NCBI RefSeq assembly: GCF_001189515.2 | Contig: NZ_CP012069.2 | Location: forward strand, 1,550,001 to 1,614,000 | DNA length: 64,000 bases | From: Olsenella sp. oral taxon 807 | Lineage (GTDB): Bacteria > Actinomycetota > Coriobacteriia > Coriobacteriales > Atopobiaceae | Direction: 5' to 3' | Part shown: positions 1-64,000 of the stretch, in pieces | How positions within the stretch are numbered: position 1 is the first letter of the stretch | Layout of the letters: every line of letters begins with the position of its first letter | Program-made: the position numbers and the translations under genes | The notes under the pieces: model-generated | Database searches by the model: none | What the model was told of the DNA's origin: nothing | The model's input: only the letters and a program-made list of their open reading frames with translations

Positions 1-40
1 TGAGCGCAATGACCCTCTCGAGAATGGCGGCATGGTCCAT
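1..40 (-). CDS. acpP: Start of probable acyl carrier protein (cut by window edge)
   Basis: Only the first 13 codons are visible (MDHAAILERVIAL). The ATG at 40 is preceded on the minus strand by GGAGGG at good distance. The short amphipathic start resembles the first helix of acyl carrier proteins, and the gene follows plsX on the same strand, where acpP is often found. Acyl carrier protein would carry the acyl chains used by PlsX. The call rests mainly on position; the serine attachment site lies outside the window. Confidence 0.45.
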   Translation of the reverse strand, partial: MDHAAILERVIAL

Positions 41-131
41 GATCACCCTCCAGGTGACTCAGGTCAGCTTCCAAGGCCCTCGGCAAGCTGGCTATCTGCA
101 ATACGATTGTACTCTCGGCCTGACCACTCGC

Positions 132-1115
132 CTACGCCACCTCGGCAACTATCCTATCCACGAGTCGGGAGTCGTGGGCGCGGGCACAGGCGAGCGTCCC
201 GTTCTTGACAGCCTCGGCCGAGGTGGCACCGTGACCGATGAGGACCGGTGCCTTGAGACCCAAGAAGATGGCTCCGCCGTACGCGTCACCCGAGAGCTTC
301 TGAGAGAGGTCCTTGAGGGCAGGCTTGATCATGAGGGCGCCGACAGCCGCGCGCTTGGAGTCCCCGATGGCACTCTTGAGTTCACCGAGCAGGAACTTCG
401 CCGTGCCCTCAAGTGACTTCAGGGCGACGTTTCCGGTAAAGCCATCCGTCACGATAACGTCAAAGCGACCAGCAAGCAGGTCCGTACCCTCACAGTTGCC
501 CACAAACCAGCTCTCGCCAAGCGCTGCCAGTGCCGTATGGGCGGCCACGACGGCACTTGATCCCTTGGTGTCCTCGGAGCCGTTGGACAAGAGCGCCACC
601 GTGGGGTCATCGACACCAACGACGACTCTTGAGTAGGCACGTCCCATCTGCGCGAACTGGACGAGCATGTCGGGCCTCACGTCGGCATTGGCCCCCATGT
701 CGAGCAAGACGGTGGGTCTTCCCGTGGTGCCAGGGAGGGCCGTCGCGATGCAGGGGCGCTTGACTCCAGCTATCCTGCCCACACCCAAGCTGGCTGCGGC
801 AAAGACGGCACCTGTCGAGCCTGCCGAGAAGAATCCGTCAGCCTCGCCGTCACGCACGGCAGCACAGCCTCGCACGATACTCGAGTCCTTCTTGGTGCGT
901 ATGGCCTCGGTGGGGTGCTCCCCCATCTCGATGACCTCTGTCGTCACGAGTGCCCTCGCACGCTCACGACCAGCGCAGAAGGGAGTGACCACCTCATCGT
1001 TTCCGGCAACGATGACCGAAAGTCCCTTCTCGGTCGCAAGCGCGGCCTCAATCCCCGCAAGGACTACATCGGGTTTCTCATCCCCGCCCATGGCGTCAAC
1101 GCATATGCAACTCAT
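132..1115 (-). CDS. plsX: Phosphate acyltransferase PlsX
   Basis: PlsX converts acyl-ACP and phosphate to acyl-phosphate, the first step of phosphatidic acid synthesis with PlsY. The 327-residue product has the family start DAMGGD at residues 7-12, followed by typical PlsX stretches such as LLDMGANADVRP and VTDGFTGNVALKS, and matches the family's usual length. The ATG at 1115 is chosen over an upstream in-frame start because GAGGAGGGACA sits directly before it and the conserved sequence begins there. It lies just downstream of rpmF and upstream of the probable acpP, a common bacterial order, so it is probably cotranscribed with them. Confidence 0.96.
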   Translation of the reverse strand: MSCICVDAMGGDEKPDVVLAGIEAALATEKGLSVIVAGNDEVVTPFCAGRERARALVTTEVIEMGEHPTEAIRTKKDSSIVRGCAAVRDGEADGFFSAGSTGAVFAAASLGVGRIAGVKRPCIATALPGTTGRPTVLLDMGANADVRPDMLVQFAQMGRAYSRVVVGVDDPTVALLSNGSEDTKGSSAVVAAHTALAALGESWFVGNCEGTDLLAGRFDVIVTDGFTGNVALKSLEGTAKFLLGELKSAIGDSKRAAVGALMIKPALKDLSQKLSGDAYGGAIFLGLKAPVLIGHGATSAEAVKNGTLACARAHDSRLVDRIVAEVA

Positions 1116-1160
1116 TGTCCCTCCTCGATCTGGGCATGCCACACGCCAAAACAAGAGAAG

Positions 1161-1180
1161 GCCGACCCTCACGGGTCGGC
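1161..1180 (-). terminator. Hairpin between rpmF and plsX
   Basis: A perfect 8-bp stem (GCCGACCC / GGGTCGGC) with a 4-base loop lies between the rpmF stop and the plsX start. On the minus strand it is followed by a pyrimidine-rich stretch ending in TTTT. It could be a weak terminator or attenuator that lowers plsX expression relative to the ribosomal protein gene. The T-tract is interrupted, so full termination is uncertain. Confidence 0.45.
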
Positions 1181-1214
1181 CTCCGAGGTCGCCCAGGAGA
1201 TCTGCGCGGCTCGG

Positions 1215-1394
1215 CTACTCAGTGACAACGACCTCGCGATCCCTATAATAGCCGCAGTTGGGGCACACATGATGCGGAAGTTTGATTGAACCGCACTGTG
1301 GACACACCGAGCGTGGCGAGACGGCGAGCTTACTGTTAGCCGAGCGACGGGTGTGCGTGGCGCCACGACCCTTCCTTTGCTTAGGTACTGCCAT
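1215..1394 (-). CDS. rpmF: 50S ribosomal protein L32
   Basis: A 59-residue protein starting MAVPKQRKGRG with the two CxxC pairs (CPQC at 31-34, CPNC at 44-47) of a zinc-ribbon L32. It begins at an ATG at 1394, behind GAGAGG. It is a structural component of the large ribosomal subunit. The order rpmF-plsX is conserved in many bacteria and supports the call. No YceD (DUF177) gene, often found upstream of rpmF, is visible upstream on this strand. Confidence 0.96.
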   Translation of the reverse strand: MAVPKQRKGRGATHTRRSANSKLAVSPRSVCPQCGSIKLPHHVCPNCGYYRDREVVVTE

Positions 1395-1673
1395 TCTGAA
1401 CCTCTCTTGAATCTATTCGCCCTATAAGGCACAAGCGACTCATCCTCTTTCAATGCAATATGTGACTATACCATGTACGAGTATCTTGCATGGGGATCCT
1501 GTCCCCTTCACAGCGATTCTTCCATATACTGAACGAAGAACGCACTGCTACGCGTACACTGTTGGTAACCACACATGGACTACAATGACAACCGTGCACG
1601 CAAGTAATGTGAACCGATCACGGGTCTGACGTTCTATGATGCGTGCACGGGTCCAAACCGGTGAGGGGATATT

Positions 1674-2657
1674 GTGTCGTTCATCTTCAGACGTAGCGAG
1701 GACAGTGGCGAGCAGACGGAGCAAGACGAACTCAGCCACTTGTATCTTTCAAGCACAGATCTGTTCTGCCTCCTTGGTGGTCCCGAGGCGCGCCTCCTCT
1801 CTTGTGGTGACATCAGGCTTCCTCGCACTAACGACGACAATCTGCAGCGCAAGCGTGACACCTGGCTGGGAAAGCTCGTCAAGCGGCTCGAGCCCCAGGG
1901 CTGGGTGGACGTTGAGGGCAATCCCAACGACGAGCTCCGAAATGCCTTGGAAGCTCTGAGAGATCCCTATCTTGTCATCTCTGAGCACCCGAGGTACATC
2001 CAACCAGCCTTCGTCATCGCCGTCACCGCGACAGAGGCGACGGGCTTGGTCGCGGCACAGGGTCCTGTAGGGTGGGGGCGGTGGAGCCTAAGGCCGTTTC
2101 CATCCGATGACCGCACGATCTGGTCGGCATACTTCCGTGATATCGTGCCAGAGAACAGCTTCCCCTTCTTTCCCGCCGAGCGGAGCTACCATGCCGCGTG
2201 GGTAGAGGACGTCCCAGGTGAGCTACTTGGCTACATCCGCAGCGGAGCCGTTCGCAAGGCACGCGAGTATGCCGCACGCGCCGGCATCGACGCAGGCGTT
2301 GTGGGCAAACTGGCAGCAAGTGCCGCCGCCGACCAGATGCGCTTCCACGTGTCCGTTAACCTCTTTGGAAGCATCGACGCATCCAGTACGCCCGACCCTG
2401 AGACGACCGCAGCTCACGAGTTCCCGCGATACCGTACGGCGCTCGTCCTCCCAAGCCTCGGGGCGGTCCTGTCAGACTGCCACGCTTGGAACCCCGGAGT
2501 ACCCGATGACTGGTTCTATGTGGACGATGATGATCCCGAGCGCAAGGAGGTACTGGAGCTCACGCGCTTCCTCTCCTTTGACACACATCGCTCGGGACGC
2601 CTCTTTGAGGCTCTCTCGTACGTGCCCACCTATCCCACCAGCATCATACCCCGTTGA
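1674..2657 (+). CDS. Protein of unknown function, 327 aa
   Basis: GTG start at 1674 with GAGGGG six bases upstream. I do not recognise a family. The protein is soluble-looking, acidic, with no signal peptide or membrane segment. It begins with a charged linker and has a two-part look: an N-terminal region rich in charged helices and a C-terminal region rich in aromatic residues and DDDD. It stands alone, divergent from rpmF and convergent with the small membrane protein downstream, so context does not suggest a role. GC content and codon use look native. Confidence 0.8.
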   Translation: MSFIFRRSEDSGEQTEQDELSHLYLSSTDLFCLLGGPEARLLSCGDIRLPRTNDDNLQRKRDTWLGKLVKRLEPQGWVDVEGNPNDELRNALEALRDPYLVISEHPRYIQPAFVIAVTATEATGLVAAQGPVGWGRWSLRPFPSDDRTIWSAYFRDIVPENSFPFFPAERSYHAAWVEDVPGELLGYIRSGAVRKAREYAARAGIDAGVVGKLAASAAADQMRFHVSVNLFGSIDASSTPDPETTAAHEFPRYRTALVLPSLGAVLSDCHAWNPGVPDDWFYVDDDDPERKEVLELTRFLSFDTHRSGRLFEALSYVPTYPTSIIPR

Positions 2658-2683
2658 GTACGAAAAAGGCCCCCTCGCCTCTA

Positions 2684-3034
2684 TCACTGGAAGGGTATGA
2701 TCCCAAGGAGCGTGAAGCCCAGCAGCAGTAAGAGTATGTTTGATACTACGGAAAAGCCAAAGGCCAGTTGTGCGTACTTGCCCCGCGATGAATAGTAGAG
2801 TGAGATGGTTTCGATCGCAAAGCAGGTTGTGGCTATCGCAAGCGGAAAAAGAGTATGGGGAAGGGCCTCGTTAAGATCAATGATGAGCAGGAGGGAGAAG
2901 AACACCTGAAGAGTGAGGAGGATGCGCCACATCCACCTGTCCTGCATGGCGATTCCCGAGCAAAAGGACACAAAGATGTCCAGCAGGAAGAGCGGGATGA
3001 ACAGAGGGAGGAAGGGTGGGAGATAGGGCCACAT
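2684..3034 (-). CDS. Small multipass membrane protein
   Basis: 116 residues from the ATG at 3034 (an upstream in-frame start at 3088 is possible but adds a non-hydrophobic, cysteine-rich leader). The sequence contains about four hydrophobic segments separated by short charged loops, starting MWPYLPPFLPLFIPLF. I do not recognise a family. It converges on the preceding plus-strand gene with a gap of only 26 bases and lies downstream of the ABC ATPase on the same strand, so it could be a distal member of that group, although 243 bases separate them. Confidence 0.6.
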   Translation of the reverse strand: MWPYLPPFLPLFIPLFLLDIFVSFCSGIAMQDRWMWRILLTLQVFFSLLLIIDLNEALPHTLFPLAIATTCFAIETISLYYSSRGKYAQLAFGFSVVSNILLLLLGFTLLGIIPFQ

Positions 3035-3277
3035 AATCAGAAATACCTCACAATCTCCCCTGCATACCGTCCGACACCGGCTGAGCAAGGTCCACCGGTA
3101 ACGAGAGAAAAGCCGATCAAATTGAACCGAGCAACCGTAGAGTCTTCCTCCCTGCCAAAACGCGATCTAGCAACTCGCAAGACCCAATTTAATCTGCGTT
3201 CCCCTAAACTCTATGTACATAGTCTATAGCCTACGTAATAGGACAGCGGTAGTCAACCTCAGAATGTCCCGGTGGTC

Positions 3278-4057
3278 TCAGATTGGAGACTTAGCGACAG
3301 GTAACGATGCGGACACCTTCCGAAACGGTGAGCCCTCCTCCGTTAGCTCAAGAAACATATCCTCTAAGGACTCATCCGCGCTAAAGCGTGTGTGCAGATC
3401 CTCCACACTTCCTTGGAAAAGCAGTTCACCACGAGCGATCACACCCACACGGTCCACGACCCTCTCGGCAACGTCAAGCACGTGAGTGGAAAAGAGGACG
3501 GTCCTTCCCGCATCAGCATGGGCTCGCATGCTGTCCTTAAGGATGCGAGCAGCTCTCGGGTCAAGGCCAACCATGGGCTCATCCAAGATCCAGACATCGG
3601 GATCAGGTAACAGTGCCCCTATAACCATCATCTTCTGGCGCATGCCATGGGAGTAGGAGAGAAGCTGCTTTTCTAGCGCATCCTCCATGCCAAACCGTCG
3701 CACAAGCATCGGGGCACGCGTCGCTCGCGTGTCCTCGGACACACCGTAGATATCGGCAACGAAGCGCAGGTACTCATAGCCCTTCAGACGCAGGAGATGG
3801 TCCGGGGAGTCGCTCACATAGCAAAGACGTCGCTTAGCCTCAATGGGATCCTTTACAAGATCGGTGCCATCGACCTCTATACGACCCACATCAGGCGAGA
3901 GCACACCCACTATCATGTTGAGCAGCGTCGACTTACCCGCACCATTTGGTCCGAGGAGTCCGAATATCTGACCAGAAGGTATCTCGAGCGAGAGCTCGTT
4001 CACGGCGCGAGTACGGCCCCCGTCGTAGGACTTGCTCACATGCTCAAGCCGTATCAC
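3278..4057 (-). CDS. ABC transporter ATP-binding protein
   Basis: 259-residue ABC ATPase. It has Walker A GPNGAGKST (36-44), a signature region LSYSHGM near residue 135, Walker B VWILDEP near 158 and a switch His in STHVLD. It belongs to the type that pairs with ABC-2 export permeases (CcmA-like). The GTG start at 4057 lies 9 bases after the stop of the preceding membrane-protein gene, suggesting translational coupling. The likely partner permease is at 7834-9600 on the same strand, with three genes in between. Substrate unknown; antibiotic, lipid or glycan-precursor export are all possible. Confidence 0.9.
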   Translation of the reverse strand: MIRLEHVSKSYDGGRTRAVNELSLEIPSGQIFGLLGPNGAGKSTLLNMIVGVLSPDVGRIEVDGTDLVKDPIEAKRRLCYVSDSPDHLLRLKGYEYLRFVADIYGVSEDTRATRAPMLVRRFGMEDALEKQLLSYSHGMRQKMMVIGALLPDPDVWILDEPMVGLDPRAARILKDSMRAHADAGRTVLFSTHVLDVAERVVDRVGVIARGELLFQGSVEDLHTRFSADESLEDMFLELTEEGSPFRKVSASLPVAKSPI

Positions 4058-4066
4058 GTCGATAAC

Positions 4067-5650
4067 TTACGAGCGTACCCAATTCGGTATGCCGTCGTAG
4101 TCATTCCTTACGAAGAGCCTCATCGTCGGATCATGTTCAGACTGATAGATCTGAGAGTATCCAGCATCCTCATACAACTGCGGATCAACGTCGCTATCCG
4201 TAAGCACATAAGTGAACTTGTACTGGTCCAATATAGGCTTGACGTTCTTGTTGACTCCAATATCATTTACTTGGGAGAGATAATCATACTTTCCATTAAG
4301 CTTCTCGGACCATATTTCAAAGCGCGGATCGATGAAACAGCGGTATCCATACATAAACTCCAGATACGGACTGCTATTATAGCACAGTATGGTAGTACGT
4401 GAACGCGCCTGCGCCCACTTGTCAGCCCCTGTGTCAGCGGCAGCCTCAGCGTAGCCTGATTCGATGATACTACTGACCCGATCGAAGTCATCGTAAGCAA
4501 AGTGGCTGGTAGACTGACGCACGGCCAGTAGAGCGGATGCGCCAAAGCAAATCACGATGATCGTGGCGCAGTTCATACAGTTTTTTGCGACACCCAAGTT
4601 CAGAAGTCTCCTCGTGCTCAAGTCAACACTCCCCATGAAGACTATCACGCAGGGTAGAAGGAGACTGTAGTTTCTTTCCTGCCGCAGCGTAAGCACAATT
4701 GCACCGACAAGGAGGAGCAGCCACATTCTATTAATCTCGCGCCGACGACCCTCCTTGACACTGGAGTAGATATACAGGGTCAGAAAGACTATGAGGGAAA
4801 TGCCGGCTAACCCTCCCCTATCAAAAGCCCCAGGAGCGCGCATCTCGACAATGCCCATATTCGAGATCACACCCATGCTCCTGAAGATATATAGGTGCAT
4901 ATCCAGACCATACGGATTAAGGAATGTAACCGCAAGCATAAGACAAAGCACGCCAAAAACAACCAGGCGCTCCTTCTTAGAAAGATCCCGTTGCAACACC
5001 ATACCCAAAAATGGCACCGCAAAGGGAAGAGGCCAGAGCGCGCCATGAAGATTGATGAAGAGGACGGCCATCGGAACGTAAGCTAAGAGGACAACAGGAC
5101 GTCTTTTCTCGGCAAAACGCTGCCATATCAGGGCAGAGAGCAGAATAGTGAGGATATCGAATATTCTGGGGTTCAATTTGAACACAGGTCCAACCAACAC
5201 CGTGAAGGCGGCGAGTAAGTATGCTGTGTTCAGTTTGGCTGCATCCCCGAAGTCACGCCCGATACTCCTTTGTCCACCCTTGATCAGCTGCAGCGAGATC
5301 AGCAGTATGCCTACCCACAGGAGGTACATCAGGATGACGGGGCCAAGCACGCCAAACATGTCATAGACGCACCAAAGGAGATAGGCGTAGAGCCATTGCT
5401 GGGCAATGTATCTCACGCCCGTGAACATGCCGAACTGCTCCTCATGCGGAACACCATGAGCAACGATGTCTCTCCCCGTGTTGAGGAGAAACCAGGTGTC
5501 GTTATCGTACAGAATCTCACTTATAGAGATGTAAGCGATAAAGGCAACCATAGTGATGGCGAGGATAGCGACGACGAGTGGACCAACCCTTTGCACCGGA
5601 ACGTCCTTAGTGTTAGCCCTTGACCGGCCAAGACTATCCATCAAGCTCAT
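4067..5650 (-). CDS. GT-C-like multipass membrane protein
   Basis: 527 residues with roughly ten or more hydrophobic segments. After the first membrane span comes an extracytoplasmic loop with DNDTWFLLNTGRDIV and HGVPHEEQF. This acidic-aromatic pattern is seen in integral membrane glycosyltransferase-like (GT-C fold) proteins of unknown specificity. A soluble tail of about 130 residues follows the last span. It is followed immediately by the ABC ATPase gene. Codon use is slightly more AT-rich than plsX. A role in lipid-linked sugar transfer at the outer face of the membrane is inferred, not shown. Confidence 0.7.
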   Translation of the reverse strand: MSLMDSLGRSRANTKDVPVQRVGPLVVAILAITMVAFIAYISISEILYDNDTWFLLNTGRDIVAHGVPHEEQFGMFTGVRYIAQQWLYAYLLWCVYDMFGVLGPVILMYLLWVGILLISLQLIKGGQRSIGRDFGDAAKLNTAYLLAAFTVLVGPVFKLNPRIFDILTILLSALIWQRFAEKRRPVVLLAYVPMAVLFINLHGALWPLPFAVPFLGMVLQRDLSKKERLVVFGVLCLMLAVTFLNPYGLDMHLYIFRSMGVISNMGIVEMRAPGAFDRGGLAGISLIVFLTLYIYSSVKEGRRREINRMWLLLLVGAIVLTLRQERNYSLLLPCVIVFMGSVDLSTRRLLNLGVAKNCMNCATIIVICFGASALLAVRQSTSHFAYDDFDRVSSIIESGYAEAAADTGADKWAQARSRTTILCYNSSPYLEFMYGYRCFIDPRFEIWSEKLNGKYDYLSQVNDIGVNKNVKPILDQYKFTYVLTDSDVDPQLYEDAGYSQIYQSEHDPTMRLFVRNDYDGIPNWVRS

Positions 5651-5744
5651 GAGGTTCCCTCTTTCCTTCCTTCCTCAAATGACGTCAGCCCTGCAGTGTC
5701 ATCTCACGCATAGCAAAAGCTCTCTTACTGTAGTATTCCACGGG

Positions 5745-7028
5745 CTACGACGCAAGCCCCAGATCCTCATGCAGCTCCTTCTCCCTAGTAAGGAGGGATT
5801 CGGTGGGCATCTCGCTCTCGTCGTGTGTACGCCTGGCAGCAACGCGTACCGCATTCATGTGGGACTTGAACGGCGCACCAGTGGGATTTACGTGACTTTG
5901 ATGCTCATCCTCTCGTACCGCCGCGACGAGTCTCCTCGATACCGCTGCGTTCAGAGCGACGACCATAGCCACCCTGTCAAGTGCCCTCCTTCTGGCAGCT
6001 GCCCGACTCGCTGCAGCGGCTGCCCGACTAGCCGCAGCGCTGTCCAGTGGTTTCTGACCACCCTTGTCAGTGGACGCAGCTGACGGCCGACGTTCGGGGC
6101 AAACCTTTGGCACACGCTGCGCTATGATGGCGGCCCTCTTTCGCATCTCGAGAGTCACTGCGGAGCCCGTAGTCCTAGTGCGGGACGACGCGAGCGCGGC
6201 CTTGCCCGCCACGGAATCGGCAGCAGGTGGAATCCGAGCGACCAGCGCGGATTGTGCAGCAGCTAGGTTGGACGCACGAGCCGCCGTCTTCGTCGCAGCC
6301 ATACTAGACTCCGGCACCGTTGCCTTTGAGCCAGTTGTCACGCTCGCCGTGGTCGCATGAGCTATGGCTGAGGCTGACTGGGACTGATTGGTGACCTTCG
6401 ACGCAGTATCCAAGGATGCCGGCGTTGGCTCAACCTGACCTTCACGCGTATAGGCAGCACCTTTAAACCCAACGCTTATCAGACCGGTGCCGCTGTCCTT
6501 CACCATGCCATCGGAAGCTTTGATGACGGGCAGGCCATCGATGTTATCGCCATCCAAGCGCTCAAAGAGAACCTCCCTCACGCTCCGAGGGCTTTCGACA
6601 GCCTTCGCGGCAGGCACATTGTGAGGTTCTTCGCTGGCGACGGGGGTTACAAACTCGCCCTCGATGCCAAGCGCAAGACGCTCCACCTGGTGCTGAGACG
6701 CCATTTGATCCTTAGGGGTCATCTCCATTATAAGTGCGTCAACATCAGCGACCTGTATGTCATTCCCCACCGGCATGCTATAATCAACGACAGCGGTGCG
6801 TTCTTCGGCTTGTTCCCTCGCTTGCCTCCTTCGCCTCGATATCTTGAGGAAGACGGCGATGGCGCCTGCCGCAGCTAGGACGCCAACGGCAGCGCCGATT
6901 ACAAACTCATGCGGGAGGCCGAAAGATGTCGAGTTCGTTGCCGCATATGCGCAGCTGGGAACACTAACGGTACCAATCCCCATGAGCCCTGCCCATATCG
7001 CGGGATTTATCCTTTTTTCCGTAGACAT
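5745..7028 (-). CDS. Signal-anchored, Ala/Ser/Arg-rich protein (long paralogue)
   Basis: 427 residues. The N-terminus starts MSTEKRINPAIWAGLMGIG and ends a signal-like stretch at SCAYAAT. A second hydrophobic segment (about 40-62) is followed by an Arg-rich stop signal and a long low-complexity tail rich in Ala, Thr, Ser and Arg. A short paralogue lies at 53421-53930; both share the start, CAYA, an ALGIE motif and SVREVL..RLDGN. The start at 7028 has GGAGGTGAACGT before it. The role is unknown. Position at the edge of the glycan locus suggests an envelope-related or regulatory function, which is inference only. Confidence 0.75.
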   Translation of the reverse strand: MSTEKRINPAIWAGLMGIGTVSVPSCAYAATNSTSFGLPHEFVIGAAVGVLAAAGAIAVFLKISRRRRQAREQAEERTAVVDYSMPVGNDIQVADVDALIMEMTPKDQMASQHQVERLALGIEGEFVTPVASEEPHNVPAAKAVESPRSVREVLFERLDGDNIDGLPVIKASDGMVKDSGTGLISVGFKGAAYTREGQVEPTPASLDTASKVTNQSQSASAIAHATTASVTTGSKATVPESSMAATKTAARASNLAAAQSALVARIPPAADSVAGKAALASSRTRTTGSAVTLEMRKRAAIIAQRVPKVCPERRPSAASTDKGGQKPLDSAAASRAAAAASRAAARRRALDRVAMVVALNAAVSRRLVAAVREDEHQSHVNPTGAPFKSHMNAVRVAARRTHDESEMPTESLLTREKELHEDLGLAS

Positions 7029-7389
7029 ACGTTCACCTCCGCCACATCTGAAGGCTTAGGACGGGACCTCCATGAGAAATCTCACGCAGTGTCAGCGAGC
7101 GCGAACGAAGCATCACATGCACGAACAACGGCTGGGTTTGTCTCATCTGCGCGTACCGTCATTAAGCATTCATCTGCCTATATCATGTGTACATACTATA
7201 ACAAATGTGAGTAGTGTGGGACAACAATCTTTTCTATAGCCAAAAATCAGCAAAAAATGTGATCTGTGTAAAAACAGAAGGCAGAGGCTACGCCCACGCC
7301 GCCCCTGCCTCCCGCATGTCCCATCATACAACACAAAACCTACAAACCAACGTCTGGCATGACAGACGGCCTGACGTGATACGCGTAGG
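7029..7389. other. Intergenic region, AT-richer, no gene seen
   Basis: 361 bases between the anchored-protein gene and the small gene upstream. It holds the ribosome-binding site of the 7028 gene, a candidate promoter (listed separately) and an A/T-rich stretch near 7220-7260. No convincing ORF or terminator hairpin was seen. Confidence 0.6.
7177..7204 (-). promoter_or_regulatory. Candidate sigma-70 promoter for the 7028 gene
   Basis: On the minus strand TTGTTA (7204-7199) and TATAGG (7182-7177) are separated by 16 bases, in an AT-rich stretch about 150 bases upstream of the start codon. Both boxes depart from consensus, so this is a weak sequence-only prediction. Confidence 0.3.
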
Positions 7390-7689
7390 TTACTTCCCCA
7401 TCAAGTTCGAGACGGCATCGTTAACGTCCTTTTCGTCGATACCTCCTGACTTCCCGCTACCGGAGGTGACCTTACCCAGCACACCCTGAAGACCTCCAAA
7501 GCTCTGCAGGAGGCCGAGGATCTGGTCTCGGCCCAGATCGAGTCCCACGTTCTCCTTCACAATTTTTGCGACGCCATCCGCCTGAGTCTCGACGTCCTCA
7601 TCGACCAGCTCCCTCAGCTTAGAGCTAACCTCCGGATTGCTTGTGAACGCAGATATCATCTTTCCGATCTCGAGTCCGCCTACCCCCAT
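7390..7689 (-). CDS. Small soluble protein of unknown function
   Basis: 99 residues from the ATG at 7689, preferred because GAGGAGAAGGC lies just before it. The sequence is helical and charged (MISAFTSNPEVSSKLRELV, then a Gly/Ser-rich stretch GKVTSGSGKSGG and a short helical tail ending NLMGK). No membrane segment or signal peptide. I do not recognise the family. It follows the ABC permease gene by 144 bases on the same strand and could be cotranscribed with it. Confidence 0.65.
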   Translation of the reverse strand: MGVGGLEIGKMISAFTSNPEVSSKLRELVDEDVETQADGVAKIVKENVGLDLGRDQILGLLQSFGGLQGVLGKVTSGSGKSGGIDEKDVNDAVSNLMGK

Positions 7690-7833
7690 GCCTTCTCCTC
7701 TTTTCCGCCCCTCACGGAGCAATCAGTGACTGAACGTAAGACCACAGGCGACATCGCGCACGTGAGCGCATAAGCAGCCTGTACCATAGTAACAGGATAG
7801 CACAACGCTCTTTGAAAGTCCCCGTCGCATGCC

Positions 7834-9600
7834 CTATAACTCGACGGAGAGTCGCGCAAGCCTGCGCGCGCAGCCAACACACACCCACAGCACGACAGGG
7901 ATCAACTCGGCGAGTGCGATGGCCAACACGGCCCCCACGAGGGATGAGGCCGAGAGGAACGCCGCGTCACCTAGGTGCATGATGACAAGGAGAGCCTGAG
8001 GTGCGATGAGCGCAATGGCAAGGAAGGCACCTCCGATGATGTAGGATACGGCCGCTTTGACCCCCATGATCTGCTCCTCGCTTTCCCATGAGAGCCTGGG
8101 AAACCGCGCCCCCACGCCAAACGTCAGCATCCCAACGAGCGTCGCGTCAAGCAAAAAGAGAAGCACGAGGTAAAGTACTCTTGCCAGGGGCAGCCCAAGG
8201 ACCGCAAGCACCACCAGCAGCACTACCAGAAGCGGCAGGGTGGCAAGGGCAAGAAGGGGAAGAAGCTTTCCGATGAGGTAGGCTGTCCAGTTCATGGGAA
8301 GCGACCTGAGGTAGGCGAAGTCTCGCCCGTCTCGGCTGACCGCCGTCATATAGGTCACGGTGGAGAAGCTCGTCGTCGCCACCAGCCCCAAGACAGCGAG
8401 GGTCGAAAAATCCAGTCCCTGGGGACCCAGGGCGAGGGCGCGCAGCAGGCCGAGGATCGTGGCGGCATCCCGCCCTTGCAGCCGTGCCGTGGCGGCCAGC
8501 ACCATCATGCAGACGAAGTAAAGGGGGGCCAGCGCCTGCGTGAGAATGAACTTGTTGAAGAAATAGGCGCAGCGCACCGTCTGAAGCCAGTCACGCGCAA
8601 GGTTAGCTCCAAACTGACCTCGCTGCCTGAGGAGTCCTTTAAGGTCTGGGTTCCTCGCCCTGGCGCCCTCGCCGAGGGCTGTTCTTTTTCCCAACCCTGC
8701 CCCCATAGAACCAAGTGCCCGGACACCTGGAAGATAGAGGTGACCGGCGACATGCCAGAGCGCCATCGCCATGCCAAGCGTGAGGGCGATCATACCGACG
8801 AGCGACGCCAACGCATAGATGGGTGAACTCGAGAAGAGAGCCTCTGCCAGCAGGATAGGCGGACAGGAGACGCCCAACACCACAAGGAGCGCAGGCGCGC
8901 CCATTGCGGTGACGGTCACCTGCAACGTCATCTGTTGCAGAGAGGTAGTGCATGCGAGCTGTGGCTGCAGCCACATTCCAAAGGCAATCGTCAGCAACAT
9001 TTCCATAATACCAAAGAGTTTAGTGAAGCGATCCTTGTCACGCGCGAAGCGCGACAGACGCATCAAAAGGATGACGAGCATCGTCATGAGGAACTCTGAC
9101 GAGAGGGTAACGCACAGAACGGCCACTACCATGAGCGCGACGGTAAGAGGACCTGAGCCTGCGGCGATCGTCCAAGCAAGGACAAAGGAGAGCATGAGCG
9201 CGAAGTTGCCCGCAAAGCTCGGGAGGATAAACATCAACATGCGCGACCAGATGATCGCACCAGCATCTATGGGGAGCACAAGGTAGAAGTTGATATCACT
9301 CGTATAGTACAGCACGTTGGCCGCCTGATTCATGCCTGAGAAGAGACCCATCCACACCAATATTGCAGCCGTCAGCCTGAGTCCCGCAACCAGATCATGG
9401 CTCATAGTCCCCGCAACCACACCGACAAGAAACATGAACGCCACTCCGGCAATGAGGGGAAGCGTCGCGAGAACCTTACGCACAAGGCGGCCAGAGGCTG
9501 CAGAATCGTCACGTCTCGCATCCCCCCTGCTCATCGCCCAGAGAAGGAGCCTGAACGTGGCCCATTCTCTCCTACACCACGCGTACAATCCCCTGCACAT
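7834..9600 (-). CDS. ABC-2 type export permease
   Basis: 588 residues with about twelve to fourteen membrane spans in two halves, a soluble loop near the middle (around 305-345), and LPMNWTAYLIGKLL near 455, a pattern seen in large ABC-2-like permeases just before a membrane segment. It has no ATPase domain, so it needs a partner; the ATPase at 3278-4057 on the same strand is the obvious candidate. The start ATG at 9600 has GAGGG close upstream. It diverges from the GT-C array, with about 140 bases between the two starts. Substrate unknown. Confidence 0.75.
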   Translation of the reverse strand: MCRGLYAWCRREWATFRLLLWAMSRGDARRDDSAASGRLVRKVLATLPLIAGVAFMFLVGVVAGTMSHDLVAGLRLTAAILVWMGLFSGMNQAANVLYYTSDINFYLVLPIDAGAIIWSRMLMFILPSFAGNFALMLSFVLAWTIAAGSGPLTVALMVVAVLCVTLSSEFLMTMLVILLMRLSRFARDKDRFTKLFGIMEMLLTIAFGMWLQPQLACTTSLQQMTLQVTVTAMGAPALLVVLGVSCPPILLAEALFSSSPIYALASLVGMIALTLGMAMALWHVAGHLYLPGVRALGSMGAGLGKRTALGEGARARNPDLKGLLRQRGQFGANLARDWLQTVRCAYFFNKFILTQALAPLYFVCMMVLAATARLQGRDAATILGLLRALALGPQGLDFSTLAVLGLVATTSFSTVTYMTAVSRDGRDFAYLRSLPMNWTAYLIGKLLPLLALATLPLLVVLLVVLAVLGLPLARVLYLVLLFLLDATLVGMLTFGVGARFPRLSWESEEQIMGVKAAVSYIIGGAFLAIALIAPQALLVIMHLGDAAFLSASSLVGAVLAIALAELIPVVLWVCVGCARRLARLSVEL

Positions 9601-9738
9601 GAACCCTCGACCCTCGCATAGCTACCGTCCCACGTTTGACTGAACTATGACTGATAATATATCATGGTCGCTTATGGAAGGCGTGCCATATGGCATAGGT
9701 CGAATCCAACTGGCAGAGGGATCAGAGGAGGTTCTGTG

Positions 9739-11457
9739 ATGGAGATTCAGAAGGGCGCCGAGGCCCAGCCCTGGGAGGACCGTGGTGGGGCCGGCCCGTC
9801 GCGCTGGCTCCCGCTCGCGGCCGTCGCCCTCTGCCTCGCCGTCGCCGTGGGCTACTGCGTGGCCAAGCGGGGCTTCTTCGTGGACGAGGTCTGGTCCTAC
9901 GGCTACGCCAACAGCCACTACGCCCGCGTCCTGAGCGACGTGGCCGGCGGCGACCTCGCCGGCGCGACCCTCACCCGGCGGGACCTGCTCGACTACGTCT
10001 CGGTCGGCGAGGGCGAGCGCATGGACGCGGGCTCGGTCCTCCACAACCAAGCGCCCGACCTCCACCCGCCGCTGTTCGGCCTGGCCCTGAACGCCGCCTC
10101 GTCGCTCGCGCCGGGCGCCTGGTCCAAGTGGGCCGGCCTGGGCCTGAACCTCGCCTGCCACGCCGTCGCCCTGGTCGCGCTCTGGGCGCTGCTGCGCGAG
10201 CTCGGCTGCTCGAGGGCCGCCTGCGCCTGCGGGGTGGCGCTCTGGGGCCTCAGCCGCGCGGGGCTCTCCGACGTGCTCTACATCAGGATGTACGAGATGC
10301 TCACGGCCCTCACCGTCCTGCTCGCCCTCGAGCTCGCGGCCCTGATGCGCGAGGGCGCCTCCGGCGGGGCGCGCCGCCTGCTGCCCGCCGCCGTCGGGGC
10401 CACCGTCTTCCTCGGCCTCATGACGCAGTACTACTTCGCCATATACGCCTTCCTCGCCTGCCTGGCGGCCGGGACCCACCTGCTCAGGCGCCGGCGCCTC
10501 GGCGAGGCGGGCGCCCTGGCCGCCTGCGCCCTGGCGGGCGTGGGCCTCTTTTTGCTCGCGTGGCCGGCTGCTTTCTACAACCTGCCCGCTGGAAAGAATC
10601 CCTCGATCGCAATGTCGGGCGAAGGGGCATTTTATGCCCTGCTCAACGTCCCCGCGTGGCCCGAGAGACTCTCAACGTTCGGGAGGATGATAATACAGGC
10701 TCTGCCCGCTGTAATTTTAGTGTGGCTGCTCTCGGCATGGGGAACCATACGTTCCAAGCAGGAGGTCCACGCTGGGGATAACACATTCGAGGATACCCTC
10801 CTGACGTCACATATCCGTAACATCATCCTGCCCGCTTTTCTCTACCTCCTCATTATTGCCCTCATAGCTCTTTTTGAGGAACCAAGATTTATCTATAATA
10901 TTTGCCCCCTGATCTCGGCAGCCGCAGCAGTGTCCTTAGACGCATGGTTCCGTTCAATGCCTCAAGAAACGCGTAGCCGTCAGATCAAGGTCGTTATCGG
11001 AGCGCTTACCGCAGTATTGCTCATCTTCGCTATATTCTACAAGCCTGCTTACCTCGGGGAGGAAGCCTATGCGCAACAAGAGGCTGTGGTGCCCTACGCT
11101 GCCGACCCCTGCGTCTACATTGTTGGACGAGGGAAGACCACAGACAGTGCGAATCTCTCCATCACCGCAGACGTACCGCAGCTTCTAGAGTTCGAGGACG
11201 TCCACTTGGAGACAGACCCCACCTCGGCGGGCATCGCCGCCTACCTCGCGTCCAAGGGCAACCCCGACGAGATAGTGCTCTACGTCGACACAGTTACGTA
11301 TCCTAACCATGTCAACTATGGAGACACCACATCGCTTGACAGCGAGGCGATATCGGACCTGGTGGCAAAACGTTTGGGATACTCACGAAAGACGCTCATA
11401 GAGCGTGTGGGTCCTGATGCGCCAGTTCTATCCGAGGCATACCTGCTCAGGCGCTAG
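9739..11457 (+). CDS. GT-C membrane glycosyltransferase, array copy 1
   Basis: 572 residues; ATG at 9739 behind AGAGGAGG. After the first span comes the catalytic-type loop with FVDEVWSY (Asp49, Glu50) and LHPPL (108-112), hallmarks of PMT/GT39-type polyprenyl-phosphate-sugar-dependent transferases; about ten spans follow, then an outer C-terminal domain of about 120 residues. The first half, from 9787, is nearly base-for-base identical to copies 2-5. From about 10570 the sequence becomes AT-richer and unique. This copy alone has YARVL and HNQAPD in the catalytic loop. It probably transfers a sugar outside the membrane; the sugar is unknown. Confidence 0.85.
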   Translation: MEIQKGAEAQPWEDRGGAGPSRWLPLAAVALCLAVAVGYCVAKRGFFVDEVWSYGYANSHYARVLSDVAGGDLAGATLTRRDLLDYVSVGEGERMDAGSVLHNQAPDLHPPLFGLALNAASSLAPGAWSKWAGLGLNLACHAVALVALWALLRELGCSRAACACGVALWGLSRAGLSDVLYIRMYEMLTALTVLLALELAALMREGASGGARRLLPAAVGATVFLGLMTQYYFAIYAFLACLAAGTHLLRRRRLGEAGALAACALAGVGLFLLAWPAAFYNLPAGKNPSIAMSGEGAFYALLNVPAWPERLSTFGRMIIQALPAVILVWLLSAWGTIRSKQEVHAGDNTFEDTLLTSHIRNIILPAFLYLLIIALIALFEEPRFIYNICPLISAAAAVSLDAWFRSMPQETRSRQIKVVIGALTAVLLIFAIFYKPAYLGEEAYAQQEAVVPYAADPCVYIVGRGKTTDSANLSITADVPQLLEFEDVHLETDPTSAGIAAYLASKGNPDEIVLYVDTVTYPNHVNYGDTTSLDSEAISDLVAKRLGYSRKTLIERVGPDAPVLSEAYLLRR

Positions 11458-11553
11458 ACCGTCAACGCCGGCCATGGGGACGGGACGGCGCGCCACAGCG
11501 CCCGCCGGCCGGGCGGCGGGCACCGCGCCCACATCCGAAGGAGGGAGTTCGCT
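11458..11553 (+). repeat. Duplicated 96-bp spacer between copies 1 and 2
   Basis: Almost identical to 13273-13368. It contains a GC-rich imperfect hairpin (GCCCGCC...GGCGGGC) followed by the ribosome-binding site GAAGGAGGGAG of the next gene. The hairpin may act as an attenuator or an mRNA stabiliser. Its conservation shows that the duplication unit included the spacer as well as the gene. Confidence 0.8.
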
Positions 11554-13272
11554 ATGAGGAACACGGGGCCAGGGGGCAAGGGCACGGACGCAGGCGGCGG
11601 GGCCGGCCCGTCGCGCTGGCTCCCGCTCGCGGCCGTCGCCCTCTGCCTCGCCGTCGCCGTGGGCTACTGCGTGGCCAAGCGGGGCTTCTTCGTGGACGAG
11701 GTCTGGTCCTACGGCTACGCCAACAGCCACTACGCCCCCTTCCTGAGCGACGTGGCCGGCGGCGACCTCGCCGGCGCGACCCTCACCCGGCGGGACCTGC
11801 TCGACTACGTCTCGGTCGGCGAGGGCGAGCGCATGGACGTCGGCTCTGTCCTCCACAACCAGGAGGGGGACCTCCACCCGCCGCTGTTCGGCCTGGCCCT
11901 GAACGCCGCCTCGTCGCTCGCGCCGGGCGCCTGGTCCAAGTGGGCCGGCCTGGGCCTGAACCTCGCCTGCCACGCCGTCGCCCTGGTCGCGCTCTGGGCG
12001 CTGCTGCGCGAGCTCGGCTGCTCGAGGGCCGCCTGCGCCTGCGGGGTGGCGCTCTGGGGCCTCAGCCGCGCGGGGCTCTCCGACGTGCTCTACATCAGGA
12101 TGTACGAGATGCTCACGGCCCTCACCGTCCTGCTCGCCCTCGAGCTCGCGGCCCTGATGCGCGAGGGCGCCTCCGGCGGGGCGCGCCGCCTGCTGCCCGC
12201 CGCCGTCGGGGCCACCGTCTTCCTCGGCCTCATGACGCAGTACTACTTCGCCATATACGCCTTCCTCGCCTGCCTGGCGGCCGGGACCCACCTGCTCAGG
12301 CGCCGGCGCCTCGGCGAGGCGGGCGCCCTGGCCGCCTGCGCCCTGGCGGGCGTGGGCCTCTTTTTGCTCGCGTGGCCGGCCGCCCTCGCGCACCTGGGGG
12401 CCCATAACAGCTCGTCAGGCGTATCTGGCGGGGACGCCCTGACCAGATTTGTCGATCTCGCGGCATGGCCCGAGAAGTTCTCTCAGTTCGGAGAATATAT
12501 TATAAGGGATATGTCCATTGCCATAGCGTGGCTGCTCTCGGCCTGGATCGCTGTTCACCTAGGCCGACGTAAGACCCAAGTCCCCACGACTGAGCGCGAT
12601 GGCACGTCGTCGATCATCGTCGCAATCCTCGTGCCTGTACCCATAGTCATCATCCTCATCATCATAATTGCTCCTTACCTCTCACCGAGGTACCTCTACA
12701 GTTCCCTCCCACTGGTCGCGGCCGGGACCGCCCTGTCGCTGGACACATGGTTTCGACAGATACCAGAAAGCCAACGACGCCGCAAAGTCATATTTGTGAC
12801 CGGGACAACTATGGCAGTGCTGCTTCTCTTATGTGTCGTAATGAAACCTATGTATCTTGGTGACTATGAGTATGCGCAGCGAAAGACTGTGGCACCCTAC
12901 GCCGCTGGACCCTGTGTCTATCTCATCAAGCGAGGGTACACCGATGCTGGCTTGGCGAATCTCTCCATCACTGCCGACATGTTGCAACTCATGGAGTTCG
13001 AGGACGTCCACGTGGAGACAGATCCAGCCTCGGCGGGCATCGCCGCCTACCTCGCGTCCAAGGGAGACCCCGACGAGGTGGTGCTCTACGTAGACGTGTC
13101 TGGCACCACCAGCACCCGGGCGGGCGAGGGGACCGCCAGCACCCGGGCGGGCGAGGGGACCGCGAGGGAGGTTGCGGGGAGGCTTGGCTACTCCAGGTGT
13201 ACGTACGTCAAGGGCTTCTCGGGCGCCGATAACGGATACAACTCATCCGAGACCTACCTGCTCGGGCGCTAG
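11554..13272 (+). CDS. GT-C membrane glycosyltransferase, array copy 2
   Basis: 572 residues, start ATG at 11554 behind AAGGAGGGAG. Same architecture as copy 1: first span, FVDEVWSY, LHPPL, many spans, outer C-terminal domain. Catalytic-loop variant YAPFL with MDVGS, the same combination as copy 5. The middle part (from about 12385) is AT-richer and unique. The C-terminal end matches copy 4 (TADMLQLMEFEDVH, STRAGEGTA) but contains one extra 9-residue tandem repeat. Predicted to use a polyprenyl-phosphate sugar donor at the outer membrane face; specificity unknown. Confidence 0.85.
   Translation: MRNTGPGGKGTDAGGGAGPSRWLPLAAVALCLAVAVGYCVAKRGFFVDEVWSYGYANSHYAPFLSDVAGGDLAGATLTRRDLLDYVSVGEGERMDVGSVLHNQEGDLHPPLFGLALNAASSLAPGAWSKWAGLGLNLACHAVALVALWALLRELGCSRAACACGVALWGLSRAGLSDVLYIRMYEMLTALTVLLALELAALMREGASGGARRLLPAAVGATVFLGLMTQYYFAIYAFLACLAAGTHLLRRRRLGEAGALAACALAGVGLFLLAWPAALAHLGAHNSSSGVSGGDALTRFVDLAAWPEKFSQFGEYIIRDMSIAIAWLLSAWIAVHLGRRKTQVPTTERDGTSSIIVAILVPVPIVIILIIIIAPYLSPRYLYSSLPLVAAGTALSLDTWFRQIPESQRRRKVIFVTGTTMAVLLLLCVVMKPMYLGDYEYAQRKTVAPYAAGPCVYLIKRGYTDAGLANLSITADMLQLMEFEDVHVETDPASAGIAAYLASKGDPDEVVLYVDVSGTTSTRAGEGTASTRAGEGTAREVAGRLGYSRCTYVKGFSGADNGYNSSETYLLGR
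13111..13164 (+). repeat. 27-bp in-frame tandem duplication inside copy 2
   Basis: Two copies of a 27-base unit (13111-13137, 13138-13164), differing only at the last base, encode STRAGEGTA twice. Copy 4 has the unit once at the same place. It keeps the frame and lies in the outer C-terminal domain, so slippage changes loop length by nine residues. Confidence 0.9.
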
Positions 13273-13368
13273 GTCGTCAACACCGGCCATGGGGACGGGA
13301 CGGCGCGCCACAGCGCCCGCCGGCCGGGCGGCGGGCACCGCGCCCACATCCGAAGGAGGGAGTTTGCT
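13273..13368 (+). repeat. Duplicated 96-bp spacer between copies 2 and 3
   Basis: Second copy of the spacer at 11458-11553, differing at only a few positions, with the same GC-rich hairpin and ribosome-binding site. The spacers between copies 3-4 and 4-5 are different and shorter. Confidence 0.8.
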
Positions 13369-15066
13369 ATGAGGAACATGGGGCCAGGGGGCAAGGGCAC
13401 GGACGCGGGCGGCGGGGCCGGCCCGTCGCGCTGGCTCCCGCTCGCGGCCGTCGCCCTCTGCCTCGCCGTCGCCGTGAGCTACTGCGTGGCCAAGCGGGGC
13501 TACTACTTGGACGAGGTCTGGTCCTACGGCTACGCCAACAGCCACTACGCTCCTCTGCTGAGCGACGTGGCCGGCGGCGACCTCGCCGGCGCGACCCTCA
13601 CCCGGCGGGACCTGCTCGACTACGTCTCGGTCGGCGAGGGCGAGCGCATGGACGCGGGCTCTGTCCTCCACAACCAGGAGGGGGACCTCCACCCGCCGCT
13701 GTTCGGCCTGGCCCTGAACGCCGCCTCGTCGCTCGCGCCGGGCGCCTGGTCCAAGTGGGCCGGCCTGGGCCTGAACCTCGCCTGCCACGCCGTCGCCCTG
13801 GTCGCGCTCTGGGCGCTGCTGCGCGAGCTCGGCTGCTCGAGGGCCGCCTGCGCCTGCGGGGTGGCGCTCTGGGGCCTCAGCCGCGCGGGGCTCTCCGACG
13901 TGCTCTACATCAGGATGTACGAGATGCTCACGGCCCTCACCGTCCTGCTCGCCCTCGAGCTCGCGGCCCTGATGCGCGAGGGCGCCTCCGGCGGGGCGCG
14001 CCGCCTGCTGCCCGCCGCCGTCGGGGCCACCGTCTTCCTCGGCCTCATGACGCAGTACTACTTCGCCATATACGCCTTCCTCGCCTGCCTGGCGGCCGGG
14101 ACCCACCTGCTCAGGCGCCGGCGCCTCGGCGAGGCGGGCGCCCTGGCCGCCTGCGCCCTGGCGGGCGTGGGCCTCCTTCTGCTCGCGTGGCCGGCCGCCC
14201 TCGCGCACCTGGGGGCGGGGGGCGCCGGCGCCACGCCGGGCACGTCGGGCCAGGGGGCGCTCGCCGCCCTGCTCTACGTCCCCGCGTGGCCCTTGAGTCT
14301 TTTGTGGTACGGCCTGAACACCCTGAAGGACATGGTCGTCGCGATCCTGGCGTGGGCGCTCTCGGCGTGGGCGCGCATCCGCCTCGGGCACGGCGAGGGC
14401 GGTCGCGAGGGGGAGGCCGGGGGCGACGGCGGCGCGTCGTCGGTCGTCGTCGCGTCCATCGCGCCGGGGCTGCTCACCCTCGTCCTCGTCTCCCTAGCGG
14501 TTCCTCACCTCTCAATGAGGTACCTCTACAGCTCCTGCCCGATGGTCGCGGCCGGGGCCGCCCTGTCGCTGGACGCCTGGCTGCGCCGCCAGCCCGGGGG
14601 GCGGGGCCGCCTGGCAGCCCTCGCGGCCCTGGCGATGGTGGCGGCGCTTTTCGCCTTCGACGTCGTGATGCCACCAGTCTCCCTCGGGGAGGAGTACGCC
14701 CGACAGCGGGAGCTCATGGCACCCTACACCGCCGACCCCTGCGTCTATCTGGTGGGAAGCTCGTACCAAGAGCCTGCGGATAACAACTACTCCATCACCT
14801 CCGACGTACCGCAGCTCATGGAGTTCGAGGACGTCCACGTGGAGAAGGACCCCGCCTCTGCGGGCATCGCCGCCTACCTCGCGTCCAAGGGCAACCCCGA
14901 CGAGGTGGTGCTCTACGTCGATGTATACCCGCAAAGCAGCACGCTCAACGGTGAGGAGACCGCAGCCGAAGTCGCACGATCGTTCGGCTACCACGATCGA
15001 GAGCTTATCCAAAGCTCGGAGGTGGCTGGCTACAGCTCGTCCGAGACCTATCTGCTCAGGCGCTAG
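13369..15066 (+). CDS. GT-C membrane glycosyltransferase, array copy 3
   Basis: 565 residues, start at 13369 behind AAGGAGGGAG. Differs from the other copies just before the catalytic loop: SYCVAKRGYYLDEVW, where the others have GYCVAKRGFFVDEVW. Loop variant YAPLL with MDAGS, as in copy 4. The middle part is the GC-rich version shared with copies 4 and 5 (GATPGTSGQGALAALLYVP), with an extra DGG-type insertion in the cytoplasmic loop near residue 345. The C-terminal domain has its own end (SSEVAGYSSSETYLLRR). Predicted outer-face sugar transferase; donor and acceptor unknown. Confidence 0.85.
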   Translation: MRNMGPGGKGTDAGGGAGPSRWLPLAAVALCLAVAVSYCVAKRGYYLDEVWSYGYANSHYAPLLSDVAGGDLAGATLTRRDLLDYVSVGEGERMDAGSVLHNQEGDLHPPLFGLALNAASSLAPGAWSKWAGLGLNLACHAVALVALWALLRELGCSRAACACGVALWGLSRAGLSDVLYIRMYEMLTALTVLLALELAALMREGASGGARRLLPAAVGATVFLGLMTQYYFAIYAFLACLAAGTHLLRRRRLGEAGALAACALAGVGLLLLAWPAALAHLGAGGAGATPGTSGQGALAALLYVPAWPLSLLWYGLNTLKDMVVAILAWALSAWARIRLGHGEGGREGEAGGDGGASSVVVASIAPGLLTLVLVSLAVPHLSMRYLYSSCPMVAAGAALSLDAWLRRQPGGRGRLAALAALAMVAALFAFDVVMPPVSLGEEYARQRELMAPYTADPCVYLVGSSYQEPADNNYSITSDVPQLMEFEDVHVEKDPASAGIAAYLASKGNPDEVVLYVDVYPQSSTLNGEETAAEVARSFGYHDRELIQSSEVAGYSSSETYLLRR

Positions 15067-15103
15067 GCTATTCAGCCTCATCGGAACAGAGAAAGGAAGT
15101 TTC

Positions 15104-16789
15104 ATGGGAACGGGACGGGAGGAGCATTCGACGGGAGGACGGCAGTGTCTACCCGAGTTTGGGCGATCATGGCTCCCGCTCGCGGCCGTCGCCCTCTGCC
15201 TCGCCGTCGCCGTGGGCTACTGCGTGGCCAAGCGGGGCTTCTTCGTGGACGAGGTCTGGTCCTACGGCTACGCCAACAGCCACTACGCTCCTCTGCTGAG
15301 CGACGTGGCCGGCGGCGACCTCGCCGGCGCGACCCTCACCCGGCGGGACCTGCTCGACTACGTCTCGGTCGGCGAGGGCGAGCGCATGGACGCGGGCTCG
15401 GTCCTCCACAACCAGGAGGGGGACCTCCACCCGCCGCTGTTCGGCCTGGCCCTGAACGCCGCCTCGTCGCTCGCGCCGGGCGCCTGGTCCAAGTGGGCCG
15501 GCCTGGGCCTGAACCTCGCCTGCCACGCCGTCGCCCTGGTCGCGCTCTGGGCGCTGCTGCGCGAGCTCGGCTGCTCGAGGGCCGCCTGCGCCTGCGGGGT
15601 GGCGCTCTGGGGCCTCAGCCGCGCGGGGCTCTCCGACGTGCTCTACATCAGGATGTACGAGATGCTCACGGCCCTCACCGTCCTGCTCGCCCTCGAGCTC
15701 GCGGCCCTGATGCGCGAGGGCGCCTCCGGCGGGGCGCGCCGCCTGCTGCCCGCCGCCGTCGGGGCCACCGTCTTCCTCGGCCTCATGACGCAGTACTACT
15801 TCGCCATATACGCCTTCCTCGCCTGCCTGGCGGCCGGGACCCACCTGCTCAGGCGCCGGCGCCTCGGCGAGGCGGGCGCCCTGGCCGCCTGCGCCCTGGC
15901 GGGCGTGGGCCTCCTTCTGCTCGCGTGGCCGGCCGCCCTCGCGCACCTGGGGGCGGGGGGCGCCGGCGCCACGCCGGGCACGTCGGGCCAGGGGGCGCTC
16001 GCCGCCCTGCTCTACGTCCCCGCGTGGCCCTTGAGTCTTTTGTGGTACGGCCTGAACGCCCTGAAGGACATGGTCGTCGCGATCCTGGCGTGGGCGCTCT
16101 CGGCGTGGGCGCGCATCCGCCTCGGGCACGGCGAGGGCGGTCGCGAGGGGGAGGCCGGGGGCGCGTCGTCGGTCGTCGTCGCGTCCGTCGCGCCGGGGCT
16201 GCTCACCCTCGTCCTCGTCTCCCTAGCGGTTCCTCACCTCTCAATGAGGTACCTCTACAGCTCCTGCCCGATGGTCGCGGCCGGGGCCGCCCTGTCGCTG
16301 GACGCCTGGCTGCGCCGCCAGCCCGGGGGGCGGGGCCGCCTGGCAGCCCTCGCGGCCCTGGCGATGGTGGCGGCGCTTTTCGCCTTCGACGTCGCGATGC
16401 CACCAGTCTCCCTCGGGGAGGAGTACGCCCGACAGCGGGAGCTCATGGCACCCTACACCGCCGACCCCTGCGTCTATGTACTGGGCCGCGAGTCGAGCGA
16501 CGCTGGTTCCATCGTTGCCGACATGTTGCAGCTCATGGAGTTCGAGGACGTCCACGTGGAGACAGACCCCGCCTCGGCGGGCATCGCCTCCTACCTCGCG
16601 TCCAAGGGCAACCCCGACGAGGTGGCGCTCTACGTAGACGTGTCTGGCACCACCAGCACCCGGGCGGGCGAGGGGACCGCGAGGGAGGTTGCGGGGAGGC
16701 TTGGCTACTCCAGGTGTACGTACGTCAAGGGCTACATGGGCGCCGGCGACGGGTACAACTTGTCCGAGACCTACCTGCTCGAACGCTAG
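15104..16789 (+). CDS. GT-C membrane glycosyltransferase, array copy 4
   Basis: 561 residues from the ATG at 15104, which has AAAGGAAG just upstream; an in-frame extension back to 14921 would overlap copy 3 and is not used. The first 25 residues are unrelated to the other copies, and the shared block begins at SWLPLAAVALC. Loop variant YAPLL with MDAGS, as in copy 3. The middle is the GC-rich version. The C-terminal end resembles copy 2, with a single STRAGEGTA unit. Like the others, it carries the Asp-Glu pair and LHPPL expected of a polyprenyl-phosphate-sugar-dependent transferase. Confidence 0.85.
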   Translation: MGTGREEHSTGGRQCLPEFGRSWLPLAAVALCLAVAVGYCVAKRGFFVDEVWSYGYANSHYAPLLSDVAGGDLAGATLTRRDLLDYVSVGEGERMDAGSVLHNQEGDLHPPLFGLALNAASSLAPGAWSKWAGLGLNLACHAVALVALWALLRELGCSRAACACGVALWGLSRAGLSDVLYIRMYEMLTALTVLLALELAALMREGASGGARRLLPAAVGATVFLGLMTQYYFAIYAFLACLAAGTHLLRRRRLGEAGALAACALAGVGLLLLAWPAALAHLGAGGAGATPGTSGQGALAALLYVPAWPLSLLWYGLNALKDMVVAILAWALSAWARIRLGHGEGGREGEAGGASSVVVASVAPGLLTLVLVSLAVPHLSMRYLYSSCPMVAAGAALSLDAWLRRQPGGRGRLAALAALAMVAALFAFDVAMPPVSLGEEYARQRELMAPYTADPCVYVLGRESSDAGSIVADMLQLMEFEDVHVETDPASAGIASYLASKGNPDEVALYVDVSGTTSTRAGEGTAREVAGRLGYSRCTYVKGYMGAGDGYNLSETYLLER

Positions 16790-16876
16790 GTCGCTAGAAC
16801 GTAACAGCTGGGCTGGCCCTGCCGGAAGGATAGGTGTTTGACCCGTCGAGCGCGACGGGCGTGGAAGGGAGACATC

Positions 16877-18565
16877 ATGGAAGAGAACCGAACGAAGAGC
16901 CCGATGCAGGACGGCGGGGCCGGCCCGTCGCGCTGGCTCCCGCTCGCGGCCGTCGCCCTCTGCCTCGCCGTCGCCGTGGGCTACTGCGTGGCCAAGCGGG
17001 GCTTCTTCGTGGACGAGGTCTGGTCCTACGGCTACGCCAACAGCCACTACGCCCCCTTCCTGAGCGACGTGGCCGGCGGCGACCTCGCCGGCGCGACCCT
17101 CACCCGGCGGGACCTGCTCGACTACGTCTCGGTCGGCGAGGGCGAGCGCATGGACGTCGGCTCTGTCCTCCACAACCAGGAGGGGGACCTCCACCCGCCG
17201 CTGTTCGGCCTGGCCCTGAACGCCGCCTCGTCGCTCGCGCCGGGCGCCTGGTCCAAGTGGGCCGGCCTGGGCCTGAACCTCGCCTGCCACGCCGTCGCCC
17301 TGGTCGCGCTCTGGGCGCTGCTGCGCGAGCTCGGCTGCTCGAGGGCCGCCTGCGCCTGCGGGGTGGCGCTCTGGGGCCTCAGCCGCGCGGGGCTCTCCGA
17401 CGTGCTCTACATCAGGATGTACGAGATGCTCACGGCCCTCACCGTCCTGCTCGCCCTCGAGCTCGCGGCCCTGATGCGCGAGGGCGCCTCCGGCGGGGCG
17501 CGCCGCCTGCTGCCCGCCGCCGTCGGGGCCACCGTCTTCCTCGGCCTCATGACGCAGTACTACTTCGCCATATACGCCTTCCTCGCCTGCCTGGCGGCCG
17601 GGACCCACCTGCTCAGGCGCCGGCGCCTCGGCGAGGCGGGCGCCCTGGCCGCCTGCGCCCTGGCGGGCGTGGGCCTCCTTCTGCTCGCGTGGCCGGCCGC
17701 CCTCGCGCACCTGGGGGCGGGGGGCGCCGGCGCCACGCCGGGCACGTCGGGCCAGGGGGCGCTCGCCGCCCTGCTCTACGTCCCCGCGTGGCCACAGAGT
17801 CTCCTACAGTCTGGCCGATACGCCCTGAAGGACATGGTCGTCGCGATCCTGGCGTGGGCGCTCTCGGCGTGGGCGCGCATCCGCCTCGGGCACGGCGAGG
17901 GCGGTCGCGAGGGGGAGGCCGGGGGCGCGTCGTCGGTCGTCGTCGCGTCCGTCGCGCCGGGGCTGCTCACCCTCGTCCTCGTCTCCCTGGTGGCTCCTTT
18001 TCTCTCGGCGAGGTACCTCTACAGCTCCTGCCCGATGGTCGCGGCCGGGGCCGCCCTGTCGCTGGACGCCTGGCTGCGCCGCCAGCCCGGGGGGCGGGGC
18101 CGCCTGGCAGCCCTCGCGGCCCTGGCGATGGTGGCGGCGCTTTTCGCCTTCGACGTCGCGATGCCGCCGGCCTACCTCGGGGAGGAGGACGCCCGACAGC
18201 GGGAGCTCATCGCACCCTACGCCGCCGACCCCTGCGTCTACCTGGTTAATCGAGGAGATGAAGGGGTTGGTTGGGCGAATCTCTCCATCACCGCAGACGT
18301 ACCGCAGCTCCTGGAGTTCGAGGACGTCCACGTGGAGAAGGACCCCGCCTCTGCGGGCATCGCCGCCTACCTCGCGTCCAAGGGCACCCCCGACGAGGTG
18401 GTGCTCTACGTTGACATGTATAACGCTCCTAGCAACCGGACGGGTGAGGAAAACGCAAGAGAGGTTGCGGGGAAGCTTGGCTACTCCAGGTGTACGTACG
18501 TCAAGGGCTACATGGGCGCCAACGAGGGCTATATCTCGTCCGAGACCTACCTGCTCGAGCGCTAG
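16877..18565 (+). CDS. GT-C membrane glycosyltransferase, array copy 5
   Basis: 562 residues from the ATG at 16877 behind GGAAGGGAG. Loop variant YAPFL with MDVGS, as in copy 2, but the middle is the GC-rich version of copies 3-4 with a changed segment (WPQSLLQSGRYALKD) and a different loop before ARYLYSS. The C-terminal part mixes features of copy 1 (NLSITADVPQLLEFEDVH) and copies 2/4 (CTYVKGYMGA). It is followed after 45 bases by the flippase gene on the same strand, so the whole array and the flippase may form one transcription unit. Confidence 0.85.
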   Translation: MEENRTKSPMQDGGAGPSRWLPLAAVALCLAVAVGYCVAKRGFFVDEVWSYGYANSHYAPFLSDVAGGDLAGATLTRRDLLDYVSVGEGERMDVGSVLHNQEGDLHPPLFGLALNAASSLAPGAWSKWAGLGLNLACHAVALVALWALLRELGCSRAACACGVALWGLSRAGLSDVLYIRMYEMLTALTVLLALELAALMREGASGGARRLLPAAVGATVFLGLMTQYYFAIYAFLACLAAGTHLLRRRRLGEAGALAACALAGVGLLLLAWPAALAHLGAGGAGATPGTSGQGALAALLYVPAWPQSLLQSGRYALKDMVVAILAWALSAWARIRLGHGEGGREGEAGGASSVVVASVAPGLLTLVLVSLVAPFLSARYLYSSCPMVAAGAALSLDAWLRRQPGGRGRLAALAALAMVAALFAFDVAMPPAYLGEEDARQRELIAPYAADPCVYLVNRGDEGVGWANLSITADVPQLLEFEDVHVEKDPASAGIAAYLASKGTPDEVVLYVDMYNAPSNRTGEENAREVAGKLGYSRCTYVKGYMGANEGYISSETYLLER

Positions 18566-18610
18566 GCCTCTCTGATGTCAATGACGAAAACTACCAGATG
18601 AGAGGTTTCG

Positions 18611-19918
18611 GTGAGGTTCGACAAACCCATACAAGAGGGCGTCATGAGGTCCGCCTACCTCTGGAACACCGTGAGTGGCCTGCTCATGGCGTTCCAGAGC
18701 GTCATCGTGGTCATCGTGATAAGCCATGTCTGCGACGCGACGGCAGCGGGCGTCTTCACGCTGGCCTATGCGCACGCCAACCTCTTCCTCACCATAGGGA
18801 AGTGGGGGGAGCGGGCATACCAGGCCTCAGACACTACGGGAGAGTACTCCTTCGCGGAGTATGGCGTCTCACGCATCGCGACGAGCCTCCTCATGCTCGC
18901 CTTAGGCGCAGCGCTGCTCGCCCTCAACGCCGCGAGCGTCGGCTACTCGCCCGACAAGACGGCAGTTATCTTCCTCATGCTGCTGTTCAAGCTCGTAGAC
19001 TGCGTCGAGGACGTGTACCACGGGGAGTATCAGCGCGAGGGCAGGCTCGATGTGGCAGGCAAGGTCCTGACGGCGCGCCTTCTGACCACGGTCGCCCTCT
19101 ATGTCGCGGCCATTATCATCCTGCGTGACCAGCTCCCTGCCCTAGCCTTAGCCACGGCCTACACGACCCTCTTCGCCGTCTGCGAGTGCATCTGGGCACG
19201 GCTCCGCCACAAGCTGCCCCAGCCAGGACAGGGGTTCTTGCCTGGAAAGGTGGGCAGGCTGCTCCTCGCCTGCTTCGCGCTCGCGCTCGTCACCTCCCTC
19301 CAGTATTACCTCACCAACGCCCCCAAGTATGCGATCGACGCGAGGCTGGATGACCTGCATCAGGCCTATTATGGCTACCTCGCCATGCCGACCTTCGTCG
19401 TGAGCATGCTGTCGAGCTTCATATACAACCCCAACCTCACTCCCCTCGGCCTGAGCTGGGCACGACATGACGTGAGGGCCTTCAGCTCCACCATCAGGCG
19501 CATCATCGCCTTGATCGTCGCCATCACGATAGCCTGCGACGTCGCGGCCGCCATCCTCGGCATTCCCATCCTGAGCGCGCTCTATGCCGCCGACCTCTCG
19601 CCTTATGTGGTCGAGCTCGTCGTGCTAGTGACAGGTGGGGGCTTTCTTGCCGTCGCGATGCTCCTCACCTCCGTCATGGCGATCATGCGAAGGCAGAACA
19701 GCCTGATCGTGGGCAACGTCATCGCCGCCGCGCTCGCTGCGCTGCTCTGCCCCGTCGCGACGGAGCTCTTTGGCATCACGGGTGCCGCATGGTCCTACCT
19801 CGCCACAATGGTTTTGCTCGTAATCTCGTTTCTTGTGCCCTATTCGCACGAGCTCTCACGTGCCCGTGAGAGTAGTGCTGAGGAAAGCCAGCTACCAAAG
19901 CCGCTGGCAAGGGACTGA
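18611..19918 (+). CDS. Wzx-type polysaccharide flippase (first)
   Basis: 435 residues, GTG start at 18611 behind AGAGG. About twelve hydrophobic segments in the pattern of the MOP/MATE-related polysaccharide exporters (Wzx), beginning MRSAYLWNTVSGLLMAFQS with the typical first-helix Asn. It would move lipid-linked sugars from the inner to the outer face of the membrane. Placed directly after the five GT-C genes, it could supply polyprenyl-linked donors to them or export the repeating unit. A second Wzx-like protein is encoded at 43048-44517. Confidence 0.85.
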   Translation: MRFDKPIQEGVMRSAYLWNTVSGLLMAFQSVIVVIVISHVCDATAAGVFTLAYAHANLFLTIGKWGERAYQASDTTGEYSFAEYGVSRIATSLLMLALGAALLALNAASVGYSPDKTAVIFLMLLFKLVDCVEDVYHGEYQREGRLDVAGKVLTARLLTTVALYVAAIIILRDQLPALALATAYTTLFAVCECIWARLRHKLPQPGQGFLPGKVGRLLLACFALALVTSLQYYLTNAPKYAIDARLDDLHQAYYGYLAMPTFVVSMLSSFIYNPNLTPLGLSWARHDVRAFSSTIRRIIALIVAITIACDVAAAILGIPILSALYAADLSPYVVELVVLVTGGGFLAVAMLLTSVMAIMRRQNSLIVGNVIAAALAALLCPVATELFGITGAAWSYLATMVLLVISFLVPYSHELSRARESSAEESQLPKPLARD

Positions 19919-20110
19919 GGGTGGGCTAACTTTGCTTCCTCCCTTTCTGGTCTGAGCTCCGTTTGACCACGAGCAGGTAACACCCTGCATCACCACATGA
20001 CACGGCCACGTTAACCACTGCCCTGCCGAAGCTCGCGCCAAGGATACCCGACTAAAACAGGCACTCGTGACCCGGTGCCGAGAGACGAAGCAGGACCTCA
20101 CCAAAACGGG

Positions 20111-21115
20111 CTACTCGCGCGGCCCCTCACCCTTCCTTGGCCTGTCAGCTGGCCAGTTGAGGCGTTCCTCCTCGACGACGAGCGGCCGCTTCATGGTACG
20201 CGAGTTGATCGTGAGGACATACTCCCCCAGAAGTCCTATGAAGAAGGTCTGCGTAGACCCGATCAAAAGGACCAAGATGACCAGAGGTGCCATACCCGCC
20301 GCATACTGGTTCCAGTTCAAGAGCTTCAAGACAAGAAATACCACCGCAAGCAGGAGGGTAATGGCCGAGACGACAAAGCCGCCTATCGTCGCCAGCCTTA
20401 GGGGCACCTTGGTATAGCTCGTGAAGGAGAGCATAGCGGCATCATAGAGGGTCGTGAAGCTGTTGTGCGTCTTGCCGGCTCGCCTGCCTGCCTGGCGATA
20501 CGGTATGTCCTTGCGGTTGGCAGGACCAAGCTCCGCGACAATGCCACGAAGGAAGGGTTGGGGATCGTCGAGGTCCTTGAGGACTTGTATGAAGCGTTGG
20601 TCATAGAGTCCCGTCCCAGTGAAGTGCTCGATCTGACTCACGTCGCTCATCTTGCGGATAAGCTTGTAGTAGCAGGTCCTGAGCAGGCGTAGCACCCTAC
20701 CCTCATCTGAGTTCGTCTTGATGGCAGAGACGACCGTATGCCCCTCCTCCCAAGCGTGAACGAACTTGGGGATGAGGTCGACAGGATCCTGGAAATCGCA
20801 GCAGATGGTGATGACCGCATCGCCGTCCGCCTGACACATGCCATAGAACGGGGAGTTGAACTGCCCAAAGTTGCGAGAGTTGAGGATCACGCGGGTGCGC
20901 TCGTCCTGGGCACACAGAAGGCGCAGCTTATCACGGGTGCCATCCGTGGAGCAGTTGTCGATGAAGATGATGTCATAGTCGTAGCCGGGCAGCGCCTTCG
21001 CGAACTGCTCTGTGATCGCGTCATGCATGGGTATGACATTATCGGCCTCGTTGTAGCAAGGTACCACCACCGAGATCTTCCTAGCTTCCCCACCCTGATC
21101 CGCCTCGTCAACCAT
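20111..21115 (-). CDS. GT2 polyprenyl-phosphate sugar transferase (GtrB/DPM-like)
   Basis: 334 residues from the ATG at 21115 behind AGGGGG. GT-A glycosyltransferase with SVVVPCYNEADN at the start, FIDNCSTDGT, and CCDFQDP, the form of the metal-binding region typical of DPM1/GtrB enzymes. Two C-terminal membrane spans end in GLLGEYVLTI, as in GtrB-type proteins. Such enzymes load a nucleotide sugar onto polyprenyl phosphate. Last gene of the CDP-sugar operon; its start lies 2 bases after the stop of the reductase gene. Inference: it may supply the lipid-linked donor used by the GT-C array. Confidence 0.88.
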   Translation of the reverse strand: MVDEADQGGEARKISVVVPCYNEADNVIPMHDAITEQFAKALPGYDYDIIFIDNCSTDGTRDKLRLLCAQDERTRVILNSRNFGQFNSPFYGMCQADGDAVITICCDFQDPVDLIPKFVHAWEEGHTVVSAIKTNSDEGRVLRLLRTCYYKLIRKMSDVSQIEHFTGTGLYDQRFIQVLKDLDDPQPFLRGIVAELGPANRKDIPYRQAGRRAGKTHNSFTTLYDAAMLSFTSYTKVPLRLATIGGFVVSAITLLLAVVFLVLKLLNWNQYAAGMAPLVILVLLIGSTQTFFIGLLGEYVLTINSRTMKRPLVVEEERLNWPADRPRKGEGPRE

Positions 21116-21116
21116 C

Positions 21117-22040
21117 CTACCCCCTGCACCACTTGATGGTCCGGTCAATCCCCTCATCAAACGATACGGTCGGGCTGAAGCCGGTGTCTTCCGTAAGAGA
21201 CCGTATATCCGCTCTCAGATGCATGACCTGCTTGTCGTAGTATGGGATCGCGCCCAGCTTAGGAACGGCCCCGGTGGCGCAAGCATCGCATATCTGCCAG
21301 ATGAGATCAGCCAAGGGCCTGCATGTGCCACTCCCCACTGGGTAGACATAACCAGATCTACCACCATGTGCCATGGCCAACAGTGCTCTACCGCAGTCAT
21401 CAGCATAGAGATAGTCCCAAAGCTGCTCCCCCTTCGTGCAAGGTGGGTCGACACCTCGCAGGGCATCTCTGATCACATTCATGACCATGGTGTGGGGGGC
21501 ATCCCCCGGACCATACACGCTCAGAATGCGAGACCACACATGGTCCATACCAACGCGCTCGCACACAAGCCTCGTCATTTGACATGAGGCTTGCTTGGCT
21601 ATGCCATATCCCGTCTCGGGCACCCCGACCATGTTTACGGTGATGTCTCCATCAACGCGACCACACTCCGCCTGAGACCCAGCTCCGACAAAGACACGAC
21701 ATCCAAGGCGACTTGCGAGCTGGGCGGCCGCCACGGCATAGCCAATGTTTGCGGTCTGGAGCTGTGCGTCATCACGAACTGGACCCGCCGACCCTGCCCA
21801 TGCAATATGGAAGAAGGCGTCACAGGGTTCGATCTGAGAGGTATCAAGTTGGGCAAGGGAGCTCAACTCGCACTCAAGCTGGGACACCCCCTCATTATCA
21901 GGGAGGTTTCCCATGCGCCTGGAGTGAGGTCGAACGGCGGCGATGACCTCCATCCCCTCTTCCAAGCATGCACGCACAACAGACGAGCCGACCATGCTGG
22001 TCGCACCCGTGACGAACGCGCGCCTGATATCGCGACTCAT
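21117..22040 (-). CDS. NAD(P)-dependent sugar-nucleotide epimerase/reductase
   Basis: 307 residues, extended short-chain dehydrogenase with the nucleotide-binding turn VTGATSMVGSS near residue 10 and a YGIAK (YxxxK) catalytic pair. The ATG at 22040 has GGGAG upstream and lies 4 bases after the HAD gene. In pathways making CDP-3,6-dideoxyhexoses or yersiniose, a final SDR reduces a keto group; by position this could be that enzyme (CDP-abequose/paratose synthase-like or YerF-like). The exact substrate cannot be read from the sequence. Confidence 0.8.
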   Translation of the reverse strand: MSRDIRRAFVTGATSMVGSSVVRACLEEGMEVIAAVRPHSRRMGNLPDNEGVSQLECELSSLAQLDTSQIEPCDAFFHIAWAGSAGPVRDDAQLQTANIGYAVAAAQLASRLGCRVFVGAGSQAECGRVDGDITVNMVGVPETGYGIAKQASCQMTRLVCERVGMDHVWSRILSVYGPGDAPHTMVMNVIRDALRGVDPPCTKGEQLWDYLYADDCGRALLAMAHGGRSGYVYPVGSGTCRPLADLIWQICDACATGAVPKLGAIPYYDKQVMHLRADIRSLTEDTGFSPTVSFDEGIDRTIKWCRG

Positions 22041-22044
22041 ACGA

Positions 22045-22707
22045 TCATCTCCCACATGCAGCAATTAGCTCGTCAGTGTCCATAACGACGCGCTCGATCC
22101 TAGGGTCACGGTAAAGCTCATCGGTCCCCTGACCCCAAGCGACCACAACGCAGCCTACCCCCGCGTTGCTGGCCGTATCTACATCGATGCGAGTGTCACC
22201 GACGTACAGCGTCTCGGCGGGAGTCACCTTGGCCTTAGTCATGAGCCATCGTGCGCCCTCGGGATCGGGCTTGGCGCTTTTGATCCCAACGTTGCCATAG
22301 CCGGAAACTAAAAGAGGCAGGCCCCTGAAGAACCTATCCATCAGCCTGACAAGGTTATCATGGGGCTTGTTGCTGTTCACCGCAATTTGCATGCCGCTGT
22401 CGAGCAGCTGTCGCAGGGCCTTGCTAACTCCTGGATAAGGACGGGTCCTTGACTTGGGAGAAGACGCATATGTCTTCCGATAGGCCTGCGAGACCGCCGT
22501 GACAGCGGCGTCTTCTCTTGCGACGTCCGGAGGAAGGATGCCCCTGACGATCTCCTCAAGGGGCTTTCCCAGCTGCGCAGACACGCCCTCGAGCGTGCTC
22601 GAGGGGTAACCTGCGGCCACCAACGCCTGATTGAAGCACTCAGCCACGTCCTCGACGGTATCTACCAGCGTCCCATCGGCATCAAATATGACAAGGCGTC
22701 TACTCAC
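22045..22707 (-). CDS. HAD-superfamily phosphatase
   Basis: 220 residues, GTG start at 22707 behind GGGAGG. HAD motif I FDADGTLVDT (Asp9, Asp11), motif II VNSNKP, and motif III/IV around KPDPEGARW and VGDTRIDVDTA. Looks like a phosphoglycolate phosphatase-type small-molecule phosphatase. Sits between the aldolase and the reductase in a minus-strand operon, so it may remove phosphate from a precursor of the branched sugar. That role is a guess from context. Confidence 0.88.
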   Translation of the reverse strand: MSRRLVIFDADGTLVDTVEDVAECFNQALVAAGYPSSTLEGVSAQLGKPLEEIVRGILPPDVAREDAAVTAVSQAYRKTYASSPKSRTRPYPGVSKALRQLLDSGMQIAVNSNKPHDNLVRLMDRFFRGLPLLVSGYGNVGIKSAKPDPEGARWLMTKAKVTPAETLYVGDTRIDVDTASNAGVGCVVVAWGQGTDELYRDPRIERVVMDTDELIAACGR

Positions 22708-22748
22708 CAGAAGCCTCCCAGGAACCGCGCGGATCTTCTTTGCCCCGC

Positions 22749-23531
22749 CTACGCCTCGGCCCTCTCGATCCGCTCACGCATCATCTTAAGACGCGAGCGG
22801 TCCTCGTTCGCCATCGAGTCATAGTAGGTGCACTTGTTCTCAAGGTAAAGCGTCTCGAACCTCATGGCAGAAAGGATGCCGCCTTTGAGGATCCTCTCGT
22901 CGTCAGTCACCTCAAAGTGCACCTTACGCGTCTCAAAGCGATCTGCATAAGGGGCCATGGCCTTAATGAAGGGGATGGCGTCAAACGAGATACCGCCACC
23001 AAAGGCAACCTTCAACCCGGCACCGCGTGACTGCTTGGCGAGGTCGATGCAGCTCTCGAGCATGAAGTCATTGTTGATATCCGCACGCGTGAGGCCGCAG
23101 GATGCGGAGAAGTCTACGCGCCCGATGCCGACCATGTCTAAGAAGCCCTGCCCTTCGGCAAGAATGTCGGAATAATTTTTCTTGCAGGTTTTGGTTTCCG
23201 CATTGATCACCCAGTTAATGCCACCCATCGCGTCTCCGTAGACCTTTCGAGCAGCACCTTTGAACTTAGAGAGCGCAAAGGGGGTCTCGATCATCGGCGC
23301 CATGATGCCACTCGCACCAAGGAGCTTGCATTGATCCAGGTCGCGCACTGCCTCGCAACCTCCGATCTTGATGGTTAGGGGCATATTGACCGTATTCAGG
23401 ACCTCAGTGAGCATGATCATCTCGTCCGTCCTTGAACCCTCGGCCTCAAACTCAGCCTTCACGGCAACGCAACCATACTCCTCCTTGAGGGACTTGAGGA
23501 TATCGACCATCTTCCTACCAACCTGATTCAT
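22749..23531 (-). CDS. HpcH/HpaI-type aldolase (PEP/pyruvate-binding barrel)
   Basis: 260 residues, ATG at 23531 behind AAAGGAG. The sequence VKAEFEAEG, GIMAPMIETPFAL, INAETKTC and GIGRVDFSAS follows the order of conserved elements in the HpcH/HpaI aldolase and citrate-lyase-beta family: acidic metal ligands, IET motif, a second ET, and GRVD. Such enzymes add or remove pyruvate-type units at an aldehyde. Its place directly after the YerE-like thiamine-diphosphate enzyme is unusual for a dideoxysugar operon and points to a second carbon-carbon bond step, or to supply of the C2/C3 unit. Substrate unknown. Confidence 0.75.
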   Translation of the reverse strand: MNQVGRKMVDILKSLKEEYGCVAVKAEFEAEGSRTDEMIMLTEVLNTVNMPLTIKIGGCEAVRDLDQCKLLGASGIMAPMIETPFALSKFKGAARKVYGDAMGGINWVINAETKTCKKNYSDILAEGQGFLDMVGIGRVDFSASCGLTRADINNDFMLESCIDLAKQSRGAGLKVAFGGGISFDAIPFIKAMAPYADRFETRKVHFEVTDDERILKGGILSAMRFETLYLENKCTYYDSMANEDRSRLKMMRERIERAEA

Positions 23532-23587
23532 GAACCTGCTCCTTTCGTGTTATGATGCATTCTCTCGTATCATGGATAGCGCGATGC

Positions 23588-25402
23588 CTAGCCCCCGAAC
23601 CTGTTCTGGGCCATCTCCTCCCTACTCAAAAATGGACTCATGTCCTCTAGGGATGGCGAGATGATGGTGCCATCGTCGAGCCTCCTCGACGAGAGCTTAG
23701 GTTCGAAGTTCTGCTCGTGACCAACAACCGCCTCGCAGACAACTGGTCCATCGGTGGCAAGGAGGGCATCTATGGCAACCGTAAGACCGTCAGTACTGTC
23801 GATGCGAACGAACGGGAGATCGAATGCTGCCGCCACCCTGCCCCAGTTGGGGCTTCCTACGCCGCTGTCCTTATCCACACCACAGAAGTTCGCGTTGAAC
23901 GTATTGGTCTGCGTTTGGCGGATGGAGTGGTACCCGTCGTTGTTGAGAATGACGACCTTCACGTTAAGCCCGTTGTAGGAGATCGTCTCCAACTCCTGCA
24001 GGTTCATCATGATGGATCCGTCACCCTCGATGCACAAGACGCTGCCTCCTCCCCTCGCCACCGCAGCTCCCACGGCCGCAGGCAGGCCATAGCCCATCGA
24101 GGCGACGCCAGAGTTAGTAAAGAGGCGCTGTCCTTGCTTGATCCGCATCGTCTGGAACGAACAGACACAGGCCGCGCCATTGCTCGTAACCGTGACTTGG
24201 TCAGCGGGCAAGCGCCGTGACAGCACATCGAGGAAGTAATAGGGGTTTACTGGCGTGCGCCTCTCCTTGTAGGCGGGGAGGTCTGCCGGATAGCGACGAT
24301 TCAGGTTCTGGCAAAACTCATGCCAGCTCTGGTGCTCGGACCTGTCAAAGCATTCCGGATGGCGATTTGCCACGCCCAAGAAGTCCCTAATATCAGCGTG
24401 GATCGGCAGATCGATGCTCAGGGTTGGCTTTGCAAGCTCCGCCTCGTCGATGTCGACGGCAACCAGGTAGGCCCCCCTCGCGAAGTTCTCCCAGTTATAG
24501 CTCACCTGCCGCACGTTCATGCGACACGCAAGGGATATGACAAGATCGGCATTCTGAATCACGAAGTTCCCCCCACGCGTCCCCACCGTGCCGGGACGTC
24601 CCGCGTAGAGCTCATCATCGTCAGCCATGAGGTCGTGCGCGTTCCACGCAGTGCAGACGGGGATCTGCAGCTTCGCTATGAAGGATCGGAACTCATCGTA
24701 GGCATGGGCAGTCCGGATGCCACCACCGGCAAGGATGACCGGTGCCTTGGCGGCATGGACCCTGGCAAACAGGTCGGAGACGATTGCGGCAGAGACGGGC
24801 TCAGGATACTCCCGTGCCGGAAGGCTACCGATACCCTCCCGAGAGGCATCGAAGTGCACGAGGTCACCGGGGTCGATCTCTGCGGCCTGTACGTTAAGAG
24901 GGACGTCCACCCAACAGGGGCCCGGGCGCCCGTGCGTCGCGGCGTAGAGGGCCTTCTCGAGGTGGTAGGAGACCCTGAGGGGATCGGTGACCATCACGGC
25001 ATACTTGGTCATGTCCCTCACCGTGTCGACGATATGCCACTCCTGGTCCCCAAGCTGTCGAAGCCCAAGCTCGGGGCAGGACGCGACTGTCGTCGTGAAC
25101 TTCACCTGACCCGAGATCACGAGCATGGGGATGGAGTCGAGCCACCCTCCGAGCACGCCGGTGATCGCGTTGGTGCCACCAGGACCCGTGGTGACGCAGA
25201 CTGCCGCGATACGCCCCGTCAGTCGGGCGTAGCTCTCGGCTGCCATGGCACAGGCCTGCTCATGGTGGTTGTAGGTCACATGCAGGCCTCCGTGGTGACC
25301 AAAGGCATCGTTGAGGTGCATGGCACCGCCACCGACCACCGAGAACAGGTCCGTGATGCCATAGCCCACGATAAACTGCGCCATGTAGTCCGCTACGCGC
25401 AT
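23588..25402 (-). CDS. Thiamine-diphosphate enzyme, YerE/acetolactate synthase-like
   Basis: 604 residues. The N-terminal TPP domain has the catalytic Glu48 in NHHEQACAMAAESYAR and TTGPGGTN; the C-terminal TPP domain has GDGSIMMNLQELET and ILNNDGYHSI, the GDG...N cofactor motif. Acetolactate-synthase-like in shape, but it lies between CDP-dideoxyhexose genes, not ilv genes. In Yersinia, YerE of this family transfers a two-carbon unit from pyruvate onto C4 of a CDP-3,6-dideoxy-4-keto sugar. The start lies 3 bases after the ddhC stop behind AGGGGGG. Function by family and context; ordinary acetolactate synthesis is the alternative. Confidence 0.82.
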   Translation of the reverse strand: MRVADYMAQFIVGYGITDLFSVVGGGAMHLNDAFGHHGGLHVTYNHHEQACAMAAESYARLTGRIAAVCVTTGPGGTNAITGVLGGWLDSIPMLVISGQVKFTTTVASCPELGLRQLGDQEWHIVDTVRDMTKYAVMVTDPLRVSYHLEKALYAATHGRPGPCWVDVPLNVQAAEIDPGDLVHFDASREGIGSLPAREYPEPVSAAIVSDLFARVHAAKAPVILAGGGIRTAHAYDEFRSFIAKLQIPVCTAWNAHDLMADDDELYAGRPGTVGTRGGNFVIQNADLVISLACRMNVRQVSYNWENFARGAYLVAVDIDEAELAKPTLSIDLPIHADIRDFLGVANRHPECFDRSEHQSWHEFCQNLNRRYPADLPAYKERRTPVNPYYFLDVLSRRLPADQVTVTSNGAACVCSFQTMRIKQGQRLFTNSGVASMGYGLPAAVGAAVARGGGSVLCIEGDGSIMMNLQELETISYNGLNVKVVILNNDGYHSIRQTQTNTFNANFCGVDKDSGVGSPNWGRVAAAFDLPFVRIDSTDGLTVAIDALLATDGPVVCEAVVGHEQNFEPKLSSRRLDDGTIISPSLEDMSPFLSREEMAQNRFGG

Positions 25403-25405
25403 GGC

Positions 25406-26752
25406 TCAGGCCCCCCTCACGGCGCCTGCGATGGCCGTGGCCATGTAGTCGAGCTTCTCGTCGGTCATGCCCGGGTAGACGCCCACCCAGAAGGTGTCGC
25501 GCATGATGCGATCGGTGACGTCGAGGTCCCCCACCACGCGGTAGGCGTCGCTGCCACGGATGCTATCAAAGCAGGGGTGACGGACGATGTTGCCCGCGAA
25601 GAGCATCCTCGTCTGCACGCCGGCCGCCTCGACGGCGGGCACGACCCTCTTGCGCTCCGTCCCCTCACGACAGGTCATGAGGAAACCAAACCAGCTCGGC
25701 TCCGAGTGCAAGGCGGGTTCGGGAAGGATGAGCCTGTCAGAGACGGGCTCAAGCGCCTCTCGCAGATACGCCCAGTTGTGCCTGCGCCTCTCCACGAAGG
25801 AGGGAAACTTCTCGAGCTGGGCGCAGCCGACGGCCGCCTGCAGGTCCGTCGCCTTGAGGTTGTAGCCAAAGTGCGAGTAGACGTACTTGTGGTCATAGCC
25901 CTTGGGAAGCTCACCGTGCTGCCCGTCAAAACGGTGTCCGCAGAGGTTGTCCTGGCCCGAGGCACAGCGGCAGTCGCGACCCCAGTCGCGTATGGAACGC
26001 ATGATAATGTTGAGCTTGGGGTCGTCGGTATAGGTGGCCCCACCCTCCCCCATCGTCATGTGGTGCGGGGGGTAGAAGGACGAGGTGCCGATGTCGCCGA
26101 TGGTCCCCGTAAGACGGGGCGTGCCGTCAATCGTGTAGCGCGAGCCGAGGGCGTCGCAGTTGTCCTCGACGAGCCAGAGCCCGTGCTCGTCGCAGAAGGC
26201 CTTGACGGCGGCAAGATCGAAGGGATTGCCCAAGGTGTGCGCCATCATGACGGCCTTGGTCCTGCCGGGGTTGAGGGCAGCCTCAAGACGCGTGACGTCT
26301 ACGTTGTACTGGGGAACGGTGACATCAATGAAGACCGGCACGGCACCAAACTGGATGATGGGCGTGATGGTGGTGGGAAAGCCTGCGGCGACGGTGATGA
26401 CCTCGTCGCCACGACGGATGGCCCGCTCGCCGAGCTCGGGTGCCGTCAGGGTCGCGAACGCGAGGAGGTTCGCAGAGGACCCCGAGTTGACCACGCTGGC
26501 GAAGCGCACGCCAAGGTAGCGCGCGAAGGCACGCTCGAACTTGGCGGTCCACGGTCCTGCCGTGAGCCAGAAGTCGAGAGACGCGTCAACGAGGTTGACC
26601 ATCTCACTGTGATCGTAGACGCGCGACGCGTAGCTGATCCGGTCCCCCGGAACGAAGGGCTTGCCCTGGTTGTGGTAGCTGTCACAGTACTCGCTCACGA
26701 GGGAGAGGATCTCCTCCCTCGCCTCTGCCTCGCTCTTGCCCTCAAACGCCAC
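25406..26752 (-). CDS. ddhC: CDP-4-keto-6-deoxyglucose 3-dehydratase (E1, RfbH/DdhC)
   Basis: 448 residues, GTG start overlapping the ddhB stop by one base, behind GAGGAG. DegT-fold PMP enzyme in which the usual PLP lysine is replaced by His (SFYPPHHMTMGEGG, His230/231), and with Cys199, Cys261, Cys263 and Cys271 (C-x1-C-x7-C) matching the [2Fe-2S] ligands of E1. It removes the C3 hydroxyl of CDP-4-keto-6-deoxyglucose together with an electron-transfer reductase (DdhD/E3). No such reductase is encoded in this window. Confidence 0.92.
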   Translation of the reverse strand: MAFEGKSEAEAREEILSLVSEYCDSYHNQGKPFVPGDRISYASRVYDHSEMVNLVDASLDFWLTAGPWTAKFERAFARYLGVRFASVVNSGSSANLLAFATLTAPELGERAIRRGDEVITVAAGFPTTITPIIQFGAVPVFIDVTVPQYNVDVTRLEAALNPGRTKAVMMAHTLGNPFDLAAVKAFCDEHGLWLVEDNCDALGSRYTIDGTPRLTGTIGDIGTSSFYPPHHMTMGEGGATYTDDPKLNIIMRSIRDWGRDCRCASGQDNLCGHRFDGQHGELPKGYDHKYVYSHFGYNLKATDLQAAVGCAQLEKFPSFVERRRHNWAYLREALEPVSDRLILPEPALHSEPSWFGFLMTCREGTERKRVVPAVEAAGVQTRMLFAGNIVRHPCFDSIRGSDAYRVVGDLDVTDRIMRDTFWVGVYPGMTDEKLDYMATAIAGAVRGA

Positions 26753-27873
26753 TATATCAGCTCCTCTAGGTAGTCATCGATCTGCTTGTCCATGGCATCA
26801 GACGCGGCGGCGGTACCCCCGACGACCCAGGCGCGGGACCATTCGACCGTTCTCCTCAGCGCCTCACGCACGTCCCAGACGGGCTGCCAGCCAAGCTTGT
26901 CCTTTGCCTTCGAGTTGTCGAGCCTCAGGAGGCCCGCCTCGTGGGGCCCGTCCACGCGACGCGCCTCGAAGGAGAAGCCATCGCCCCACGCGTCGGCGAA
27001 CATCCCCACGATCTGGCCCGTCGTCACGCAGTCGGCGTCATCTGGGCCGACGTTGTACCACCCCGCGAGGCTCGTATCCTCATCCTGCCTCATGACGAGG
27101 GTCAGGTACAGCAGCAGGGGCTCGAGGACGTGCTGGTAGGGCCGCACCGAGCTGGGGTTGCGTATAGTCATGACAGTGCCCGACCGGGCGGCACGCACGC
27201 AATCGGGAACGATCCGGTTGTCTGCGAAGTCACCGCCGCCGATGACGTTGCCCGCCCGGGCCGTCGAGATGGCGCAGCGGCCAGCTGCGGCTCCGAGGGC
27301 GCCTGGGGCGAAGAAGCTTCTCGCGTAGGAGTGCGTCACGAGCTCCGAGCAGCTCTTGGAGTTGGAGTACGGGTCAAAGCCGTCGAGCTTGTCATCCTCC
27401 CTGTAGCCGTAGCCCGGACGCTCGAGGTTCTCGTACACCTTGTCTGTGGTCACGTTGAGGAAGGTCCTGACGCTCTCGCACGAGCGCACGCACTCGAGCA
27501 CGTTGACCGTCCCCATGACGTTGGTCTCATAGGTGTGGCGGGGCCTCTGGTAGGAGTCGATGACCAAGGGCTGGGCAGCGAGGTGAAGCACGGCGTGAGG
27601 ACAGGTGCGCTCGAAGCAGCGCCTGAGGGCGTCGAGGTCCCTCACGTCCGCCACCGTCTGGTCCATCTGGTTGCCCAGGCCTACCAAGTCAAACAGACTC
27701 GGGTTCGTGGGAGGTTCAAGCGCATAGCCCGACACCTTGGCACCCAGGTGCAGCAGGGTGCGACAGAGCCAAGAACCCTTGAAGCCGGTCGAGCCGGTGA
27801 CGAGCACGCCTCTTCCCCCGAAGAAGGAGGACAGCCGATCGCGCAGACCCGTGCCAACGAGCTTAGGCGGCAT
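26752..27873 (-). CDS. ddhB: CDP-glucose 4,6-dehydratase
   Basis: 373 residues from the ATG at 27873, directly after the ddhA stop and behind GGAAGG. Extended SDR with VLVTGSTGFKGSWL near residue 22, HLAAQPLV, NVTTDKVYEN, and the YSNSK (YxxxK) pair in DPYSNSKSCSEL. TGFKGSWL is typical of CDP-glucose 4,6-dehydratases (RfbG/DdhB). It forms CDP-4-keto-6-deoxyglucose, the substrate of DdhC encoded immediately downstream. Confidence 0.94.
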   Translation of the reverse strand: MPPKLVGTGLRDRLSSFFGGRGVLVTGSTGFKGSWLCRTLLHLGAKVSGYALEPPTNPSLFDLVGLGNQMDQTVADVRDLDALRRCFERTCPHAVLHLAAQPLVIDSYQRPRHTYETNVMGTVNVLECVRSCESVRTFLNVTTDKVYENLERPGYGYREDDKLDGFDPYSNSKSCSELVTHSYARSFFAPGALGAAAGRCAISTARAGNVIGGGDFADNRIVPDCVRAARSGTVMTIRNPSSVRPYQHVLEPLLLYLTLVMRQDEDTSLAGWYNVGPDDADCVTTGQIVGMFADAWGDGFSFEARRVDGPHEAGLLRLDNSKAKDKLGWQPVWDVREALRRTVEWSRAWVVGGTAAASDAMDKQIDDYLEELI

Positions 27874-27874
27874 G

Positions 27875-28663
27875 TCACCACACCTTCCAGGGGGCGTTCC
27901 CCGCATTCCAGAGCGATATCAGCTGCTGCATGTCACGCTGGGTGTCCATGCAGCTCCAGAAGCCGTCGTAGCGATATGCCGAGAGCTTGCCGGATCGTGC
28001 CAACGCCTCGAGGGTCACGCCAGAGAAGTCGTCCCCGTCCGGGTCCTCCCGCTGGTTGATGACATCGAACACCCTCGGCTCACAGACCATGAAGCCGCCG
28101 TTGATGTACGCGTCGTCGCTGTCGCTCTTCTCGCGGAAGTCCCCCACGCAGCCCCCGTCATCGATGTCGAGCACGCCGAAGCGTTGGGAGGCCTTGACGG
28201 CGGTGAGCGTGACGATAGCACCCGATGCCCTGTGGAAGGCGAGGATGTCGTTGGGGTCGACGTCAGAGACGCCGTCGCCGTACGTGAGCATGAACGGCTC
28301 ATCGTCAACATAGGGCCGTATGCGATTGATCCGGCCCGCCGTCATGGTAGCGTAACCGGTGTCGGCGACGGTGACACGCCAAGGCTCCACCGAGGTGTTG
28401 TGGACCACCATGTCGCGCTGACCGTTGGTGAAGTCAAAGGTCACGTCGCTTCGGTGCAGGAAGTAGTCCTCGAAGTACTCCTTGATCACGTCCTGCCTGT
28501 ACCCCGCGCAGATCACGAAGTCGTTGAAGCCGAAGTGGGAGTAGCCCTTCATGATGTGCCACAGGATGGGGTACCTACCGATTTCGATCATGGGCTTGGG
28601 GCGCAGGTGACTCTCCTCGCTGATGCGCGAGCCGAAGCCCCCCGCCAGAATAACGACCTTCAT
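27875..28663 (-). CDS. ddhA: Glucose-1-phosphate cytidylyltransferase
   Basis: 262 residues from the ATG at 28663 (MKVVILAGGFGSRISEES). Nucleotidyltransferase with the GGFGSR nucleotide-binding loop, RPKPMIEIG, and LTYGDGVSDVD (metal-binding Asp), the pattern of RfbF/DdhA. It makes CDP-glucose from CTP and glucose-1-phosphate, the entry step of the pathway. First gene of the eight-gene minus-strand operon ending at 20111. Upstream sequence carries a CTCCACATGGAG palindrome at 28750-28761. Confidence 0.94.
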   Translation of the reverse strand: MKVVILAGGFGSRISEESHLRPKPMIEIGRYPILWHIMKGYSHFGFNDFVICAGYRQDVIKEYFEDYFLHRSDVTFDFTNGQRDMVVHNTSVEPWRVTVADTGYATMTAGRINRIRPYVDDEPFMLTYGDGVSDVDPNDILAFHRASGAIVTLTAVKASQRFGVLDIDDGGCVGDFREKSDSDDAYINGGFMVCEPRVFDVINQREDPDGDDFSGVTLEALARSGKLSAYRYDGFWSCMDTQRDMQQLISLWNAGNAPWKVW

Positions 28664-28822
28664 ATCATCCAATCTTCCACCTGTGCTGTCAGAAGCATAG
28701 CTGTATGTACCCGCCCACACGAGAGCATAAACAAAACTGAACATTTACTCCATGTGGAGAGTATAGTGAGCGGACCGAACGGTACCATATACCCACCCGG
28801 ATACAGCAAAACGGCACCGCCG

Positions 28823-28933
28823 TTAGTTTTCGTAGATATCGCACCGATGGCCGATTTCGAGGACGAGCACCACGAACTCTTCATCGCGAATCTCACAAAG
28901 GGCGCGGTAGTCACCCACGCGATAGCGCCACTC
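28823..28933 (-). pseudogene. RelE-family toxin C-terminal remnant
   Basis: Immediately after the rmlB stop codon and in the same frame, 36 codons read [20 protein letters not shown] and end in GHRCDIYEN before [14 protein letters not shown] and the H-R-DIY end are the C-terminal half of RelE/ParE-type mRNA interferases. The N-terminal half and an antitoxin gene are missing. Probably a scar left when the first rhamnose operon was joined to the CDP-sugar operon. Confidence 0.7.
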
Positions 28934-30007
<1,074 letters not shown>

Positions 30008-31459
30008 CTATCGGGGCAGTCGTGCGACGTATTCCTTGAGCTCGTCCTCCCAGTCACGTGGAATAAACCCGACTGATCTCACCTTACCAAGGGAGAGGGT
30101 GCTGTGTCGCGGCCTCAAGGCGATGGGACCCTCGGAGCTCCCATAGTACTCCGCCGTCGATACGGGGATGACGGCAGGACTGTTAGCGTTTCTCAACTCA
30201 AATACCTCAGAGGCTATCTCATACCAACTCTTGGTGTGACCGGAGCCGGTCAGGTCGTAGGTGCCGTAGGGAGCATGCTCCCGCAGCAGGTGGAAGATCC
30301 CTTCAGCCATCTGGTCGGTAAAGGTCAGCCTCCCGTTCTGGTCGTCAACCACCGTCACGTGATCCAGCTCGTCACCGACATCGGCCACACAATCAGACAA
30401 GGCCGCCATACTCCTGACAAAGTTCCTGCCGTCACCGATCACCCAGCTCGAGCGTACGATGTAGTGGCTCGGACAGCCCGCCACGGCCAGATCACCCGCA
30501 GCTTTCGCCTGCCCGTACACGGAGAGAGGCGAGAGGGGCTCTAGCTCGTCGTGAGATGCGCGCACACCATCAAAGACGTAGTCAGAGCTGATGTGTACAA
30601 GCGTGATACCGTACTCCGCACATGCCCGTGCCAGAAGGGCAGGGCCGACAGCGTTTGCCTTCCAGCAACTGATGCGACCCTCTGTCGTCTCCGCCCTGTC
30701 GACGGCGGTATAGGCACCGCAGTTGATCACGGTACCGTAAAGATCCCAGTCGATGCCGTCATAGGCAGCTGGGTCAGAGAAGTCGAAGCCGTCGATGTCG
30801 TGGTAGTCAAACGTCGGCCCGAGGTCACGAGCGTCGGCAAACGCCCTGATCGCACGGCCGAGTTGGCCGTCACAGCCGGTCACAAGCGTCCTTTTGGGTG
30901 CCATAGGAACCACGTCAGCGAGCGGGGGGTGGTGACTGTCCGCCTCCGATATCTCGCACCCCTTGAGCGGAATGGGCCAGTCGATGGCAAGCGCCGCGTC
31001 AAAGAGGCTCACGAAGGTGTAGGTCTTCTTAAGTTCGGCGGACCAATGCGCATCGACCATATACGTATAGCTCGTTGCGTCCTCGAGCGCCTGGAAGGCG
31101 TTCCCGACCCCGCGCGGAACGAAGACCGCGCGTGCCGGATCCAACGTGGCAGTGAAGACCCGACCGAATGTGGAGCTTCCCTGCCTCAGGTCGACCCAGG
31201 CACCAAAGACCGATCCAGTGGCAACGGAAACAAGCTTGTTCCATGGCTCGGCATGGATGCCGCGCGTCACACCACGCCTAGCGTTGAACGATATGTTGTT
31301 CTGAACCCAGCGCAGGTCAGGCAGGCCAAGGGAGACCATCTTATCACGTTGCCAGTTCTCCTTGAACCATCCTCGACCATCACAGTGCACAGTGAGCCTA
31401 AGCAACTTGAGTCCGGCAATGCCCGTCTTCTCAACGGCAAGCTTGCTCCCGAAGTCCAT
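30008..31459 (-). CDS. rmlCD: Fused dTDP-4-keto-rhamnose 3,5-epimerase/reductase (first copy)
   Basis: 483 residues. Residues 1 to about 180 are RmlC-like (CDGRGWFKENWQRDK, NNISFNARRGVTRGIHAEPW, VFVPRGVGNAFQ). About 190-483 are RmlD-like (RTLVTGCDGQLGRA, NCGAYTAVDRAE, HISSDYVFDG, YGQAK). The fusion carries out the last two steps of dTDP-L-rhamnose synthesis. The ATG at 31459 overlaps the rmlA stop and has AAAGGAGG upstream. Paralogue at 48648-50123. Confidence 0.94.
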   Translation of the reverse strand: MDFGSKLAVEKTGIAGLKLLRLTVHCDGRGWFKENWQRDKMVSLGLPDLRWVQNNISFNARRGVTRGIHAEPWNKLVSVATGSVFGAWVDLRQGSSTFGRVFTATLDPARAVFVPRGVGNAFQALEDATSYTYMVDAHWSAELKKTYTFVSLFDAALAIDWPIPLKGCEISEADSHHPPLADVVPMAPKRTLVTGCDGQLGRAIRAFADARDLGPTFDYHDIDGFDFSDPAAYDGIDWDLYGTVINCGAYTAVDRAETTEGRISCWKANAVGPALLARACAEYGITLVHISSDYVFDGVRASHDELEPLSPLSVYGQAKAAGDLAVAGCPSHYIVRSSWVIGDGRNFVRSMAALSDCVADVGDELDHVTVVDDQNGRLTFTDQMAEGIFHLLREHAPYGTYDLTGSGHTKSWYEIASEVFELRNANSPAVIPVSTAEYYGSSEGPIALRPRHSTLSLGKVRSVGFIPRDWEDELKEYVARLPR

Positions 31460-32354
31460 CACCCCTCCTTTGAATAGTGACTGTCTGGCGCGATCTTTCC
31501 CTCAGCCACGATCCTGAGGTGATGACCATAGTTGCTCTTGCCGTAGCGCTCCGCACACTCAAGCAACCGACCGCGACCGATCCAGCCGTTCTCGTAGGCT
31601 ATTTCCTCCGGCACCGAGACGGGTAGATCCTGAGCAGTCTCGACCATGCGCACGAACTGCGACGCCTCAAAGAGTGACTCCATCGTTCCCGTGTCAAGCC
31701 AGGCATAGCCGCGCCCGAGCGTCACCACATCGAGGGAGCCATCATCCAAATACATGCGGTTGAGGTCTGTAATCTCGTACTCACCGCGTACGGAGGGCCT
31801 AACCTTAGCCGCAAACTCCGTCACACGGGAATCATAGAAGTAGAGCCCCGTAACCGCATAGCTGCTCTTGGGATGTTCTGGCTTCTCTTCGATGGAGACC
31901 ACGTTGTAGTCACTGTCGAACTCAACGACTCCAAAACGCTCGGGGTCATCGACGCGATAACCGAAGACCGTGGAGCGACCAGACTCAGCCGAGACGACGG
32001 CCCGCCTGAGGTGACTGGACAGCCCGTTGCCATAGAAGACGTTATCACCCAGTACGAGGGCACAGGCCTCCCCCGCCACGAAACCCGCCCCGATCACGAA
32101 CGCCTGTGCGAGACCCTTTGGCTCGGGTTGAACGGCATACGACAGCGAGACGCCAAAGTCAGAGCCATCGCCCAAAAGACGTTCGAAATTGGGCAGGTCC
32201 TGCGGCGTCGAGATGATGAGGATATCTTGGATACCAGCAAGCATGAGGGTGGAGAGTGGATAGTAGACCATCGGCTTGTCGTAGACGGGCAAGAGCTGCT
32301 TGGACGTAACGGTAGTGAGAGGATACAGACGTGTGTGAGAATGATGCCTTTCAT
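31459..32354 (-). pseudogene. rmlA: Glucose-1-phosphate thymidylyltransferase with 5' deletion (first copy)
   Basis: The gene starts correctly at 32354 (GAAGGAAAGTATC then ATG, reading MKGIIL). It then loses about 13 bases near 32337-32340, compared with the intact copy at 51157-52062. This removes the LAGGSGT nucleotide-binding loop and shifts the frame; from [20 protein letters not shown] onward the protein continues normally to the stop at 31459. The open frame reaching 32406 would give a protein without the catalytic loop. It is therefore probably inactive, with RmlA supplied by the second operon. Confidence 0.85.
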
Positions 32355-32475
32355 GATACTTTCCTTCGTACACCGCCTTGCCCACCAGATATGCAGCATA
32401 GACCACCCAAGATCCCCACCGTATTAAGTAAGATGCAAAAACACAAGTCTCTGTTAGACACAGCTTCCCTCATCA

Positions 32476-32940
32476 TTAGGTATGCGCTGGGGCGGAAATG
32501 GGGAACCTCGCCTCGAGCGGCACACCTAGGGTATCAAACTGCCTCCTGACTGACCCCTCGCGGTCGCGGCATCCCCACCTCCCGGCCCGGAGGGCGTCGA
32601 GCAGCGCCTCGTCGACGGTACGGCCGGGGAGCCACCCCCCGACCCGACCAGGTCGGCGAGCTCCCTGCGCACGAGCGACGCGACGAGGCACACAAAGGCA
32701 AGACCCTGCGCGCGGCAGTAGTCGCGCTGGCAGAGGCCCAGAGACCCATGCCGCCCTCGCACGCGCCGTGGGACGGCTGCGGGAAGTCGGCCGCCCGCTC
32801 GGCCATCTCGCCGTAGTCGCTTCCCCCGGACGTGCAGCCCCCGGCCCGCTGTCCCCAGGCGCCGGCGCGCATATCGTCGCGGCTCACGGGTGGCTGTCGA
32901 TTCCAAAGCACGCACGATGGATGTCCATGGGGACCCCAAC
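32476..32940 (-). pseudogene. Decayed transposase, C-terminal part (IS1634-like)
   Basis: On the minus strand, pieces in different frames read QGLAFVCLVASLVRREL and RTVDEALLDALRAGRWG ... VRRQFDTLGVPLEARF. This order resembles the end of IS1634-type transposases: a hydrophobic helix after the catalytic Glu, then a C-terminal tail. Frameshifts and a very GC-rich stretch break the gene. No terminal repeats were found. It lies between the first rhamnose operon and an acyltransferase gene. Confidence 0.5.
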
Positions 32941-33152
32941 CCAGAAATAAGTTCGGCCCCTCAGTTCGGGTCATATCGTCTAGTCAGGCACATGAACGCC
33001 ATCACCCTCGCCGTCCATGCGAACCCGCCTTCCATTCCAGCGGGCATGAAAAGCCCGCGACCTGAACCATCACGTTCAGGCTACGGGCATGTCATAAGCT
33101 CAGTATGAGATTCAAAATGGATCGGCTAGCCTTTGAGAGGTGACATCCGCCA

Positions 33153-34316
33153 TCACCTCAACCCGCACAGCCACCCCACGGCGTACCTGCCGACCTTGCG
33201 CACCATCCGCTCGGCAGGTATCTCCATACGCGCGGCCACTTTGCCCAGCGTCCGCGTGTAGGCGAACGCGCAGGCAAGTGCTACAGCGAAGAGCGCCAAC
33301 GAGAACGTCACGATCCAGATGACCAGCGCCCCATAGCCTAGGGTGTCGTGGACCCAAAGCCAGATCGAGGGCCTTGCGTAGGTTCTTACGATCAGATTCT
33401 CATGAATTAGATAGACGAAGAGCATGGGCGCGGCCACCCTGCTCACCCTCACACTCACGAAAAAGTGGGTCCGCACTAGATTGAAGAGGCCGAAGGCAGA
33501 TAGGAAGAGGAGCGGGTCGCCGTCTTTATCGAAGTGGAACATCTTGTTGGCGAGCGCGCCGATGTGGAGTCCCGCCACCTCAAGCAGAGCTACCAAGACG
33601 AGGGTTCCCAGTGTACCCACGAGACACGCCGTGCAAGCGGCCCGTTTGTTTTCCATGGTTTCGGGCAGGTAGAAACGTGCGTAGCCTACGATCACGTACT
33701 CGGTAATCATCACGATGAGCTCAGATGTAAAGAAGTGTCCGCCATGGGCTACGGGAAACAGCATATAGAGGCAGAAGAGACCGATGGCGAGGGCGGCGTG
33801 GCCACGTTTTCCCAAGCGCTCAAAGATCCAGTTGAGGGCGGGATGGATCATATAGAGCAGGAGATAGCTGGTGATGAACCAGTTGTTGGCGAAGGTCGTC
33901 GGCAGGAGACACTTGACGATGTTCTTAATACCGGGGCGCACGCCGACGAGCAACGCCACCACCAAGATGACGACGGAGATAAGGAAGACATCCAGGACCA
34001 TCTTGACGATCTTGTTCAAGCTTACCTTGTCACTCTTGCAGAGGAACCAGGCCGAGCAGATGACGAAGACCGCGTTACCCCAGGCGCCGAGGGTGCGCAG
34101 GCAGACAAGAAGCCACATCGTGGGGTCGGCAGATGCGGTCTTGAAGTCCACGCAGTAGGAGAGCGTGTCTATCGTGTTGAGAGCAGCACCTCCCCCGCTT
34201 ATCTCCGGCAACTGCAGCGATTGTGTCACATGTGAGAACACGATCGCAATCATGGCCACGATCTTGAGCGCCTCTATGGCGGAGTTCCGTTCCCGCTTCT
34301 GTAATGCCTTGGCCAC
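33153..34316 (-). CDS. Acyltransferase 3 family membrane protein
   Basis: 387 residues from the GTG at 34316, preferred because GAGGAGAAGGC lies just before it. About ten spans; the N-terminal span contains the family signature NSAIEALKIVAMIAIVFSHV, with the catalytic-type His. These enzymes O-acetylate or otherwise acylate exported glycans. It sits alone between two transposase remnants of the same type, which suggests that it arrived or was rearranged by insertion-sequence activity. Its likely substrate is the polymer made by the surrounding locus (inference). Confidence 0.88.
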   Translation of the reverse strand: MAKALQKRERNSAIEALKIVAMIAIVFSHVTQSLQLPEISGGGAALNTIDTLSYCVDFKTASADPTMWLLVCLRTLGAWGNAVFVICSAWFLCKSDKVSLNKIVKMVLDVFLISVVILVVALLVGVRPGIKNIVKCLLPTTFANNWFITSYLLLYMIHPALNWIFERLGKRGHAALAIGLFCLYMLFPVAHGGHFFTSELIVMITEYVIVGYARFYLPETMENKRAACTACLVGTLGTLVLVALLEVAGLHIGALANKMFHFDKDGDPLLFLSAFGLFNLVRTHFFVSVRVSRVAAPMLFVYLIHENLIVRTYARPSIWLWVHDTLGYGALVIWIVTFSLALFAVALACAFAYTRTLGKVAARMEIPAERMVRKVGRYAVGWLCGLR

Positions 34317-34599
34317 GCCTTCTCCTCGTCTATCAGTCTTCCAACAATCGAGAAGATCATACTCTACAAAGACCGTCCTACGTCTGTTGCCGAGCATTCA
34401 TAGCCATGTCATCATTGATGTGGGTTACGAGATGCATTAAACCTGACTTCCCAGCACTTCCTTAGCCCACTGGCGCAAACCCGAATCGTCGCCTGCCCCG
34501 AGAGCCTGTGCCCGGCTGCGGAGACCCTCAGGCCGTCGCTTGCGTGCGGCGGTTGCGTCCGGTGTCATGCGGAATGAGGCTCTCACCTATCCCATGGGG

Positions 34600-34985
34600 C
34601 GGGAACGTGTATCAGCCGCAGCGTCGCGGACGGTAACGAGTACGCGACAGTCGTCAGGTCCGTGAGGTGAGGGAAGGGACCAAAGTCACGCAGGAGGACC
34701 GCGCATACCTGGGGCGGATCGTGGACAGGGCGCGCGGAGTGTATCGCAGCCGGGAGTGGGGGATGTTCTCCTACGACCTGGTGACGGGCGAGTTCGGACC
34801 TGCGCAGGAGGGCGTCGGAGGGCCGAGGAGGCGCAACGCCCGTGCCGCGCGTCCGAGGCTCGCCGTATCGTTCGGCGACGCGTTCCTGCTGAACTCCCTC
34901 CTGCGCCCGGATAGGCTGATGGCCTACGCCGACGAGTGCGGTCACGCCAAGCCCGACATGGTGCGGGTACCGCTGGCGTGTGTTC
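34600..34985 (+). pseudogene. Decayed transposase, N-terminal part (IS1634-like)
   Basis: Reads, after one frameshift, YQPQRRG..., then TQEDRAYLGRIVDRARGVYR, SREWGMFSYDLVTGEFGP, and RLAVSFGDAFLLNSLL, and breaks off near 34985. The order (wing domain 'YLGR..D..G', then 'SFGD..LL') resembles the N-terminus of IS1634-family transposases. No catalytic core follows. It faces away from the C-terminal remnant at 32476-32940, with the acyltransferase gene between them. Confidence 0.5.
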
Positions 34986-34992
34986 TGTCAAG

Positions 34993-35056
34993 TTTTGGCC
35001 CTTTGGTAGTTCTTGTGGCCGATAGTCGCCCACACGAACTACCAATGGGCCTAAAA
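34993..35056. repeat. 64-bp imperfect inverted repeat
   Basis: Arms TTTTGGCCC...TGGTAGTT and AACTACCA...GGGCCTAAAA, with TTGTGG/CCACAC inside, give about 30 bases per arm around a 10-base centre. A second small stem, GTTTTGA/TCAAAAC, follows at 35064-35082. It could be a truncated miniature transposon end or a regulatory RNA fold in the leader of the operon that starts at 35212. There is no T-run for a standard terminator. Confidence 0.6.
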
Positions 35057-35211
35057 TACACTTGTTTTGAGCGAATCAAAACGTACGTATAGTACGTATA
35101 GTTTCTAATAATTCCCGCGTATAGCGGGTGGGGGTGCTTCTGTTGGTAAACGTACAGTTCAAATGGCCCATGCTCAATCTCTGCTCTGCCCTTTCAACGG
35201 TGATGTAGCCC

Positions 35212-36327
35212 ATGTCGGAGAGTGTATCTGGCAATCCCATCCGGGTATGCCAGTTTGTGGGCAACATGGTCGGCGGGGGCGTCGAGGCGGTTGTCATGAC
35301 ACTCTATAGGCACATCGACCGCTCGTGTATGCAGTTTGACTTTGTGGTCACGGATGCCTCCTCGGTCGTGCCTAGGGATGAGGTGGAGTCCCTAGGCGGG
35401 AGCGTCTACACGGTTCCCACCTACACGCGCCTCCCCGATTTCAAGCGGACTTCCTACGAGCTCTTCCGTGCCCATCCCGAGTGGCGAATCGTCCACGCGC
35501 ATATGAACTCTCTTTCCGTCTTCCCCTTGCATCAGGCGGAGCGTGCCGGTGTGCCCGTGCGCATCGCGCACTCGCACTCAGCAAGCGGACGTGGTGAATT
35601 CTTGCGCAACACCGCCAAGAACATCCTGCGCACGCAAGCCAACCGCTACCCGACCTTGCGTATGGCATGCACCGAGCACGCAGGTCGCTGGCTCTTCGGC
35701 AAGGCCCCCTTCGAGGTGCTGCCTAACCCCATCGACTTCTCACGCTTCACCTTCAACTCCAGAGCCCGCGAAGAGATGAGGGCTGCCTGGAGCGTGCCGG
35801 AAAACGCACTCGTGATCGGTCACGTGGGCCGATGGTCACCCCCCAAAAACCAAATCTTTCTTCTGCGCGTCCTTAAGGAGTTGCTCGAGGCCGGCACCGA
35901 CGCCTGGCTCGCGCTCGTAGGAGACGGCCCCGACAGGCCCGCCATCGAGGCCGGGTGTCTCGGCGTGGACGGCCGCGTCGTGGCGCCGGGCTACATGGAC
36001 GCCGCTAGGGCCTACTCGGCCTTCGACATATTCTGCTTCCCCAGCCGCTACGAGGGGCTGGGAATGGCCCCCATGGAGGCGCAGGCCGCCGGGCTGCCTT
36101 GCGTGGTGTCCGACGCAGTTCCGACGGAGGTCGACCTCACCGCACATGTCCGCTTCCTACCTCTGGGCGACGCCCAAGCATGGGCCGACGCCGTGATGGA
36201 CATGGCGGAGAGGGTGGCCGATAGGCGAGTCGACCTCGCGGCCAAGCCGTTCCGCAAGCACGGCGCGGATGAGATAGCTGCGCGTCTTTGCAAGCGATAC
36301 CTCCAGCTCGACGAGGGGGTTGCATGA
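35212..36327 (+). CDS. Family 4 glycosyltransferase
   Basis: 371 residues, GT-B fold. The N-terminal domain starts with VCQFVGNMVGGGVEAVVM (Gly-rich loop before the first helix). The C-terminal domain has IGHVGRWSPPKN, LVGDGPDRP and the E-x7-E pair in SRYEGLGMAPMEAQA, as in EpsF-like retaining glycosyltransferases. It adds a sugar to a growing lipid-linked repeat unit in the cytoplasm. First gene of the plus-strand polymer operon running to 45638. Confidence 0.92.
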   Translation: MSESVSGNPIRVCQFVGNMVGGGVEAVVMTLYRHIDRSCMQFDFVVTDASSVVPRDEVESLGGSVYTVPTYTRLPDFKRTSYELFRAHPEWRIVHAHMNSLSVFPLHQAERAGVPVRIAHSHSASGRGEFLRNTAKNILRTQANRYPTLRMACTEHAGRWLFGKAPFEVLPNPIDFSRFTFNSRAREEMRAAWSVPENALVIGHVGRWSPPKNQIFLLRVLKELLEAGTDAWLALVGDGPDRPAIEAGCLGVDGRVVAPGYMDAARAYSAFDIFCFPSRYEGLGMAPMEAQAAGLPCVVSDAVPTEVDLTAHVRFLPLGDAQAWADAVMDMAERVADRRVDLAAKPFRKHGADEIAARLCKRYLQLDEGVA

Positions 36328-36412
36328 TGAGCGCTTACAGGATTCGCTTCCTGCACATGAGACTCGATGATCGCAGGTACGATATTACTGCGTCCTTATG
36401 GGGGGTGTAAGC

Positions 36413-37444
36413 GTGGAAAATGAACCGCTTGTGTCAGCAATTATCCCTTTTTACAACCTAGAGGATTGTGTAAGTTACTGTCTTTCCTCGGTGGTCAACC
36501 AGACATACCAAAAGCTCGAAATCATCTGCATAGACGATGGTTCCAAGGATTCAACCAAAGCAGCTATTCATGAATTTACAACAAAGGATAAGCGTATACG
36601 GCTTATCAGACAGAACAACTCAGGGCAAGCCTCAGCGCGCAACCATGGATTGAATGTGGCTACGGGAGAATACGTCGCTTTCATCGATGGTGATGATTAT
36701 GTAGCTCCTCAATACATACAACGTTTAGTCGAGGGCGTTTCGGCACATGAGAACTGTATGGCCATCACAGGATTCGTTGACGTAAGCATTCAAAGTCCCA
36801 ATGAGACGATTGTACCAAATAAAATAGAGCAGAAAACGGTATGGAGAACAGCCACTATCGACGATCTGTTGTACAGAGACTTGGTTTCTTGCTGCTGGGG
36901 GCGTATGGCGCCAGTCTCGTTATTTCGAGCTCACCCATTGGGGCAACGTTTTTACGAAGATGTTGCCATAGGAGCCGAATACATTTCTTCTGCCAAGACG
37001 TTACTGTATCTGGATGAACCTCTTTATTATCACGTCAGAAGAAAGGGCTCTACGGTCAACGCAAAAGCTGTTCCAATTCAACAGATCAGAGATTATATGA
37101 GCGCTCTGGCCAAGCAGAGCTACGAATTGCAACTCATTGGGGCGTCATGGGATGCTATTGCATTTATGCGAGCACTTCATTTAACGAGGATTTTCCGGAT
37201 TGCACTTCGTTCCGATAAATCTGATAAGTTTGTGTCAGAGACGAAGAAAGCATGTCTGGATGAAATAAAAAGGAATCTAGCTACGATTCTTCGCGACAAC
37301 CATATATCTAAAGCAAACAAGACCCGCTTCGTTGTCATCACCCATGCACCCGGGATGTACGAGTGCATCTTCAACAAATTTGTACAAATACGTCAAAAAC
37401 ATATTACTCATTCTTTGCAAGATGAATCTAGGACGGCCGAATGA
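36413..37444 (+). CDS. Family 2 glycosyltransferase, AT-rich
   Basis: 343 residues from the GTG at 36413 (GGGGG eight bases upstream); an ATG at 36398 would add five residues. GT-A fold: SAIIPFYNLEDCVSYCLSSV, ICIDDGSKDSTK, ARNHGLNVATGEYVAFIDGDD (DxD). EpsJ/CpsI-like. Base composition is clearly more AT-rich than its neighbours, suggesting acquisition from a low-GC Gram-positive. Its stop overlaps the start of the polymerase gene by four bases. Confidence 0.9.
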   Translation: MENEPLVSAIIPFYNLEDCVSYCLSSVVNQTYQKLEIICIDDGSKDSTKAAIHEFTTKDKRIRLIRQNNSGQASARNHGLNVATGEYVAFIDGDDYVAPQYIQRLVEGVSAHENCMAITGFVDVSIQSPNETIVPNKIEQKTVWRTATIDDLLYRDLVSCCWGRMAPVSLFRAHPLGQRFYEDVAIGAEYISSAKTLLYLDEPLYYHVRRKGSTVNAKAVPIQQIRDYMSALAKQSYELQLIGASWDAIAFMRALHLTRIFRIALRSDKSDKFVSETKKACLDEIKRNLATILRDNHISKANKTRFVVITHAPGMYECIFNKFVQIRQKHITHSLQDESRTAE

Positions 37445-38811
37445 GATACATCTTCTATTGGCTCATGATCGTACTGCCTATTTGGCAGGACAGCCCTTTA
37501 AAGAGTTCGCTTGGATCTTATGGATACTCGTTTGTACCCCTGCTATCTTTAGTCGCATGTGTCCCTTTTCTCCTTTTGACGATGCATAAGAGGCTGGTGA
37601 GGCGAGGGACTTTTACTGACGTTTGGTGGAGGCTCCTTTTTTACCTCATTGCCATAAACATCATCGCCGACCTTGTATGGGTCCTGACGGGTAACTCCAC
37701 GGTACTTAAGGGTGAGGATATTATGTCCAAGTCTTTGAGAGGACTGCTCACGGCGCTATCAATAGGTTCATATCTGATGATTGTCTCATATCTTGCAAAG
37801 GGATATGACGAGGAGCGAGTTACCAGGCCGTTCTTTCATGCGTTCGTGATCTTGACCGTCATCGCAATCGTTGAGTACATTCAACTGCCCAATGCCCTAC
37901 CATGGGCCCATTACTCGGGCATCTTCCCCTATAACAGGCCGAGACTCCTCACGACCGAGGCCTCCTGGACCACACCTCTCATCATTGTCTACGGCGGCGT
38001 GGCGCTACATTATTGCTTTAAAGTGAAGAATTGGCAGGCCCCAGGCTTTGCGGTTATCGCGGCCATAACGTTTATGATTGCAACGACCGTGGCAAAGTCG
38101 CTGCTTGTGATGGTGATCGTGGCGGTCGTAGTTGCATTGTGCGTGCTCATACGGCATGATGCGAGGTGGACTTTGCTTATCGTTCCTATTGTCTTAGTTG
38201 TTGCAGGCGTGCCGGGAATCTTCGATAAGATGACTGAACTTTTCCAGTCTGATATCAGTCAGTACACTTCAACAGCTACGCGTACGCTCTCAAACGCTGT
38301 AGCCTTTCTGTATTCGCTGATCTACCCCTTCGGCACCGGAAACGCGCTCTACCTGCAGCTCTTTCCGGATATGTTGGAGCGCTTCCAAGGGTTCTTCGGC
38401 AACATGGGTATCTCGCTCAACATGTCAGAGATCAACACCTACATCTATTCGAATAGCGACTTCGGCATGAGCGCGAAGTCCGCCGTCCTGCAGTACGGAA
38501 TGTACTGGGGCATTTTCGAGACGTTCCTCCTGCTTAGGGCGTTGTGGCGCTCTGGTCGTGTGCTCAGAAAAGACCTGCGGAGCTCGAGGACCCTTTATAT
38601 CGCCTATATCCTCGCGGTCATCAGCATCACACTCTTCGCGACGTTCGACAGTCAATACGAGTTCTTCGCTCTTATGGGGCTTCTTGACTATTACCGCGTC
38701 ACCGCAAAGGAAGCAGTGTTGTCGCCATCTGCTGCGGTGCGATCGCGCCACAGTCTGCTCTTCAGGCGCCCAATCCGCTTGCGGCCGCAATTTCCAAGTT
38801 ACGAAAGGTGA
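37441..38811 (+). CDS. wzy: Wzy-like O-antigen/capsule polymerase
   Basis: 456 residues with about ten to twelve membrane spans, a large outer loop around residues 270-330 (after GVPGIFDKMTELF), and a short basic C-terminal tail. The pattern fits Wzy/O-antigen-ligase-type polymerases, which join exported repeat units; this family is recognised by topology more than by motifs. It overlaps the preceding glycosyltransferase gene and lies 3 bases before the next. No other polymerase candidate was seen in the window. Confidence 0.75.
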   Translation: MRYIFYWLMIVLPIWQDSPLKSSLGSYGYSFVPLLSLVACVPFLLLTMHKRLVRRGTFTDVWWRLLFYLIAINIIADLVWVLTGNSTVLKGEDIMSKSLRGLLTALSIGSYLMIVSYLAKGYDEERVTRPFFHAFVILTVIAIVEYIQLPNALPWAHYSGIFPYNRPRLLTTEASWTTPLIIVYGGVALHYCFKVKNWQAPGFAVIAAITFMIATTVAKSLLVMVIVAVVVALCVLIRHDARWTLLIVPIVLVVAGVPGIFDKMTELFQSDISQYTSTATRTLSNAVAFLYSLIYPFGTGNALYLQLFPDMLERFQGFFGNMGISLNMSEINTYIYSNSDFGMSAKSAVLQYGMYWGIFETFLLLRALWRSGRVLRKDLRSSRTLYIAYILAVISITLFATFDSQYEFFALMGLLDYYRVTAKEAVLSPSAAVRSRHSLLFRRPIRLRPQFPSYER

Positions 38812-38814
38812 TCA

Positions 38815-39921
38815 ATGAGCAAGATCTTCATACTCTATAGCCGTTTTTATTGTTTCAAAGAGAGACGCTACGAGATAGGCGGCATCGAGACCTACATTCG
38901 CAACCTGTGTGATGTGTTCAACTCCGTTGATATAGAACCACACGTGGTCTTTGCAAGCGACCAGGCAATCGACACGACAATCGAAGGCGTTGCTCTCCAT
39001 TCCATCAAGGGTGGGATGAACACTCCGACGAAAGTTCTCGTTCAGAAGGCGCTCGAGCATGGGGATTCCAAGGCAGACATTTTCATCTTTGGAACCTCTT
39101 CTCTCATTCGTGAGCACCCCTTCAAGCGCTCTATCGCCATTCAACACGGCATCTACTGGGACACCACCGATTACAAGGGTCGTGAGCTCACCGGCACGAA
39201 GGCGCTGCTAGCTCGTGTCGCGCAGGGCAAGCGGCAGCTGGGGTTCCACTCCCTCGTCTCCCGCATGGTGTGCGTGGACCTAAACTACGTCAACTGGATG
39301 CGAGCGCTTAGCGTGGCCAATCGGCTGCCCTACACCTATATCCCCAACTTCGTGGATACCTCGACCCCGGTGCCAGAGCGCCCGCACGACGGGAGGGTCC
39401 GCGTTGTGTTCGCGCGGCGCTTCGAGCCTATACGGGGCTGCGGCCTGCTCATGGACGTGATGCCGCGTGTGCTGGCCGAGCATCCTGAAGTCGAACTGGC
39501 CGTGGCGGGCGAGGGCTCCATGGAGGCCGGGCTGCACGAGCGCTTCGATGACAACCCACGCGTCACCTTTACCCGCTACGACGCAGATGAGAGCGTGGCC
39601 TTCCATGGCCACTTCGACATCGCGCTCGTGCCCTCGGTGGCCTCCGAGGGCACGTCGCTCTCCCTCTTGGAGGCGATGGCGGCGGGATGCGCGGTGGTGG
39701 CCACGGACGTGGGCGGCATGTCGAACATCGTCCTTTCCGGCCACAACGGCCTGCTGGTGCGCCCGGAGGCGGGCGACCTGTACCGGGCCGTGGTCGCACT
39801 CATGAGAGACGCCGCGCTGAGAGAGCGCCTCACGCGCAACGCGCGACAGACGGCGGAGGACTCGTTTTCGAGGGATCGCTGGGCTAGGAGCTGGGCCAAC
39901 GTCCTCGGCGAGCTTGCGTAG
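38815..39921 (+). CDS. Family 4 glycosyltransferase
   Basis: 368 residues, GT-B fold. It starts MSKIFILYSRFYCFKERRYE with a GGIETYI loop (family 'GG-E' motif) and has VVFARRFEPIRG, LAVAGEGSMEAG and the E-x7-E pair in SEGTSLSLLEAMAAG. It transfers a sugar onto the lipid-linked unit. Gene spacing is 3 bases after wzy and 9 bases before licD, so it is clearly in the same operon. The second half is markedly more GC-rich than the first. Confidence 0.9.
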   Translation: MSKIFILYSRFYCFKERRYEIGGIETYIRNLCDVFNSVDIEPHVVFASDQAIDTTIEGVALHSIKGGMNTPTKVLVQKALEHGDSKADIFIFGTSSLIREHPFKRSIAIQHGIYWDTTDYKGRELTGTKALLARVAQGKRQLGFHSLVSRMVCVDLNYVNWMRALSVANRLPYTYIPNFVDTSTPVPERPHDGRVRVVFARRFEPIRGCGLLMDVMPRVLAEHPEVELAVAGEGSMEAGLHERFDDNPRVTFTRYDADESVAFHGHFDIALVPSVASEGTSLSLLEAMAAGCAVVATDVGGMSNIVLSGHNGLLVRPEAGDLYRAVVALMRDAALRERLTRNARQTAEDSFSRDRWARSWANVLGELA

Positions 39922-39930
39922 GTGGTGAAA

Positions 39931-40746
39931 ATGAGACCTGTCAAGGATAGGGAGATCAAGCAGATAGCTTTCGAGACCCTAAAGCACATAAAGGAACTCT
40001 GTGATGCCGAGGACATTCGTTACTTCCTGGGCTACGGGACCGCACTCGGGGCGGTTCGCCACAAGGGGTTTATCCCTTGGGACGACGACGTGGACGTGTA
40101 CATGCTGCGCACCGACTTCGAACGCTACGTAGCGGCGGACAAGAGGACTGGCGGCAGATATCGCCTCGTCTGCACCGAGAACGAGGCCAGGTACACGTTG
40201 CCGTTGCCCAAGGTCGTGGATACGCAGACCGTACTGCACCAGACGGACCAGGTTGAGGCTTTCGACCTAGGCGTCTACGTGGACGTGTTCGTGCTCGACG
40301 CCGTGCCTGCAAATGACAGTGAGAGAATAGCTCTTTACCATAGACTAGACAGAATCCAGCGCGAATGGGAGGCGGCTCAGTATGCTCCGACAACCTCCAC
40401 ACATCCCGTTAAGAGAATGGGGAAGTGGTTTCTGAACGCCCTAGGACCACGGCGCTTCTCCGTGCGGATAGACAAGGTCGCCAAAGCCGTCGACTCGAAT
40501 GGCGAAACGGGTTACGTTAGTCCCTCGACCTACTGCGTCTACGGGAGAGAGAGGGAGACCTACCCGCTGGAATGGTTCGGCGGTAACCGCACGCAGGAAT
40601 TCTGCAGGATGGAGTTCACCGTGCCAGATCGCGTTGAGGACTACCTCACTAGGCTCTACGATGACTACATGCAGCTGCCGCCCATCGAACAGCGCAAGTC
40701 ACACCATTGCTTCGAGGCTTTCTGGAAAGAAAATGCCCATGAGTAG
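39931..40746 (+). CDS. licD: LicD-family phosphotransferase
   Basis: 271 residues from the ATG at 39931 (AGGTGG just upstream; GTG codons at 39922 and 39925 are possible). Diagnostic LicD motif YGTALGAVRHKGFIPWDDDV near residues 38-57, with the metal-binding Asp cluster. LicD enzymes transfer phosphocholine or a similar phospho-substituent from a CDP-activated donor to a glycan. The fused activation enzyme is encoded directly downstream and overlaps its end. Confidence 0.92.
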   Translation: MRPVKDREIKQIAFETLKHIKELCDAEDIRYFLGYGTALGAVRHKGFIPWDDDVDVYMLRTDFERYVAADKRTGGRYRLVCTENEARYTLPLPKVVDTQTVLHQTDQVEAFDLGVYVDVFVLDAVPANDSERIALYHRLDRIQREWEAAQYAPTTSTHPVKRMGKWFLNALGPRRFSVRIDKVAKAVDSNGETGYVSPSTYCVYGRERETYPLEWFGGNRTQEFCRMEFTVPDRVEDYLTRLYDDYMQLPPIEQRKSHHCFEAFWKENAHE

Positions 40747-42316
40747 CGTGAAGATGGCCGTCATCCTCGCCGCCGGCAAGTCCTCCAAGTTCTTCCCGCC
40801 GCTCTACGACAAGCCCAAGGGTCTCTTCGAGTACCAAGGCGAGGTACTGATCGAGCGGCAGATCCGGCAGTTGCACGAGGCCGGGATCGGGGACGTCACA
40901 GTCGTAATCGGCTACGAGAAGGAGCGGTTCTTCTACTTGGCTGAAAAGATGGGCGTGAACCTTGTTGTGAGTCCGAACTGGGCCGACGAGGGCAGTCTGG
41001 CCAGCATGGCCCTCGTACGGGACAGGTTGGGAGGCTCCTTCGCCTGCTACGCCGACCAGTGGTACGAGAGGAACCCGTTCCTGGGCTTCAAGCCGAGAGG
41101 CCGGTCTGTTCGCATGGCGCAAGAGCAGACCGACGCCACCCGCGAGTTTGTGGTGGACGAGGCTGCCGACGGCAGGCTCTCCGGCATGCGCACGGGCGCG
41201 GGGTCGGGCCTTTGCATGGTAGGGGCGGTCTACCTGACTCCAGAGTTCGCGGACAGGCTTATGCTCCTCTGGGACAAGGAGCGCAGCTGGCTTGGCACCC
41301 GGGGCATGTTTTGGGAGCAGTTCTGGGGCAGGCATGCCGACGAGCTCCCGCTCTACGCTTGGCCCGCGCCCGAGGGCTACAGGGAGTTCGACTCGCTCGG
41401 CGACTTCGGGGTCGACGGGGTGCTCCAGAATATGGACCAGGGGGCCGTGAGCAACATCTGCCGCCTGCTGGGGTGCAAGCCATCCGACATCCGCGATGTG
41501 GAGCCCATCAGCGCCGGTCTCACGAACGTGTCCTTCACCTTCGTGGTCGCGAGCGAGAGGTACGTCTACCGCCATCCGGGCGCAAGCTCGTCGGCCCTGG
41601 TGGACCGCGCGGCGGAGGTCGTGGCGCAGGGCGTGGCCAAGGACCTGGGTATCGACTACAGCGTAATAGACATTTCCGAGGAGGGTTGGAAGCTGTCCTG
41701 CTTCGTGCCTTCTGAGAGGAAGTTCGACTACAACAGGCCTGATGACCTGGCAGCGGGAGTGGCGCAGATACGGACGCTGCATAGGAGCGGAGTGACCTGC
41801 GCCCACCGCATGGACATGCTCGCCGAGGGCGAGCGTCTACAGGGCCTGGCATCGGCCTCCAAAGGAGACATCAGGGTCGAGCAGGCGGGCATCCATGAGA
41901 AAGTTACCCGCGTCTGGCACCACGTGGAGCTGGACGGCTGGCCCAAGGTGCTCTGCCACAACGACACCTACGCCGTAAATTGGATTGTGGGGCCAGAAGG
42001 GCCCTGCCTCATCGACTGGGAGTACGCAGGGATGAACGACCCCATGGCCGACCTCGCCACCATGCCAGTGAGGGACGGCCTTACTCGCGAGAAGTACGAC
42101 GAGATCACCTCGCTCTACTTCGGGGGCAACGTCAGCTTCGAGCGGAGGCGGCACGCCTATGGGGTGGCAGTCCTCTCAAGCTGGTACTGGCTCTCTTGGG
42201 CGCTCTTCAAGGACACGCTCGGGGAGGACGGCTACTTCATGCTCAACGCCTGGCGGGCGCTCAGCCTCTACACGGACCTGGCGCTTTCGATGTACGAGAG
42301 CGGCGACCAACGATGA
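40739..42316 (+). CDS. Fused cytidylyltransferase-choline kinase (LicC-LicA-like)
   Basis: 525 residues from the ATG at 40739; a start at 40733 is also possible. Residues 1 to about 235: nucleotidyltransferase (VKMAVILAAGKSSKFFPPLY, DKPKGLFEYQGEVLIERQI, ADQWYERN). About 245-525: choline/ethanolamine kinase fold (HNDTYAVNW, the HxD...N active site; CLIDWEYAG, the metal-binding DW). One protein would thus phosphorylate and CDP-activate a small alcohol such as choline for LicD. No choline uptake gene (licB) was found in the window. Confidence 0.88.
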   Translation: MSSVKMAVILAAGKSSKFFPPLYDKPKGLFEYQGEVLIERQIRQLHEAGIGDVTVVIGYEKERFFYLAEKMGVNLVVSPNWADEGSLASMALVRDRLGGSFACYADQWYERNPFLGFKPRGRSVRMAQEQTDATREFVVDEAADGRLSGMRTGAGSGLCMVGAVYLTPEFADRLMLLWDKERSWLGTRGMFWEQFWGRHADELPLYAWPAPEGYREFDSLGDFGVDGVLQNMDQGAVSNICRLLGCKPSDIRDVEPISAGLTNVSFTFVVASERYVYRHPGASSSALVDRAAEVVAQGVAKDLGIDYSVIDISEEGWKLSCFVPSERKFDYNRPDDLAAGVAQIRTLHRSGVTCAHRMDMLAEGERLQGLASASKGDIRVEQAGIHEKVTRVWHHVELDGWPKVLCHNDTYAVNWIVGPEGPCLIDWEYAGMNDPMADLATMPVRDGLTREKYDEITSLYFGGNVSFERRRHAYGVAVLSSWYWLSWALFKDTLGEDGYFMLNAWRALSLYTDLALSMYESGDQR

Positions 42317-43047
42317 GGAATGTCGCAATTATCCTCGCCGGTGGACGGGGCACCCGCATGGGAGCTGACGTGCCCAAGCAGTTCGTGCGCGTGCTGGGAC
42401 GGCCCGTGCTCTCCTACACCATCGAGCGCTTCCAGAGGCACCCCGAGGTGGACATCATCGAGGTCGTCTGTCGCGACGGGTGGAAGGACGAGATCGACGA
42501 CATCTGCCTCAAGGGCGACTTTTCCAAGGTGCGTTGGGTCGCACCCGGAGGGACCACCTTCCAGGAGTCCGTGATGAATGGGCTGGACTACTTGGACGGC
42601 AGGATTTCAGATGACGACCAGGCGCTCATCCACTACGGGGTCTCACCCTTCGTCTCCGACGAAGTTATCTCGGACGCGATACGGGTCTGCAAGCTGCACG
42701 GCAACGCGAGCCCGGCACACAGCCAGGTCTACCTGGCCGCCACAAAGGGCGATGGCGAGTCCACCACGGAGTTCCTCGACCGCGACCAGATCATGGTCTT
42801 CAACTCCCCGCAAGCGCTTCGCTACGGCTACGCCAAGTGGGTCTACGCCGAGGGCAAGAGGCGCGGCCTCATCGAGAAAGTGGAACCGCACACGACAAGT
42901 CTCATGCTCGCCTTGGGCGAGCGAGTGTGGTTCTCAAAGGGCTTAACTTCAAACATCAAGATCACCACGCCCGAGGATCTGCGTATGTTCGAGGGCTGGG
43001 TGCTCTACGAGCGAGTGCACGCAGTCGGAAAGGGCGGCGATTCGTAG
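42313..43047 (+). CDS. IspD/TarI-family cytidylyltransferase
   Basis: 244 residues; ATG overlaps the previous stop (ATGA). Starts MRNVAIILAGGRGTRMGADV with PKQFVRVLGRPVLSYTI, the CTP-binding loop and signature of the IspD/TarI family. In a glycan operon it more likely makes CDP-ribitol or CDP-glycerol-type donors than the isoprenoid intermediate. No TarJ-like reductase lies next to it, so the alcohol would have to come from elsewhere. It could also serve as a second phospho-substituent activator next to LicD. Confidence 0.85.
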   Translation: MRNVAIILAGGRGTRMGADVPKQFVRVLGRPVLSYTIERFQRHPEVDIIEVVCRDGWKDEIDDICLKGDFSKVRWVAPGGTTFQESVMNGLDYLDGRISDDDQALIHYGVSPFVSDEVISDAIRVCKLHGNASPAHSQVYLAATKGDGESTTEFLDRDQIMVFNSPQALRYGYAKWVYAEGKRRGLIEKVEPHTTSLMLALGERVWFSKGLTSNIKITTPEDLRMFEGWVLYERVHAVGKGGDS

Positions 43048-44517
43048 ATGGCTGAGATCTCCAAGCATACGGTCGTCACGTCACTCGTGTGGAAGTTCCT
43101 CGAGCGCGGCAGCGCCCAGCTCGTCTCGTTCGTGGTCTCGTTGGTCCTAGCGCGCCTGCTGGGCCCCACCGACTACGGCATCGTCTCGCTCGTGCTCGTT
43201 TTCACAGCCATCGCCCTGGTGTTCGTGCAGGGCGGCTTCAACACGGCACTCATCCAGAAGGACGGGGCCACGGACCTAGACTACTCCAGCGTGCTCGTAT
43301 TCTCGCTGGGGATGGCGCTCGCCATCTACCTGGTATTGTTCCTGGCAGCTCCCGCTGTGGCCGATTTCTACGGCAACCCCGACGTCTGCCAGATCCTGCG
43401 CGTGATGGCGTTGGTGCTGTTGCCCGGTGCGTACAATTCGGTACAGGTGGCTTACGCCGAGAAGACCTTCCAGTTCTGCAAACTCTTCGTGGCAAACCTC
43501 GCCATAGCTGTGTGTACGGGCACGGCGGGCATAGTGCTGGCCTTCGCGGGGGCGGGCGTGTGGGCGCTCGTAGCCCAACAGCTGGGCAACCAGCTCTTCG
43601 TCTGTATGATGCTCATCTTCACACTGCGCTGGCGGCCCCACCTCGACTTCTCGGCGGCCTCCATACGCGAGCTCTTCGGCTTTGGGGCCAACGTGCTCGC
43701 CGGCGACCTGCTCGTGCAGATCTTCCTTAACCTGCGCAACCTCATCGTGGGGCGCGTTTTCGACACGGCCACGCTCGGCCTCTTCAACCGCGGGCATCAG
43801 TTCCCGGCGGCGGCCATGCAGGCCGTGACCGGCAGCATACAGGAGGTTATGCTCCCCACCTTCTCCGGTGTGCAGAACGACCCGAGGCGCGTCCTGTCCA
43901 TAGTACGCAGGTCGGTGCAGGCGAGCTGTTTCGCCATCTTTCCACTCATGTTCGGCCTTACCGCCTGTGCTGCACCCCTAGTATCCCTCCTGCTGGGCGA
44001 GACATGGGCGGGCTGCGTGCCCTACCTGCAGGTATTCGCGATCTCCTATTGCTTCCAGCCAATCCAGATTATCTGCGCCCAGGCCATGAGAGGTCTCGGC
44101 GACAGCGGAACCACGCTTAAGCTGGAGGTCGTGCGCAAGTCAACCGAGCTGGGACTCATGTTCGGCAGTATCACTCTGGGGCCCGTCGCCCTGGCGGCGA
44201 GCTCAGTGGCAGCCGGCACTGTCTCCTGCGCGATGGCCCTGGTGCCCAATGTGCGGGTGCTGGGCTACAGGCTGCGCGACCAGCTGGCCGACCTGGCCCG
44301 GCCGCTTCTGGGCTCGATCGTGATTGTGGCCTGCGTACAGGCGGTAGGCCTGCTGTCGCTTCCCAGCACGGTGGCGCTGGCTCTGCAGGTCATTACGGGC
44401 ATGACCTCCTACGCGGTCCTCATGGCCGCTTTGCACGACGACACAATGACGACTCTGGTCTCCGGGTTGCGGAGGTTCCGCGCCTGCAGACGGGGGCGCA
44501 CCCAGGAAGGAGAGTGA
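43048..44517 (+). CDS. Wzx-type polysaccharide flippase (second)
   Basis: 489 residues, about fourteen spans, starting SLVWKFLERGSAQLVSFVVS and LARLLGPTDYGIVSLV, the typical beginning of the PST/Wzx family ('R.L.P.D.G'). Start directly abuts the previous stop. It flips the undecaprenyl-linked repeat unit for Wzy. It is more WzxC-like than the protein at 18611-19918, so the two probably handle different lipid-linked sugars. Confidence 0.9.
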   Translation: MAEISKHTVVTSLVWKFLERGSAQLVSFVVSLVLARLLGPTDYGIVSLVLVFTAIALVFVQGGFNTALIQKDGATDLDYSSVLVFSLGMALAIYLVLFLAAPAVADFYGNPDVCQILRVMALVLLPGAYNSVQVAYAEKTFQFCKLFVANLAIAVCTGTAGIVLAFAGAGVWALVAQQLGNQLFVCMMLIFTLRWRPHLDFSAASIRELFGFGANVLAGDLLVQIFLNLRNLIVGRVFDTATLGLFNRGHQFPAAAMQAVTGSIQEVMLPTFSGVQNDPRRVLSIVRRSVQASCFAIFPLMFGLTACAAPLVSLLLGETWAGCVPYLQVFAISYCFQPIQIICAQAMRGLGDSGTTLKLEVVRKSTELGLMFGSITLGPVALAASSVAAGTVSCAMALVPNVRVLGYRLRDQLADLARPLLGSIVIVACVQAVGLLSLPSTVALALQVITGMTSYAVLMAALHDDTMTTLVSGLRRFRACRRGRTQEGE

Positions 44518-44519
44518 CC

Positions 44520-45638
44520 ATGGGCAGACGGAAAGTGATGCTCATCTTCGGGACCCGTCCCGAGGCGATAAAGATGTGCCCGCTCGTGAACATATTGAAG
44601 GGTAGAACCGAGGACTTCGACGTAGTGGTAACTGTGACGGGTCAGCACCGCGAGATGCTCCAGCAGGTACTCGACGTTTTTGGCGTGGTTCCGGATCACG
44701 ACCTGAAAGTGATGAGGACGGACCAAACGCTCTTCGACGTGACTAGCGACGTGCTCACGCGTCTGAAGCCGATACTGGAGGAGAGGCCCAGCGCCGTACT
44801 CGTACACGGGGACACCACGACCTCTTTCGCAGCGGCGCTGGCTTGCTTCTACCTGCAGATCTCCGTCGGGCACGTGGAGGCGGGCTTGCGCACCCACGAC
44901 ATCAACTCACCTTGGCCCGAGGAGTTCAACCGCCAGGCCGTTGACATCATCACCCATTGGTACTTCGCGCCTACGGAGATCTCGAGGCAGAACCTGCTCG
45001 ACGAGGGCAAGCCGGCGGGCAGGATTTGGGTCACCGGCAACACGGGCGTCGACGCACTGAGGACTACGGTGCGGGAGAGCTACAGCAATCCCGAGCTGGA
45101 GTGGGCTAAGGGCTCCCGCCTCATCCTTATCACGGCCCACCGCAGGGAGAACCTGGGAGAACCCATGCACCGCATGTTCCGGGCCATACGCCGGGTGATG
45201 GAGGAGCATCCCGATATCAAGGCCATCTGCCCCATTCACATGAACCCGAAGGCGCGCGCGGCGGCGCATGCAGAGCTCGACGGCTTTGACCGGCTTCGCA
45301 TCATCGAGCCCCTGGATGTGCTCGACTTCCACAACTTCATGGCCCACTCCTACCTGGTCCTCACGGACTCGGGCGGCATCCAGGAGGAAGCACCCAGCCT
45401 GGGCAAGCCGGTCCTTGTCATGCGTGACGCTACCGAACGTCCCGAGGGCGTGGCGGCCGGGACCTTGAAGCTCGTGGGCACCGACGAAGACGTGATCTAC
45501 CGGGAGTTCAGCCGACTGCTTTCCGACCCGGATGCGTACGCGGAAATGTCCCATGCGTCCAACCCCTACGGCGACGGGCACGCTTCCGAGCGGATTGCGG
45601 ACGTACTGGCGGAAATTTCCGACTCGACACGCGAGTAA
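44520..45638 (+). CDS. wecB: UDP-N-acetylglucosamine 2-epimerase (non-hydrolysing)
   Basis: 372 residues from the ATG at 44520 behind AAGGAG; a GTG at 44514 overlaps the preceding stop. It has FGTRPEAIKMCPLV at the start, VTGQHREML, GDTTTSFA, GHVEAGLRT, and LTDSGGIQEEAPSLGKPVL. All are WecB/MnaA signatures. It interconverts UDP-GlcNAc and UDP-ManNAc and so provides ManNAc for the glycan. No WecC dehydrogenase or TagA is nearby. Last gene of the plus-strand operon. Confidence 0.95.
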   Translation: MGRRKVMLIFGTRPEAIKMCPLVNILKGRTEDFDVVVTVTGQHREMLQQVLDVFGVVPDHDLKVMRTDQTLFDVTSDVLTRLKPILEERPSAVLVHGDTTTSFAAALACFYLQISVGHVEAGLRTHDINSPWPEEFNRQAVDIITHWYFAPTEISRQNLLDEGKPAGRIWVTGNTGVDALRTTVRESYSNPELEWAKGSRLILITAHRRENLGEPMHRMFRAIRRVMEEHPDIKAICPIHMNPKARAAAHAELDGFDRLRIIEPLDVLDFHNFMAHSYLVLTDSGGIQEEAPSLGKPVLVMRDATERPEGVAAGTLKLVGTDEDVIYREFSRLLSDPDAYAEMSHASNPYGDGHASERIADVLAEISDSTRE

Positions 45639-45734
45639 GTCACTCATGAGTGCCAAAACTGAAATGCGGCAACAGAAACCCGAGATTCGCCCGGCCGCAA
45701 GCGCTTAGGTAACGAGGGCCTCAAGCTCGTGACG

Positions 45735-46381
45735 TTACGAGTCGAGTCCCTCGAACTGGAGGAGATCGAGAGGGTGTCCGAATCTGATTAAATGCTCCCC
45801 AATGTGCTTCATAACCGCAGGGTATCGGTACTTCCCCCGCCTCCCGGACGCCCCCGGGTCGGGTGGGGCGGGGGCTGCGGGCGGAAGACCTCCCCGTGCA
45901 GCTGGTCGCGGCGGTAGTACCCCAGGCAGCAGTCGGCGACCAGGGCCGTGGTGGCGTCGCGCCCGCGATGCGAGTACCTCCAGGAGAGCTCGTCCGCGTA
46001 AGGACCGCGGCCCCGCCGTCGACAGGCCGCAGGACGTCCGGTGGCCTAGGACTCGAGGTTCGAGATCACGTGGCGCGAGGTGTGGAGGCTCGCGTCGCGC
46101 CCGTCCGCGTCGAACTTGCGCCGCAGCGGGCCCCGCAGTCCGGGACGACCCCGGGGGAGCGGCGCCCGCGCCTGCCCGAGGTGTGCCCGGCCGCCGCGAG
46201 CATCGGCCGCGGGCCCGTGGACCGCGTCTCCTCGTCCTGTCGCGCGCGGCGATGAGGAAGTCGTCCGCCTCGACCCCGCCCGACAGCACGTCGGAGGCAC
46301 CCCGGCCTCGCCATGGCGCCGCGCAGGCGCCCCGGCACGAGGGTCGCCGTGCTCTCCGAGACCCCTACCTGGGCGGCGAGC
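45735..46381 (-). pseudogene. Decayed IS1595-like transposase, main part
   Basis: On the minus strand, reading from 46381 down: GLAAQVGVSESTATLV, then after frameshifts SGGVEADDFLIAARDR, then a GC-rich scrambled stretch. The order helix-turn-helix then 'GVVEADE' resembles IS1595/ISXO2-type transposases with several frame disruptions. Its N-terminal half lies on the far side of the 1.87-kb element at 46382-48251. No terminal repeats of its own were recognised. Confidence 0.45.
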
Positions 46382-48251
46382 CCCAATGTCATTAACTTAA
46401 GCTGGTGGCATTCACATCGGCAGGACGCCTGGGGCCAAGGGCCGGGACAGGCTCCCGACCCTTTCTCGCATGCCTCGGTGTAGTTGACATGAACTATGGG
46501 TTTTTCCTGTTGAATGGCTTCTTATGTAGTGAGAACAATTGAGTCCTATGGGACAATACGTAAGGAGGACGTGGTGGGAACTTGTTCGTGAGGGCGCGGC
46601 GGAGGAGGTCCGCCGACGGCACCGAGTCGCCCCGGTCGCCGGGAGCGCGGGGGCTGGCGGCAGGGTCGCGCGGCGGACTGTGCCGGACGTCGGGCGCGTC
46701 ACGTCCGACCAGGCGCCTTGGCCCGAGGCGGGCGAGGAGGCCGAGGCTGGCCTGGGACCGGCGGGGGGGGTGTCGCACGTGGGCGTGGCGGAACGCATGG
46801 GACGCGACCTCGAGTCTGTCCGCAGCGACGCGCTCCCCGCCACCCGCGGGACCCGCCCGCCGGACCTCGCCCGCAGGCGCAAGATGCCGCACGACCTGCT
46901 GGTGGAGAGCGTCGTGGCCCGCAAGGGCAGGACGCCCCCGCCGGGAGTCCGCGACCTCGCCAGGGAGGCGCTCATGGCGGGGCCGACAGGCGTGCCCGGA
47001 TACCTCAAGGCAAGGAAGAGGCTCAGGCCCGAGGCCCTGCTCGGGCTCGCCCGCCACCATGCGGCCGGCGTCTACGCCGACGGGGACTGGCGCACCCACG
47101 GGGGCATGCTCCTCGTCGCGACCTGCGGCCCGGCGTCCGACGTGCCCACCAACGCCGAGACGATCGCGCGCCGGGACGGCCCGTCGGGCCACGGCCGCGA
47201 CCGGGCGACGATGGGCCCGTCCGGGGCGTCCGGCGTGGTAAACCGCCAGATGCCCGGCCTTGCCGTGCGCCGGGGCGGCCTCGACGGGCGCGCCGAGGCG
47301 CCCGGCCATGCCGGGGCGGTGGCCGACGCGGTGGGCGGGCTGCCTCTCGCGCTCGTGACGGGCGGGGGCCACCCGCCTCTCCCCCTGATGGCCGCCCTCT
47401 CCGACATGGGCGTCCCCCACGCGGCGCGCCGCCGGCGAAGCTCCACGGGCGCGGGGTCCGGGGCCTGCGAGGCGGCGGGTGGCGACCCTCGGCCGGGCCC
47501 CGGGCCAGCCAGCCCCGGGCCGCGGTCCGCCGGGAGGTCCGACCGGGACGCCCGGGGGCGCCTGGTGGGCCACGCGCCGCTGCGGGTGCGCCGCGCGCCG
47601 GCCGGCGCGGGGGGCGAGGCCCCGGAGAGGCCGGCGGCCGCCATCGGGGGCGACGTGCCGGCGACCAACGGGCCCGCCGAGGCCTGCCACATGAGGTGGG
47701 GCGCCGGGACGTGCCTCCGGTTCACGAGGGACCGCCCGCAGACGGGGAGCCTCGCGGGCACCGGGCCCAGGCTCACAGGGCAGGACGCCTGCGCCGCCGC
47801 CTACCTCGCCAACGTCGCGTCCGGCCTGGCCAACGAGGCCGAGAGGGAGGCCCCTGGCGACATCGCCGCGCGTGGGCACGGGCACCGGACGGTTGCGAGC
47901 CGCACGGTCGCCATCGGCGTGCCGAGGGACGAGCCCGCCGGGGCCGTGCTCGCCGGGGACGCGGCCGTGCGAGAGGCGATGATGTCAGACATAGTCGCCG
48001 AGCTGGGGCGATGCCTCGTGCCAGTCCGACCCGCCCGCGCCTGTGACCGCGACGGGCTCGGAGGCAAACGCGCAAACCGCCACGGCGACACCCACAAGAG
48101 AGCGTTCTGGCGACCGCAAGTCCTAGGCAAGCGACCGCAAGTCGCACGACACGTTCTGCGAGCGAAAGCCGCACAGACAGTCATGTCTGGGCGACCCACC
48201 TCAGGCGCCCTGCCGATGTGAATGCCACCAGCTTAAGTTAATGACATTGGG
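46382..48251 (+). mobile_element. Insertion sequence with 42-bp perfect inverted ends
   Basis: The first 42 bases (46382-46423, beginning CCCAATGTCATTAACTTAAG) are exactly the reverse complement of the last 42 (48210-48251). Similarity continues inward for about eleven more bases with two mismatches. Total length is about 1.87 kb, with one long plus-strand frame inside. It sits inside an older IS1595-like remnant. No clean target-site duplication was found. Confidence 0.85.
46539..48221 (+). pseudogene. IS4-type transposase frame, catalytic residues apparently lost
   Basis: A 560-codon frame fills the element. Its layout matches IS4-family DDE transposases: GYLKARKRLRPEALLGLA, then GGMLLVATCGPASDVPTN where active relatives read about 'LLAVDGSD..IPTN', then LALVTGGGHPPLPLM in place of 'I.DRGY', and MRWGAGTCLRF in place of 'RWGIETSFR'. 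By this alignment the two Asp and the Glu are gone. The sequence is extremely GC-rich, so the open frame may partly be compositional. The start codon is uncertain. Confidence 0.5.
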
Positions 48252-48480
48252 CGGTCCCGGGGGCGGACACGCCCCCCTCGACCTCGCCAGCAGCCACATG
48301 GCACGGGACCGGCGGCGCAGGCGCGCCTCGGGGTGCCGCGTGGCCGTCCCGGCCGCCGCCGAGAGGTGGCGGGGGCACCTCTTGCGCCGCCAGGTGCGGT
48401 TGCGCCCGGCGACGGGCTAGCACGTCGCGCACCCGCACCTCTCGCACTCCCATCCCTCCGGCCACCTGACCCCCGTCAGA
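48252..48480 (-). pseudogene. Decayed IS1595-like transposase, N-terminal part
   Basis: On the minus strand, CERCGCATC (a zinc-finger-like start), RKRCPRHLSAA and RAMWLLARSRG follow the order of the N-terminal domain of IS1595-type transposases, with an in-frame stop and a frameshift. The sequence stops at the right end of the IS4-type element and would continue at 46381. Confidence 0.4.
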
Positions 48481-48647
48481 CGCCTCTCGCGGCCCCATCG
48501 CCCGGGTACCTAGCCGGCAGGGCGCGGGGGCTGCCCATCCTGCCCATCTCCCCCCGGCCTGCCTGCGCCTCGTGCTGCCCATCGTGCCCCCCTGCCTCGA
48601 TCACTCTTTCTCGGCACCATGGCACGACATGGCAGAAGATGCGTCAC

Positions 48648-50123
48648 TTACTCCGTGTCTCCCTCACTGCGAAGTACGTCGACATACTCAGCGAGTTCAA
48701 CCTCCCAGTCAGACATATCGAAACCAGTAGCGCTAAGCTTGTGGAGATCGAGCGCAGAGTGCTTGGGGCGAGGGGCAGTGGGTCCTTTAGAGTTCGCATA
48801 GTAGTCGTCCGTAGCCACAGGCACAACCTTATTACCATTGCCGTTGACGAGGTCGAATATGGTGCGAGCTACATACGCCCACGACCTCACCGCGCCAGAG
48901 CCCGTGCAATCGTAGGTACCGTACGAAGCCTTTGAGTCCAGCAGGTGGAAGATGGCTCGCGCAAGGTCCTTGGTAAAGCTAAGCCGCCCGAGCTGATCGT
49001 CCACGACCGTAACGCGGTCTAGTGCATCATTGGGATCGACCACGCGGTTCGAGAGACCGACCATCGTCTTCACGAAGTTGTGACCGTCACCCACGACCCA
49101 GCTCGTACGCAAGATATAGTGGCGGGGGCACCCCATCACGGCAAGGTCACCAGCTACCTTTGACTGTCCGTAGACAGAAAGCGGAGAGAATGATTCACTC
49201 TCGTCGTGCGTAGCATGGGTGCCGTCGAAGACGTAGTCGCTGGAGATGTGCACGAGCGTGATGCCGTGCTCGGCACAGGTACGGGCGAGCAGCGCCGGGC
49301 CCGTCGCGTTCGCCTTCCAGGCCTCCACACGCCCCTCCGGTGTCTCCGCCTTGTCAACCGCCGTGTACGCCCCGCAGTTGATCACCGTCTCGTACAGGTC
49401 CCAGTCATACTTTGTGTACTCTGCGGGATCGCTCACATCAAATACGTCGCAGTCAGTCCAGTCGAAGGCAAGTCCGGTGCCGCGATCCCCCACGAGGGCC
49501 CGTACGGCGCGGCCCAGCTGGCCATTGCAGCCGGTGACCAAGGTGCGCTTGGGCGCCATGGGGACGGCGTCTTTGAGATACGGGTGACTCTTGTCAGTCA
49601 CAGATAGCATGGCCCGGTTGAGCGGTATTGGCCAATCGATGTTCAGCGCCGGATCGGCAAGGTTCACGAAGGTGTACGTCTTCTTGAGCTCAGCCGACCA
49701 GTGTGCATCCACGAGGTAGGTGTACACGGTGCCATCTTCGAGTGCCTGGAAGGCGTTGCCAACGCCTCTGGGGACATAGACTGCCCGATCGGGTCCCAGC
49801 TCACAATGGAAGGACCTACCATAGGTCCCGCTTCCCTGCCTGAGGTCCACCCAGGCCCCGAAGATCTTACCAGCACCGACGCTGACGAACTTGTTCCATG
49901 GTTCCGCGTGAATGCCGCGCGTAACGCCCCGCTCAGCGTTAAAGGAGATATTGTTCTGGACAACCTGAAAGTCAGGAATACCCAGTGCAACCATCTTGGC
50001 ACGCTGCCAGTTCTCCTTGAACCAGCCGCGACTATCGCCGTGAACGGAGAGGTCCACCACCTTGAGGCCGGCGATGCCAGTCTCCTCTACCTTGAGCTGC
50101 TTCTCAAATTCGATGTCAGACAT
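48648..50123 (-). CDS. rmlCD: Fused dTDP-4-keto-rhamnose 3,5-epimerase/reductase (second copy)
   Basis: 491 residues from the ATG at 50123 behind GTAGGAG. RmlC part: HGDSRGWFKENWQRAK, NNISFNAERGVTRGIHAEPW. RmlD part: RTLVTGCNGQLGRAV, NCGAYTAVDKAE, HISSDYVFDG, YGQSK. Closely similar to the first copy, with clear amino-acid differences throughout. Last gene of the minus-strand operon rmlA-rmlB-rmlCD; this order differs from the first operon. Confidence 0.94.
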   Translation of the reverse strand: MSDIEFEKQLKVEETGIAGLKVVDLSVHGDSRGWFKENWQRAKMVALGIPDFQVVQNNISFNAERGVTRGIHAEPWNKFVSVGAGKIFGAWVDLRQGSGTYGRSFHCELGPDRAVYVPRGVGNAFQALEDGTVYTYLVDAHWSAELKKTYTFVNLADPALNIDWPIPLNRAMLSVTDKSHPYLKDAVPMAPKRTLVTGCNGQLGRAVRALVGDRGTGLAFDWTDCDVFDVSDPAEYTKYDWDLYETVINCGAYTAVDKAETPEGRVEAWKANATGPALLARTCAEHGITLVHISSDYVFDGTHATHDESESFSPLSVYGQSKVAGDLAVMGCPRHYILRTSWVVGDGHNFVKTMVGLSNRVVDPNDALDRVTVVDDQLGRLSFTKDLARAIFHLLDSKASYGTYDCTGSGAVRSWAYVARTIFDLVNGNGNKVVPVATDDYYANSKGPTAPRPKHSALDLHKLSATGFDMSDWEVELAEYVDVLRSEGDTE

Positions 50124-50134
50124 GATGAAAACTC

Positions 50135-52062
<1,928 letters not shown>

Positions 52063-52149
52063 TGTTCACCACTCCAATCTGAGGAGGCACCCTCATCGGC
52101 AAATACGGGAGGAAAACTCAGTGATAGAGGCATGTTGCGCCATACTCCG

Positions 52150-52965
52150 CTAACTTCCCTGGGCTGCCAGCACCACGCCAATCGTCTGGATGATCAGTTT
52201 TAGATCCGTCCACAGTGAGCACTGCTTCACGTAGAGCAGATCGAGGCTCACCCAGTCGTCGAACGAGATGTAGTCCCTGTTACGCCTTGTCTGCCAGTAG
52301 CAGGTGATACCACCCTTGACTAACAGGCGCTGTTGGTGACGCTCAGTGTAGCGGGCAACCTCCGAGGGCAGCGCTGGGCGAGGACCCACCACTGATATGT
52401 CACCCACAAGAACGTTGAAGAACTGGGGGAGCTCGTCGATCGAAGTTTTGCGAATGAACCTACCCACTCTCGTTATACGTGGATCATCCTTGATCTTGAA
52501 TACGGGGCCGTCCTTTTCGTTGAGCTTCCGGAGCTCCGGGAGTCTCTTCTCCGCATTTTGGTACATGGAGCGGAACTTCCAGATATAGAAGCGCCTGCCG
52601 CCCTTTGTCACACGTTTCTGCCTGAAGAGGGCAGGGCCCGGTGAGTCGAGCTTGATCGCGAGGGCAACCAGCAACATGGGTCCAGAGAGTAGAACCAGCA
52701 CGAGGGCGGAAAAGGTAATGTCGAATAGGCGCTTGAAGAAGCGATATGCATATCGCTGGTCAAGTCGTTTTGCGGCAGCATACACATCAGCATCCGGAAG
52801 CATTGGCGCTTTCGCAGCAAACAAATCCAACGAGTCGTGCTCTCTCCGCTTCCCACCCTGCACCAGATTCAAAAACGACCTGCCAGGCAACAGCGCGGTA
52901 TGGTTGCCGCATCCCCCTTGGACACCTGTCTTCATCAGATCCTCAGCCACCACCCCCGCCGCCAT
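52150..52965 (-). CDS. Initiating sugar-1-phosphate transferase (WbaP/CpsE C-terminal type)
   Basis: 271 residues. A variable start of about 75 residues, a single membrane hairpin (LFDITFSALVLVLLSGPMLL), then the bacterial sugar transferase domain: SPGPALFRQKRVTKGGRRF, WKFRSM, DPRITRVGRFIRKTSIDELP, and SVVGPRP. It transfers a sugar-1-phosphate from a UDP-sugar to undecaprenyl phosphate, starting each repeat unit. It lacks the extra N-terminal spans of full-length WbaP. 87 bases upstream of the second rmlA on the same strand. Confidence 0.92.
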   Translation of the reverse strand: MAAGVVAEDLMKTGVQGGCGNHTALLPGRSFLNLVQGGKRREHDSLDLFAAKAPMLPDADVYAAAKRLDQRYAYRFFKRLFDITFSALVLVLLSGPMLLVALAIKLDSPGPALFRQKRVTKGGRRFYIWKFRSMYQNAEKRLPELRKLNEKDGPVFKIKDDPRITRVGRFIRKTSIDELPQFFNVLVGDISVVGPRPALPSEVARYTERHQQRLLVKGGITCYWQTRRNRDYISFDDWVSLDLLYVKQCSLWTDLKLIIQTIGVVLAAQGS

Positions 52966-53420
52966 ACTTATCTACCAAGCCTTTCCTGTCTTTGTCCGAC
53001 AGCATGCGATGTGCCACGAGAAAATGATTCTTCAGCAGATACATATAGAATGCGTAGCTGTCTTGCTACATTTGCAGATTCATACAAACCTACACTGATT
53101 ATTAGTGTTGATATTCCTGCACCGTAACCCACCAGAACCACCGCCTCAGAGAAGTCTACGATTCAACTCTTATACAAACCGAAGCTTACTACTATACTAG
53201 CATATGATTAGCTTTAGTAAATCTGAACTAGTACTATACGGATATATTCTGTAGAAGCTAATACATCCGTTATTACAAGGTTGTCGCATCCTGGGATTGC
53301 ATCACTGATATTTCTATACCATAGTCCACCAAAAACCACCACCTCACAAGAGACCTACGACACCTGTGGCATCACTATAGAGTACTCTATGATTGTCAAC
53401 TGTCAGCGATGGATGGTATT
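52966..53420. other. AT-rich intergenic region, no gene seen
   Basis: 455 bases, clearly more AT-rich than the surrounding genes, especially 53040-53400. It should carry the promoter of the minus-strand operon starting at 52965. Two near-repeats (around 53110-53165 and 53290-53355) share ATTCCTG/ATTTCT, CCACCAGAACC/CCACCAAAAACC, CACC, CCTCA and GTCTACGA/CCTACGA. I could not assign a specific promoter. Confidence 0.55.
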
Positions 53421-53930
53421 TTACTTACTTGTCTTTTGTCGCACCGTTCGCGCACCCGATGACAGATGATGAGCCGATTTATTGCCATCAAGACGCCTAG
53501 AAAGAACCTCCCTCACACTGCGCGATGACGTTCTGGCAGCGCCGGCAGATAGTGCTTCATAGCTCTTGGGGCTCTCGATATCGCTCTCTATGCCAAGAGC
53601 GATGCGCCCCACCTGTCGCAGAGAGGCGGCCTGGTCCTCCAAGGCCATCCTCGGTCCTAACGCATTAACGCCGACTATCCGTAGACTATCCTCCGTCGTC
53701 GCCTCGAGACTCTTTCCCGCCCGTTCTCTTCGCCTAGCTACGCTCTTATATGTGACAAAGACACCGACCGCAATCAAGAAGCCAACAGCGAAACCCGCCA
53801 TGAAGACGGATACGGGGTTGAAAGGTGTCGAGGACGTCGTATCTGCATATGCGCATGTCGGAACGTTCGCGACACCAATCTCCACAAGTCCAACCAATAT
53901 CGCAGGGCTGACTCTTTTCTTTGCAGGCAT
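53421..53930 (-). CDS. Signal-anchored protein (short paralogue)
   Basis: 169 residues from the ATG at 53930 behind GGAGG. Starts MPAKKRVSPAILVGLVEIG, then PTCAYADTTSSTPF, a membrane span at about 34-56, a basic cluster, and a tail with ALGIE and SVREVLSRRLDGN before a short basic end. It is a shortened relative of 5745-7028: the long Ala/Ser/Arg-rich C-terminal tail is absent. Together the two genes bracket the glycan locus. Function unknown. Confidence 0.75.
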   Translation of the reverse strand: MPAKKRVSPAILVGLVEIGVANVPTCAYADTTSSTPFNPVSVFMAGFAVGFLIAVGVFVTYKSVARRRERAGKSLEATTEDSLRIVGVNALGPRMALEDQAASLRQVGRIALGIESDIESPKSYEALSAGAARTSSRSVREVLSRRLDGNKSAHHLSSGARTVRQKTSK

Positions 53931-54409
53931 ATACACACCTCCAACAACCTTTATACCCACTATTGTATGTTCAGATATTCACAATATAACTGATGCTAAA
54001 TTTAGTACCAATATATCGGTGCTTTCTCCATAAATATGAATCTCTTGGCATGATTGCTGCTGAGGGGGCGCGGAACAAACCAGGCCGACGGATAAGTTAG
54101 GCCTCACGCCGTCGAACTCCCTCGCGCTGTTGGTGATCGTTCTGTCGCTCTCGAACCCATCGAGGTTGCGAGGTAGGGTTCCTTGACCAGCAGGGCTCTG
54201 TCGCCTTTGGGACTAGATCAGCGCATCGCCCCCAGCGAACGCGTACACACCCGCCAAGAGCACGGTCTTGTAGCCATCAACGTCGACGCAAGCGTCAGAC
54301 CCAGGCCACGCGCGGCCTGCCCTCACGAACGAGCCTTGATCGCTCTACGGACCCTCTATGAGGGCATATCGCAGGCTGGAAAGAACTGCACAGGCGTACG
54401 AGAAGGGAC
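53931..54409. other. Promoter region and non-coding or decayed stretch
   Basis: The first ~100 bases are AT-rich and should hold the promoter of the 53930 gene. From 54060 to 54400 the sequence is GC-rich; short minus-strand pieces such as RTITNSAREFDGVRP and YKTVLLAGVYAFAGGDALI look protein-like but are broken by stops. I see no intact gene. Confidence 0.45.
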
Positions 54410-55333
54410 TCACTCACCAACAATCATGTTCTGGAAGCGATTGCTCATGAACTCGTTCGAGAAGCGCTCGTCCACCCACAGCTCGAAGTCGTTTCGAGGC
54501 GGGATGCCTGCGTCGCGAGCCGCCCTGCGCGTGAAGCACGCAAGTGTCATGAAGATGTCGAGGGCAAGGTAGGCGGCAAGGAACAGCACGAACACGACCT
54601 GGCGTCGCGTCGTCGGCTCACCAATGACGCTCAGCAGCCACGGTGTGATGAGGTTTGCCCACACCAGGCCAAGGACGCCCCAGAAGAAGAGGAACGGCAC
54701 GGCAACCCACTTGGTGATGGCGCCCGGGACGTTCGTGTAGTCCCACGACACGGCACCCATGAAGGTCTCCATGCCCCAGCCGGTGACCTGCTCCAAAAGA
54801 CCACCCACAACCATCGCGACTAGGAAGACCTGCCACCACGCGGCCTCCCTCTTGCGCATGCGCAGGCAGATGAGGGTGAGAAGCACCGCACCAACGCCGT
54901 AAAGCGGGGAAAACGGTCCCCAGACCAAGCCGTAGCGACCCTCGGTGAGCCCCTCGGTGACGAACATCCAGACCTGCTCGAGGATGAGTCCCGCCACCGA
55001 GCCTACCAGAAAGAGGATGACCACCTGGTACCAACCCACCCTCATGTGGTCAGCCCGATCGTTGCGGACGAGTCGCTCGGCCTCGGCAATGGATCGGAGC
55101 TGGGTTATGGTGAGCCTGGTCGGCTTGCCCATCTCCTTCCGGTAGCCCTTGAGGCGGTAGTAGAAGTCGAGCTGGGCCGCAGCCTTACGCACATCGTCGG
55201 GAAGCTCTCGGTTCTCTGCAGCACGCTGTATGGGCTTGCCCCGCCCGAGCCATGCCATGAAGCCCTTTACCAGCATAACGACAAGCCTGATGATGCCGAT
55301 GAGCACAAAGAGACTTACCAGTGACCAGAACAT
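54410..55333 (-). CDS. CmpB-family membrane protein (putative ABC permease, PF06541 type)
   Basis: 307 residues from the ATG at 55333. One N-terminal span, a cytoplasmic helical region (about 30-100), then five or six spans with the family pattern GLILEQVW...GRYGLVWGPFSPLYGVGAV and LLEQVTGWGMETFMGAVSWDY. The family is annotated as a putative ABC transporter component, but its role is not established. Faces away from the alcohol dehydrogenase gene. A second family member is at 58754-59452. Confidence 0.82.
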   Translation of the reverse strand: MFWSLVSLFVLIGIIRLVVMLVKGFMAWLGRGKPIQRAAENRELPDDVRKAAAQLDFYYRLKGYRKEMGKPTRLTITQLRSIAEAERLVRNDRADHMRVGWYQVVILFLVGSVAGLILEQVWMFVTEGLTEGRYGLVWGPFSPLYGVGAVLLTLICLRMRKREAAWWQVFLVAMVVGGLLEQVTGWGMETFMGAVSWDYTNVPGAITKWVAVPFLFFWGVLGLVWANLITPWLLSVIGEPTTRRQVVFVLFLAAYLALDIFMTLACFTRRAARDAGIPPRNDFELWVDERFSNEFMSNRFQNMIVGE

Positions 55334-55568
55334 GTCCCTCCCACCGTATTGACGCAAGCCCACACATCGACACGTCTTTCTCTACCCCGACAATCATACG
55401 CCTCGCGCATGGCAGAGATGGCAGACAACTGGGAGATGCAAGGCAAGCCATCCCCACCTCATGGCACTCCCACGCACCGAACAAGACGCATGGCAAGGAC
55501 GGAGTCCGAAGCTCAAGGCGACGTACAATGATCCCATACGGACAGACGCCATCGTCGAAGGGAAGGCC

Positions 55569-56774
55569 ATGAACGACTTCATCTTTCAATCCCCCACGCG
55601 CATCGTGTTCGGCAGGGGTTACGTGGACAAGACAGGAGCCGAGGTTGCAGCATTGGGGGCCAGAAACGTGCTTCTCGTCTACGGCGGAGGCTCCGTCAAG
55701 CGCACGGGCGTGCTCGATCGTGCTGAGAGATCACTTAGCACGGAAGGTGTCGACTACACAGAACTTGGCGGAGTGAGGCCCAACCCCGAAGTTAGACTCG
55801 TACGTGAGGGCATCGACCTCGCCCGCAAGAAAAACGTTGACCTGATCCTCGCCGTAGGAGGTGGGTCGGTCATCGACTGCGCGAAGGCGATCGCGTTTGG
55901 CGTGCCCTACGATGGGGACGTGTGGGAGCTCTTCGAGAGAAGGACTCCCATCAAGGCGAGTCTACCCATCGCCACCACGCTCACCATCCCAGCGGCAGGC
56001 TCAGAGGCATCGGGCTCCTGCGTCATCAGCAACGACAAGCTGCGACTCAAGAGGGGCGTGAGCGGAGACGTCCTTCGCCCGAGCGTCGCCATCATGGACC
56101 CCGAGCTCACCTTCACGCTGCCCCAGTACCAGACCGCCGCAGGCGTGACGGACATGATCTGCCACATCTGCGAGCGCTACTTCAGCGGTATCGGCGCGGT
56201 GCCCGTAGCTGACAACATAGCCTGCGGGCTCATCAGGGCGATCATGGAGGCAGCCAGGCAGGTGGCAAAAAAGCCTGATGACTACGACGCGCGGGCAACG
56301 CTCATGTGGGCAGGCACGCTCGCCCACAACGATCTCTGCGGCTGCGGTAGAAGCACCGCAGCCGAGCGGCGCGCAGGCGGCTGGGAGAGCCATGCCCTCG
56401 AGCACGAGATCTCCGCGCACCACAGCGAGGTCACGCACGGCGCGGGACTTGCCGTGATCCTCCCGGCGTGGATGCGCTACGTATGGCCGGCACACCCTGA
56501 GCGCTTCCTCTCGTTTGCGAAAGACGTCTTTGGACTGATGCCGAAAGACGACACGCATGATGCGGACGTTGAGACCATCACGCGCTCCATCGACGAGCTG
56601 CAGCAACTCTTCGTGAGTCTCGGCATGCCCAAGACGCTTGGTGACCTTGGGCTTATGCCCGACGACATCGAGGCGTGGATGGGGACGCTGCACCAGAACA
56701 GAGGGGAGGTCTTCGGTGAGTTCAAGCCGCTCACCCTCAATGATGCGCGAGCGATCTACCAGTCATCGTTCTAG
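55569..56774 (+). CDS. Iron-containing alcohol dehydrogenase (YqhD/BdhA-like)
   Basis: 401 residues from the ATG at 55569 behind GGGAAGG. Starts MNDFIFQSPTRIVFGRGYVD, with GGGSVIDCAKAIA (NAD(P) binding), PAAGSEASGSCVI, and metal ligands in DMICHICERY and LEHEISAHHSEVTHGAGLA. Group III iron-dependent dehydrogenase that reduces aldehydes to alcohols with NADPH, usually in fermentation or aldehyde detoxification. Stands alone, not part of the glycan locus. Confidence 0.93.
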   Translation: MNDFIFQSPTRIVFGRGYVDKTGAEVAALGARNVLLVYGGGSVKRTGVLDRAERSLSTEGVDYTELGGVRPNPEVRLVREGIDLARKKNVDLILAVGGGSVIDCAKAIAFGVPYDGDVWELFERRTPIKASLPIATTLTIPAAGSEASGSCVISNDKLRLKRGVSGDVLRPSVAIMDPELTFTLPQYQTAAGVTDMICHICERYFSGIGAVPVADNIACGLIRAIMEAARQVAKKPDDYDARATLMWAGTLAHNDLCGCGRSTAAERRAGGWESHALEHEISAHHSEVTHGAGLAVILPAWMRYVWPAHPERFLSFAKDVFGLMPKDDTHDADVETITRSIDELQQLFVSLGMPKTLGDLGLMPDDIEAWMGTLHQNRGEVFGEFKPLTLNDARAIYQSSF

Positions 56775-56927
56775 CGCCTCACAGGCAGCGGGCGTGAGAC
56801 GACCCGCTGCCTCCCACGGCAGCTTGGCGCAGGAAACAACATCCCCGTAGGTTGTGCTAGGCGCGCGGGAAAGCCCGCTGACGACCTTGCTCTCAAAGGC
56901 GTCTGTCATCCCGTCGGTTTCAGGCAT
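56763..56927 (-). CDS. Possible small protein, 54 aa
   Basis: Short minus-strand frame (MPETDGMTDAFESKVVSGLS ... LTPAACEALER) overlapping the end of the alcohol dehydrogenase gene by 12 bases. Composition is protein-like, and the frame lies directly downstream of the gene ending at 56935. The ribosome-binding site is weak (GAGG two bases away). It may be a real small gene, a decayed C-terminal piece, or a chance frame. Confidence 0.3.
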   Translation of the reverse strand: MPETDGMTDAFESKVVSGLSRAPSTTYGDVVSCAKLPWEAAGRLTPAACEALER

Positions 56928-56934
56928 CGCCTCG

Positions 56935-57450
56935 CTACGCCACGCTCGGAAAGGGAATCTCCCCATAGCGCTGCACGCCCCAGCGCCCATAGATGACCTC
57001 GTCTGCCCACCACCTTCCCTCGGGTAGCCACATACCATCCTGCACGTAATCCAGATAGGTGCCCCATGCGACACACGCGCGCTGCGCCGTGCCTGGGTCC
57101 TCGTCCCACGCCGCATCCACCCGATCCTCATCAAGGGGCTCGAAGTAATCGTAGTAGTTGTCCTTCTCGAGGCCCTGGACGGCATCGAGGAAGCTCCACC
57201 TCCCGCAACACTGCTGGTAAGGATGACGATCGCCTCCGACGATCACATATAGCCTGCCCTGGGGGACGCGTTCGCAGTCCTCGATCGGCGTTGGGGTTCC
57301 CCAGGGGTCTCCCAACTCGAGGTCGCGTATGGACCTCTCCGTCGCATAGTAGCCAAACCACAGCCTATCCCGACGCGCGATCAGCGCCTTGCGAATCCCC
57401 GCAGCCTCCGCCAGACACGACGCCTCGACCATACTCTCCTGATATCCCAT
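56935..57450 (-). CDS. Protein of unknown function, 171 aa
   Basis: From the ATG at 57450 (GGGGG six bases before); 57462 is an alternative start. Soluble, rich in Trp, Tyr, Asp and Cys (RLWFGYYATERSIRDLELGD, GGDRHPYQQCCGRWSFLDAV, DNYYDYFEPLDEDRVD). No family recognised, no membrane segment. It looks like a native gene by composition. Confidence 0.65.
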   Translation of the reverse strand: MGYQESMVEASCLAEAAGIRKALIARRDRLWFGYYATERSIRDLELGDPWGTPTPIEDCERVPQGRLYVIVGGDRHPYQQCCGRWSFLDAVQGLEKDNYYDYFEPLDEDRVDAAWDEDPGTAQRACVAWGTYLDYVQDGMWLPEGRWWADEVIYGRWGVQRYGEIPFPSVA

Positions 57451-58320
57451 GACAGCCCCCATCTCTTGGCACTCCACCGTCTGGGGCCAAAGCCCGCAAC
57501 AAGACAAGAGCCACCTCAATCCAACGTGACCCTCACACCATCTACCGGGCTTTACCAACAGACGCCAACCTCAAACGCGAACGCTCGCCGTGCTGGGCAA
57601 GCCAGTGAGGGCTGGTGCACCCTCCCGCCATCACGTACCATTGGGGGCCTCCGCAATAGCTCTTGCTTGCCTGCGCATGCACCCATCATAGCACAGTATT
57701 AAGTACAGATGTTCGACAATTTCTAACCTTTGATGTTTTTGCGAGCACCCATGCGAGGCCATAGCTCACGCGTGGCACGAGGTGATACGCCGACGAGTTC
57801 GCCCGAATCTTCTCGCGATACAGCATAGCCTGCGTCTCGCTCTTTGACCTCGGTGAGGTGCGGCTCTCTCAACGGCACATCGGACCGAACGATGTACTCA
57901 TTATCATATCGCTTTCAGGCGAGTCCCCTGACGCCTCGTCAATAGCATGGTGGCACACAACCTCACGACCGCGCTCGATCGCCTTCTCTCTGCCTAACGT
58001 ACTGTCGTCTATGCCGACGACAGGTCTGTGGCGAGCGTGGCGAGTGAGACCAAGCGCATCTTCATGCCCCTCTTGGAACTCATACAGGTCTACAGCGCCC
58101 AAGATTGCCAGACGCTCTGCATGAGCAAGCAGAAAGGCAGCGTCCTCATCATCTCAGGTGCAAGGCACTCTCGGGAAACAGTGGCGCTCATTCATATCCT
58201 CCAGTTGTATAAGACGTTCACACTCTGCATCACGAGCGAGCATGGCAGCGAATGCGCGCTTGCCGCAGACGACACCCTTTACGTGGGAACCACAAGAGCT
58301 GACGTGCCTCCCGACGTGAC
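57451..58320. other. Intergenic region with decayed coding traces
   Basis: No intact gene. On the plus strand, PNDVLIIISLSGESPDAS (57880-57935) looks like the core of a SIS domain as found in RpiR-type regulators, and a later frame reads KGSVLIISGARHSRETVALI. Minus-strand pieces are also protein-like. Stops and frameshifts interrupt all of them. I regard it as a degenerate gene, possibly a sugar-isomerase-type regulator, with low confidence. Confidence 0.3.
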
Positions 58321-58622
58321 GGAAAGACGCATTCTGCGCGACTGTTCGCATGCAAAGTGCGTCTTTCGGTGGGCAACGTGATGGAAAGGCGCAGTCTGCG
58401 GCCACCAGACCACCCAGACTGCGCTTTTCCATGAGGGGCTGTCGGGCCCAGAATGCGCTTTTTCGTGAGGCGACGCCACGTTTGCCCAGGTAAGGAAAAG
58501 CGCATTCTACGGAAAAGCGCACTCTGTGCAGACGCCCTCACGAAAAAGCGCACTCTGACCCATCACCCTCACGGAAAAGCGCACTTTGCCCACCAATGTA
58601 CGACCCAAACTGCACCTTTTGG
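58321..58622. repeat. Cluster of ten 16-bp repeats in both orientations
   Basis: Consensus GGAAAAGCGCACTCTG. Forward copies start at 58321, 58383, 58493, 58511, 58541 and 58573; reverse copies at 58353, 58415, 58449 and 58607. Most start-to-start distances are 30-34 bases, with one of 18 and one of 44. Several copies are flanked by CTCAC/GTGAG. Mixed orientation, variable bases and short spacers exclude a normal CRISPR array. No gene overlaps it. Confidence 0.85.
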
Positions 58623-58753
58623 TGAGTCAGCGAACGCGGAGTCATCTCGACCTACCAAAGGGCGCCCACTGACGGCAGAGCACCGGTCCTTGGCATGCCC
58701 GGCGTAGTATGGGACAATGCCACTATGGCAAGCCACGGAGGGACGATGCCACG

Positions 58754-59452
58754 ATGACTGAGCACGAACCCGGCGTCAGGCCAAATGATTCTTACGTCAG
58801 AGACGGAGACGCCGCGAGAAAGACCACAGATCGCACTGCCCAAGGCGGCGGGAAGGTTCACGCCGCACGCAATGTCGGACGGACGAAGCAGTCCCGCGAC
58901 GAGTCTATGCGCGAGCGCCTTGCCCTTGCCGCTGCGGCATTTGTCGTCGGAGGAGTCGTCGGCTGGCTCTATGAGGTAGGCATCGGCGTACTCGAGCGAG
59001 GTTTCTTCGACTGGGAGCACGGTGGGCTCGGTATTCCGTTCCTACAGATCTACGGCATCGGTAGCGCACTCGTCATGCTGCTGCTCGGTCGCGCCGACTC
59101 CCCCGTGCGTGCGCATCCACCGCTCTGCTTCGCAGCCATATGCCTGCTCACGGCAACGCTTGAGTATGCCAGCGGTGCGGCCATGCTCTACGGCCTGGGC
59201 GTGCAGACCTGGGACTATCGCGTACCGGGCTGGGACTTCATGTGCACGCCTGACGGCCTCTTGTCCCTGCGCGGCATCCTCTCGTTTGGCGTGCTCGGGA
59301 TCGTTCTTGTCTACCCCATCAAGTCGCTGGCGCGCAAGCTACGCGCGCGAATGCCAAGGACCTTCGACACCACCGTATGGTCACTCACGGCGTTCATCAT
59401 GGCAGTGGCTGTCGTCACCTACGCCGTCAGCGGCACCGGTGCCCTCAAGTAG
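58754..59452 (+). CDS. CmpB-family membrane protein (second)
   Basis: 232 residues from the ATG at 58754 (GGAGG twelve bases upstream; 58709 is an alternative). A hydrophilic N-terminal stretch of about 55 residues, then five or six spans with VVGWLYEVGIGVLERGFFDW, LGIPFLQIYGIGSALVML and VQTWDYRVPGWDF, the pattern of the CmpB (PF06541) family. Related in fold to 54410-55333 but shorter at the N-terminus. Role unknown. Confidence 0.75.
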   Translation: MTEHEPGVRPNDSYVRDGDAARKTTDRTAQGGGKVHAARNVGRTKQSRDESMRERLALAAAAFVVGGVVGWLYEVGIGVLERGFFDWEHGGLGIPFLQIYGIGSALVMLLLGRADSPVRAHPPLCFAAICLLTATLEYASGAAMLYGLGVQTWDYRVPGWDFMCTPDGLLSLRGILSFGVLGIVLVYPIKSLARKLRARMPRTFDTTVWSLTAFIMAVAVVTYAVSGTGALK

Positions 59453-59768
59453 CATCCCCAGCAGGTGGCCTCGCCACTGATGCCACCGCAACGGCCCACG
59501 ACAACACCTTCCCTGAAAAGCAGGCTATTTACCTGTAGCGCTCAGACGTTAGGCCGGCATGCCCGTCTGAACTTCGAGCGAAGATAGGTCCGTGGGGTCG
59601 ATGCCAAGCCTCCCCTCGGTCACCGCACGCCCGCATAGCTCCCGTCCTCGGCAAGTCGCTGTGAGTCTCGAGGGGCTGCCTCGCTGTGAGAGCTGAGCGA
59701 TTATAGCTCGGCGATAACAATGCAATGCTCCGCACCGTATTGATGTCATAACTCTCTTTAGTGGCATT
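59453..59768. other. Intergenic region, nothing clear
   Basis: 316 bases. A minus-strand fragment (ELCGRAVTEGRLGIDPTDLS) is protein-like but has no start signal and no recognisable family. The last 60 bases become AT-rich and should hold the promoter of the acetyltransferase gene. Confidence 0.4.
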
Positions 59769-60290
59769 ATGATAAGGAAGATTACCTTTGACTCAAACAG
59801 CAAGGACATCTCTCAAGATTTGCAGGGATTGAATATGCACATCGGATTTAAAAAAGGGATAAATAGAGGCAATGCCTTACTTTTATGCAAGTGGTCAAAT
59901 GAACAAGGAAAAGAATTCCAAGAACAATGGATGGGTTCTAAGATTTCTTACCCGTTGAGCTATAGCAAGATAATAGAATTGGAGAATATATTCTCAATAC
60001 TCAATAAGGAAGAATTTATCGGAATAATACAAGAAATACGAATTGATCAAAATAATATACATATAGGTAGATTCGTAATAGATCCTACAAAGACAGGATT
60101 GGGCATTGGGACAGAGGCACTGAGAGGGTTTATAGATCTCATTTTTCAGGATGAGAGTATCAAGAGTATTTCTCTAACAGTTTTTGATTCCAATCAAAAA
60201 GCAAAGAAAATTTATGAGAAACTTGGGTTTAGAGTTGACGAGATAATCGAGACCCCAAAGCTGAAGTATATCATGAGAAAGCACAGATAA
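59769..60290 (+). CDS. GNAT-family N-acetyltransferase, low GC
   Basis: 173 residues. The C-terminal half has the acetyl-CoA fold pattern: IGRFVIDPTKTGLGIGTEAL (a variant of the R/Q-x-x-G-x-G/A loop), LTVFDSNQKAKKIYEKLGFR and a final strand ending YIMRKHR. Substrate unknown; RimJ/RimL-like. The gene is strikingly AT-rich, with many AAA, ATA and AAT codons, in a GC-rich genome, so it is very probably a recent acquisition from a low-GC bacterium. The ribosome-binding site is weak. Confidence 0.85.
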   Translation: MIRKITFDSNSKDISQDLQGLNMHIGFKKGINRGNALLLCKWSNEQGKEFQEQWMGSKISYPLSYSKIIELENIFSILNKEEFIGIIQEIRIDQNNIHIGRFVIDPTKTGLGIGTEALRGFIDLIFQDESIKSISLTVFDSNQKAKKIYEKLGFRVDEIIETPKLKYIMRKHR

Positions 60291-60622
60291 AGGCCTGTGG
60301 TGGGGATCTTGGACTAAGACTCGCCTGATTGTAGAGCCCACTGCAGGGAAAGAGACGTGGTCAAAACATTGGCACATCCGTTCCGGCATCGACCAGGCGG
60401 ACACCTCGCTCACGACCGAACTCAACCTCGCCTTGGCACTTAAGGCCAACTCTCACGTCAAATAGCAGCTTCGAGAGTCCGTGTGGGAGGGCAGTTGCGT
60501 CACCGCCCTGGCGGCGTGGGCCTCAGGTCCGAGCGCCCTGGCGTCACGGGGGCCATGGGGTCGTTGATGTCGTGGGACCCGTAGCCCCGCCCGGTCGCGC
60601 GAGCGGCCGTGGGTACGCAGGA

Positions 60623-60680
60623 GTGTACACAGATTGACGAAAATGGCCCCTCGGAGCCGTTTTGGGCCATTCGTGTACAC
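60623..60680. repeat. Nested inverted repeat with GTGTACAC ends
   Basis: The self-complementary octamer GTGTACAC occurs at 60623-60630 and again at 60673-60680. Inside, AATGGCCC (60642-60649) pairs with GGGCCATT (60664-60671). The layout of two palindromes 50 bases apart with an internal stem suggests an operator pair or the end of a small mobile element. Confidence 0.5.
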
Positions 60681-61000
60681 TGTTGCGACGTGAGTTGCGT
60701 CGGGTGGCACGAGCGCCCCAACCGCCATGGCGTGCCGGCAGCACCCCTCGGTGGCCCGCCTCTCCCCTGGCCGGGAAAACAGGCTCTGCGCGAGTGGCGC
60801 CGCCGCCAGGTTGGCGTTTTCACTGGGGTGTCAACCCACGCAAACCCCCGAAGAGCCGTCAAATATGTCGATTTCGCGACCGTCTGGGGCCAAGGTCACA
60901 CCATAGCCGAGCGCACGGGCTCTGGCACGGCCAACTTCATCGAATGGGTGAGGGGATGCTGCGCGTAGCGTCCAGAATCCATGACCCAGCTCTTTCAAGA

Positions 61001-61027
61001 TAGTGCCCCGCAGATTGTGGGGCACTA
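61001..61027. repeat. Hairpin, copy 1 of a repeated palindrome
   Basis: Stem TAGTGCCCC / GGGGCACTA with a 9-base loop. The same palindrome recurs at 61062-61090. No T-run follows on either strand, so it does not look like a standard terminator, although it lies downstream of the minus-strand aldo-keto reductase gene. Confidence 0.65.
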
Positions 61028-61061
61028 AGAACTGAGTCTCAACTGGGCAAACGTCGCCACG

Positions 61062-61090
61062 ATAGTGCCCCGCAGCGTGCGGGGCACTAT
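61062..61090. repeat. Hairpin, copy 2 of a repeated palindrome
   Basis: Perfect 13-bp stem (ATAGTGCCCCGCA / TGCGGGGCACTAT) with a 3-base loop; longer and more regular than copy 1, 35 bases away from it. Confidence 0.75.
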
Positions 61091-61217
61091 GCGTCGGATC
61101 ACCTGCGATGCCAGCTGGCAAGGAGCCGACCGTCCGAGCTGTCCGGACCACCTGAGTGCGAGGACGACGCCCTATGCCTCGCACCACATGAGAGCGATGC
61201 TCCCACAGGGCGTCTCC

Positions 61218-62078
61218 TTAAAAGTCGACTTCGTCAGGGCTGCTACCCGAGCCTCCCATAAAGGGCAGCGCATCGATTGCGTCCATGTCTTGGGCGGTGA
61301 TCTTAAAGCCAAAGACGTCCGCGTTCTCGCGGATGCGCTGCTCATGGATGGACTTCGGCAGGGGGAGCACGTCGTGTTGCAACGCCCAGCGCACGCACAG
61401 CTGGGCGGTCGAGACGCCATAGCGCTCGGCAATCTGGACCATGCGCCCGTCCGTCAGCAACTTGCCCCGTCCTAGCGGACTCCACCCTTCAACCTGCACG
61501 CCATTGTGCTGGCAATACGACACGATGTCTGTCTGCATGAAACCGGGATGAAACTCAAGCTGGTCAACCATTGGAGCAACGTCAGCGGTCATCAGCGGCT
61601 CAAGATGATGCCTCAGGAAGTTCGAGACCCCGATTGACCTGACTCGACCCTCATGGTAGAGCTTCTCGAAGGCGCGCCATGTGTCACGGTTGATCGCCTG
61701 CCAGTCATCGAACTGGTGAGCAGCAGCTGGCCAGTGGATGAGGTAAAGGTCGAGATAGTCAAGGCCGAGGTCAGCAAGGGTCTTCTCAAAGGCATCCAAG
61801 GTCCTGTCGTAGCCGCGCTCCGTGTTCCAGAGCTTGCTTGTGACGAAGAGCTCTTCTCGCGAGATGCCTGCCTCCCTGATCCCGAGGGCCACCCCCTTGC
61901 CCACCGAGCGCTCGTTGCCATAGATAGCCGCGCCATCGATGTGGCGATAGCCCATCTTGATGGCACAGCTCACGGCCTCAACCGCCTCCTCGCCACTCGC
62001 CGTCTGCCACGTGCCGAGTCCGATGCAGGGGATGCCCCTACCGTTGGAAAGGACAAACGTATCTGCCAGTCGGTTCAT
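61218..62078 (-). CDS. Aldo-keto reductase
   Basis: 286 residues from the ATG at 62078 behind GGAGGTAGAG. AKR signatures in order: GLGTWQTASGEEA, MGYRHIDGAAIYGNERSVG (catalytic Asp and Tyr), LDYLDLYLIHWP (Lys lies just before in SKLWN, His here), GVSNFLRHHLEPL, and LPKSIHEQRIREN (cofactor binding). NADPH-dependent reduction of aldehydes or ketones, AKR5-like. Not linked to the glycan operons by spacing. Confidence 0.93.
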   Translation of the reverse strand: MNRLADTFVLSNGRGIPCIGLGTWQTASGEEAVEAVSCAIKMGYRHIDGAAIYGNERSVGKGVALGIREAGISREELFVTSKLWNTERGYDRTLDAFEKTLADLGLDYLDLYLIHWPAAAHQFDDWQAINRDTWRAFEKLYHEGRVRSIGVSNFLRHHLEPLMTADVAPMVDQLEFHPGFMQTDIVSYCQHNGVQVEGWSPLGRGKLLTDGRMVQIAERYGVSTAQLCVRWALQHDVLPLPKSIHEQRIRENADVFGFKITAQDMDAIDALPFMGGSGSSPDEVDF

Positions 62079-62267
62079 CTCTACCTCCGATGTTCGAGCT
62101 CCCATCTTCCCGAGAAGAGTATAGCCTGCCCCGTTGGTACATGCGAACGTGGTCGCAAGGCCCCCACTGTCCGATTTGCCTGCCGTTTGATCCTAACGAT
62201 CTATAGAGGCGTGGGCATGACCCAGCTCGCAAGATAGACACGCTGATGATAGCAAGGTGACCAAGAA

Positions 62268-63430
62268 CGCTCGGGGCCGAGTGGCAGTGCAACTCACACT
62301 GCCACTCGACGGTGAACGTACCACGCGTCGCGTTCAGGGCCGAGTGGCAGTGCGATCGGTACGCTCGGGGCCGAGTGGCAGTGAAGGGATGGGGTCTGGG
62401 TACGCCCGGGGCCGAGTGGCAGTGCGGCCGGGACTGCCAAACGGGCGTGAGCGTACCAAATCGGTACGATCGATGCCGAGTGGCAGTGAAGGGATGGGGT
62501 CTGGGTACGCCCGGGGCCGAGTGGCAGTGCGGCCGGGACTGCCAAACGGGCGTGAGCGTACCAAATCGGTACGATCGATGCCGAGTGGCAGTGAAGGGAT
62601 GGGGTCTGGGTACGCTCGGGGCCGAGTGGCAGTGCGATGTTCACTGCCACTCGATGGCGAACGTACCACGCCTCACGTTCAGGGCCGAGTGGCAGCGCAA
62701 TCGGTACGCTCGGGGCCGAGTGGCAGTGAAGGGATGGGGTCTGGGCACGCCCGGGGCCGAGTGGCAGTGCGGCCGGGACTGCCAAACGGGCGTGAGCGTA
62801 CCAAATCGGTACGATCGATGCCGAGTGGCAGTGAAGGGATGGGGTCTGGGTACGCTCGGGGCCGAGTGGCAGTGTGATGTTCACTGCCAGTCGATGGCGA
62901 ACGTACCACGCGTCGCGTTCGGGGCCGAGTGGCAGCGCAATCGGTACGCTCGGGGCCGAGTGGCAGTGAAGGGATGGGGTCTGGGTACGCTCGGGGCCGA
63001 GTGGCAGTGCGGCCGGGACTGCCAAACGGGCGTGAGCGTACCAAATCGGTACGCTCGGGGCCGAGTGGCAGTGAAGGGATGGGGTCTGGGTACGCTCGGG
63101 GCCGAGTGGCAGTGCGATGTTCACTGCCACTCGATGGCGAACGTACCACGCCTCACGTTCGGGGCCGAGTGGCAGTGCGGTCGGTACGATCGATGCAGAG
63201 TGGCAGTGCAATTGGTACGCTCGGGGCCGAGCGGCAGTGCGGCTCACACTGCCACTCGATGGTGAACGTACCACACCTCACGTTCAAGGCCGAGTGGCAG
63301 TGCGATCGGTACGATCGGGGCCGAGTGGCAGTGCAACTCACACTGCCGCTCGACGGTGAACGTACTACGCATCACGTTCAAGGCCGAGTGGCAGTGCGGT
63401 CGGTACGATCGATGCCGAGTGGCAGTGCGG
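62268..63430. repeat. 1.16-kb array of GAGTGGCAGTG repeats in both orientations
   Basis: About 25 forward copies of the core GAGTGGCAGTG (usually in GGGGCCGAGTGGCAGTG) and six close inverted copies (CACTGCCACTCG), with GGTACG/CGTACC between them. Part of the array has a higher-order period of 105 bases (for example 62461 and 62566). That period is a multiple of three, so several long frames stay open on both strands; these are by-products of the repeat. It lies between the aldo-keto reductase gene and the DUF4132-type gene. Confidence 0.9.
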
Positions 63431-63504
63431 ACTCGCAGGTCCAGCCGTTCAAGCACCCGAGAAACCGCTCCAGCCCTTGGGATCTCGACATCGTCACTCC
63501 CCAG

Positions 63505-64000
63505 TCACTCCGTGATCTGCCTCAGGATCTCTGGGTCCTTGATCTTCTGGTCACGAGCGAGCAGCAGGACCTTCGAGAGAACCTCGGCGGTCTTGGGATC
63601 CTCATCCGCAAAGGGCAAGAACAGGCGACCGCGCGTCTGGGAGTGTACGGGAAGCATGCAGATCATGCCCGTACCCATCTTGTGCACCACGCCCGATCCC
63701 AGGTGGATTGAGTAGTTGCCCAGGGTACCGTGGACCTTCGCATGCGAGCCGTCCACGTCCACGTTCCTCACCTTCAAAAGATCGAGCAGCTGCCCGAGAA
63801 TCGCACGGCGCATCTCGATCGTCGAGGAGCTGGTCTCGGGGTCGACGGCGCCCGCGTGGGCGACACTCACCACCAAATCAACATCACGCATCGTCTCGGA
63901 GAACACGATGGGAGCGATCTCCTCGAGCGGCACGGCCTTCCATGTGCCGCGCCCGAAGAAGTTGACCTCCTCGATCACAGGTGGCTCGATGTCAGCGGGA
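63505..64000 (-). CDS. C-terminal part of a DUF4132-type protein (cut by window edge)
   Basis: The frame is open through the window edge; the visible 164 or so residues end DQKIKDPEILRQITE. VDLVVSVAHAGAVDPETSSS, LGNYSIHLGSGVVHKMGTG, RGRLFLPFADEDPKTAEVLS and KVLLLARD are typical of the conserved end of the large DUF4132 (MolR-related) proteins. Function of the family is unclear. The real start lies outside; the Val at 63978 is internal. Confidence 0.7.
   Translation of the reverse strand, partial: PADIEPPVIEEVNFFGRGTWKAVPLEEIAPIVFSETMRDVDLVVSVAHAGAVDPETSSSTIEMRRAILGQLLDLLKVRNVDVDGSHAKVHGTLGNYSIHLGSGVVHKMGTGMICMLPVHSQTRGRLFLPFADEDPKTAEVLSKVLLLARDQKIKDPEILRQITE

Follow-up and report, generated by a model that had tools for sequence, protein, structure and literature searches.

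The window analyzed here is a 64,000-nucleotide stretch of the genome of Olsenella sp. oral taxon 807, in which five genes for GT-C glycosyltransferases, hereafter copies A to E, lie intact, closely spaced and all on the + strand (9736-18565). Copy A starts at 9736 (GTG) or 9739 (ATG), ends at 11457 and has a unique tail from codon ~282. Copy B (11554-13272) has the core of E, a unique middle and a terminal part in common with D, and copy C (13369-15066) has the middle part common to D and E together with its own YYL patch in EL1 and its own C-terminus. Copy D (15104-16789) begins with 27 codons of its own, followed by the middle part of C and E and the terminal part of B; copy E (16877-18565) has the middle part of C and D, bar three short patches. 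The A-B spacer (11458-11553, + strand; 78% GC) is identical at 92 of 96 positions to the B-C spacer (13273-13368, + strand; 76% GC), and the other spacers differ in sequence. A search of the organism's own complete genome recovered A to E and no sixth copy. The copy-number comparison suggested in an earlier note on this DNA shows the array to be absent from the sampled relatives, which have none or one copy of the GT-C gene each.

Beyond the array lie the Wzx and GtrB-like genes that the earlier note had recognised. The first (18611-19918, + strand) encodes a Wzx/MATE-type flippase, the candidate carrier of a polyprenyl-phosphate sugar, which is placed in a Polysacc_synt-like family through homologues (42-46% identical) that match PF01943, the protein itself having no significant match in Pfam or NCBIfam; it could serve a repeat unit instead. 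The second (20111-21160, - strand) encodes a GtrB/ArnC-type polyprenyl-phosphate sugar synthase, the candidate donor enzyme, which matches GtrB sll0501 (E 3e-37) and a PHROG GtrB-like family (E 6e-56). As in Gtr-type loci, a polyprenyl-phosphate sugar synthase is found near the GT-C array, the pairing being one of position, and in five of the eight single-copy homologue loci examined (L006, L039, L042, L043 and L044) the GT-C gene has a GtrB-like gene no more than ~0.5 kb away. The adjoining operon, also on the - strand, is of the CDP-3,6-dideoxyhexose type. It encodes an NAD-dependent epimerase/reductase (21117-22064), a HAD phosphatase (22045-22707), an HpcH/HpaI-like lyase (22749-23531; score barely over the curated cut-off), a thiamine-pyrophosphate carboligase-like enzyme that is a candidate for a sugar branching step (23588-25402), the CDP-4-keto-6-deoxyglucose 3-dehydrase RfbH (25406-26752; 685.6 bits, cut-off 423), the CDP-glucose 4,6-dehydratase RfbG (26752-27906; 399.5 bits, cut-off 278) and the glucose-1-phosphate cytidylyltransferase RfbF (27875-28744; 346.8 bits, cut-off 300).

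We compared an AlphaFold model of copy E (pLDDT 82, pTM 0.87) with the PDB, an earlier model with pLDDT 58 having served solely as an initial fold hint. The top structural matches are all GT-C enzymes, with ArnT ranked first by Foldseek (E 6e-6) and aligned over nearly the full length (Z 26.8), although the Foldseek TM-scores are modest (<0.5, query-normalised). The modelled multi-helix membrane fold, the acid that follows TM1 in EL1 and the matches to solved structures support a GT-C fold, of GT-CA type, for copies A to E. The previous assignment to GT-C enzymes is thus retained, while the narrower one to the PMT/GT39 type is not supported: Pmt4 matches the model with Z 25, yet none of the five copies matches Pfam PMT or PMT_2 (the latter is matched by 3 of 19 aligned sequences), and the structural matches are divided among ArnT, Pmt4, STT3 and ALG12. 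A sequence profile compared with PDB sequences returned nothing at E<=0.01.

Shared 5' half and mosaic 3' parts

The near-identity of the 5' parts, already pointed out in the earlier note, extends over ~785 bp at 98-99% identity across the five copies (best pairwise blocks of 785-892 bp at 94-99%). It includes a 492-nt block, on the + strand, that is identical in all of them (A 10057-10548, B 11869-12360, C 13684-14175, D 15422-15913 and E 17186-17677) and ends at TM7. The constant block ends at E267, inside this helix (251-271 in the copy E model). Synonymous divergence (dS, NG86) over codons 28-275 is 0-0.03 in pairs among A to E. What few differences the constant half has fall into clusters (p=0.0002) at codons 43, 51-53, 67-69, 102-104 and 109-111, which in copy E numbering correspond to E35 in TM1, the only codon outside EL1, and to E43-45, 59-61, 94-96 and 101-103 in EL1. 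The EL1 variants adjoin the conserved D46-E47 and D104-x-H106, of which D46-E47 is invariant in 19 of 19 aligned sequences.

The 3' parts, which had been described as varying, do form a divergent mosaic, but they are not simply variable. Over codons 276-460, dS is 0.73-1.7 in pairs with A or B but just 0.007-0.09 among C, D and E, in which this segment is nearly intact; over codons 461-585 it is 0.22-0.91. Within the latter region, B and D have a common tract that runs through 73 polymorphic sites in a row (codons 527-569; p=0.0005 by permutation), A and E have another at codons 480-492, and all pairs are again 87-98% alike at codons 501-520. The shared tracts (C/D/E, B/D, A/E and B/E) have conflicting ancestry, which shows that the copies have recombined. 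Because the tails of A and B look old (dS 0.7-1.7) and the core does not, either the core has been homogenised or the tails have been replaced. Shared tracts that agree even at synonymous sites, tracts in conflict with one another and a divergent remainder are the marks of concerted evolution by gene conversion. This sequence pattern supports the view, already put forward in the earlier note, that the array recombines, with one catalytic half retained and the other parts diversifying.

G+C content and the origin of the shared segments

The G+C content at third codon positions (GC3) climbs with the number of other copies that share a stretch, from 0.72 through 0.90, 0.977 and 0.979 to 0.993, the mean of the sampled genes being 0.74. 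The genome background comes from stretches totalling 715 kb. In the core GC3 is 0.99, and it changes abruptly at codon 276 to reach 0.57-0.69 in the middle of A and B. The relation with sharing gave p ~1e-4 in a position-matched permutation within windows and 0/28 in rotations, values that are approximate because such windows are not independent. Non-coding sites follow the same rule, the shared spacers having 76-78% GC vs 46-63% for the others. In 14 single-copy homologues the N- and C-terminal halves have similar GC3 (largest gap 0.11), and the N-half is poorer in G, A, R and P (0.14-0.33 vs 0.39 here). A second tandem array (G000:C1:987094-1005440) shows a weaker trend in the same direction (rho 0.57, p=0.002).

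A rise of G+C with sharing at both coding and non-coding sites is what GC-biased gene conversion would produce, and this is our preferred, though unproven, reading of the pattern. The broader proposition, that biased conversion between tandem paralogues drives GC3 to ~0.99, shifts protein composition and scales with the number of copies sharing, falls somewhat short of an even chance. Among minority variants in the shared blocks the polarity shows no lean towards G/C (S>W and W>S number 3 and 1 in the core, and 12 and 15 in C/D/E), which may count against biased conversion. Nor do multiple copies and high G+C coincide across the genome, because dispersed repeats of 300-400 bp, most of them 81-88% alike, show no G+C enrichment (0.59-0.67) and the GC-rich stretch at 46.5-48.2 kb (80% GC) lacks a close second copy. 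We rejected this stretch as a further copied element, since it has one weak partial match only in the organism's own genome and no close second copy; it has no Pfam match.

The main rival to biased conversion holds that the genome gained a GC-rich gene which multiplied recently, and that recombination later swapped the tails of A, B and parts of C-E for alleles of ordinary G+C from other strains, so that the G+C difference marks origin and conversion bias is unnecessary. We consider this account possible, at about one chance in three. The GC3 of unshared windows, close to the gene mean, is consistent with it, as are the neutral polarity of minority variants and the high GC3 of other mobile or recombining genes in this genome (0.95-0.97 in transposase copies, 0.90-0.93 in prophage-like genes). 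It is opposed by the nearest relatives of the core, which belong to the same order at 40-45% identity, with none closer among ~400 genomes from the class and ~400 from the phylum, and by locus L007, which is among the closest relatives for core and tails alike. The grading of GC3 by sharing, rather than in two states, and the similar trend of the second array also speak against it. No relative appeared in IMG/VR.

A recent tandem duplication without any conversion, after which positive selection acted fast and solely on the acceptor side, would fit the small difference between C and D over codons 28-460 and the patchy clustering of differences in the core and between D and E, but it is improbable given the contrast in dS between the A/B tails and the core, the conflicting tracts and the abrupt GC3 change at codon 276.

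Equally improbable is antigenic variation from silent cassettes, with one transferase expressed and the others kept as a sequence store. Mosaic tails would suit it, as would the one promoter-like site upstream of A (sigma-70-like, TTGACT-18-TATCAT, 9636-9665, + strand), the sole + strand match within 9400-18800 in a search of both strands that gave two sites vs 0.5 expected. However, the five copies are complete rather than partial, closely spaced and co-directional, so that one transcript could cover all, and no recombinase or truncated store copy was seen. Neither phase-variable homopolymers nor short repeats occur in the array, no reverse transcriptase was found in the subset of ORFs scanned, and the differences between copies lack the adenine specificity of diversity-generating retroelements. 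Switching within a culture and the surface variation envisaged in the earlier note are not supported, and simultaneous action of five enzymes appears likelier because the ORFs are intact, the + strand promoter-like site stands alone and neither recombinase nor phase-variable tract was seen. An assembly artefact, in which mis-mapped reads smoothed the core differences, is barely credible for a single-contig genome (99.4% complete) with unique flanks on each copy and clustered core differences retained, even if the 492-bp identical block exceeds short-read length.

A proposed glycan decoration system and its known relatives

With biased conversion as the preferred reading, the locus may represent a three-component glycan decoration system in which the transferase gene has multiplied into a tandem array of five. 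GtrB (20111-21160) would charge polyprenyl phosphate with a single sugar, probably the CDP-derived (branched) 3,6-dideoxyhexose product of the neighbouring operon, and the flippase (18611-19918) would export the product. The five GT-Cs, presumably co-expressed, would combine the same donor-binding and catalytic module with different acceptor-facing parts, and probably attach this one sugar, outside the membrane, at acceptor positions that differ from copy to copy. Between neighbours, gene conversion of RecA type would preserve the near-identity of the 5' module, with selection maintaining the differing acceptor-facing parts, and a G/C bias of this conversion would raise G+C with the number of copies sharing. 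For the whole of this reading, drawn from one genome of the species, we see an even chance.

The earlier note did not recognise such a system as described. The arrangement of GtrB, flippase and GT-C is in fact of a known kind (PMC11127046, PMC11754754), and the new part is the five-fold converted transferase; a literature search for converted tandem GT-C arrays gave nothing beyond loosely related work. The GtrA/GtrB/Gtr systems for O-antigen side chains likewise have a polyprenyl-phosphate sugar synthase, a flippase (for which there is a candidate here) and an extracytoplasmic GT-C, and the pentofuranose version (PMC11127046) combines a MATE-family flippase, the type of the candidate here, with GT136. 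Unlike both, the Olsenella locus sets five transferases in tandem, alike in their catalytic half, beside one GtrB, and its donor is predicted to come from a CDP-dideoxysugar operon. In Streptococcus mutans, SccN/SccP with SccM/SccQ exemplify several GT-Cs that use undecaprenyl-phosphate donors to glycosylate different hydroxyls of one rhamnan, but with two transferases paired to two donor synthases, and the excerpted text describes no converted tandem array (PMC11754754).

Recombining sequences are G+C-richer in bacteria (PMC4450053), and so are mutually converting sequences in primate X palindromes (PMC8981503). GC-biased conversion in bacteria has been argued mainly via between-strain comparisons (PMC4450053, in the text of which the terms 'paralog', 'multigene' and 'multi-copy' are absent), whereas here the segments compared belong to tandem genes of one genome. 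Because the same genes contain stretches shared to different degrees, matched positions within a single genome can be compared for their base composition. If the reading is true, the array is a test case, provided by nature inside one genome, for the disputed gBGC hypothesis in bacteria, and the relation between G+C and sharing may reveal a copying bias that is otherwise hard to detect in them.

The array also shows an unusually clean split between conserved and variable parts of a GT-C enzyme, with one catalytic module, several acceptor-facing parts and one likely donor, and since this split occurs in an operon-like array, acceptor determinants could be mapped by comparing natural variants. 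Similarity to ArnT (GT83; PDB 5F15/5EZM) includes a similar length and an aligned C-terminal extramembrane domain besides the top Foldseek rank, but identity is 12-13%, STT3, ALG12 and Pmt4 score about equally, and no lipid A acceptor is expected in this organism. The mycobacterial EmbA, EmbB and EmbC are GT-C paralogues that use one common polyprenyl-phosphate donor for different acceptors; we know of no homogenised core among them. They match the copy E model with Z ~16-18 and are much larger proteins.

Organization and distribution of the GT-C genes

The genome, a single contig of 3.21 Mb (G000:C1) with 99.4% completeness, of which the window covers 1550001-1614000, carries five intact GT-C genes in tandem on the + strand (window 9736-18565), hereafter A (9736-11457), B (11554-13272), C (13369-15066), D (15104-16789) and E (16877-18565). 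Over the first ~785 bp the closest pairs agree at 98-99% of positions, 492 nt being without any difference across all five copies. Between copies dS is 0-0.03 for codons 28-275; for codons 276-460 it is 0.73-1.7 in pairs that include A or B and 0.007-0.09 within C, D and E. The near-identical 5' parts and divergent 3' parts described in the earlier note are thus borne out. The 3' parts form a mosaic rather than varying evenly: codons 276-460 are common to C, D and E, codons 527-569 to B and D, and codons 480-492 to A and E, while codons 501-520 are alike across every pair; the A-B and B-C spacers are identical at 92 of 96 positions. The interpretation of a recombining array, proposed in the same note, is supported. 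A terminator-like hairpin with a T run lies within A (10522-10545) and B (12334-12357), exactly at the end of the constant block; the T run is absent from C, D and E.

The further claim that the array switches cassettes finds no support, for each gene is complete, the sole + strand promoter-like site in 9400-18800 lies upstream of A, and a scan of the array for homopolymers (7 or more) and short tandem repeats found neither. For these reasons we favor co-expression of A-E over cassette switching, as judged from a single assembly, from which the state of a population cannot be read.

No sixth copy was found in the genome beyond A-E, nor any GT-C gene of this type in four other species of the genus. 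One copy, with 30-35% identity, is present in 2 of 139 other genomes of the family, and a profile search gave one match in 14 of 396 other genomes of the order; this search scored three candidates per genome, so that up to three copies were reportable, and every relative gave one. As far as sampled, the array is therefore a rare gene that has been amplified locally.

Predicted structure and associated glycan genes

The sole Pfam match of the five copies is a weak one to Glyco_transf_22 in copy A, and in an alignment of 19 sequences 3 match PMT_2. Copy E, modelled from this alignment (pLDDT 82, pTM 0.87), has a predicted fold whose leading structural matches are GT-C enzymes, with ArnT as the top Foldseek match (E 6e-6) and STT3, ArnT, Pmt4 and ALG12 at Z 24-27. 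In GT-C enzymes the conserved module extends as far as TM7, and the constant block stops at residue 267, within a long predicted helix (251-271) counted as TM7. Differences in the constant half are grouped in short clusters (p=0.0002), namely residue 35 in TM1 and residues 43-45, 59-61, 94-96 and 101-103 in the loop that follows TM1 and bears the invariant D46-E47 and D104-x-H106-P-P.

Directly 3' of E lies a flippase-like gene, whose homologues match PF01943, and next after it, on the opposite strand, a GtrB/ArnC-type synthase. The latter comes last in a series of genes that also encodes RfbF, RfbG and RfbH (all matches exceeding curated cut-offs) and a thiamine-pyrophosphate carboligase; together these presumably make a CDP-3,6-dideoxyhexose, probably branched. 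Its position suggests that GtrB takes the sugar of this operon. A GtrB-like gene also adjoins the GT-C gene in five of the eight single-copy homologue loci examined. Most simply, a single donor would serve several acceptor positions. Three-component systems have been described in which a GT-C transferase works with a polyprenyl-phosphate sugar synthase and a flippase, the latter MATE-type in one case (PMC11127046), and two GT-C enzymes of S. mutans act on different hydroxyls of one backbone (PMC11754754). The type of system is already known; what is new is the variant with a five-fold converted transferase.

Base composition and copy sharing

The composition pattern is the part that a specialist would want to follow, its GC contrasts having been picked after the table of third-position G+C (GC3) had been inspected: GC3 of codons 112-275 is 0.99 in all five copies, that of the middle part is 0.57-0.69 in A and B and 0.91-0.96 in C, D and E, and the mean of sampled genes is 0.74. 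With sharing scored per 20-codon window as the number of other copies >95% identical, GC3 is 0.72, 0.90, 0.977, 0.979 and 0.993 for 0, 1, 2, 3 and 4 sharing copies, respectively. This relation persists at matched positions when copies are permuted within windows (p about 1e-4), and 0 of 28 rotations reach the observed correlation, both figures being guides since the windows are not independent. Shared spacers have 76-78% GC and the others 46-63%. In 14 single-copy homologues GC3 is alike in both halves (largest gap 0.11), and therefore the split is not intrinsic to the protein; G+A+R+P residues make up 0.39 of the core versus 0.14-0.33 of the same half of homologues.

A second tandem array of this genome, which came from a hunt for high-GC3 genes and is not an unbiased sample, also relates identity to GC3 (rho 0.57, p=0.002). 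It comprises three large genes, tubulin-like by eye and 83-87% identical (G000:C1:987094-1005440, on the genome's contig; local stretches L053 and L029). Across all sampled genes, those with a nucleotide paralogue differ from the rest by no more than a small shift in median GC3 (0.76 vs 0.73, p=0.009), in a set containing many spurious ORFs.

Because GC3 is graded with copy number, the shared spacers are GC-rich and the second array behaves alike, we tentatively favor, at somewhat less than even odds, conversion between copies biased towards G/C; that no closer relative of the core appeared in about 800 genome draws from the class and phylum also counts in its support. In bacteria the case for such a bias has been made by comparing strains (PMC4450053), and it is reported for primate X palindromes (PMC8981503). 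The alternative, that a GC-rich gene arrived, multiplied and then had its tails swapped for ordinary alleles, also fits and is favored by the ordinary GC3 of unshared windows, the transposases and prophage-like genes among the GC-rich genes of the genome, the lack of direction in minority variants within shared blocks, and dispersed repeats that are not GC-rich.

Other repeats and features

An identical transposase-like gene (GC3 0.96-0.97) occurs in at least four places (5948-7606, 12246-13904 and 18472-19968 of L026, another local stretch, and G000:C1:1803758-1805416). Dispersed repeats of 300-400 bp, about 81-88% alike and non-coding-looking, are found on G000:C1, for example at 501183-501692, 1017809-1018453 and 2012056-2012493. 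Within the window, a stretch of about 1.7 kb (46539-48221) reaches 80% GC and is open in several frames; it has no Pfam match and, in the remainder of the genome, only a single match, weak and partial, and may be a mobile gene in decay. Two sets of dTDP-rhamnose genes with RmlC-RmlD fusions (28934-32406 and 48648-52062) flank the polysaccharide region and, at 68-72% nucleotide identity, could recombine with each other. Related signal-peptide proteins (STEKRINPAIWAGL.. / AKKRVSPAILVGL..) are encoded at 5745-7028 and 53421-53960 (- strand), one at each end of the polysaccharide region.
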